Shown: one piece after another, positions 1 through 23,511 of the stretch
How the letters are laid out: every line of letters starts with the position of its first letter
How positions within the stretch are numbered: the stretch's first letter is position 1
IMG/VR virus record: IMGVR_UViG_3300036846_000055
Location: 1 to 23,511 of that record
Reading direction: 5' to 3' (one strand)
Source: a virus
DNA: 23,511 nt
Notes under the pieces: generated by a model
Told to the model about the DNA's origin: nothing
The model's database searches: none
The model's input: only the letters and a program-made list of their open reading frames with translations
Position numbers and translations under genes: made by a program

Positions 1-590
1 GCCCAGGCATCATCGCTGCCGGCGTCTGTAGCACCTGCATCGCCTTGCCAGTCGGCCATTGCTGACTGGGTCATGCTCTCTGATTCCTCGAACGATGTCT
101 CATCGCCATCATCGAACTCTTCCACCGTGACACCAGGCAGTGGACTCAGCGTGTCCACCTCAGGACGTGGACTGCCATTGTACATGCCCATCTTGGTCTT
201 GACAAGAAGCTCAGCCTTGCCGACCTGCGCACGACCGATGTGAGTGACGACCTTGCCGAACGGGCCATCCTTCTCAGTGACGTTGACGCCTGCCTTGGCT
301 GGCTGGCCCAACGCAGCGAACAGCTCCTGCATCTTCCAGAGCGTTGAATCTTGATGCGTCACACGATGGAACAATGGATAGCCGTCATACTGCTTCTTGC
401 TCTCTGCCTTGGCCCTGAACTCCAAGATCACTGTGATCATGGGCTTGGGCGTCTTGCCGTTGCCACCCTTGCTCATGCCCCACCACGCAGACTTGAGCAC
501 AGCCTTGTACAGACCGAGTGGCGGTGTTGGCCCCTCGTATCTGGTGAACGCACCCTGGCTGGCGTTGCTTGTGTCGATCACTACTTTCAT
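1..590 (-). CDS. SSB-like (DUF669-like) single-stranded DNA-binding protein, C-terminus cut by window edge
   Basis: The frame starts at ATG 588-590 and stays open to base 1, giving about 196 residues without a stop. A Shine-Dalgarno GAGGAG lies 8 bases before the ATG. The protein begins MKVVIDTSNA, has a PPLGLYKAVLK segment near residue 24 as in phage proteins of the DUF669/SSB-like type, and turns strongly acidic after about residue 155 (EEFDDGDETSFEESES), as SSB tails do. It starts 11 bases after the stop of the Sak4-like ATPase, its usual partner in phage annealing systems. The probable role is coating single-stranded DNA during replication and recombination. The family call rests on sequence look and context; the acidic tail and gene order are seen directly. 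Confidence 0.62.
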   Translation of the reverse strand, partial: MKVVIDTSNASQGAFTRYEGPTPPLGLYKAVLKSAWWGMSKGGNGKTPKPMITVILEFRAKAESKKQYDGYPLFHRVTHQDSTLWKMQELFAALGQPAKAGVNVTEKDGPFGKVVTHIGRAQVGKAELLVKTKMGMYNGSPRPEVDTLSPLPGVTVEEFDDGDETSFEESESMTQSAMADWQGDAGATDAGSDDAW

Positions 591-601
591 TGCAGTACTC
601 C

Positions 602-1477
602 TCAGTACTCGTCCGGCTCAGCACCTTGCTGAGCTTCGATTGCTACTGGCCCATCCTCAACGATCTCAGCGTCAACGATGTCTGAATGGGCCTCCTCGCG
701 CGTGCGAACGTTGTCGCCAATGGCCTTGCCCTTGTTGATCAACTCCTCAACTTGCGGGATCGTGATGTCGTCCATGAAGTTGCCCAGAACACCATAACGA
801 TCTTTGGCCTTGTATGGGCCCATGGACTGGAAGATGACTCGTCTGATCAGGCGCTTCTTGCCCTCCTCATTGAGATTCCGCTTCACGCCATGGCCGACAA
901 CATGCATGTAACCCATCGCTTGCTGAGCGATGCCACCTTGCTTGCCGTCGAGTGCGGGCAGGAAGTAGGGGTTGCCTTCAGCATCTTCCAGCCGCAACGG
1001 CAGCGCAGTGTACACACAGTTGATCGGCAGATCGTTGAAGCGTCGCAGGAAGTTCAGCGTTTGTTGCTGGACCTTGAGGTGATCCTGGATCTGCGGCACG
1101 TCTGGATCGGCATTCTTCTTGCTTGCCTCATACGCCGTGCGCAGCGCGTTATCCATGCTGAACTTCTGCATCTCAGTGATGCTGTCTAGCAACGCCCATT
1201 GGTAGTCATCACAGCCGGTGCCTTGTCGGAAGTAGTTGTAGGCTTTGGTGACATCGCCCCATGACTTCATGGGCCAGACATCAGCTGTGCTTCCTTGTCG
1301 CGCAGCTGAGATGGTTCCAGCCTCTGTGGCCAAGAACAGTGCCTTGGGGCCACCAGATCTTCGCTGGTCTGCTGTCCCGCAAAGCACTGTCTTGCCCCAG
1401 CCAGGCTCAGCGACGAGCATCATGTTGATGAACTCGTCATACGCTTCCAGACTGATTACTGCCTCAGGCAGAGGCAC
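602..1477 (-). CDS. Sak4-like RecA-fold ATPase (AAA_24 type), phage recombinase
   Basis: A 291-residue P-loop ATPase. The Walker A motif EPGWGKT is at residues 24-30, followed by a RecA-like core with a Walker B-like strand ALLDSI (95-100). The C-terminus is acidic. Phage Sak4 proteins are single-domain RecA/Rad51-type ATPases that help anneal single strands with an SSB. The adjacent downstream SSB-like gene and the upstream Cas4/RecB-like nuclease fit that role. The GTG at 1477 is preferred because GGAGG sits 6 bases before it; the in-frame ATG at 1483 directly abuts the GGAGG and would be poorly placed. The start overlaps the end of the preceding 59-residue gene by 14 bases. Family call is good; the precise biochemical role is inferred. 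Confidence 0.8.
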   Translation of the reverse strand: MPLPEAVISLEAYDEFINMMLVAEPGWGKTVLCGTADQRRSGGPKALFLATEAGTISAARQGSTADVWPMKSWGDVTKAYNYFRQGTGCDDYQWALLDSITEMQKFSMDNALRTAYEASKKNADPDVPQIQDHLKVQQQTLNFLRRFNDLPINCVYTALPLRLEDAEGNPYFLPALDGKQGGIAQQAMGYMHVVGHGVKRNLNEEGKKRLIRRVIFQSMGPYKAKDRYGVLGNFMDDITIPQVEELINKGKAIGDNVRTREEAHSDIVDAEIVEDGPVAIEAQQGAEPDEY

Positions 1478-1643
1478 GCTCATCCTCCATTGGGTCTAGA
1501 TCCTTCAGTCGCTCCTCAATCTCACTGAGGCGCATGTTGATGAAGAAGAAGTCATCCCAGCTGAGCGCACCAAGGCCATAGTCTCTTGAGAAGCGCTTGC
1601 GCAGACGGCTCAACTCGGCCAATCCCCTGGTTCTGCTCGCCAT
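1464..1643 (-). CDS. Small hypothetical protein (59 aa)
   Basis: Starts at ATG 1641-1643 with a GGAGG 8 bases upstream; the ATG at 1658 lies before that ribosome binding site and is unlikely. The protein is rich in Arg/Lys at the N-terminus (MASRTRGLAELSRLRKRF) and ends in an acidic helix (EIEERLKDLDPMEDE), so it is probably helical. I do not recognise the family. It lies between the nuclease and the Sak4-like ATPase, overlapping the latter by 14 bases, which suggests translational coupling and perhaps an accessory role in the same recombination module (inference). Confidence 0.72.
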   Translation of the reverse strand: MASRTRGLAELSRLRKRFSRDYGLGALSWDDFFFINMRLSEIEERLKDLDPMEDERASA

Positions 1644-1658
1644 GTCTATCACCTCCAT

Positions 1659-2639
1659 TCAGGCGCTCTTGAGTGCTAGTCGATGATCCTGATATGGATC
1701 ACGAACATTGAACATGGCGTCCCTGAACTCCTGCCAGTCGTCACCCGACTCATGCAGCTGACACATCTGGAAGAAGGCACAATCCCGGGAACAATCTTTG
1801 GTTGGTGTCTTGGTTGGGCGCTGTTGCTTGTTGCGGATCGCCATCATCTGATTGGCTTCATCGATGACGTGCTGACGCTGCATGATTCGCTGACTGTCTG
1901 AGCGCCAGACTGGGTAGCGCATGAACCGTGGTGTGCTCTGGTTCTTGCTCACCGTGCCGTTCTTGTTGAGATAGCGCCCAAACTCATCCTGCGGCCTGTC
2001 GTCAGGCATCGCTTTGCGTAGGAAGTTGTACATGATCCCATCGATGCGATCACTCTCAGCCAGCAAGCCTTGGTGCTTGAGCGTTGTCTCCGCCATCATA
2101 AGGTAACTGCTGGCTTGATCGTCAAGCTCCAGATAGCCGGTGTTGGGCAGGCTGGCCGCCGTCTTGTTCTCAAGCAGCCAGCACGAGTCCTCATGCTCTG
2201 TGTCGTGGAACACACCATCGAACGTTGCCGTGTAGATGATCACACCGTCAGGTGACGTAATCTTGGCCTGGACCGGCTGCTCTGTTCCCGCAAAGTCCCA
2301 CGTTGGATCAGTGCCATATTCCTCAACGTAGCTGTACAACATGTTGGCGCCAAGTGTGAGCGCATCAACCCACTCAGGCTCATCTGGCTCAACACCCTTG
2401 GTCTTGAGGAAGTGCTTCTCATCGTTGCACCACTTGGTCCATGTCGTGACTGGGTGAACGCCACGCTCAACACCGTGTTTGTACCACTCAGCCAGAGCAG
2501 CGTGAATGCCCTGGCCGAACCAGAGTTTGGTGTCTGTCCGTTTCGGCTCCAGGCCCATGCGCCAGCCCCACCACCACCGTTGCTGGCATCGCTTGAAAGA
2601 CACGCGCTCTGTCGTGCGCAGGATGATCTGCCCGGTCAT
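1659..2639 (-). CDS. PD-(D/E)XK exonuclease, Cas4/RecB-like with cysteine (Fe-S type) cluster
   Basis: A 326-residue nuclease. The catalytic signature is visible: a GxxxH-type FGQGIH (41-46), Asp141 in TFDG, Glu157-x-Lys159 (LLENK), and QxxxY at Gln175-Tyr179. One cysteine near the N-terminus (Cys18, RCQQRWWW) and three near the C-terminus (Cys283, 287, 293) match the split four-cysteine pattern that holds a 4Fe-4S cluster in Cas4 and AddB-like nucleases. The likely role is resection of DNA ends to give single strands for the Sak4/SSB pair encoded downstream. The start ATG 2639 overlaps the previous stop as ATGA and has GGAG 6 bases upstream; the ATG at 2651 lacks a good site. No cas1/cas2 or CRISPR array is near, so a CRISPR role is not suggested. 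Confidence 0.85.
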   Translation of the reverse strand: MTGQIILRTTERVSFKRCQQRWWWGWRMGLEPKRTDTKLWFGQGIHAALAEWYKHGVERGVHPVTTWTKWCNDEKHFLKTKGVEPDEPEWVDALTLGANMLYSYVEEYGTDPTWDFAGTEQPVQAKITSPDGVIIYTATFDGVFHDTEHEDSCWLLENKTAASLPNTGYLELDDQASSYLMMAETTLKHQGLLAESDRIDGIMYNFLRKAMPDDRPQDEFGRYLNKNGTVSKNQSTPRFMRYPVWRSDSQRIMQRQHVIDEANQMMAIRNKQQRPTKTPTKDCSRDCAFFQMCQLHESGDDWQEFRDAMFNVRDPYQDHRLALKSA

Positions 2640-2845
2640 GTCTGACTCCATCCTGCGAAGCTCTCGCGTGATCGATTGTGAGATTCCTTGATGTGCTGCG
2701 CCATGTCCTGGAACAGCCGCCAGGCGGGCGCACCACCAGTGAAGTCGCCCCAGATTGCACCGCAGCTGTGGCAGTACAGCTTGAAGTTGCCGTTGCGCTT
2801 GTGGAGCACTTCGATGTGCTCGTATGGGTTGTAGTTGAAGCTCAT
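2636..2845 (-). CDS. Small C2H2-like zinc finger protein (69 aa)
   Basis: Starts at ATG 2843-2845 (MSFNYNPYEH). It carries one Cys-x2-Cys pair (CHSC, residues 25-28) and a His-x4-His pair (HIKESH) about 25 residues later, a spacing compatible with one C2H2-type zinc finger. The start overlaps the stop of an 8-codon leader ORF (ATGA), and the good Shine-Dalgarno sequence belongs to that leader, so translation of this gene probably depends on it. The gene ends in an ATGA overlap with the nuclease gene. It may bind DNA or act as a regulator; the exact function is unknown. The frame stays open upstream to 2908, but that extension would cover the 22-bp repeat and the leader, so I reject it. Confidence 0.72.
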   Translation of the reverse strand: MSFNYNPYEHIEVLHKRNGNFKLYCHSCGAIWGDFTGGAPAWRLFQDMAQHIKESHNRSRESFAGWSQT

Positions 2846-2868
2846 CCTGTCTGGATCGCCTTTGTCAT
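2842..2868 (-). CDS. Leader peptide ORF (8 aa) with strong RBS
   Basis: ATG 2866-2868 is followed by seven sense codons (peptide MTKAIQTG) and a TGA that overlaps the ATG of the zinc finger gene. An ideal AAGGAGG lies at 2877-2883, 8 bases before this ATG. The downstream gene has no comparable site of its own. This arrangement suggests a translational-coupling leader or attenuation-type control. It could instead be a chance ATG, with ribosomes re-initiating a few bases later. Confidence 0.45.
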   Translation of the reverse strand: MTKAIQTG

Positions 2869-2882
2869 TGGTGTTTCCTCCT

Positions 2883-2904
2883 TGTCTGCCTTTCCTATAG
2901 ACAA
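2883..2904. promoter_or_regulatory. 22-bp control site, copy A (partner at 9128-9149)
   Basis: On the plus strand it reads TGTCTGCCTT, then T, then CCTATAGACAA. A 21/22 identical copy in opposite orientation lies at 9128-9149. The element is partly symmetrical (TGTCT ... AGACA), as expected for a site bound by a dimeric regulator. It lies directly upstream of the Shine-Dalgarno of the leader ORF, in the only sizeable non-coding gap (2909-2993 plus this site) of the left operon. Function as operator or promoter element is inferred. Confidence 0.5.
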
Positions 2905-2993
2905 ACATACTCCGCGAAGATCTCGCTCAGGTCTCGCTGGCGTAACGATCCGATAAAGATCTTGGACTGATCGACTGCTGGCCTGAATCACAG

Positions 2994-3263
2994 TTACAGA
3001 TCAATTTCGATCTTCCAATGGGTTGGTGGCTGGAGTGCAACAAGCACGTCATGCATGCCTTGGATGGCTCCAGCATCCTCAATGTGCCAGCCTGTCCAAT
3101 CGTTCCCTCCGGCCGTGGTCACATGATACAACTTGTGGCCAGACACAGAGTCTGCCGTGCGTTTGAGAATCTCAAGCATCATGCTCTCATGCTTGGTCTC
3201 CACATCACCGTGACAAACGATCATGCGTGGCTTTGGGAGCAGCGTTTCAGGTACTGGCAACAT
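2994..3263 (-). CDS. Hypothetical protein (89 aa)
   Basis: Starts at ATG 3261-3263 with GGAGG 7 bases upstream, which sits inside the 3' end of the sulfotransferase gene (17-base overlap). The sequence has a compact mixed composition with a GNDWTGWHIED segment near residue 53 and a hydrophobic C-terminus ending KIEIDL. No catalytic motif or membrane segment is evident and I do not recognise the family. It is the last gene before the non-coding gap holding control site A, so it may close one transcription unit. Confidence 0.7.
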   Translation of the reverse strand: MLPVPETLLPKPRMIVCHGDVETKHESMMLEILKRTADSVSGHKLYHVTTAGGNDWTGWHIEDAGAIQGMHDVLVALQPPTHWKIEIDL

Positions 3264-3888
3264 CGAGTGGCCTCCAGGTTGATGGATCGATCAAGTCATA
3301 GTCGAATGAACGGCAGTCGTCTTCACACCAGATGCGATTGGCAATCTCTACCTCACGCTGGTCATACAGCGATGCCCACGTTGGGTGCTTGCCGATGTTG
3401 CTATGATGATCGTATGTTGGGTACAGTCCATACAGGACACCGAAGTTCTGCCAGTTGTCCCACATGTGCTCCATCATCAGCGTGCGGTCTGGCTTCGCAA
3501 TCTCCGCACACTGCGTGAGCGACTTGGTCCACATGTGTGGAGCACGTCCTTGGATCCAGAGCCGGTGTTCCACCAACTCGCGTTGAGCTTCAAACCATGG
3601 TAGGAACTGACTGAAGTTCTGGTGCATGACGTAGCGATGGCCCCACTGAGACTTGCTGTTACCGATGTAGCCCAGGTACCACCACACTGAAACCAGTCTG
3701 CTGTAAGGGTTTCGCACCAGCATGTAACGTGTCTCTGGCGCAGACATCCAGACTGGTGGCGTCAACTTGTGCCGCGGCTTCACCCACTGCACCTCTGCTG
3801 GGTATTTCCGCATGGCTGCTTCCCAGCTGAAGGTGCCGGTCTTGGTTGGTGTGAAGATGATGAAGTCATGGATCTCACTTACCAACAT
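3247..3888 (-). CDS. Sulfotransferase-fold protein
   Basis: A 213-residue protein with both PAPS-binding hallmarks of sulfotransferases: the 5'-phosphosulfate loop PTKTGTFS at residues 14-21 after a hydrophobic strand (FIIFT), and the 3'-phosphate-binding motif RNPYSRLVS at 59-67. The C-terminal WCEDDCRSFDYD resembles the terminal acidic-aromatic segment of carbohydrate sulfotransferases. The family transfers sulfate from PAPS to a hydroxyl or amine, often on sugars; the substrate here cannot be told. There is no signal peptide, so it should act in the cytoplasm. ATG 3888 shares one base with the previous stop (TGATG); an ATG at 3924 would overlap the upstream gene by 37 bases. Uncommon cargo for a tailed phage. 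Confidence 0.8.
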   Translation of the reverse strand: MLVSEIHDFIIFTPTKTGTFSWEAAMRKYPAEVQWVKPRHKLTPPVWMSAPETRYMLVRNPYSRLVSVWWYLGYIGNSKSQWGHRYVMHQNFSQFLPWFEAQRELVEHRLWIQGRAPHMWTKSLTQCAEIAKPDRTLMMEHMWDNWQNFGVLYGLYPTYDHHSNIGKHPTWASLYDQREVEIANRIWCEDDCRSFDYDLIDPSTWRPLDVAST

Positions 3889-4085
3889 CAGTCCTCGTCC
3901 CCAGCAAAGATTGCATCCCAGCATGGGCTGCAGATGCCCGTCATCATCTGCTCACGCTTAGCAGCACTCAATTCTGGCAAGGCGCCCTGGATGTGCACGC
4001 CTTGGCGCCATTTCTTCAGGCCCTCATCATTGACCGCAAATGTGTCGGGCTTGCCACACTCTGGGCAATGCGTCTGAACTAACAC
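3888..4085 (-). CDS. Small zinc-ribbon-like protein (65 aa)
   Basis: Starts at GTG 4083-4085 with GGAGG 4 bases upstream; the start lies inside the stop region of the 57-residue gene before it (7-base overlap). Two Cys-x2-Cys pairs, CPEC near residue 7 and CSPC near residue 52, frame a helical middle (LKKWRQG ... LSAAKREQMMTGI). This is a one-zinc ribbon layout seen in small conserved phage proteins of unknown role. Its position between the helicase-side small genes and the sulfotransferase gives no firm function. Confidence 0.78.
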   Translation of the reverse strand: MLVQTHCPECGKPDTFAVNDEGLKKWRQGVHIQGALPELSAAKREQMMTGICSPCWDAIFAGDED

Positions 4086-4252
4086 TCATCCTCCAAATTG
4101 TCGATCTTGTATCCTGCGCGCCAGCATCGATACGTGATGTGGACGTGCCGCTGGTACGGTGAGATCCAGTAGGCATTCTCATCGTCCAGCGCACGCTTCA
4201 CACGATCATCACACCGTGATGCCTCGTCGGCTAATGTTTGATTTTTGTTCAT
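4079..4252 (-). CDS. Small hypothetical protein (57 aa)
   Basis: Read directly from the minus strand: ATG 4250-4252 overlaps the helicase stop as ATGA, the frame runs 57 codons and ends TAG at 4079-4081, overlapping the next gene. The protein starts MNKNQTLADEASRCDD and has an aromatic centre (ENAYWISPYQRHVHITYRCW) followed by a short acidic tail. It is soluble, with no recognisable motif. The tight coupling on both sides is the main argument that it is translated. Confidence 0.7.
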   Translation of the reverse strand: MNKNQTLADEASRCDDRVKRALDDENAYWISPYQRHVHITYRCWRAGYKIDNLEDEC

Positions 4253-6081
4253 GCCACCGCCATCGTGCGGGCTAGGTCAACGCCGCGCCTGCCGTCAAGC
4301 AGCATGTCCGTGATGCTTCGCTTCCCCTCAGTCACACGCTTGATGTACTCATCGATGGACTGATTGGTGATCAGCTGGTAGATCATCACCTGGTGAATTC
4401 TGGACACCCTGTGAATCCGGTCTTCCAGCTGGAGTTGATCGTCAGGGACCCATGTCTCATCGATAATGATCAACTCATCGCAGAACGCATCGAGCGTGAT
4501 CGACACACCGCCTGCCTTGGTGTTCATCAGCAGGACGCGCGGCCCACCAGCCGCCTGGAACGTGTCGGTGACGACAACACGCTCTGATTCCCTTACCTGG
4601 CCGGTGATTTTCATGTGCTCGACGTTGATGCTGTCGAGATAGTCACCCAGGCTGTTGATCACCTCAGTGAACTGGGACGCGATGACGATCTTGTCCTCAC
4701 CCTGTCGATCATCGCCTGCGATGCCTCGCTCAATCAGCATCTGCTCGATCACCGCAGCCTTGCACGAGTGCTCTGGCCACATGATCGCTGCCGGCTTGCT
4801 GCCTCGCATATTCCATGAGCAGTTTGCCATCTGCTTGAGCCGAGTCATGATCGCAAGCACACCGACTGCCGACAGCTCTTCATCACCCAGCTCAGCCATT
4901 GCCTGCTCAGACATCTGCTTGTACATCTTCTCCTGCACAGGCGTCATGTCACAGAACACCTCGATGTGCTGCTTGGGCGGCAGGTCAGCCACAACCTCGC
5001 CCTTGGTGCGTCGCAACATGATCTTGTCGAGTGACCTGTACAGATCATCCTCACGATCACGCCTGATGTCACCGAGAACAAACGCGCTGTACCTGTTGCT
5101 ACTGACGTGGAAGTACTGACGTGCCCAGCCGTAGAACGATGTGTACTCATGCGGCCGCAACCAGTGAAGTGTTCCCCACAAGTTGCTTGGCCTGCCACGC
5201 AACGGCGTCCCGCTGAGAGCGATTCTGACTCCACCATCACGCAGCTTCAGCTTCAGCATCGCTGCGCCTGTCTTGGTACGGTTCTGCGCTGACCGAATGC
5301 CGCCGAGATACTTGTGACTCTCGTCAACGATGATCGCGTTCCACTCAACTTCAAGCAACAGACCGAACTTCTTTTCAGCATCGCGGACCATCTCAGGGTT
5401 CACGATCAAGAAGTGCGGCCGCATGCCATCCGTTTCAGCATAGGTATCCAGCCACTTGTCAATGCGAGTCATCCGTGCCGATGCGCCATGAGCCCATGGC
5501 GGCACCGCCACCGTGACGACAGCGTCTGGTGCCCACTTGGCCAGCTCACGCTCCCACACCGTGCGGAGTGAGGTGAGTGGTGCGACGACCAGCACCGGGC
5601 CAACCCAACACCCAGCCTCCATCAAACCACCGATGGCTTCGAGTGTTTTACCCAGTCCGGGCTCATCAGCGATGAGCACCTCACGACCCTTGGCGATGAA
5701 CTTGGCACCGACACGCTGATACCTGCGTCGTCCCATTGCCTCAGCCAGCACTGGCGACTTCTGGTTCACCGCCTCCAGCTCAGCGTCATCGGCCTGGGTG
5801 AGTGCACGCATCTCATCCTCAAGCTGCTTTGCGTCTCTGGCCCAGTCATTCAGCTTGCGACCAATCACCAGTCGCTGACCGAATGAGCGCCGTAGCATCT
5901 TGCAACTGTCGAGTGAGAGTGCGTACTTCCACACCTTGTTCTTGGCATCCCACTTGCCGCCAGACCACCGATACCACGATGGATCTTGTGGGTTGTACTC
6001 TGACTTGGCCTGAATGACACCGTCGATCAACTCGATCCTGATCTTGGGCTTCTCAGGCTCATGCTCCTGTTCTGCTTCCAT
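4249..6081 (-). CDS. SNF2-family DEAD/DEAH helicase with HARP-like N-terminus
   Basis: A 610-residue superfamily 2 helicase/translocase. Motif I DEPGLGKT is at 139-146, motif II DESH at 253-256, motif III LSGTP at 289-293, the SNF2 landmark MLRRTK at 355-360, and motifs V-VI at about 519-561, ending QLEDRIHRVSR. The segment 29-75 (YNPQDPSWYRWSGGKWD... then KMLRRSFG) resembles the HARP-like DNA-annealing domain found before such helicases in SMARCAL1 and phage relatives. It probably remodels forks or anneals strands during phage replication. The start ATG 6081 has GGAGG 10 bases upstream. The frame is open further, to 6291, but that would overlap the preceding gene. It ends in an ATGA overlap with the next small gene. 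Confidence 0.9.
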   Translation of the reverse strand: MEAEQEHEPEKPKIRIELIDGVIQAKSEYNPQDPSWYRWSGGKWDAKNKVWKYALSLDSCKMLRRSFGQRLVIGRKLNDWARDAKQLEDEMRALTQADDAELEAVNQKSPVLAEAMGRRRYQRVGAKFIAKGREVLIADEPGLGKTLEAIGGLMEAGCWVGPVLVVAPLTSLRTVWERELAKWAPDAVVTVAVPPWAHGASARMTRIDKWLDTYAETDGMRPHFLIVNPEMVRDAEKKFGLLLEVEWNAIIVDESHKYLGGIRSAQNRTKTGAAMLKLKLRDGGVRIALSGTPLRGRPSNLWGTLHWLRPHEYTSFYGWARQYFHVSSNRYSAFVLGDIRRDREDDLYRSLDKIMLRRTKGEVVADLPPKQHIEVFCDMTPVQEKMYKQMSEQAMAELGDEELSAVGVLAIMTRLKQMANCSWNMRGSKPAAIMWPEHSCKAAVIEQMLIERGIAGDDRQGEDKIVIASQFTEVINSLGDYLDSINVEHMKITGQVRESERVVVTDTFQAAGGPRVLLMNTKAGGVSITLDAFCDELIIIDETWVPDDQLQLEDRIHRVSRIHQVMIYQLITNQSIDEYIKRVTEGKRSITDMLLDGRRGVDLARTMAVA

Positions 6082-6128
6082 GTTTTTGACACCTCCATTC
6101 TCTGTCACCCTCACGGACGTGAGGTGAA

Positions 6129-6157
6129 TGGCCAGGACACTCAGCCCTTCCTGGCCA
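6129..6157 (-). terminator. Stem-loop after the 110-aa gene (possible terminator or attenuator)
   Basis: A perfect 9-bp inverted repeat, TGGCCAGGA and TCCTGGCCA with an 11-base loop, begins 7 bases after the stop of the gene ending at 6164 and precedes the helicase start by about 48 bases. No T-run follows on the minus strand, so full termination is uncertain; it may tune expression of the helicase. Confidence 0.4.
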
Positions 6158-6163
6158 ATCATC

Positions 6164-6496
6164 TCAATCCGTTGGTGCCTGAACCCGCACGTCGCTGCCG
6201 ACTGCCTCGACCTTGATGATCGAGTCATCACCCAGCGATGTCGTGCCGGCCTCTGGCCGCAGCGAGAATTGCAGCTCAGTGAGCTGCTCATTCACGCCGA
6301 TGTACGTGGCGACCATCGTGCGTGGTTTCCTTTGCACACCGGCGATCTGAAACGTGACGCGATACCGCGTGCCGACACGCATGTGATCGGCAAGCAGCTG
6401 AATCCCTGACCGACCCTTTCTCACATAGTTGGAACACGACATCTCAGCGCAGTGAGTCGTTGAGCCGTACAGCCGATGCCCGCAGATGGCAGTCAT
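6164..6496 (-). CDS. Hypothetical protein with N-terminal Cys/His cluster (110 aa)
   Basis: Starts at ATG 6494-6496, sharing one base with the previous stop; a GTG three bases upstream is also possible. The N-terminus carries Cys6, His8, Cys17 and Cys22 (CGHRL ... HCAEMSC), which could bind one metal ion. The rest looks like a small beta-rich domain (TRYRVTFQIAGV, TMVATYIGV, TELQFSL, IIKVEAV). The family is not recognised. It sits in the run of small cysteine-bearing genes between the DUF6011-like gene and the helicase. Confidence 0.72.
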   Translation of the reverse strand: MTAICGHRLYGSTTHCAEMSCSNYVRKGRSGIQLLADHMRVGTRYRVTFQIAGVQRKPRTMVATYIGVNEQLTELQFSLRPEAGTTSLGDDSIIKVEAVGSDVRVQAPTD

Positions 6497-6717
6497 CACG
6501 TCATCACCAGTTTCTTGCCACTCTTGGTGATGCGCTCATTGGCTGCCTCGACCAGCTGGTACACCGTCTTGCCAGTCATCTTGGTGTACGCTTTGCCAAG
6601 ACCTTCCAGCACGCCTCTGCGATACTCAGTGTTGAGATCGAAGCCACCCCAGAGGATCATGACTCCCAGCATCTCAACGAACTCGTGCTCAATCTGAGCA
6701 CAGACGTTGCCCTTCAC
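6496..6717 (-). CDS. Hypothetical protein (73 aa)
   Basis: Starts at GTG 6715-6717, which overlaps the previous TGA as GTGA and has GGAGG 4 bases upstream. The protein is helical with a hydrophobic patch (FVEMLGVMILWGGFD) too short and too mixed to be a clear membrane segment, then LGKAYTKMTGKTVYQLVEAANERI. No known motif. The next gene overlaps its stop. A starting point further upstream lacks a suitable ribosome binding site. Confidence 0.7.
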   Translation of the reverse strand: MKGNVCAQIEHEFVEMLGVMILWGGFDLNTEYRRGVLEGLGKAYTKMTGKTVYQLVEAANERITKSGKKLVMT

Positions 6718-6851
6718 TTGTCCTCCATCTTGGCAAGCACCTGGCACCACAACTCGATGGCCGTGGTCAAGCGCCCCATCTCAGCGATGAGTGCCTGACC
6801 TTGCTCGATCACCTGCGCCGCATGCTCCTGAAGTTCAGCGAGCCTATCCAT
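6714..6851 (-). CDS. Small helical protein (45 aa)
   Basis: Read directly from the minus strand: ATG 6849-6851, 45 codons, TGA at 6714-6716. GGGAG lies 6 bases upstream and the stop overlaps the next gene as GTGA. The protein (MDRLAELQEHAAQVIEQG...) has a heptad-like pattern over most of its length and could form a short coiled coil or dimer. Function unknown. Its tight coupling with the next gene supports translation. Confidence 0.6.
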   Translation of the reverse strand: MDRLAELQEHAAQVIEQGQALIAEMGRLTTAIELWCQVLAKMEDK

Positions 6852-6943
6852 TCCTTGCTCCCATTTCCCAGCCATCACCGTGATAGCCGTGAACGGCCAC
6901 AGGCATGAAGCTCCTGTGGCCGATCACGATCACACGCTGACGT
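6852..6943 (-). other. Short gap with possible 20-aa peptide
   Basis: No full-size gene fits between the 56-aa and 45-aa genes. A 20-codon frame (ATG 6904-6906 to TAG 6844-6846; peptide MPVAVHGYHGDGWEMGARNG) has AGGAG 4 bases before its ATG and overlaps the start of the next gene. It may be a coupling leader or a tiny gene. A small hairpin (GCCACAGG and CCTGTGGC around 6894-6921) surrounds the ribosome binding site. Confidence 0.3.
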
Positions 6944-7114
6944 TCATGATCTCCATTGAACCGTCTGCATCTTGATCGACACAATCTTGCGCTGCGAACA
7001 GGCAGGACTGCTGAATAGATGCGTGTAGTGCTTGTGACTCTTTGCCGCGTGGTGGACCCTGGCGCCACATTCAGCGCACAGAGTCCGCACGACAGCCGGC
7101 AGCCGCTCAGCCAT
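6944..7114 (-). CDS. Small Cys/His zinc-finger-like protein (56 aa)
   Basis: Starts at ATG 7112-7114, two bases after the stop of the preceding gene; the longer frame to 7201 would run back into that gene. Cys-x2-Cys (CAEC, residues 13-16) is followed by HH (20-21), further histidines and a single cysteine (SPAC), enough for one zinc site. The C-terminus is basic. This small-finger type is typical of phage early operons, but I cannot name a family or function. Confidence 0.65.
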   Translation of the reverse strand: MAERLPAVVRTLCAECGARVHHAAKSHKHYTHLFSSPACSQRKIVSIKMQTVQWRS

Positions 7115-7116
7115 GG

Positions 7117-7368
7117 CTACCAGCTGCCGTACCGGATCGCACCGCTGTTGTACAGCGCTGTGACCCTTGCCTTGATCGTTGGCTGATACTTGGTCTCCCA
7201 AGTCTGCTGATCGATGTCGAAGACATACTCAGCACAGCCAAAGAATGGCGTGATGTCGAAGCGCCTGGGCTCAATGCCCAGACCCTCAATGACACCCTTG
7301 ATCAGATCACCCGGACGCGGACTGCCAGGTGGGCAGTCCAGCTCGATTGTCTGGAACTCGCCCTTCAT
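7117..7368 (-). CDS. Hypothetical protein (83 aa)
   Basis: ATG 7366-7368 overlaps the previous TGA as ATGA. The protein has an N-terminal FQTIELDCPPGSPRPGDLI segment, then a mixed alpha/beta region (DITPFFGCAEYVFDI, TIKARVTALYNSGAI). No catalytic motif is clear. It belongs to the coupled block of small proteins and may work with the 127-residue gene just upstream. Confidence 0.75.
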   Translation of the reverse strand: MKGEFQTIELDCPPGSPRPGDLIKGVIEGLGIEPRRFDITPFFGCAEYVFDIDQQTWETKYQPTIKARVTALYNSGAIRYGSW

Positions 7369-7748
7369 CGCACACCTGCCTCAATCCGCCGTGACACAAG
7401 GGATTGCGGCAGGGTGATGACGTTGCCGGCTCGCCACTTCTGCGAGTAGGTGTGCCGCAAGCGAACCTTGAACTTGCCGTCAGGCAAGACCTCAGTCAGC
7501 TCAGCGATTTCACCCGCAAGCATCCGTGGGCGGCACTGCTGTGAGATCATGATGAAATCACCGACGTGCAGATCTGACAGCATTCGCAGCTTCAAGATCG
7601 CCTGCCGACCCTTGACCTCACGCGCGATGGAGTCGATGTGAGCATCGAAGCCACCTGACTTGATGACGTCAACGATCTGCTCAGCAAGCATCTCGTTGCG
7701 AGTGGTCTCATCGATCACGTTGGAAGACACAGGACTCAGCTCAGTCAT
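7365..7748 (-). CDS. Hypothetical protein with small beta-barrel-like C-terminus (127 aa)
   Basis: Starts at ATG 7746-7748, 5 bases after the stop of the DUF6011-like gene; the AGGGTGG at that gene's 3' end serves as ribosome binding site. The first half is helical (TTRNEMLAEQIVDVIK). The second half has a LHVGDFIMIS ... AGEIAELTEVLPDGKFKVRL pattern typical of an SH3-like small beta barrel. Function unknown. The frame extends to 7832 but that would overlap the previous gene by 79 bases. Confidence 0.72.
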   Translation of the reverse strand: MTELSPVSSNVIDETTRNEMLAEQIVDVIKSGGFDAHIDSIAREVKGRQAILKLRMLSDLHVGDFIMISQQCRPRMLAGEIAELTEVLPDGKFKVRLRHTYSQKWRAGNVITLPQSLVSRRIEAGVR

Positions 7749-7753
7749 GTCGA

Positions 7754-8329
7754 TCACCACCCTGACTTCTGGAGGCAGATCGGACCAATGCCCAGTGCGA
7801 TGCTCTGCGGGTCGGTCAGCGGGCTGCCACAAACTCCGCAGCTGCCGACCTGCTTGCCGAACATCACGCTGTACATCATGGGATCTTCGCTCAGCGTCTT
7901 TGCCACGTTGACCTGGTCTTGCTTGGTCATCGTGTCGCGCCTGAAGTCTCCAGGCGCACCGAACAGCCGCAGGATGTACTGGACCTTGCGCTGATCACGC
8001 GTGGTCTTGACCTGGTAGAAGTGATACACGATCTGGCCATGCGCGTTCTTGCGAATCGGTATGGCATACCGACCATCTGGCACACCCAGTTCGATCTTCT
8101 TGAACGGCTGGGTCTTCATGACCGTGATGATGTCGCTCGCCTCACGCCTGCTCATGCGGGCTGTGATGTCTGCGATTACCTGGTCTGCCTTGGCCTTGCT
8201 CATGGATGAAAGATCCTTGAGCAACAGCTCCACGACTGGCGTCACCGCCATGTCTTCCGGCATCTCACGCCCAAACAGCAGTGACTTCAGGAAGTCAAGC
8301 TGCTTGAGAGTGATTGTTGGTTCCTCCAT
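7754..8329 (-). CDS. DUF6011-like zinc finger protein (191 aa)
   Basis: The C-terminus carries CGVCGSPLTDP followed by SIALGIGPIC, the Cys-x2-Cys ... GIGP-x-Cys pattern of the DUF6011 finger found in many actinobacterial and actinophage proteins. The first 60 residues are helical (TLKQLDFLKSLLF, ADQVIADITARM), and the middle (DGRYAIPIRK ... YHFYQVKTTRD) resembles a beta-rich module. ATG 8327-8329 has GAGGGG about 9 bases upstream. The family is often encoded beside phage replication genes; its activity is not established. It is the first sizeable gene after two tandem hairpins and may head a sub-operon. Confidence 0.78.
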   Translation of the reverse strand: MEEPTITLKQLDFLKSLLFGREMPEDMAVTPVVELLLKDLSSMSKAKADQVIADITARMSRREASDIITVMKTQPFKKIELGVPDGRYAIPIRKNAHGQIVYHFYQVKTTRDQRKVQYILRLFGAPGDFRRDTMTKQDQVNVAKTLSEDPMMYSVMFGKQVGSCGVCGSPLTDPQSIALGIGPICLQKSGW

Positions 8330-8358
8330 GTTACTTGCCCCTCTCTGGGACTCATCAG

Positions 8359-8404
8359 GAGCAGCACCTTACTGCTCAATGCGGGCGCTCAGCCTGCCCG
8401 CATT
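8359..8404 (-). terminator. Tandem stem-loops between zinc-ribbon gene and DUF6011-like gene
   Basis: In the direction of transcription, a 9-bp perfect stem (AATGCGGGC and GCCCGCATT, 8378-8404, 9-base loop) is directly followed by a 6-bp stem (GAGCAG and CTGCTC, 8359-8377, 7-base loop). They start 10 bases after the stop at 8414. No T-run follows, so this could be an actinobacterial-type terminator, an attenuator, or an RNA-processing site. Confidence 0.5.
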
Positions 8405-8413
8405 TCGTCCTGG

Positions 8414-8581
8414 TCAGAGATTGTTGCGTGTCTCGCTTGGCTCACGTGTCAGCAACCAGCTGAAGCAACGATCGCAGTAGCACTGCTCGCTGCCCGTGAC
8501 CTGGTCCCGCACGCTGTGTAGCGTGGCGCGTTTCACGCCACACTCGAAGCATCGGCCGCTGTAGTCATCGCAAGCGCACAC
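8414..8581 (-). CDS. Small zinc-ribbon protein (55 aa)
   Basis: Read directly from the minus strand: GTG 8579-8581 shares one base with the TAG of the preceding gene, the frame runs 55 codons and ends TGA at 8414-8416. Cysteines are numerous and paired: CAC at the N-terminus, CFEC at residues 11-14, and CYCDRC at about 35-40, giving enough ligands for one or two zinc ions. The C-terminus is hydrophilic (LTREPSETRNNL). The cysteine pattern makes chance coding unlikely. Function unknown; small fingers of this type may bind nucleic acid or host proteins. Confidence 0.72.
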   Translation of the reverse strand: MCACDDYSGRCFECGVKRATLHSVRDQVTGSEQCYCDRCFSWLLTREPSETRNNL

Positions 8582-8748
8582 TACAGCCAGCCCATCTTCA
8601 TGGCCGGGTTCTCACACCCATCCCAGCTGGCTTCACCGTCAACTTCGATGTACTCACCGTGAGGGCACAGGAAGCCACCACAGTCATCGTAGTCATCGGC
8701 CCACAGGTAACCCTCAGGTAGCTCTGGTCGATCAAGCTTCTCCATCAT
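8581..8748 (-). CDS. Small Cys-containing hypothetical protein (55 aa)
   Basis: ATG 8746-8748 overlaps the previous stop as ATGA and has GGAGAG 6 bases upstream. The protein is acidic (LPEGYLWADDYDDCGG) with three cysteines (DDCGGFLCPHGEY ... DGCENP) plus a histidine that could hold a metal ion, and ends AMKMGWL. It resembles small conserved actinophage proteins of unknown role. The next small zinc-ribbon gene overlaps its stop by one base. Confidence 0.72.
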   Translation of the reverse strand: MMEKLDRPELPEGYLWADDYDDCGGFLCPHGEYIEVDGEASWDGCENPAMKMGWL

Positions 8749-9068
8749 CGCACACTCTCCGAGAGTGTCGCGTGGGTTCCCCACCGGACGATGACGACTG
8801 GCGCCAACGCACCGATGGTGAGCCGCTTGCCGTCCTGGTTGATGAACCCAACCCTGGCGGCACTCTTGGCGATGAATCGCTCTGCGATGTAGTCAGTGGC
8901 CACCTCACCGGTGTCACCGATCTTGCAGAGCAGCACGTCGCCAGGACGCAAGTCCTGCGGACGAGCACCCCACACCTGCCAGAATCCCATCGTGCCAGGT
9001 TCCTTGGCGGGCATGGTCTCGACGGCAGCGACGGCCGCATGGCCAGTCGGCTGTTCCGTGTCGATCAT
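8745..9068 (-). CDS. Hypothetical protein (107 aa)
   Basis: Starts at ATG 9066-9068 with GGAGAG 6 bases upstream; an ATG at 9098 is possible but has no such site. The N-terminus is Ala-rich and flexible (TGHAAVAAVETMPAKEPG), followed by a small beta-rich domain with LRPGDVLLCKIG and a Val-rich strand (APVVIVRW). No family recognised. It is the first gene after a 230-base non-coding stretch with control site B, so it likely heads the left operon. Confidence 0.7.
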   Translation of the reverse strand: MIDTEQPTGHAAVAAVETMPAKEPGTMGFWQVWGARPQDLRPGDVLLCKIGDTGEVATDYIAERFIAKSAARVGFINQDGKRLTIGALAPVVIVRWGTHATLSESVR

Positions 9069-9246
9069 CTCATTCTCTCCATTCTCTATCGGAAACATCG
9101 GGAAGTGGCCCCCGACCCTTGTCTGTCTTGTCTATAGGCAAGGCAGACAGGGCACTCGGTGCCGAATCACAACGGGAGAATTCACAGCTGAAAATCACAG
9201 ATAGAGGGTGACCTATCACACATAAGACATCAGACACACAAGTGAA
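9069..9246. promoter_or_regulatory. Intergenic region likely holding the left-operon promoter
   Basis: No gene fits here. The stretch lies between a strong terminator hairpin (9247-9282) and the start of the left operon, and includes the 22-bp element at 9128-9149. A TATAGA hexamer inside that element could act as a minus-strand -10, but no good -35 stands 17 bases upstream, so I do not assign a sigma-70 promoter. Confidence 0.4.
9128..9149. promoter_or_regulatory. 22-bp control site, copy B (partner at 2883-2904)
   Basis: Reads TTGTCTATAGG, C, AAGGCAGACA on the plus strand, the reverse complement of copy A with a single mismatch. Flanking bases extend the symmetry (CTGTCT before, AGACAG at the end). 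It lies 60-81 bases before the start of the 107-residue gene. Its repetition 6.2 kb away upstream of another gene points to a specific protein-binding site. Confidence 0.5.
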
Positions 9247-9282
9247 AATGAAAGGTGCGGATTTGCACCCGCACCTTTCATT
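9247..9282 (-). terminator. Strong terminator hairpin after the coiled-coil gene
   Basis: A perfect 14-bp stem, AATGAAAGGTGCGG and CCGCACCTTTCATT, with an 8-base loop that reads GTGCAAAT on the minus strand. It starts 17 bases after the stop at 9300 and is followed on the minus strand by TTCACTT, a weak T-rich tail. Position and strength fit a transcription terminator for the gene ending at 9300. Confidence 0.75.
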
Positions 9283-9299
9283 CGCACCGGGATCAGCCG

Positions 9300-9785
9300 T
9301 TAGAACTCGGCATCGTCATCCGTGACGTCATCACTTTCGTCATCGGAATCGGCATTTGCCTCAGCCAGCATTGCCTCCAGCTTGGCAATTCGCTCAGCCG
9401 CACGCTTTTCGGCAGCAATGGCAGCTTCGAGTGCCTTTGCCTTTTCTTCTGGCGTCTTGGTGGCAAGTGCCTCGATTGAACGCTGTGATTTGCGCTCTTC
9501 ACTTTCGGCCGCCACCTGGTCGCGAATCTCTGTGTATTCCTCTGACTTGCGGTAAAGGGGACCGTAAGTGCCCTGAACAACGCGCAGAGTGTCAACGTCG
9601 ATGTCGAAACCGTGCTGATCCTTGATCCACTGGACAAAGCCAGTCTGCTTTGCAGAAGGCTTGCGATCCAGCAATTGCTGAATCTTGTCCTTGGGAGTGA
9701 CTGGTGCTTTCTCAGTCACTTCCGCTGTGGTTTCCGCCGCATTCTCAGCGACGGGAGCCTCAGCTGTCTTTGTGGATTCGGTCAT
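9300..9785 (-). CDS. Acidic coiled-coil protein (161 aa), function unknown
   Basis: Starts at ATG 9783-9785 with GGAGG 7 bases upstream. Layout: an Ala/Glu/Thr-rich flexible N-terminus (about 1-35), a compact segment (KIQQLLDRKPSAKQTGFVQW to LYRKSEEY, about 36-85) that may be a small DNA- or protein-binding domain, a long Ala/Glu/Lys coiled coil (about 90-145), and a strongly acidic tail ending DDVTDDDAEF. Own terminator, long hairpin-filled leader and strong ribosome binding site suggest a separately controlled, perhaps abundant product. It could be nucleoid-associated or scaffold-like; I cannot decide. Confidence 0.75.
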   Translation of the reverse strand: MTESTKTAEAPVAENAAETTAEVTEKAPVTPKDKIQQLLDRKPSAKQTGFVQWIKDQHGFDIDVDTLRVVQGTYGPLYRKSEEYTEIRDQVAAESEERKSQRSIEALATKTPEEKAKALEAAIAAEKRAAERIAKLEAMLAEANADSDDESDDVTDDDAEF

Positions 9786-9807
9786 GATTCTTGCCTCCAT
9801 TCGGCGT

Positions 9808-9832
9808 GTCATTCGTGGCCCTCACGAATGAC
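9808..9832 (-). repeat. Intergenic stem-loop 1 (10 bp)
   Basis: Perfect inverted repeat GTCATTCGTG and CACGAATGAC around a 5-base loop. It is the last of four consecutive stem-loops before the ribosome binding site of the coiled-coil gene, ending about 10 bases from the GGAGG, so it could control translation or end transcription from upstream. Confidence 0.6.
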
Positions 9833-9836
9833 GTTT

Positions 9837-9899
9837 TGGGCATTTGCCCAGGTGGTTTGTCCATAACCACCAATGCCGCGCTGGGATTTGCACCCCAGC
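9837..9899 (-). repeat. Intergenic stem-loops 2-4
   Basis: Three more perfect inverted repeats in a row: TGGGCA/TGCCCA (9837-9850), GGTGGTT/AACCACC with a 7-base loop (9851-9871) and GCTGGG/CCCAGC (9880-9899). The last has the loop GTGCAAAT on the minus strand, identical to the loop of the terminator at 9247-9282. They fill most of the 128-base gap between two genes. Confidence 0.6.
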
Positions 9900-9913
9900 A
9901 CGACGATTGGCAA

Positions 9914-10228
9914 TTAGGCCATTTCGACCATGCCATTCTCGGCTGCCGAATTGGCAGCTTCGAGAATGGCGGCCGCGACCTTGTCACCACGACGCGCGCC
10001 CACGACCAATTTGCGGTCGAATTGCACGGGAATGGTGAGACCGGCTGCCTTATAGCAGCGACGGCACGCGAATTTGTCCATTCCCACAACTGTGGAGAAT
10101 GAAACGCGCGCAGGCTCCCAGGTCGCATTTCCGGCAATCTCAGAGTTATTCCAACCCTGAGCCAATCCTGCGCAATCCGCGGAAAGGTGGAAGTTACGAC
10201 CCTTTTCAGGAACGATAACGTTGGTCAT
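9914..10228 (-). CDS. Small Cys/His metal-site protein (104 aa)
   Basis: Starts at ATG 10226-10228 with GAGGAG 6 bases upstream. The protein has an H-x4-C (HLSADC, residues 14-19) and later a CRRC pair (about 57-60, FACRRCYKAAG), a pattern found in small phage proteins that bind zinc through one His and three Cys. The C-terminal third is basic then Ala-rich (KVAAAILEAANSAAENG). The last 15 codons contain a 16-bp bulged stem-loop (9932-9970). Function unknown; a nucleic-acid role is plausible but not shown. Confidence 0.72.
   Translation of the reverse strand: MTNVIVPEKGRNFHLSADCAGLAQGWNNSEIAGNATWEPARVSFSTVVGMDKFACRRCYKAAGLTIPVQFDRKLVVGARRGDKVAAAILEAANSAAENGMVEMA
9932..9970 (-). repeat. Long stem-loop in the 3' coding end of the 104-aa gene
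   Basis: GCCATTCTCG and CGAGAATGGC pair over 10 bp, and inside them GCTGCC and GGCAGC pair over 6 bp around GAATT, with a 2-base bulge. It lies within codons near the stop at 9914 and together with the following four stem-loops forms a dense structured stretch. Confidence 0.55.
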
Positions 10229-10254
10229 TTGTGACTCCTCAAATCTCATCAGGA

Positions 10255-10269
10255 CAGATACCATATCTG
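10255..10269 (-). repeat. Short palindrome upstream of the 104-aa gene
   Basis: CAGATA and TATCTG with a 3-base spacer, 27 bases before the ATG at 10228. This small symmetrical site is in the right place for an operator or for a promoter -10 region (minus strand TATGGT), but no -35 is convincing. Confidence 0.35.
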
Positions 10270-10282
10270 CCGATGACGGGCG

Positions 10283-10531
10283 CTAATGAATTAGGCATTT
10301 CACCGTATTGCGCACCCGCCATTTCGATTTCAAATGGGAGGAATCAAAACCGTCTCTCTCTGTTGAATTATCAAGGAGCGTAACCGCAAATTCAATTTGC
10401 TTTCGCATGCGCAATTGGCGGAAATGCTGGACCGTACTTCGCTTTTGGCAATTCCTACTAAGTGCTCGGAGGTTTCTCATTTCATTGAGTACCAATACCC
10501 GCTGATTTTCGGAATTGATTGAAATGCCCAT
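10283..10531 (-). CDS. Doubtful hypothetical ORF (82 aa)
   Basis: An ATG at 10529-10531 with GGAAAA about 6 bases upstream opens 82 codons to a TAG. The product is basic and polar (NLRALSRNCQKRSTVQHFRQLRMRKQ) with no recognisable motif. Codons are clearly AT-richer than in the rest of the window. It could be a real small gene of a separately acquired block or just an open stretch in a non-coding region; the next gene starts 54 bases downstream with its own strong ribosome binding site. Confidence 0.35.
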   Translation of the reverse strand: MGISINSENQRVLVLNEMRNLRALSRNCQKRSTVQHFRQLRMRKQIEFAVTLLDNSTERDGFDSSHLKSKWRVRNTVKCLIH

Positions 10532-10596
10532 TCGCTTTTCCGAGGTGACATTTCCGCCGCTTACGCTATTGAATTGGGCCGTGCTTTCGAGCTATT

Positions 10597-10622
10597 GTTT
10601 TACTGCCTTACGTCAGTAAAAC
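10597..10622. promoter_or_regulatory. 9-bp inverted repeat, probable operator
   Basis: GTTTTACTG and CAGTAAAAC form a perfect inverted repeat with an 8-base spacer (CCTTACGT). The A/T pairs sit at the base of the stem with no T-run after it, so this fits a dimeric protein-binding site better than an intrinsic terminator. Confidence 0.4.
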
Positions 10623-10652
10623 GTGTCGATCTTCCCGTTCGTTCCCGAATCT

Positions 10653-10670
10653 GGTAACGATTAGGTAACG
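10653..10670. repeat. GGTAACG direct repeats 11 bp apart
   Basis: GGTAACG occurs at 10653-10659 and 10664-10670. The 11-bp period places both copies on the same face of the DNA helix, as in iterons and tandem operator sites. Confidence 0.4.
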
Positions 10671-10727
10671 GTTCGATATCGTCTGTATGTTCGATTCAGG
10701 GCCTGTGCCAGCCTTGTGTTCGATTCT

Positions 10728-10927
10728 GTGATGTCGATCATGAGCCAGTACTTGCCTGTTTGCCTATCGGTGCAGTAGGAAATGTCGGGGTTCGATGTTC
10801 GATCAAGTCCGTCACATCGGCTCACGATGTCGATCATGGGCGCTCGGGGGTTGATCGACACGGCTCACGATGTCGATCACACAAGTCGATCATCCCTGCC
10901 TGTGATGTCGATCATGTGTGTCGATCA
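10728..10927. repeat. Cluster of ATGTCGATCA repeats (operator- or iteron-like)
   Basis: The core ATGTCGATCA is at 10731-10740, 10827-10836, 10870-10879 and 10905-10914. Near copies are at 10884-10892 (AGTCGATCA) and 10919-10927 (TGTCGATCA), and one reversed copy at 10851-10860 (TTGATCGACA). Two copies extend to a perfect 19-bp direct repeat CGGCTCACGATGTCGATCA (10818-10836 and 10861-10879, period 43), and two to a perfect 17-bp repeat CTGTGATGTCGATCATG (10726-10742 and 10900-10916). Spacing is irregular. This is the strongest repeat signal in the window; function is not shown by sequence alone. Confidence 0.7.
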
Positions 10928-11000
10928 AGGGGACCGTCCAGCCGGAGCGTCAGGCCAATGCCGATCATCACCCTCTGGCATCGCTGTCAGCGAAATGGGG

Positions 11001-11030
11001 CGTCCGGGTAGCGGCCTACCTACCCGGACG
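11001..11030 (-). terminator. Probable late-operon terminator
   Basis: Perfect 10-bp inverted repeat CGTCCGGGTA and TACCCGGACG around a 10-base loop that can itself pair partly (GTAG/CTAC). It lies 75-104 bases past the last late gene. There is no clear T-tract on the minus strand (CCCCATTTCG follows), which is common for GC-rich actinobacterial terminators. The structure is symmetrical and might also stop plus-strand transcripts. Confidence 0.6.
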
Positions 11031-11104
11031 TAAACGATCTTGTTAGAATCGATGCTAGCTGTTCGATCTTGAACGCTTGTCACACCAGTCCCTGTCACAG
11101 ACGA

Positions 11105-11623
11105 TCACGCCACGCAGGTGTGAATCGTGAACGTCTCACTCTTGATCTTCAGCGTCAGGTTGCGCAGATGAAAGCCGGCAGGGCACGTCATTGATTGACC
11201 TGGTGAGCCTCTCTCACCACGAGCACCACGCTGCCCAGTCTTGCCTCTTGGTCCCATGGGGCCCTGCAGCCCAGCTGGTCCACGATCACCAGCTTGTCCT
11301 GACGCTCCAGCCCGTCCTGCTCTGCCAGCTGGTCCAGTGGTGCCATTCTTGCCTTGCTGTCCAGACTTGCCGTGCGGGCCTGAGGCACCGGCAGAACCTG
11401 GCGCACCATGGCTGCCACTTGGGCCAGCAGCACCAACCGGACCTTGTGAGCCAATGGGACCACGCGAACCTGGTGGCCCCTGTGGTCCTGGTGGCCCTGG
11501 ACCACTAGCGTTGGATGCACCAGCGATGAGCAAGATGATCGTGATGACAATGAAGGCGCCAGACAAGATGAACGCGATCGTTGGTGATCGAAAGACACGT
11601 CGCACCAGCTCAGTCGGCCCCAT
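11105..11623 (-). CDS. Membrane-anchored collagen-like protein (172 aa)
   Basis: The N-terminus is basic (LVRRVFRS) and is followed by one strong membrane segment at about residues 14-36 (TIAFILSGAFIVITIILLIA). Residues 41-142 are an almost unbroken Gly-X-Y collagen-like stretch, and the last 29 residues form a small domain with two cysteines (Cys147, Cys170) that may pair. Expected topology: short N-terminus inside, collagen stalk and cap outside. It overlaps the holin-like gene by 14 bases and is the last late gene. I chose ATG 11623 (GGGA 6 bases upstream); ATG 11635 is also possible. Role unknown: lysis control, envelope disruption or surface modification are all open. Confidence 0.75.
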   Translation of the reverse strand: MGPTELVRRVFRSPTIAFILSGAFIVITIILLIAGASNASGPGPPGPQGPPGSRGPIGSQGPVGAAGPSGSHGAPGSAGASGPHGKSGQQGKNGTTGPAGRAGRAGASGQAGDRGPAGLQGPMGPRGKTGQRGARGERGSPGQSMTCPAGFHLRNLTLKIKSETFTIHTCVA

Positions 11624-11843
11624 TGTCGATCCCATGCTGTGCTAGCTTGAGTCGCAGTGCATACACCTGACGCTCGCAAGCGATGCGAGCTTCACGCTCT
11701 TGGGACAGCATGATCGACAGTGAGTTCACCTCACCAGTCGATGCCTTACGCTCCTTGTCCCGCACGGATCTGATGGCGAGCATGATTCCACCGGCAGCCG
11801 TGATGATTGCGGCCAGTGCCGTGAAGATGGCCGCAAGTTCCAC
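11610..11843 (-). CDS. Holin-like small membrane protein (77 aa)
   Basis: Starts at GTG 11841-11843 with GGAGG 8 bases upstream. One hydrophobic segment (about residues 2-25, ELAAIFTALAAIITAAGGIM) is followed by a charged, coiled-coil-like tail (RDKERKASTGEV ... QEREARIACERQVYAL). Size, topology and position 27 bases after the endolysin gene fit a small one-segment holin or a holin-associated membrane protein. Sequence alone cannot prove pore formation. The frame can be extended to GTG 11858 but that start precedes the ribosome binding site. Confidence 0.68.
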   Translation of the reverse strand: MELAAIFTALAAIITAAGGIMLAIRSVRDKERKASTGEVNSLSIMLSQEREARIACERQVYALRLKLAQHGIDNGAD

Positions 11844-11870
11844 ATCTGTCCCCTCCACATCTGCTCAGTT

Positions 11871-12827
11871 TCAGTTTGGCCAATGGATGACAGACCACAC
11901 CGCGTTGACGATGTCCACAGCTACCGGGGATTGCACCCGCACCGCCAGGCCACGGTCAGGGTTGGAGTAACCAACGCGGGTGTCCACGACCTCCAGGTTG
12001 CCGCCGCTGCCTTGACACTCCAGCCAGCCGGAGCCGCCCACTGTGTCGCCGCTCTTGATGTCCACAAAGGCAAGTCCAGCGAGGAAAGTCTGGCCCTCAG
12101 GCAACCCCTTCACCACGCACGAGAACGTGGACACATAACTGGCTCCATCTGCGCCACCCGTGTTGATGTAGCGCCCAGCCTCATCGCCCTCAGGCTTGCC
12201 TGTGCCAAAGAACACGTTGCCGGTGTCCCAGTCCTGCTGGTCCCACTTGATTTCCCACGGCGTGTTGGCCTGGTTGACACGCAACGGGTCGATGCGCTTG
12301 GCCTGGAACCGTTTGGGCATGTCGCCGTCCTCCTGTCCGTCGGTGCTTCCACCGCTGCTGCTCTTGCCTGTGATGACGTCAGCCACTTTCTGCAACGCGT
12401 CATTGTTCTCTGAGTACTGCCGCAAGATCGACAAGTGAATGTGCCAGAGGTGACTGTCGTCGCTGGTCACCGCATAGTTGCCCCAGTAGTCCCAGCCACA
12501 GACCGTGCGGCCATCAGTAGAGCCGTAGAACTCACGCACCACATCCATGCGCGAATCGTTCTTGGCGTTGAGCAAGCGCTTGCTGGCCGTGTAGTGATCC
12601 TCTGCCTTGTTCCAGCTGATGTCCAGCCCGCATGCGGCCTCACCGTTGCCTTTCTTATCCGGTGGTGTCTGCACGCTGTAGTCGTTGCCACCAACGTAGT
12701 TGCGGCCGCGATGGTAGCCATAGGTGTGGGCTTGATCGCCAATGATGCCGCCCATCAACGCTGATGGCATACGATCATTGACCGTGTTGAACAGGTTGGT
12801 GATGGCTTGTGGCGCAAACTCAACCAT
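11871..12827 (-). CDS. Endolysin with M15-type peptidase domain and C-terminal binding domain
   Basis: A 318-residue lysin. The N-terminal domain (about 1-150) has a metal-peptidase pattern of the M15 kind: HTYGYH at 34-39, an Asp in CGLDIS (Asp69) and the terminal WHIH at 128-131, expected to cut peptidoglycan cross-links. A Ser/Gly-rich linker (about 155-168) leads to a 149-residue C-terminal domain, probably for wall binding. An in-frame ATG at 12320 with AGGAGG 8 bases upstream sits exactly at the domain border. ATG 12827 is chosen because the 50-codon gene before it ends there; the frame extends to 12950 but that part overlaps the small gene and looks non-coding. Holin-like gene follows. 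Confidence 0.75.
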   Translation of the reverse strand: MVEFAPQAITNLFNTVNDRMPSALMGGIIGDQAHTYGYHRGRNYVGGNDYSVQTPPDKKGNGEAACGLDISWNKAEDHYTASKRLLNAKNDSRMDVVREFYGSTDGRTVCGWDYWGNYAVTSDDSHLWHIHLSILRQYSENNDALQKVADVITGKSSSGGSTDGQEDGDMPKRFQAKRIDPLRVNQANTPWEIKWDQQDWDTGNVFFGTGKPEGDEAGRYINTGGADGASYVSTFSCVVKGLPEGQTFLAGLAFVDIKSGDTVGGSGWLECQGSGGNLEVVDTRVGYSNPDRGLAVRVQSPVAVDIVNAVWSVIHWPN

Positions 12828-12972
12828 CGCGATGCCGCCCCCAACGTCGTTTCTTGTGTTCGTCATCTTCAGGCTTGTGCTCTTCAAGCCACCAGTCTGG
12901 TGGCTGAAGTCGTTCACGATCACCAGTGTCACGCGTCTCGCGTGGCTCAAGCCCCGGCTCTTGCTCTGTCAT
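12820..12972 (-). CDS. Small charged protein with WW motif (50 aa)
   Basis: Read directly from the minus strand: ATG 12970-12972 has AAGGGA about 7 bases upstream and lies 10 bases after the stop of the previous gene. The frame runs 50 codons and ends TGA at 12820-12822, overlapping the endolysin start. The product is very hydrophilic, alternating acidic and basic (MTEQEPGLEPRETRD, then PPDWWLEEHKPEDDEHKKRR). No family recognised. Short proteins of this type occur near phage tail/lysis borders. It competes with the longer endolysin frame for the same bases; I prefer this reading because of the ribosome binding site. Confidence 0.6.
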   Translation of the reverse strand: MTEQEPGLEPRETRDTGDRERLQPPDWWLEEHKPEDDEHKKRRWGRHRDG

Positions 12973-12982
12973 GGTAGATCCC

Positions 12983-13255
12983 TTACGTCATAGGCTGAAT
13001 GACCGCAAGCATGTCCTCATCGGTGATGACGCTGGCGTCGTTGCCTGGCGCGATGTTACCGTTGACTCGTGCCGAGTCCCACTTCGCAGCCCAGCCAGGC
13101 GCGTTGACGATGGCCCACTTGTGGATGTTCACCCAATTTGACGCCTGCTCTGCGCCATCACCCGCATCGCCCTTGTTTTGCTCGCTGGCACACGCGACGA
13201 GCCGCTTCTGCAAGTACTCATCATCATGCATATCAGCCGCAGAGTTGTAGCTCAA
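12983..13255 (-). CDS. Hypothetical protein before lysis genes (90 aa)
   Basis: A TTG at 13253-13255 with GAGGAGG 5 bases upstream is the best start, 10 bases after the previous stop. An ATG at 13231 is possible but has no site, and the frame upstream to 13351 would overlap the collar gene by 86 bases. The protein is soluble, with DDEYLQKRLVACASEQNK, an Asn/Trp-rich middle (ASNWVNIHKWAIVNAPGWA) and an acidic end. I do not recognise the family. It sits between tail and lysis genes and may be a structural or assembly accessory. Confidence 0.72.
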   Translation of the reverse strand: MSYNSAADMHDDEYLQKRLVACASEQNKGDAGDGAEQASNWVNIHKWAIVNAPGWAAKWDSARVNGNIAPGNDASVITDEDMLAVIQPMT

Positions 13256-13265
13256 TTTGACCTCC

Positions 13266-13766
13266 TCAGGTCTTGATAATGAAGTTGACGCCAAGCCAAG
13301 GCGGCAAACCGTTGCTTGGACCATCTGTATTGCCGCTGACATTGACGGCATTGGTGCGAGCTACGGTCGGAGTGGTGACAGTTCCGGCAGTGCCCCTGAA
13401 GTTCGCATTCCATGAAGGGACTGTGATGATGTTCATATCCATCAGCTGATCGGTGGTGTTGATACGTAACTGCGCGGCCAGGCTGGATGAGCCGTGCGTG
13501 TGCGTGCTCGCACCACCAGACGAGCCAGGTGGTTGGCCACGCGGCATAGTGCCGTTGTTGAATTGTGGTAGGTTGAACGTTGTGCTGCCATCGCCTGGGC
13601 CATATGCTGTTCCAAGTGCCGCAAACAAATTCGCAAACGTTGTGCGGGAAACTGCCGAGCCATCGCACATGAGATAGCCTGTTGGCGCTGATGATCCACC
13701 AAACATCTCAATAACGCCAGCCGGAGTCGCAGTGACGGTCGATGATGGACCATAGATGGTGGGCAT
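13266..13766 (-). CDS. Tail-collar domain fibre protein (166 aa)
   Basis: Matches the phage tail-collar / microcystin-dependent-protein fold (PF07484). The N-terminal part has GYLMCDGSAVSRTTFANLF (about residues 30-48) and then GDGSTTFNLPQF (about 58-69). A His-x-His (THTHG) follows near residue 88, and the protein ends PPWLGVNFIIKT as in this family, whose His pairs can bind metal in trimeric fibre tips. ATG 13764-13766 follows the previous stop by 4 bases. It is likely a fibre tip or receptor-binding part. Confidence 0.85.
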   Translation of the reverse strand: MPTIYGPSSTVTATPAGVIEMFGGSSAPTGYLMCDGSAVSRTTFANLFAALGTAYGPGDGSTTFNLPQFNNGTMPRGQPPGSSGGASTHTHGSSSLAAQLRINTTDQLMDMNIITVPSWNANFRGTAGTVTTPTVARTNAVNVSGNTDGPSNGLPPWLGVNFIIKT

Positions 13767-13770
13767 TCAC

Positions 13771-14652
13771 TCAACCAATCCGTACAAACTGCATTCGATG
13801 GCCCGACGGTATCGGAGACAGTGCAAGCGCAGCACCGCTGCTTTGCCAGACACGGCAGTCAATGACATCACCAGCCGTAGCACGGTAAATGTGCTGACAT
13901 TGCACTGCGGAGTTGCCACCCGAGCCGACATCCATACGGTTAGCCTCAGTGTTGTTGATGAAGACAGCGGTGACTCGTCGCCCGCTAGTATTGGAGACCC
14001 AGCCCATCTGGAAATTGATCAGCAGCAGCGCGCCATCGTTGGCGGCATTGACGGATAACGCACCAGGCGCAGTTAGACCTAGGCTGCCAATAGGAGTCCC
14101 GCCTGGGGTAGCCCAAGCACCGAACGGCCCGTTCCACCCAAGGTTGGTGATGCTGGTGACTTGCTGCCCGGTGTGTTCCTGAAAGATGTTTGCCGGCCAT
14201 GGCGATGGCGTCATACTGCCAAGGCTGTAGCCAGACCTGATCCGCAGGTTGGTGCCATCACCCTCAAGAGTGCAAGCAGCCCATTGGCCAACCATCAGCA
14301 AGTTAGGGTCACCATCAACCGTGCCAGACGATGGCACCACAGTCAATGTGTTAGTTGAGCTGTCCACACGCTTGACTACATAGGTGTTGTTGCTGGTGAT
14401 TGGTGCCGTGAGTGTGATGTTGCCACCACTACAGTCTACAAGCGCGATGTCACCATTGTTGAGCGTCGCGTTGGTTGTAATAGACCTGATCGTTTCACCA
14501 GTGCCACCACCTGACGGCCATGGATTCCAGGCAGAGCCGTCAGACACATACAACGTCTTGGTGGCCGTGTTCCAGTACGTGTCGCCAGCGTTGCCAACTG
14601 CTGGTGCCGCAGCGTACGGTGCTGCGTTCGTGATTCCAAAGCTGCGCGGCAT
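13771..14652 (-). CDS. Tail fibre / minor tail protein (293 aa)
   Basis: The N-terminus holds a GDTYWNTATKTLYVSDGSAW module (about residues 23-42) of the kind found repeatedly in phage fibres. A beta-rich middle follows (NATLNNGDIALVDCSGGNITLTAP), and the C-terminal 120 residues resemble a C1q/TNF-like head domain (GALLLINFQMGWVSNTSGRR ... MQFVRIG). This layout fits a trimeric adsorption protein. ATG 14650-14652 shares one base with the stop of the nuclease gene. Family assignment is by pattern; receptor unknown. Confidence 0.75.
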   Translation of the reverse strand: MPRSFGITNAAPYAAAPAVGNAGDTYWNTATKTLYVSDGSAWNPWPSGGGTGETIRSITTNATLNNGDIALVDCSGGNITLTAPITSNNTYVVKRVDSSTNTLTVVPSSGTVDGDPNLLMVGQWAACTLEGDGTNLRIRSGYSLGSMTPSPWPANIFQEHTGQQVTSITNLGWNGPFGAWATPGGTPIGSLGLTAPGALSVNAANDGALLLINFQMGWVSNTSGRRVTAVFINNTEANRMDVGSGGNSAVQCQHIYRATAGDVIDCRVWQSSGAALALSPIPSGHRMQFVRIG

Positions 14653-15359
14653 CAGAACCTCGCTGTGTAGACGGCGCGATGATCGGTGGCCCTGGTGAAG
14701 ATGCGCTGATAGCTGCTCAATGATCGTTCTGGCACAGCAAACGCGGCATCGATCCGTGGAAGTCCAGATGAGCGACGTAGCCTGGTGTGGTTGACAATGC
14801 CAGGATGCTTCTGGTTCCAGTCACCAGCGATGACGATATGTGCCAATGGATGCGCGTTGATGTAGGCTTCCTCGATAGCCACATCAGCTGCTCGCCAGCG
14901 TCCCTGGTGCGGGTGCTTAGCCGTGCTGGCAGTGTTGTGAACAGCGATCAGCCTGACGTATCGATGGGTGACTCGATCGATGAGTCTGACGATGGGGATG
15001 CGCCAGCGATGTCCGTTGAAGTACGGCACCACGAGCGAGGAATGAGCAGCAAGGTGATATGCGGATCTTCGCCAGAACACGACGTTGGGTCCATTGTGGG
15101 CCAAGCTGAATGCTCCACCGGTGTCGGCCAGGAATGCTCGCCGTTGACTGCGTTCGCACTCAACCAGCGTACCCAGGTCAGCGTGCTGTCGCTCGATGAT
15201 GTGGGCAATGCTCGCCATCCTGATGATTGCGCTGGCTGTCCCGGTGTGACTGGCACCCTGCACGTTGGCCCAGAACAGAGTGCGGGTGATCGGTGCATCC
15301 GCGTTGGCCGGTGGGACAAGTAACATCCACGTCAACGTGAGTGCCCAGCAGCGTCGCAT
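14652..15359 (-). CDS. Secreted DNase I-fold (endonuclease/exonuclease/phosphatase family) protein
   Basis: Residues 1-20 form a classical signal peptide: RR, a hydrophobic core (WALTLTWMLLV) and an ANA cleavage site. The rest has the full set of EEP catalytic motifs: Asn32 (WANVQG), Glu68 (TLVECE), His141 (IAVHN), Asp180-x-Asn182 (AGDWN), Asp204 (PRIDAAF) and Asp226-His227 (TDHRAV). EEP enzymes cut DNA, RNA or phosphate esters with Mg2+. ATG 15359 follows the previous stop by one base; the TTG at 15368 would add three residues before the signal peptide. A secreted nuclease inside a tail-fibre operon is unusual; it may act outside the cell or in the envelope. Confidence 0.82.
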   Translation of the reverse strand: MRRCWALTLTWMLLVPPANADAPITRTLFWANVQGASHTGTASAIIRMASIAHIIERQHADLGTLVECERSQRRAFLADTGGAFSLAHNGPNVVFWRRSAYHLAAHSSLVVPYFNGHRWRIPIVRLIDRVTHRYVRLIAVHNTASTAKHPHQGRWRAADVAIEEAYINAHPLAHIVIAGDWNQKHPGIVNHTRLRRSSGLPRIDAAFAVPERSLSSYQRIFTRATDHRAVYTARF

Positions 15360-15360
15360 G

Positions 15361-16695
15361 TCAGCCAACGATCACAACTCTGTAGCCTGCGCCCAGGTTG
15401 GGGTTGTATCTGATCGTGGCCGTGGTAGCTGATGTCGCATCCCAGTCCACCTCCACTGCTGTGTAAGGTGATGCGCCGTTCAACACCGTGAGCTGGATGT
15501 CTCGTGTGTTCAAGTTATGGGTGACGACTTCAGGTGACGCCGTGCCGGCCAACGCTGCTGCGAACTTCTTGGGCATGCCAGCAATGGCACTGTTGACGAA
15601 CGCTTGCGTGGCGATCACAGCAGTGTTGACAGCGATGGAGTCAGCAGCGACCGTGAGTGTGGTGTCAGCAGCGACAGCATCGATGGTATTGCCGGTCTTG
15701 GTCAGGCCGGCACCAGCGATGACTTGCCCTGCGCCGCTGAATTGAACCCATGTGATGGCCGTGGTATCAAGCGTTCCACCTTGATCGCTTGTGCAGACCC
15801 AGCCCGTGTCAGCGTTGACGGTGCCCTGCTCAACAAAGGTGAACGCTGAAGGCACAAGCGTCCATTGGTTCATATCGCCAGAACGTTGCCATGTGCCGTT
15901 TGCACCACTGCCCAGCGTGCCGACCGTGTAAATGCCGTTTTGAGCTGGCGCTGTTTGATCCTTTACAAGCACCCGGTCGTTGACTGCGAGCGCAACACCA
16001 TCTAGCGTGTTTGGCGTGCCACCAGCTAGCGTGATGTTGGCACCGACAGTTGCGGCGTGGACAGACTGCTTGGCGTCCAGGCCTTGTGCAACACTGTCAG
16101 CATAGCCCTTGGTTGCAGCATCGTTCGACAACGTTGGCGTCATGAGTCCCGTGATCTTGTGGGTGTTCATGGCGACATCAGTTGTCGTTGGATGTGCGCT
16201 CGCAAGTGCACCAAGATCGAATGCTGTGGCTGTGTCAGCAACAACGACAGTGCCGTCGAGAATCTTGGCTGAAGTCACTGTGCCATTTGCGATGACTGGG
16301 TTCGGATATGTGCTGCCTGCTAGATCGCCACCCGCAGCACCGTTTGGTGGCAAGGCAGTTGGGATCACACCAGCAGCGATGTCAACAGCCTGAACGGTGC
16401 CATCCGCGATCTTCGCACTGGTGACAGCGTTGGGCGCAATGACTGGCGCCGTTGCCGTGCCAGCAAGATCACCGGCTAGCTGAATGGTACCAAGAGCGCT
16501 TGCTGTCGCAGGTGGTGTTGAGCCGCTCATCGCGCTCTGCCACGTGGTGCCGTCATACCACTTGAGGATGTTGTTGGTGGAGTCAAACCACAGCAAACCC
16601 TTTGTGGGACTCGATGGCGCGGCACCCAAGTTCTGAACTACAGCGTTGCGCAGCTCATTCTTGCCAAGATCGACTGCACCATAGAACACTGGCAT
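15361..16695 (-). CDS. Tail fibre protein (444 aa)
   Basis: ATG 16693-16695 has AAGGGA 5 bases upstream. The N-terminus begins with MPVFYGAVDLGKNELRNA and then a LLWFDSTNNILKWYDGTTW module. The middle has repeated short beta units around NG-T-V-T-S-A-K-I (two copies, VTSAKIADGTV and VTSAKILDGTV), typical of fibre shafts. The C-terminal segment EVVTHNLNTRDIQLTVL to VVIVG matches the terminal modules of the collagen-like fibre upstream. This points to a long trimeric fibre that carries the same end domain as its neighbour. Receptor specificity is unknown. Confidence 0.82.
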   Translation of the reverse strand: MPVFYGAVDLGKNELRNAVVQNLGAAPSSPTKGLLWFDSTNNILKWYDGTTWQSAMSGSTPPATASALGTIQLAGDLAGTATAPVIAPNAVTSAKIADGTVQAVDIAAGVIPTALPPNGAAGGDLAGSTYPNPVIANGTVTSAKILDGTVVVADTATAFDLGALASAHPTTTDVAMNTHKITGLMTPTLSNDAATKGYADSVAQGLDAKQSVHAATVGANITLAGGTPNTLDGVALAVNDRVLVKDQTAPAQNGIYTVGTLGSGANGTWQRSGDMNQWTLVPSAFTFVEQGTVNADTGWVCTSDQGGTLDTTAITWVQFSGAGQVIAGAGLTKTGNTIDAVAADTTLTVAADSIAVNTAVIATQAFVNSAIAGMPKKFAAALAGTASPEVVTHNLNTRDIQLTVLNGASPYTAVEVDWDATSATTATIRYNPNLGAGYRVVIVG

Positions 16696-16705
16696 GGCTG
16701 TCCCT

Positions 16706-18667
16706 TCAGCTCAGGTATGCCTCGCCACCAACAGACGCTGAGAACGTCAGTGTCACGTTATTGTCATCTGGATAGTGAACGTTGCCTGGGAAGATCTCAT
16801 CAAACGTGGAGTCCACGACCGTGACACCTGGTCTGAAGCCAAGGTTATGCGGCACGCTCCAGGTCGTTGCCGCAGCGGTCTGGTAGTGTCTGTAGTAGCT
16901 AGCAGCGGCAGCCCCTGATGGCGGGATACCAGCACCGACCACGACATTGACATCATTGGGTGGCTTGGCGTTGAAGCTCACCCAAAGATTGTTCGCATCG
17001 ACAGCTGCAATCTCACCTTGGATGAGCCCATTGGTGACAGCATCCCATAGCTGCACAAGCGGGTGCGGGCTGTTGAGGTTGTGGGTGATCGTGTAGATGG
17101 TGCCTGCGTTCGGTGCCAAAAGCCTTTGAACATAGGATGATCCTGCTGGCCCAGGTGCGCCTGGAGCACCGTCAGCACCAGCTGGGCCCTGGATTGTACC
17201 AAGATCGAACCACTGCGAGCCATCCCAGTAGTACAGATGGCCGGTATCTTGCGTCACCCAGCCCTGTCCCGCATCCGCTGGGCCCAATGGCGGCAGTTGG
17301 CCAAACGTTGGCACCGTGCCATCGATCGTGACGCCTGCACCTGGCGGACCTGTTGGGCCTTCAGGCCCAGTCGGACCTGCTGGACCAGGATCACCAGTGT
17401 TGCCTTGTGGACCATCAGCGCCAGGTGGGCCTTGAACCGGACCACAGTCAACCCACGCTGTTCCACTCCATGACCACAGATGCCCTGTGTCACTGGTGAT
17501 CCAGCCCTTGCCAGCATCGGCAGCCGTCAAGCCTGTCGGCAGGTTGGCGTACGTGGCAACAGTGCCTATGATGGTGATGCCTTGGCCCATATCACCTTGT
17601 GGGCCAGGTGGTCCTGTTGGGCCTACATCGCCTTGTGGCCCCGCAGCACCAGTTTGTCCCGGATCACCCTGGGTGCCTTGAGCACCGGTCGCACCTGCTG
17701 GTCCTTGTGGTCCTGAGGCACCAGTTGGTCCTTGTGATCCTGTGGAACCTGTTGGTCCTGGCGGGCCAGTTGCACCATCAGTACCAGGCGGACCTTGTGG
17801 ACCAGCTGGACCCTCAGGACCAGCCGGTCCGATTTGACCACCACCAGAAACCATTGTCCATTGAGTGTCATAGTCATTGTCCGATGTCTTGACGAGACTC
17901 TCACCAGCGGTGCCACCTGCAGGGACACCAACGCCATCTGCACCCTGTGGACCTGCTGGGCCAGGACTCCCATTGATGCCAGCTGGACCAGTTTGACCTT
18001 GTGCACCGGGTGGCCCAGCGCTGCCCTGTGGTCCCGCAGGACCAGTCGAGCCAGCTGGACCTTGCGAACCTGTTGGCCCCTGGCTCCCAGTGGAACCAGT
18101 GGGACCGGCTGGACCCAATGGCCCTTGCACACCGCCGACTGGCCATACACCAAGGTTGACGTTTGATGGCGTCAAGTTCGCGCCGGTTGTCTGCCACAGT
18201 GAGATGGCATACAGCCTGCCACCATAGAGATAAACCGGGAAGATCACGGTGTCTAAATTGGTCGGCGCTGTGACGTTGCTTGAGACGTCAATCATGGCAT
18301 AGTTGGTGCCTGGCGACGTACCATGTTCAAGCAGTGTCGCTGCTCTGCGACCGCCAGATCCACCAGGCCATAAGGTTCGCAATGCTACCAGATACCAGCC
18401 ATCAACTTCTGGTGAAACAAAGTTGCCTGAAACTGCAACCTGCCCAACCGTGATGGTGTCCCAGTTTGTTACCTCCGTCCACAAACCTGACTTGATCGCC
18501 GGACATGACTGCGTCCAGAACACCGTGGGCGAGTTGGCTGGATCACTCGGATCAGCCGTGGCAGCAGTGCTTGCCGTGCGCTCCAACACGCCGATGCGGC
18601 GATCGAATGCCTTGAGCGCATCGATGGGGCTGCTTGGAAACTTGTCCAGGTAGTTGCTGCTGGTCAT
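16706..18667 (-). CDS. Collagen-like tail fibre protein (653 aa)
   Basis: Layout: N-terminal helix with heptad pattern (about 14-32), a C1q/TNF-like beta domain (about 45-178), collagen Gly-X-Y stretches at 181-246, 281-362 and shorter ones at 412-444 and 493-509. These are interrupted by two copies of a 47-residue module (about 363-410 and 445-492; GTV-x-T/P-x2 ... DTGHLW/YxW-x-G-x-x-W). The end has two related beta modules (about 521-580 and 600-653; ITHNL / VPHNLG). Gly-X-Y stretches in phage fibres form triple helices. ATG 18665-18667 with AGGGTGA upstream. Confidence 0.88.
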
Positions 18668-18673
18668 CTCTGA

Positions 18674-19804
18674 TCACCCTGCTGGCACGAACGCTGGCTT
18701 GACAACGGTCATTGTGACCATGTCTGCTCGTGTAGAATCATCGTTGATGGCGATGGTCATGTCTGTGATGCGGTACTGATCGTTTATGTTGATGCGGCCC
18801 CTCTTCACCACAAACTTGAGGATGTCACCCACCCAGGCATCGGTGCTGCTCTGCCAAGCACCAGGCTGCAGCTCACAATCATACGTTGGCACAACAGATT
18901 GCGCCCTCACAGCCAAGTTGTTGGCCGCAGTCGTGAGATGAGTCTTGTCAACGATGGATGGATTGCTCATCGCCAGGCCCATGCGACCTTCAGGCTTGCT
19001 GGCGATCCCAGACGCGTCAGCCTGAACAGGCGCCAACTTGACATCGCCATTGTACACGATTGAGTTGGCATACCCGCTGGTATCATATGACCTTGTGACC
19101 TTGCGTACCGTGCTGCCATACTCAAGCACATAGTGGCTGTTCATGTTGTAGTACATGGACGGAACAGCTCTGAGTGTCAGCCCCATCGTGCTATTTGGGA
19201 ACACCTGCCAGCCAAAGCCGGTCATGGTGCCGAGCGCTTCCTTGATCGATGTGCCTGGCACAAAGTCGCAGTTAGTTTTGCTGGTCGGCATCAGCGACGT
19301 GTCGATGGTGAACGTTGGATGGATGCCTGACTGCCCGTTGATACAGTAGGTGAACAGATCATGGATGATCTGGGCCTGAGTCTGGTTCACCCAGTGCCAC
19401 TTGTGACTGGGCTGAAGAATCTGGCGGGCAAGCCACTCACGATAGTCGAACACGTTGAGCTGAACCGTGTAAGTGTCAGCCTCGCCATCAAGTGTGTCTG
19501 TAGCACTGCCGATGCGACCACGGTACAACAACGCGCCATTGCGGAAGATCCAGCAGTCGGTGATCAGCTCTGTGATGAAGCTAAGGTCAGGGTCGCTGCC
19601 ATCCATGCTAAACGTCAGCAAGGCTGAGTCGTCAACATGGAAGTTCATGTTGCGTTGTCTGGCTGTCGTCAGCTCATACGTTGGGCCAACGTTGTTGTTG
19701 CCGATGACGATCTGCCAGTGAGTCTTGGGCAGCACAACGATGGGCGGTGGCCTGATCGCAAGTGGATCAACTCCCAACGCACCAAGCAATGCCAGTTCAG
19801 TCAT
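18674..19804 (-). CDS. Gp37-like tail hub / minor tail protein (376 aa)
   Basis: Resembles the Siphovirus ReqiPepy6 Gp37-like family of tail-hub proteins. The N-terminal third has NMNFHVDDSALLTFSMDG, then GALLYRGRIGSATDTLDGEADTYTVQLNVFDYREWL (about 91-126), as in hub domains that join the tail tube to fibres. The middle (TSIKEALGTMTGFGWQVF) and C-terminus (QYRITDMTIAIN ... VTMTVVKPAF) fit the family. ATG 19804 shares one base with the preceding stop. It sits just after the minor tail gene and before the fibres, as expected for a hub. Confidence 0.78.
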   Translation of the reverse strand: MTELALLGALGVDPLAIRPPPIVVLPKTHWQIVIGNNNVGPTYELTTARQRNMNFHVDDSALLTFSMDGSDPDLSFITELITDCWIFRNGALLYRGRIGSATDTLDGEADTYTVQLNVFDYREWLARQILQPSHKWHWVNQTQAQIIHDLFTYCINGQSGIHPTFTIDTSLMPTSKTNCDFVPGTSIKEALGTMTGFGWQVFPNSTMGLTLRAVPSMYYNMNSHYVLEYGSTVRKVTRSYDTSGYANSIVYNGDVKLAPVQADASGIASKPEGRMGLAMSNPSIVDKTHLTTAANNLAVRAQSVVPTYDCELQPGAWQSSTDAWVGDILKFVVKRGRININDQYRITDMTIAINDDSTRADMVTMTVVKPAFVPAG

Positions 19805-20760
19805 CAGCCCACAATCTCAGCCGTCAGTTGCTTGCGTGATGATGCGCTGCCAACAAGAACACCGTTGCCTGCCTGCGTTGCCTGGCCGAAGACCCCAAGC
19901 GTGTGGGTGCCAACAGACAGTGTCATATCCTGCTCGACCACGATGCTTGAGTTGTTGTTACCACCAGCGCCAACATAGGCCTGTCCAGCAGCGAGTGCCG
20001 TCGATGAGATGGTTGGGTTGCCAGTGCCACCATCACGAATCCTAGCCACAATGCGGCCGGCCACGCTATTTTGCGCGACACCAATGAATCTGAGCCTGTA
20101 GACAACCGTGGCATCTGTGACAGTTAGCGTCATGAACGCGATAGTGGTGTCACGTGCCTCTGTCGTGCTGAAGTTGTTCGAGTTAGTTGTGGACTCAACC
20201 TTCCAGTACTTGCTGCTCTTGGGCTGCGTCGGCAAGGCTGCCAATGATCGCAAGTCTGTGATATCAGCAGCCAAGATGTTGGCCTGGGCTGGTCTCCGCA
20301 AGCAAGCTGCGAGTGAGATGCTGTCCTTTGGCAGTGCGGGAACAGATGGTGAGGCTGCTTCCGTGCCGCTCAAGCACTGTACCTGCCACTCGTAGATGTG
20401 GTCGCCTAAGATCTGACCGTCATGAGCCGTGAGGCAGATGAGGTCATACCTATTGTTGGCTGATGGTGGGCCAGGTGGCTGGATCGTCTTGACAGCAGGG
20501 TTTCTGCAGATGTAGCTATGCTGTTCAGCTGCAGACGTGCCGGCGACGCACGCCGTGCCAACGGCGATGTTCAAGATCGCACTGCTGTTGCTGGAAATCT
20601 TCCAGTCACCAGTGGCGAGTATCCCAGCGCCAGGGAAGATCGCAGTTGCCATCATGCGATAGTCAGCAGCACCATAGCAGATCTGCGGTGGGTCAGCGAC
20701 GTCAGTCGTTGGCTGCATGTAGAGCGGCGTCACATCACCGTGGACAACTGGTGCAGTCAT
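19804..20760 (-). CDS. Minor tail protein (318 aa)
   Basis: Starts at ATG 20758-20760 (one-base overlap with the previous stop) with AGGTGG about 7 bases upstream; a GTG at 20769 is less likely. Layout: N-terminal baseplate-like segment (MTAPVVHGDVTPLYMQPT), then GDWKISSNSSAILNIAVGTACVAGT (about 50-75), a linker with PPGPPSANNRYDLICLTAHD, and a C-terminal beta domain of about 140 residues (VVYRLRFIGV, TLSVGTHTLGVFGQA) that looks like a carbohydrate- or C1q-like module. Its position between Dit-like and hub genes fits a baseplate upper protein. Confidence 0.75.
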   Translation of the reverse strand: MTAPVVHGDVTPLYMQPTTDVADPPQICYGAADYRMMATAIFPGAGILATGDWKISSNSSAILNIAVGTACVAGTSAAEQHSYICRNPAVKTIQPPGPPSANNRYDLICLTAHDGQILGDHIYEWQVQCLSGTEAASPSVPALPKDSISLAACLRRPAQANILAADITDLRSLAALPTQPKSSKYWKVESTTNSNNFSTTEARDTTIAFMTLTVTDATVVYRLRFIGVAQNSVAGRIVARIRDGGTGNPTISSTALAAGQAYVGAGGNNNSSIVVEQDMTLSVGTHTLGVFGQATQAGNGVLVGSASSRKQLTAEIVG

Positions 20761-21659
20761 CACGACCACCTATCTCGCCAGTAGAACGTACACACACCTT
20801 GCTTGTCGTCTGAGAGGTACACGAACTCGTTGTCACCAGCTTCAAGCGTCACCCATGACGACTTGGTGAAGTCCCACCAGGCAAGTCTATTGATCGGTGG
20901 CGTTGCCGGCTCTTGCACTGTCTTGTACAGGGTGTCGATGGCAACTTGCTGACCAGCGCTGAGTGTCACGTTGAGATAGATGCCCAGGCCAGTCTCTGGA
21001 TCGTACACGCGTGGGTTCTTGGCCGGACCAGTGAAGACAATGATCGGATACGTCACCACCGTGCCATCGTTGGTGATGATGCTTGCTCCACCGAAACTGC
21101 CGGCAGCAAAGTAGACACATGATGATCCTGGGAAGCAGAAGCCATTGTGATCGATACATCTGCCACCGGTGCCGCCTGCGATCGAGCAGGCCTGGATGTT
21201 GAGCGTGCTCGACTCCATCACACCGCTTGGGACTTTCCATGTCACTGACGCAACGATCATTGGTCCATATTGACGATCAAGCGGTGACGTAATGCCATCA
21301 CACCTCAAAACCATGCGACGCTCTTCATCCCAGCCATCCTCTTGCACGAACAGCCATGGCCGTCTGTTTGGCGCACACAGCCGTCGCACTTTCTCCCATG
21401 ACAGAGCTGGGAACGGCTCATCCAACGTCGGCTTGATGTAGCCATTCCACGTCACAGTCTTGTCGGCATGAAACTCAGTCAGATCAGTCGTGCCGTTGGC
21501 ATCCGGAATGTTGCTTTGCACGACACGCGGTGTTGCGAAGCCAAGATCGATGGTGCTGGTGAAGTACGGTGAGTTACACCAGTCTGGATCACCGTCATCC
21601 AGCTCGATCCAGACACTCTCGCCCGTGTTCTCATCGATCAACCGTGCAGTGGTGGCCAT
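20760..21659 (-). CDS. Distal tail (Dit-like) protein (299 aa)
   Basis: ATG 21657-21659 shares one base with the tape-measure stop; a GTG three bases upstream is an alternative. The N-terminal half has VWIELDDGDPDW, VVQSNIPDANGTTDLTEFHADKTVTWNGYIKP (about 46-77) and WEKVRRLCAPNRRPWLFVQ, typical of distal tail proteins. The second half (PIIVFTGPAKNPRVYDPETGLGIYLNVTL, about 206-234) matches the C-terminal beta domain that follows in the same family. Its place right after the tape measure gene is the standard site for Dit. Confidence 0.8.
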   Translation of the reverse strand: MATTARLIDENTGESVWIELDDGDPDWCNSPYFTSTIDLGFATPRVVQSNIPDANGTTDLTEFHADKTVTWNGYIKPTLDEPFPALSWEKVRRLCAPNRRPWLFVQEDGWDEERRMVLRCDGITSPLDRQYGPMIVASVTWKVPSGVMESSTLNIQACSIAGGTGGRCIDHNGFCFPGSSCVYFAAGSFGGASIITNDGTVVTYPIIVFTGPAKNPRVYDPETGLGIYLNVTLSAGQQVAIDTLYKTVQEPATPPINRLAWWDFTKSSWVTLEAGDNEFVYLSDDKQGVCTFYWRDRWS

Positions 21660-23511
21660 CACATCCTGCTTGCCCGCAAGGCAGATTCAAGGCTCTGAAC
21701 AACGTGAGCCGGACTCTGCTTGCCAAAGTCGATGTTGGCGTATGGGAACAAGTTGATGACTCGCGTTGAGCTGACAGCACCGGCTGCGCCACCACCAGTC
21801 ACACCAGCAGCATTGGCATTCAGCGGCACTCTGAGAGCACCATGCACACCACGCATAGCAGCGTCAACCTTGCCAAGATTAGTCGTGATGCCTCCGGCCA
21901 AACCTTCAAGCAGGTTCATGCCTATCTCATGAAACACCTTGGATGGTGATCCTATGTGGAAGACACTCTTGACTCCGCTGACGACACTGCTGGCAGCGTT
22001 CTTGGCTGAGCTTACAACACCCTTCACAGCAGCAATGAGTCCACTAGCAAGTCCACCCAAGATGTCCTTGCCTACTTGATACAGCCATGTTGCTGCTCCC
22101 TTGAAGGCACCCGTCACAGCACTCTTGGCTTTGCTCATCTGTCCGCTGATTTTCGTCAAGAGGCTGCTCAGACCACTACTGATGCCACGCCAGATCGCAG
22201 CGCCAACATCTCCAATCGCCCGCACTGCCTTGGCAGGCAAGGCACCAAACCAGCCCACTGCGTTGCTGACCCAGGTAACCACCTTGCTCTTCATGTTCGC
22301 CAAGCCAGCCGTGATGCCACCCCAGATCTGTGAGCCCAAGTTGCCAATGGCACGCATGACCTTTGCGGGGAAGGTGGTGAAGAAGTCAACCACGCCACCA
22401 ATGAAGTCCATGATCTTGGACTTCAGCGTGGCCAGGCCATCCGTGATGTTGGTCCAGATCTTGCTACCAAGATTGCCGATGGCCTTCAGTACCCTGACTG
22501 GGAACTTGATGTAGATGTCGATCCACAGATCGATGGCATCCTTGAACTTGCCTTTGATCCATGTGATGCCTGCTGAGATGGCTGACCATAGAGTGCGACC
22601 AATGTTGCCTACAGCGCTGACGATCTGGCCAGGCAGAGCCGTGAAGAAGGCAACAATCTGCTTCCAGTGTGTGATGATGAGCAGCGGGATGCCGATCATC
22701 GGCAACACAGCAGCCAAGATCAGCAATCCATACCGCTTGATGATGCCAACTACAACCTGCCACACGACTTCAAAGCCATGGACAAAGTCTGTGAAGGCGT
22801 TTTTGACTGCATTGAAGGCATCCAGGAACCACTTCTTGATGTCACGTGCGATCATGTTGATCAGATCATGAAATGGCTTGATCTTGGTGTAGGCAAGGTA
22901 GAACGCTATGCCCAGCGCTGCAACAGCAGCAACGATCAAGAGAATGGGGCCAAGCGCGACATCCTCGGACACACCAAGGGCATCGTTGAGAGCAGTCCAG
23001 ATCTTGGTCCCTGCTTGAACGATCTTGCTTTCTTTGTCCCACAAGGCAAGCGCCTTCACACCCTTGCCCATCTTTTGGATGACACCAGTCTCCATGACTG
23101 CGCCGAAGCCCATGAGTGCTGGGCCAGCAACCTGTAGCACCGGGCCAACTTTCTGGCCAACCGTGCCAACAAAGTCTTCAATCTTGGCTTTGACTTCCTT
23201 CATTCTGCCAGAGAATGTGTCTGCGGCAGCAGCTGCTTGGCCCTTCAACTTGGCAGCCAGCAGCGCGACACCAGCCTCACCTGCCTTGGTGCCTGTCGTC
23301 AAGGTCTTGAGATCACCCTTGAGCGTGGTTGCCTTCTGGCTGTTGACACTCATCGCGTGCGACAGCTCAGCACGCTTGGTGGCATCGTCCTGAAGTTCTT
23401 TCTTGAGCTTCGCCTGCTCATTCTTGTCGGTGGTTGAAGCCAGCGCCTCACGGATGTGAGCGTCACGCAACGACAGTGCAGCGCTAGCGTTCTTGGCTGT
23501 CTGCTGAGCTT
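21659..23511 (-). CDS. Tape measure protein, 5' part beyond the window
   Basis: The frame is open to the right edge (no start needed at the internal TTG 23470), so at least 617 residues are present. Seen in order: a charged coiled-coil region, hydrophobic segments (ALGPILLIVAAVAALGIAFYLAY and YGLLILAAVLPMIGIPLLII), three tandem 44-residue repeats at 22196-22591 (each with a Leu/Ile-Trp start and PxxVxxAIGN-like end), and a C-terminal FHIGSPSKVFHEIG motif common in tape measure proteins. It sets tail length and helps DNA passage. Position just before Dit supports the call. Confidence 0.92.
   Translation of the reverse strand, partial: AQQTAKNASAALSLRDAHIREALASTTDKNEQAKLKKELQDDATKRAELSHAMSVNSQKATTLKGDLKTLTTGTKAGEAGVALLAAKLKGQAAAAADTFSGRMKEVKAKIEDFVGTVGQKVGPVLQVAGPALMGFGAVMETGVIQKMGKGVKALALWDKESKIVQAGTKIWTALNDALGVSEDVALGPILLIVAAVAALGIAFYLAYTKIKPFHDLINMIARDIKKWFLDAFNAVKNAFTDFVHGFEVVWQVVVGIIKRYGLLILAAVLPMIGIPLLIITHWKQIVAFFTALPGQIVSAVGNIGRTLWSAISAGITWIKGKFKDAIDLWIDIYIKFPVRVLKAIGNLGSKIWTNITDGLATLKSKIMDFIGGVVDFFTTFPAKVMRAIGNLGSQIWGGITAGLANMKSKVVTWVSNAVGWFGALPAKAVRAIGDVGAAIWRGISSGLSSLLTKISGQMSKAKSAVTGAFKGAATWLYQVGKDILGGLASGLIAAVKGVVSSAKNAASSVVSGVKSVFHIGSPSKVFHEIGMNLLEGLAGGITTNLGKVDAAMRGVHGALRVPLNANAAGVTGGGAAGAVSSTRVINLFPYANIDFGKQSPAHVVQSLESALRASRM
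22196..22591 (-). repeat. Three tandem 132-bp repeats in the tape measure gene
   Basis: Each unit encodes 44 residues. Compare the unit ends FPVRVLKAIGNLGSK, FPAKVMRAIGNLGSQ and LPAKAVRAIGDVGAA, each followed by a Trp-containing turn. Half units flank the array on both sides (LPGQIVSAVGNIGRT before it). Such repeats let tape length change by unit gain or loss. Confidence 0.75.

Follow-up and report, generated by a model that had tools for sequence, protein, structure and literature searches.

A divergent sulfotransferase-like gene among the DNA-metabolism genes of a phage

Phage sulfotransferases and the gene in the window

Phages from glacier ice and OM43 phages are reported to carry sulfotransferases as auxiliary metabolic genes (PMC8290583, PMC10580990); those of the OM43 phages are of the PF13469 type, and the role of these enzymes in phages is stated to be still unclear (PMC10580990). 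The enzymes of the Pfam Sulfotransfer_2 family (PF03567), the seed of which consists mostly of polysaccharide sulfotransferases, carry a lysine in the PAPS loop, within a strand-loop-helix element, and a PXXRXXS motif for the 3' phosphate on a strand-turn-helix element, with a His or Glu as the catalytic base on a loop that varies within the family (PMC11625862). In PF00685, the 3'-phosphate motif takes the form RXXXDXXXS, and in Stf0, Arg/Ala is described in the PAPS loop (PMC11625862).

We analyzed a stretch of viral DNA of 23,511 nucleotides (the window; positions 1 to 23,511 of IMG/VR virus record IMGVR_UViG_3300036846_000055) which encodes, on the minus strand, a protein that is a divergent addition to the already known phage sulfotransferases (Table 1). 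The original prediction, made from the letters of the window, described a phage-encoded protein of 213 residues with the sulfotransferase fold and both PAPS-binding motifs, encoded inside a DNA-metabolism operon. The phage origin and the location are as given there, and both motifs are present, PTKTGTFS at residues 14-21 and RNPYSRLVS at residues 59-67. The operon context holds as well: on the minus strand, an SNF2-type helicase gene is followed by a gene for a Cys-rich protein, the sulfotransferase-like gene, two small ORFs, a PD-(D/E)XK/Cas4-type exonuclease gene, a 64-aa ORF and a Sak4-like gene.

With Sulfotransfer_2, the window protein has in common the PAPS-loop lysine, the PxxRxxS motif, the spacing from K16 to P61/R64/S67, the conserved C-terminal D..F.Y and the predicted fold. 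It differs in that the loop reads TK, where most of the relatives have PK, in its length of about 213 aa vs. the 252 positions of the Pfam model, and in its score against that model (14.7 bits, E 0.033), which lies below the curated cutoff of 22; this cutoff is a limit of detection and not a biological trait. Given this subthreshold score, the protein would be placed only as a divergent relative of PF03567. The RXXXDXXXS form is absent, the segment being R59-N-P-Y-S63-R-L-V-S67 with S63 at the D position, and the presence of PxxRxxS instead supports the assignment to the polysaccharide family PF03567. In the PAPS loop, the protein has Lys and not the Arg/Ala described for Stf0.

Among individual phage proteins, gp5.1 of Roseobacter phage SIO1 (NC_002519, L090, 4688-5254, minus strand) is similar in size and is matched by both profile (E 1.3e-11) and structure. 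It comes from an unrelated podovirus, where the gene is located near a tail fiber gene, shows low identity to the window protein and contains ...RNPHDWIKS in place of RNPYSRLVS. SIO1 gp5.1 is annotated without a function. Proteins of the uncultured phages L081 (a 179-kb contig), L082 and L072/L042/L076 align with the window protein over most or all of its length, with 20-25% identity; they belong to other phages and other gene neighborhoods, and those of L072/L042/L076, unlike the window protein, score above the Pfam cutoff.

Table 1 Features of the sulfotransferase-like gene and its surroundings in the window
Feature	Coordinates	Strand	Basis
Sak4-like recombination ATPase	602..1483	minus	phrog_124 E 6.6e-38; about 65-72% to kin contigs
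Cas4/PD-(D/E)XK exonuclease, downstream border of cargo interval	1659..2651	minus	PF12705; phrog_1218 E 3.4e-86; 48% to Streptomyces phage Yara
90-aa ORF in helicase-exonuclease interval	2636..2908	minus	no Pfam/phrog family found
89-aa ORF overlapping the 3' end of the sulfotransferase-like gene	2994..3263	minus	no Pfam/phrog family found
Sulfotransferase-like gene	3247..3888	minus	ORF; subthreshold PF03567; profile match over the full length, 47.8-69 bits; PAPS sulfotransferases matched by the AF2 model
3'-phosphate motif RNPYSRLVS, PxxRxxS form (P61/R64/S67)	3688..3714	minus	alignment of 23 relatives
Candidate catalytic base His40, in a variable loop	3769..3771	minus	H in 13/23 aligned relatives; putative role
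5' PAPS-loop motif PTKTGTFS	3826..3849	minus	sequence; K16 = expected PAPS-sulfate lysine
TGATG stop/start overlap, zinc-ribbon-like gene to sulfotransferase-like gene	3886..3890	minus	sequence
Small Cys-rich (zinc-ribbon-like) protein, 65 aa	3888..4085	minus	phrog_20898 E 8.7e-12; weak zinc-ribbon Pfam matches
SNF2-type DNA helicase, upstream border of cargo interval	4249..6291	minus	PF00176 E 4e-34; phrog_62

Homology beyond the motifs and the predicted fold

A tblastn search with the window protein against 50,697 phage records produced no match even at E 10, a megablast search with the whole window found no phage match, a scan of viral contigs with the protein alone recovered no relative, and phmmer against the PDB sequences gave only chance-level matches. 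The same protein gave a single weak tblastn match among plasmids (E 0.8), labeled 'sulfotransferase family 2', and, among genome contigs, a single 26-residue segment in an Oscillospiraceae MAG that we did not count as a relative. Thus, a divergent phage sulfotransferase of this kind, missed by both the Pfam threshold and the tblastn search of phage records, escapes standard annotation.

Relatives were sought with DNA patterns for the motifs. The pattern for the 5' motif, TGTFxWExA, matched 30 loci that encode unrelated proteins wherever the translation was readable, with no related protein detected by phmmer, so that this motif alone is weak evidence. The pattern VRNPYxRLV..W matched 45 viral loci, and essentially all of the encoded proteins also contain an upstream PAPS-loop motif. 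All 23 members of the working alignment, the query included, match Sulfotransfer_2 at E<=0.1.

Because the RNPY pattern selects for one motif, similarity beyond that motif was tested with profiles. The stricter profile, built from 14 proteins found by the RNPY pattern alone, matches the window protein across residues 4-198 with 47.8 bits, compared to at most 33.8 bits for shuffled sequences that keep RNPY (n=500), 11.6 bits for full shuffles and 7.0 bits for about 2,000 other ORFs. With both motifs masked, this profile gives 11.0 bits, and 1 of the 500 shuffles scores higher. A profile of 22 proteins, a less independent test in that it includes proteins picked by their likeness to the query, yields 69.1 bits and, after masking of both motif regions, 19.8 bits, whereas no shuffle exceeds 10.9 bits and no other ORF 9.7. 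By these comparisons, the homology with phage sulfotransferases appears to extend over the full length of the protein, beyond the motifs. In the phylogenetic tree, the window protein forms a long end branch (3.85 changes per site) outside any supported group, and its nearest relative is not resolved.

The AlphaFold2 model obtained with the 23-sequence alignment reached a pLDDT of 83.5 and a pTM of 0.81. From the single sequence, the pLDDT was 33.9 with no usable fold, which makes the model dependent on the alignment provided. The elements of a PAPS site are predicted in it, namely, a strand-loop-helix (E9-12/H19-26) around K16 and a strand-turn-helix (E53-58/H61-77) around RNPYSRLVS. A Foldseek search of the PDB ranked sulfotransferases first, but with a best E value of 0.14 (none below 0.1). 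When the candidates were realigned, the best 50 matches listed were all PAPS sulfotransferases, headed by heparan-sulfate 6-O-sulfotransferase 5t03 (Z 10.2, 166 residues, 3.4 A) and followed by 2-O-sulfotransferase 3f5f (Z 9.7), the bacterial sulfotransferase 3rnl (Z 9.5) and SULT enzymes; the SULT-type small-molecule enzymes score near the carbohydrate ones, with Z from 9.5 to 8.4. The heparan-sulfate 6-O- and 2-O-sulfotransferases (PDB 5t03, 3f5f/4ndz), with Z of 9.6-10.2 over 166-172 residues, are the best structural matches, but they are eukaryotic and only 10-11% identical to the window protein. Production of the polymer on which they act is not known from bacteria of the presumed host kind. 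In BFVD, the high-probability matches are mostly named viral sulfotransferases, including proteins of giant viruses and phages, Roseobacter phage SIO1 gp5.1 and Ralstonia phage phiRSL1 among them.

A sulfotransferase fold of the window protein is thus supported by the model, and the original prediction of that fold withstood the structure comparison it had named. The comparison had been proposed against carbohydrate and Stf0-type enzymes: heparan-sulfate 6-O/2-O-type and SULT-type enzymes came out closest, and Stf0 does not appear among the matches listed, which proves nothing. A mismatch at the PAPS pocket, which would speak against the prediction, is not seen at the key residues, with K16, R59, R64 and S67 all in place. 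Within the alignment, the K16 position holds K in 19 of the 23 proteins and R in the other 4, R59, P61 and R64 are invariant (23/23, partly a consequence of the pattern by which most of the relatives were found), and S67 is conserved in 19/23. Judged from these residues, sulfotransferase activity is plausible.

A variable interval between helicase and exonuclease genes

The sulfotransferase-like gene is an uninterrupted frame of 213 codons for amino acids with an ATG at 3888; an alternative, longer version of 225 aa starts at ATG 3924. It has one base in common with the upstream zinc-ribbon-like ORF, in the TGATG overlap, and a GAGGA-type site is located directly upstream of the start, an arrangement that suggests translational coupling of the two genes. 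The GC3 of 0.68 is comparable to that of the adjacent genes, and on this basis we rejected recent acquisition from a source with a different base composition.

For both the exonuclease and the helicase, the closest sequences come from Streptomyces phages, among them Yara and Gibson (41-48% identity), with the homology of the helicase starting only at residue 111; judging by this alignment, the actual start of the helicase is probably downstream of 6291. The helicase-exonuclease-recombinase order recurs in phages of Streptomyces, Gordonia, Nocardia and Mycobacterium, and the helicase and exonuclease genes are also adjacent in an Arthrobacter phage. The virus is actinophage-like, with a probable actinobacterial host. 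Nearer kin are the uncultured contigs L101-L105, with about 65-72% identity for Sak4, 56% for the exonuclease and 53-57% for the helicase where covered. In these contigs, the helicase-exonuclease interval spans 2.3 to 4 kb and contains different small ORFs (for example, L104 2787-6787 and L105 3039-6591). A sulfotransferase profile search of 13 kin records, some of them fragments (six named actinophage genomes; L002, L003 and L101-L106), gave no match; the same profile recovers SIO1 gp5.1 (E 1.3e-11) as a positive control. Because the flanking genes are common to the kin and no sulfotransferase was detected in the kin records searched, this gene is cargo in a variable slot, either gained here or lost elsewhere. 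The interval in L101-L105 is itself a variable cargo slot worth mining.

Phage Sulfotransfer_2 genes found with the pattern often adjoin polysaccharide and nucleotide-sugar genes, namely, those for epimerases, RmlD, GDP-mannose dehydratase, pyruvyl transferase, NodZ and glycosyltransferases, families 11 and 92 among the latter. Around the closer relatives of the window protein (55 neighboring genes), glycan genes are rarer, with one epimerase, one polysaccharide deacetylase and one PIG-L deacetylase, whereas head, ligase and nucleotide genes are commoner than around typical members, a contrast drawn by inspection. In L081, deoxyribonucleotidase-like and AAA/kinase-like genes are found near the sulfotransferase-like gene; in L082 (3103-5926), this gene is located between a MuF-type head gene and phrog_760, near a portal gene. 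No glycan-related gene was recognized in the window. These neighborhoods suggest two settings for phage Sulfotransfer_2-like genes, one within glycan-synthesis clusters and the other as solitary cargo near replication or head genes.

Two of the contigs display further peculiarities. In L048, a single viral contig, sulfotransferase-like ORFs with VRNPY motifs occur twice within 8 kb (1993-2691 and 9037-9672), and the two differ from each other. In L081, an ORF resembling TonB-dependent receptors (1335-4646, 1103 aa) is found within a few kb of the sulfotransferase-like gene; this ORF is either an unusual gene of the phage or part of host DNA.

Possible acceptors and alternative readings

The reading we favor, with a probability of about 0.45, that is, somewhat short of even odds, is a PAPS-dependent, carbohydrate-type (Sulfotransfer_2-like) cytoplasmic sulfotransferase that is carried as accessory cargo and for which the most likely acceptor would be a host envelope glycan or its precursor. 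Phage cargo genes often change the host surface, and the family consists largely of polysaccharide enzymes; a glycan target is favored on these two grounds. The gene in the helicase-exonuclease slot would probably be expressed together with the replication genes. Host-supplied PAPS would lie across the K16 loop and the site formed by R59, R64 and S67. A hydroxyl or amine of the acceptor would lose its proton to His40, and the sulfo group would be transferred in a single in-line step. If the acceptor is an envelope glycan or its cytoplasmic precursor, infection would alter the cell surface.

No glycan gene is recognizable in the window, and several of the closer relatives are found among head or nucleotide-metabolism genes, so that the case for a glycan is borrowed from the more typical phage members of the family. 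A PAPS-dependent enzyme that acts on a protein or on a small molecule of the cytoplasm (a metabolite, nucleotide, signaling compound, or host or virion protein) is to be weighed next to it; such a target is nearly as likely as a glycan, and we consider it a tentative possibility. Apart from the absence of glycan genes nearby and the location of several closer relatives, such as L081 and L082, close to nucleotide-metabolism or head genes, it draws on the SULT-type enzymes that score so close to the carbohydrate ones in the structural comparison; however, the motif is of the polysaccharide-family form and not that of PF00685, and for a cargo gene, the neighborhood says little about function. Action of the solitary members on targets other than surface sugars would amount to a new strategy of phages; failing that, the gene is another surface-modifying cargo gene. 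It is improbable that the protein modifies nucleic acid, that is, phage DNA or RNA, in a base-modification or anti-restriction pathway. The gene does sit among helicase, exonuclease and Sak4 genes, and according to PMC10829341, which cites Iyer et al. 2013, there are reports of sulfotransferase-based nucleotide modification in phages, but no base-hypermodification enzyme or base glycosyltransferase was recognized in the scanned genes of the window, a fragment of 23.5 kb, and in a variable cargo slot, proximity to DNA genes means little. Slimmer still are the chances of a nucleotide-type target, be it the DNA/RNA of the phage or a nucleotide signal used by a system of host defense; if this were true, the protein would serve counter-defense or genome modification, through a chemistry for which phages offer no established example.

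The remaining readings question the enzyme itself. A sulfotransferase-fold protein that lacks transferase activity, such as a PAPS/PAP-binding or PAPS/PAP-hydrolyzing one or the product of a decaying gene, seems unlikely: the long end branch, the score below the Pfam cutoff, the replaced loop proline and the lack of His40 in some of the relatives would fit such a protein, but the open frame, the host-like GC3, the coupled start and the retention of K16, R59, R64 and S67 would not. That the motifs arose by chance in an unrelated, non-sulfotransferase protein is hardly credible, given the masked-motif and shuffle tests, the full-length alignment and the model, even though no database match exceeds a curated threshold and unrelated proteins also contain the 5' motif by itself.

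Other genes of the window also deserve mention. Within the tail-gene region, an ORF at 14652-15368 (minus strand) encodes an endonuclease/exonuclease/phosphatase domain (PF03372, E 6e-8) together with an apparent N-terminal hydrophobic stretch. Two proteins of the tail region, encoded at 16706-18667 and 11105-11635 (both minus strand), contain long collagen-like Gly-X-Y repeats.

Follow-up and report, generated by a model that had tools for sequence, protein, structure and literature searches.

Repeated asymmetric words in the longest gene-free interval of an actinophage-like genome fragment, possibly an operator-type array

The DNA analyzed, hereafter the window, is an entire IMG/VR virus record, 23,511 bp long. 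The record is most likely a genome fragment, because the proteins scanned at its right end included no recognisable head or terminase products. All convincing genes read leftward and, from right to left, tail and structural genes are followed by a lysis-type cassette, a gene-free interval and the early genes. The cassette (11105-12950, minus strand) lies upstream of the repeat array described below, and includes a collagen-like gene, one small membrane-type gene whose product is plausibly holin-like, and a putative lysin, suggested by position and conservation and devoid of Pfam or PHROG matches. The early genes downstream of the array (602-10225, minus strand) include those for a DUF6011 protein, a SNF2-type helicase, a PD-(D/E)XK exonuclease and a Sak4-like annealing protein. 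Megablast comparison of the record with 50,697 phage records gave no matches. Distant protein matches point to phages of Streptomyces, Arthrobacter and Gordonia, and to other phages, and the record is therefore called actinophage-like. Searches of the phage collection with two early proteins (9303-9812 and 9917-10264) gave no matches, and single-sequence structure predictions for 9303-9785 (pLDDT 67, pTM 0.27) and 9917-10225 (pLDDT 37) were too poor for a structure search. Two additional genes deserve mention. The product of 14655-15368 (minus strand), inside the tail operon, belongs to the endonuclease/exonuclease/phosphatase family (Pfam E 6e-8, over the cut-off), has a signal-like start, and is kept in both close relatives of the virus (L130 and L131). 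The product of 3250-3894 (minus strand) is possibly sulfotransferase-like, the match to Pfam Sulfotransfer_2 being below the cut-off (E 0.03) and extending over 18 residues only; it has no match beyond chance among solved structures.

The interval hosting the array spans 840 bp (10265-11104) and is the longest gene-free stretch of the record. An earlier note on this DNA had reported that no gene overlaps the repeats, and the ORFs over the array indeed score as non-coding. An 82-aa ORF at 10283-10531 lacks frame contrast and scores -0.195 per codon; twelve other minus-strand entries range from -0.077, the score of a second ORF inside the interval, to +0.19 per codon. Since the ORFs over the array and at 10283-10531 score as non-coding, the whole of 10265-11104 is taken as gene-free. 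Searched as DNA, the interval found no phage matches, and one chance-like plasmid match covering 5% of the query. No Rfam family was found at gathering scores in the window, or in a contig of a distant relative (L134), and weak matches in the interval fall far below the cut-off. A perfect 11-bp GC-rich hairpin without a T run (11001-11030, minus strand) follows the lysis/collagen-like cassette, and a second hairpin, formed by GTTTTACTG and CAGTAAAAC (10597-10622, minus strand), marks the left edge of the array.

The repeats described in the earlier note were found as claimed. The 10-bp core ATGTCGATCA occurs exactly at 10731, 10827, 10870 and 10905, always on the plus strand, and with one mismatch at 10852 (inverted), 10883 and 10918; a further one-mismatch copy, at 10958, lies just outside the region (10728-10927) first singled out. 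A perfect 19-bp direct repeat, CGGCTCACGATGTCGATCA, is found at 10818 and 10861, with a period of 43 bp, and a perfect 17-bp repeat, CTGTGATGTCGATCATG, at 10726 and 10900. The repeats share a 9-bp word, TGTCGATCA, present in six exact copies. Five are on the plus strand: 10732-10740 and 10906-10914, inside the 17-bp repeats (10726-10742 and 10900-10916), 10828-10836 and 10871-10879, inside the 19-bp repeats (10818-10836 and 10861-10879), and 10919-10927. The sole inverted copy is at 10852-10860. Degenerate copies, all on the plus strand, are GTTCGATCA (10797-10805), AGTCGATCA (10884-10892) and TGCCGATCA (10959-10967), the last beyond the region first described. A looser related word, GTTCGAT, is found five times on the plus strand within 10671-10803 (at 10671, 10689, 10718, 10790 and 10797) and a sixth time at 11061, out of 10 occurrences in the whole record, both strands considered. 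Once the weaker copies are counted, the array reaches from about 10622 to 10967. Alignment of ten copies shows that information is high over the nine positions of TGTCGATCA, and drops at once outside; the consensus is RTGTCGATCA. The words, 9-10 bp in length, are asymmetric and without dyad conservation. From one copy to the next, counting the degenerate ones, distances are 65, 31, 24, 19, 13, 22, 13 and 40 bp, and fit no tandem repeat.

Such clustering is not expected by chance. In 5000 first-order Markov sequences modelled on 10532-11104, exact copies of TGTCGATCA averaged 0.02 and never exceeded 2, against the six observed. Sites with at most one mismatch to the 10-mer are 19 in the record versus 2.4 expected, and none of 100 shuffles reached 19. 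The record was also scanned for dense 9-mers in 240-bp windows moved by 20 bp. Three to six copies of one 9-mer were found in 13 windows, all corresponding to the array (starts 10621-10861), and no 9-mer reached three copies per 240-bp window elsewhere in the record. A coding origin of the array was ruled out, as most spacings break the reading frame and the ORFs score as non-coding. An RNA element was likewise discarded as an explanation of the array itself: folding of either strand is unremarkable (z -0.6 to -1.5), and the signal is therefore in the DNA. Since the copies are asymmetric, irregularly spaced, in mixed orientation and out of frame, they are best regarded as DNA sites for a protein, and the array is probably a cluster of sites for one sequence-specific DNA-binding protein.

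Exact copies of TGTCGATCA are not restricted to the array. Seven others, four on the plus and three on the minus strand, were found at 572, 4497, 4703, 6973, 7748, 9059 and 11711. The earlier note had set an equal density of the motif across the genome against its own reading; no such evenness is seen in the record. The seven outside copies are all located at or before 11719. Early coding sequences host four copies, versus 1.2 in synonymous shuffles (none of 1000 reached four), and late coding sequences one, versus 0.27. Most outside copies reside inside genes, and three of the seven (572, 7748 and 9059) are at gene starts. The distribution thus departs from that of start-associated repeats of the cluster K type, 6 of the 13 exact copies being packed in one gene-free array. 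Little weight is given to the dispersed copies, because CGATCA, a part of the word, outnumbers every other 6-mer of the record outside the array, where TCGATCA also ranks among the commonest 7-mers. The same bias could favor the view that no binding array exists, and that drift left a local duplication or a composition effect in gene-free DNA remaining from a lost lysogeny cassette; the 43-bp period indeed reflects a duplication of part of the array. This is improbable. The words have stayed exact in the midst of differing flanks, an inverted copy is present, and the count of six exact copies versus 0.02 expected is far above a composition effect.

Short repeats in both orientations would also suit a partition (parS-type) or packaging (pac-type) site, at which the repeats would be recognised by a centromere-binding protein or by a small terminase, respectively. 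Nine GATC tetramers are found in 10728-10967, and the other strand of TCGATCA holds the hexamer TGATCG, which we take to resemble the P1 pac hexamers. GATC content alone means little, because of the abundance of CGATCA outside the array. In about one fifth of cluster A phages the integration cassette is described as being replaced by parABS (PMC7157519), but no ParA-like ATPase, and no adjacent parA and parB genes, were found among the neighbouring early proteins scanned. Similarly, a terminase gene was not seen nearby, the neighbours being lysis and early genes. Either type of site is therefore regarded as unlikely. Even less probable is the recruitment of the host DnaA. In a direct comparison TGATCGACA agrees at 7 of 9 positions with TTATCCACA, the DnaA box consensus, but all six copies depart from it at the same two positions, and 10265-11104 contains no box that comes within one mismatch of TTATCCACA or TTGTCCACA.

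The left half of the interval belongs to the GC minimum of the record, whether taken over 400 bp or 500 bp; the 500-bp stretch (10191-10690, minus strand) has 45% GC. Read leftward, 10226-10630 folds with z scores of -3.56 and -3.9 in two runs, versus -1.45 for the opposite strand, and only one of 26 same-strand, same-length controls scored lower (z -6.4). The data are suggestive of a leftward RNA leader encoded by 10226-10630, and the low-GC region may correspond to an RNA leader or to an unwinding region. Strong folding is found elsewhere in the record as well. The strongest folding control, 7180-7585 (minus strand, z -6.4), lies within predicted genes. Two very strong hairpins, 9245-9290 and 9870-9910 (minus strand, z -6.7 and -8.6), flank the gene 9300-9785 and have the loop region GGGTGCAAATCC in common; the former continues into a short, T-rich tail and could act as a terminator. 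At 9117-9152, upstream of an early gene, TATA is surrounded by an imperfect 16-bp inverted repeat (CCTTGTCTGTCTTGTC...), one arm of which recurs at 2880-2895, near the start of another early gene.

Relatives of the virus are informative on the lysis/early junction to a different extent. The two close relatives, both from one metagenome, encode late-gene proteins 58-90% identical (L130) or proteins 32-86% identical (L131) to those of the record. No TGTCGATCA copy was found in their available DNA, and both contigs end before the junction can be judged: L131 stops inside the gene after the lysin, L130 about 100 bp past its last gene, in a long hairpin. The end of L130 carries ATACCATTTGGTAT twice and was considered as a second operator array, but is not counted as evidence, because its folding is that of a single long hairpin. 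The same early gene order is found in two records that are more distant, 60-62 kb in size (G001 and G002), and no integrase was seen in either. Their junctions, 208 and 785 bp long, respectively, lack TGTCGATCA, and no comparable repeats are found in that of G002. Two mosaic relatives (L145 and L146) have the lysin in common with the record; in L146, lysin pieces are 70-78% and the holin-like protein 45% identical, and a collagen-like gene follows. Neither hosts TGTCGATCA in the DNA available. Both carry an integrase near the lysin cassette and, in L146, the cassette is followed by the integrase and by a gene for an HTH repressor-like protein, oriented opposite to the early genes. The lysis/early junction hence serves lysogeny control in some relatives. 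According to the earlier note, loss of the repeats in close relatives keeping the flanking genes would speak against a function. The array is missing in all four relatives reaching past the lysis genes, but none of the four is close, and this absence does not refute a function because the nearest relatives keeping the flanking genes stop short. Additional relatives were sought through the tail protein in the genome contig collection, and none was found. The junction of G002 has peculiarities of its own. The gene-free stretch of about 785 bp preceding its first early gene (L134, 8740-9525) has a folding z of -4.05, and none of 20 shuffles scored as low; it is a candidate large structured phage RNA, positioned like the interval of the record. 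Moreover, TTGGGGCCCAAAG is found between early genes of the same virus (L129, positions 692, 1801 and 3689), twice exact and once with one mismatch.

The array word was also searched in wider collections. A two-copy pattern was found in at least 119 stretches of the viral contig collection. The densest among the loci fetched were L119, a regular 11-bp tandem of four copies, and L028, L063 and L045, with three copies each. L045 is a regular 15-bp tandem, and the copies of L028 overlap predicted genes; none of the four loci resembles the array. A stricter pattern selected 20 stretches, 15 of which, already ranked, have at most two copies per 300 bp; L138-L142 were left out of the ranking. In the genome contig collection a three-copy pattern, which demands one direction, identified 76 loci, most with the constant spacing of tandem or codon repeats. 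Irregular loci with 3-4 copies (L154, L174, L193, L219, L222 and others) mostly lie inside long open frames and are all one-directional, as the pattern dictates. No counterpart of the word or of the array emerged from the contig loci examined, the DNA searches, or the titles listed (15 of 148 papers) in a text search for the 9-mer, which were off-topic.

Two readings of the array as a multi-site protein-binding region deserve most attention. Both are weakened by the failure to find a partner gene in the fragment, a promoter near the array or a turn of the GC skew, and by the lack of comparable repeats in G002. Tentatively, and on evidence that is close between the two, we favor the notion that the array is operator-type and controls leftward early transcription, rather than being a replication origin. 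The array lies upstream of the leftward early operon, and control of early transcription is its most likely job. A phage regulator, either an immunity-type repressor or an autoregulator, would bind the asymmetric 9-10-bp words, block or roadblock RNA polymerase where the early promoter is located, and release the polymerase for early expression. As genes on both sides read leftward, an early promoter must be sought either at the array or to its left, read-through from the late genes being the alternative; plausibly, it lies between the array and 10225. No convincing promoter was recognised. One sigma-70-like match was found in 10280-11150, versus 0.9 expected, on the minus strand well left of the array (10395-10367), and a looser promoter scan of the minus strand of 10226-11104 gave none. 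The earlier note had remarked that neither a repressor nor a replication initiator is encoded in the window. This holds true, as models for HTH_31, phage integrase, resolvase, DnaB and PolA gave no hits in the record, the search for repressors relying on the one HTH model. The regulator would be encoded outside the 23.5-kb fragment. The case for an immunity repressor is weakened by the lack of integrase in G001 and G002, which suggests that the lineage may be lytic. In turn, the operator reading is supported by the need of early genes for a nearby promoter, by the presence of lysogeny control after the same cassette in a relative, and by the similar layout known in mycobacteriophages D29 and L5, for which published parallels are available (PMC5712189, PMC6550527, PMC9283540).

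The early-promoter locus of D29 and L5 is described as comprising, in about 1.4 kb, an operator, seven putative stoperators and an abundant non-coding transcript (PMC5712189). The array resembles the operators and stoperators of these cluster A phages, as described, in the asymmetry of the short repeated sites and in their clustering within a locus that is mostly devoid of genes and has the early lytic promoter and a non-coding transcript, both putative here (PMC5712189, PMC6550527). Differences are just as evident. In the same descriptions cluster A sites are 13-14 bp long, have another consensus, number 20-30 genome-wide, are mostly oriented in one direction with transcription, and have a known repressor. 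The array word measures 9-10 bp, a single array gathers nearly half of its exact copies, and orientation is mixed both in the array (5 plus, 1 minus) and outside (4 plus, 3 minus). By eye, RTGTCGATCA does not correspond to the 13-bp L5-type consensus GGTGGc/aTGTCAAG (PMC5712189), though other cluster A consensuses are reported to vary. As to the spread of sites, the seven exact copies outside the array, within 23.5 kb, are mostly inside genes. The proposal of the earlier note, that the repeats resemble operators, stoperators or an origin, hence survives in part. All measurements agree with a protein-binding region of multiple sites at the divide between late and early genes. The fragment does not show the strict stoperator picture, in which sites have one orientation relative to transcription, are spread through short intergenic gaps and are accompanied by a repressor gene.

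A replication origin, in which the words would be initiator-binding boxes (iterons) and the adjoining low-GC DNA an unwinding region, possibly with the involvement of RNA, is a real if less probable option. The boxes are short, asymmetric and irregularly spaced, the array borders on the 400-500 bp with the lowest GC content in the record, and the longest gene-free interval adjoins early genes of the recombination/replication type. The SPP1 origins are described as direct repeats next to an AT-rich region, oriR being intergenic (PMC6316719), and the array similarly combines repeats with an adjoining low-GC, putatively unwinding, stretch. In contrast to the array, oriR and oriL of SPP1 have a known origin-binding protein, and the low-GC stretch is milder here, with only 45% GC. 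The least stable 60-bp and 100-bp stretches of the record are moreover found elsewhere, near 9164-9193. DnaB and PolA were not found in the record, and G002, which has the same early gene order, lacks comparable repeats in the junction. The GC skew, suggested in the earlier note as a check for an origin, makes no turn at the array; the test is weak, as all genes are on one strand. Integrase-less cluster A phages of the RedRock type can reportedly use a non-coding RNA origin located by parABS, at the genome centre (PMC7157519). The likeness concerns the association of repeats with a structured, possibly transcribed, gene-free stretch, and its location at the divide where relatives have an integrase. 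The difference is that parA and parB were not seen in the fragment, and that transcription of the stretch is putative here. A composite scheme, in our opinion a speculative and unlikely one, is that the interval is a compound replicon which replaced the integration cassette, kept at this place by the mosaic relatives. The box array and the leftward structured RNA would start replication, perhaps maintain an extrachromosomal prophage, and also set early transcription.

Intergenic repeat families without known function have already been published for actinophages, among which the 17-bp palindromes of cluster O and the repeats of Microbacterium phages of clusters EC, EG and EI (PMC4351075, PMC7302621). 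These resemble the array in being phage-specific words in gene-free DNA, but are described as 17-30 bp long and scattered over many short gaps, whereas the array is short and packed in one interval. If the array is made of operators, as we tentatively favor, it shows where the switch region of this uncultured, actinophage-like lineage is located, and the word could be used to find the corresponding repressor and immunity group in metagenomes. To our knowledge, the origin is not known for most actinophages; if the array instead acts as one, a small replicon suitable for cloning would be gained. Either reading fits the relatives compared, in which control cassettes differ at the lysis/early junction.

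Follow-up and report, generated by a model that had tools for sequence, protein, structure and literature searches.

The DNases of Streptococcus pyogenes prophages adopt a beta-beta-alpha metal nuclease fold and are carried by temperate phages. For enzymes of the EEP (DNase I-like) family, an intact N/E/H/D-N/D/D-H set implies metal-dependent cleavage of phosphoesters. The S. pyogenes prophage enzymes, Spd-3 and others, are extracellular (PMC3629212) and provide a precedent for an exported phage nuclease; the preliminary description of the DNA studied here, according to which nucleases of phages do not usually leave the cell, overlooked them. According to a 2022 review, phages have not been reported to degrade extracellular DNA actively (PMC9145820), and an EEP gene within a tail-fibre operon was described nowhere in the open-licence literature searched.

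The DNA analysed here, a 23,511-base virus record from IMG/VR, is a single metagenomic contig, referred to in its entirety as the window, and carries such a gene. The window EEP resembles the S. pyogenes prophage DNases in being phage-borne and an accessory gene and, should its putative signal peptide function, in being exported. It differs from them by its family, by its location in a fibre operon, by the lack of any integrase found, and by sibling proteins without a signal peptide. With DNase I, exonuclease III, YbhP and YafD, the phage EEP has the Pfam family and the catalytic set in common, but no specific relation. The capsid matches identify the window phage as an actinophage: the major capsid protein of a sibling phage matches 725 phages, nearly all from Mycobacterium, Gordonia, Microbacterium, Streptomyces and Arthrobacter. 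The distal tail protein (Dit) of the window matches Arthrobacter and Streptomyces phages.

The EEP gene and its operon

The gene is an intact open reading frame of 235 aa on the minus strand, reading from 15359 to 14652, and the plus-strand translation at 14652-15359 is interrupted by stops in the corresponding frame. The sole family matched by the protein is Pfam PF03372 Exo_endo_phos (33.2 bits, E = 5.8e-8, residues 31-227; 14679..15269, minus strand), for which the curated cut-off of 24.5 bits is exceeded by all three phage homologues (33.2, 33.4 and 30.0 bits). All eight positions of the catalytic set (N32, E67, H141, D180, N182, D204, D226 and H227) are intact in the window protein, which bears out the initial claim that every EEP catalytic motif is present. 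Together with the significant family match, the conservation of these residues in all relatives (they are invariant in the two phage siblings and in four plasmid domains) leaves the family assignment standing. We obtained no meaningful match for the protein in PHROGs, NCBIfam or PADLOC and no relevant chain in sequence searches of the PDB, and two AlphaFold runs with 3-sequence alignments returned pLDDT values of 33.0 and 32.3, too low for a usable model. Overall, these data support the prediction that the window gene encodes an EEP-family enzyme in a tail-fibre operon.

The genes in this region, on the minus strand throughout, encode in order a tape measure protein whose start is at the contig edge (21659..23470; phrog_58), Dit (20760..21662; phrog_33), a tail-associated protein with a weak Prophage_tail match below the cut-off (18674..19804), a collagen-like tail fibre (16706..18667; phrog_819 and others), fibre A, the EEP, fibre B and a tail collar-like protein (13266..13766; phrog_9116 and phrog_19618). 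Fibre A (444 aa, 15361..16695), directly upstream of the EEP, matches PHROG head decoration and tail fiber families and is conserved in the related contigs L002, L003, L009 and L016, and fibre B (293 aa, 13771..14652), directly downstream, has a weak match to a virion structural protein. The EEP is thus confirmed to lie between the two fibre genes, and the architecture in the preliminary description, which gave no strand, holds except for the downstream spacing. The 1-base spacings given for both sides of the gene in the preliminary description hold upstream, where a single base separates fibre A from the EEP (TGA-C-ATG), and not downstream, where the EEP stop overlaps the fibre B start by 1 base (TGATG). 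No promoter-like site belonging to the EEP itself was seen in the region, and this, along with the tight gene spacing, suggests that the gene is co-expressed with the fibre genes and should be made late with them. A frameshift fusion between fibre A and the EEP was considered: in L002 and L003, the EEP frame stays open for ~30 codons ahead of the gene, but in the window a stop closes it within a few codons, and the fusion was rejected.

Downstream of the fibres lies a lysis-module ORF (11871..12950, minus strand) that has no Pfam or PHROG match, is conserved in L002, L003 and L009, and may encode the endolysin; two tandem copies of its homologue are present in L009 (17936-19662). The same module includes a protein (11105-11635, minus strand) in which a hydrophobic segment at the N-terminus leads into collagen-like GXX repeats and which adjoins an 82-aa holin-like ORF, and similar pairs are found in L008 and L009. 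Upstream of the lysis module, at 10726-10931, where there are no obvious genes, we noted 3-4 copies of TGTCGATCATG, partly inside 35-nt repeats, which are possible operator or origin repeats. Two other loci, both on the minus strand, deserve mention: a Sak4-like annealing protein encoded beside a PD-(D/E)XK exonuclease (602-2651), and a 225-aa protein (3247-3924) with a weak, sub-threshold match to sulfotransferases (PF03567, E = 0.013), unusual in a phage.

Distribution of the gene among related phages

Two sibling phages, L002 and L003, were found by means of the tail-associated protein, over which they are 80-82% identical to the window, plus one distant contig. As had been proposed at the outset, we inspected the same place in these relatives, and an EEP gene is present at the identical location in both siblings (L002:12429-13127 and L003:14434-15132), with 58% and 56% identity, respectively, to the window protein over 226 residues. 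L002 and L003 come from the same sample and all three EEP-bearing phages are metagenomic contigs, representing few independent lineages. Using Dit and the tail-associated protein as wider queries brought in further related contigs, and searches with PF03372 and the EEP alignment detected the gene in 3 of the 12 related records, several of which are fragments: the window, L002 and L003 only. In L016 and L009, the site is empty, fibre A being followed directly by fibre B. The L016 junction reads GGGCTGA-TCATC-ATGCCTCGC, the latter being the fibre B start, and in L002 the same GGGCTGA-TCATC is followed by ATGCCTAGC, the EEP start, with fibre B located after the EEP. The comparison of these two junctions identifies the EEP as a cassette that was inserted where fibre B begins.

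Identity between the two siblings reaches 95% for the EEP compared to 69% for fibre A and 31% for fibre B, indicating that the EEP has been kept while the neighbouring fibres changed. The EEP dN/dS for this pair is 0.16. When the window is compared with the siblings, synonymous change has reached saturation and the nonsynonymous differences amount to 0.28-0.29 per site. Present in the siblings and missing from an otherwise equivalent site in two relatives, the EEP gene is, on these alignments, an optional cassette under purifying selection. Its restriction to 3 of 12 related contigs could also be read as that of a degenerate passenger gene without function, which we regard as hardly credible given the retention of all catalytic residues, the low dN/dS, and the intact frames in three phages even though the window copy is only 56-58% identical to its siblings.

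Outside this group, viral contigs searched for EEP relatives returned only the two siblings, a tblastn search of 50,697 records of cultured phages returned no EEP relative, and pattern scans of genome contigs with the EEP and Dit alignments gave no confirmed relatives among the matches listed. The search for integrases covered the tyrosine type (PF00589), which was found in none of the 12 related records, most of them fragments; lysogenic conversion was rejected within this scope.

The N-terminus and export

The window protein begins with MRRCWALTLTWMLLVPPANA followed by DAPITRTLFWANV. A rule-based scan, requiring a positive n-region, an uncharged hydrophobic core and an AXA-like site, identified MRRCWALTLTWMLLVPPANA (codons 1-20; 15300..15359, minus strand) as a putative Sec signal peptide, with a core mean hydropathy of 2.11 and a cleavage predicted after residue 20, at the ANA site that precedes DA. 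The background of this rule is such that it is passed by 4.7% of 1034 mechanical ORFs and by 6.4% of shuffles of the window N-terminus. Both sibling EEPs, which start with MPSLLIAIMLFWANV, fail it. They begin ~13 residues ahead of the catalytic Asn, and no earlier in-frame ATG, GTG or TTG start is available to them. Judging from homologous EEP proteins, LFWANV would form the first strand and bear the catalytic Asn, leaving nothing cleavable at the sibling N-terminus; the siblings could thus not have a signal peptide without losing the strand of the catalytic Asn.

The clean signal peptide with an ANA cleavage at residue 20 announced in the preliminary description therefore survives in part: the window sequence conforms to a simple rule with a background of ~5%, and both siblings do not. 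Likewise, an exported protein is plausible for the window phage and does not extend to the siblings at the same locus. As neither sibling has a signal peptide, export does not appear to be a family trait, and is plausible at best as specific to the lineage of the window; for the same reason, a function common to the three phages could not depend on Sec export. It is these sibling N-termini that speak most strongly against a model of simple secretion.

They also feed a serious rival explanation, in which the EEP is a cytoplasmic late phage nuclease or phosphatase involved in host nucleic-acid turnover or repair, the signal-like N-terminus of the window being a chance hydrophobic extension before the first strand, as the 5% of random ORFs that pass the rule would allow. 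We rate this explanation as somewhat unlikely, because n-, h- and c-regions follow one another in the proper order at the N-terminus of the window protein, together with the ANA site, because the nearest homologues found are predicted to be secreted (see below), and because a late nonspecific DNase would be expected to endanger packaged genomes. The possible export in the window phage, together with an optional presence among related phages that fits a competition gene, is also what one would expect from superinfection exclusion, in which a nuclease at the envelope would cut the DNA of rival phages as it enters. The position in a late fibre operon is, however, late for exclusion, no integrase was found in the 12 records and there is no sign of lysogeny, PADLOC gave no match, and the siblings have no signal peptide, making this role very improbable.

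Plasmid homologues and proposed role

A first lead to more distant homologues came from a weak plasmid match (E = 0.2). Plasmid pCHL of Nocardioides QY071 encodes, near a TraM-recognition gene, a protein of 1039 aa whose N-terminus is hydrophobic and which combines two EEP domains with an M23 peptidase, and pNOCA01 (Nocardioides JS614) and pTC1 (Paenarthrobacter aurescens TC1) encode proteins that contain two EEPs, an SLT transglycosylase and a CHAP-like region, the latter scoring below the Pfam cut-off. Plasmid typing classified pNOCA01 and pTC1 as conjugative, and Pimelobacter simplex pA-N39 and pCHL as non-mobilizable. The pairing of two different EEPs with SLT and CHAP-like regions or with M23, in plasmid proteins encoded beside conjugation genes, was observed at L030:3854-6520, L031:4890-7529 and L029:1453-4572.

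The profile built from the three phage EEPs scored 43, 34 and 31 bits against one of the two plasmid domains, termed type A, and 2-13 bits against the second (type B). The same profile gave ~1 bit or less with E. coli ybhP and yafD, no reported match with xthA, and values <0 with shuffles. In an independent comparison by hhalign, the phage and type-A profiles gave 97.8%, versus <4% for xthA, ybhP, yafD and non-EEP controls, these controls being single sequences, which makes the comparison somewhat unequal. Phage and type-A EEPs have in common the motifs NxxGA(S/G)H, QAxAF/L, YxGG...P(L/I)xx(L/F) and HNxA. From these scores, the phage EEP is closer to the plasmid type-A EEPs than to the other EEPs compared; type A represents its nearest homologues among the sequences searched, and chromosomal EEP homologues could be nearer.

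Type-A EEPs are single domains of 880-1040 aa proteins that contain a second EEP and M23, or SLT and CHAP-like regions, and their genes adjoin TraM/TraG, whereas the phage EEP is a stand-alone 235-aa gene in a fibre operon, with no peptidoglycan-hydrolase fusion and no conjugation neighbours. From their hydrophobic N-termini and wall-hydrolase domains, the plasmid proteins are predicted to be extracellular. The nearest homologues found being domains of predicted secreted wall-hydrolase proteins, an extracellular or envelope action of the phage EEP gains some indirect support. Since a late nonspecific DNase in the cytoplasm would be risky to the phage, and since the plasmid relatives look secreted and wall-associated, we favour an action outside the cytoplasm.

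We thus tentatively propose, with a confidence that stays somewhat below even, that the gene encodes an accessory EEP-fold metal-dependent phosphodiesterase, co-translated with the fibres and acting outside the cytoplasm, most likely on DNA. From its sequence and context, the enzyme is probably a DNase, made late and working at the surface of the host or once cells have lysed. Its gene, placed between two genes for receptor fibres, would be co-translated with them late in infection, and the enzyme would belong to a sub-branch of EEPs also represented, as a domain, among the secreted wall hydrolases of conjugative plasmids from actinobacteria. In the window phage, the enzyme would leave the cytoplasm by its lineage-specific Sec signal peptide; in the siblings, it may act as part of the virion or once lysis has set it free. 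It would cut phosphodiester polymers, most likely the DNA that surrounds the host surface or is present in the debris of lysis, and this cutting would help the progeny reach or leave cells.

The location between receptor fibres, and the maintenance of the EEP while the flanking fibres vary, would equally suit a tail-borne or surface-acting phosphodiesterase that attacks a lipid or phosphodiester polymer in the envelope of actinobacteria as the phage adsorbs or leaves. The fusion of the plasmid homologues to peptidoglycan hydrolases, from which the domain family would work alongside wall cutting, points in the same direction. We nevertheless find this quite unlikely, as the 235 aa contain no tail-attachment domain and no lipid- or teichoic-acid-specific EEP was matched in NCBIfam or the PDB.

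A role of EEPs in DNA transfer seems undescribed in the literature searched. It is conceivable, if rather unlikely, that a dedicated envelope EEP is common to actinophages and the conjugative plasmids of actinobacteria and helps DNA or virions across the surface, its target being either extracellular DNA or a phosphodiester polymer of the envelope; the phage would deploy it with its receptor fibres and, in one lineage, by secretion. As a conserved EEP co-translated with receptor fibres and kin to plasmid wall-hydrolase domains, the enzyme described here is a small, directly testable candidate for an enzyme with which phages degrade extracellular DNA. Should its target be the envelope, it would instead point to an unrecognised step in the crossing of the actinobacterial surface, common to phages and plasmids.
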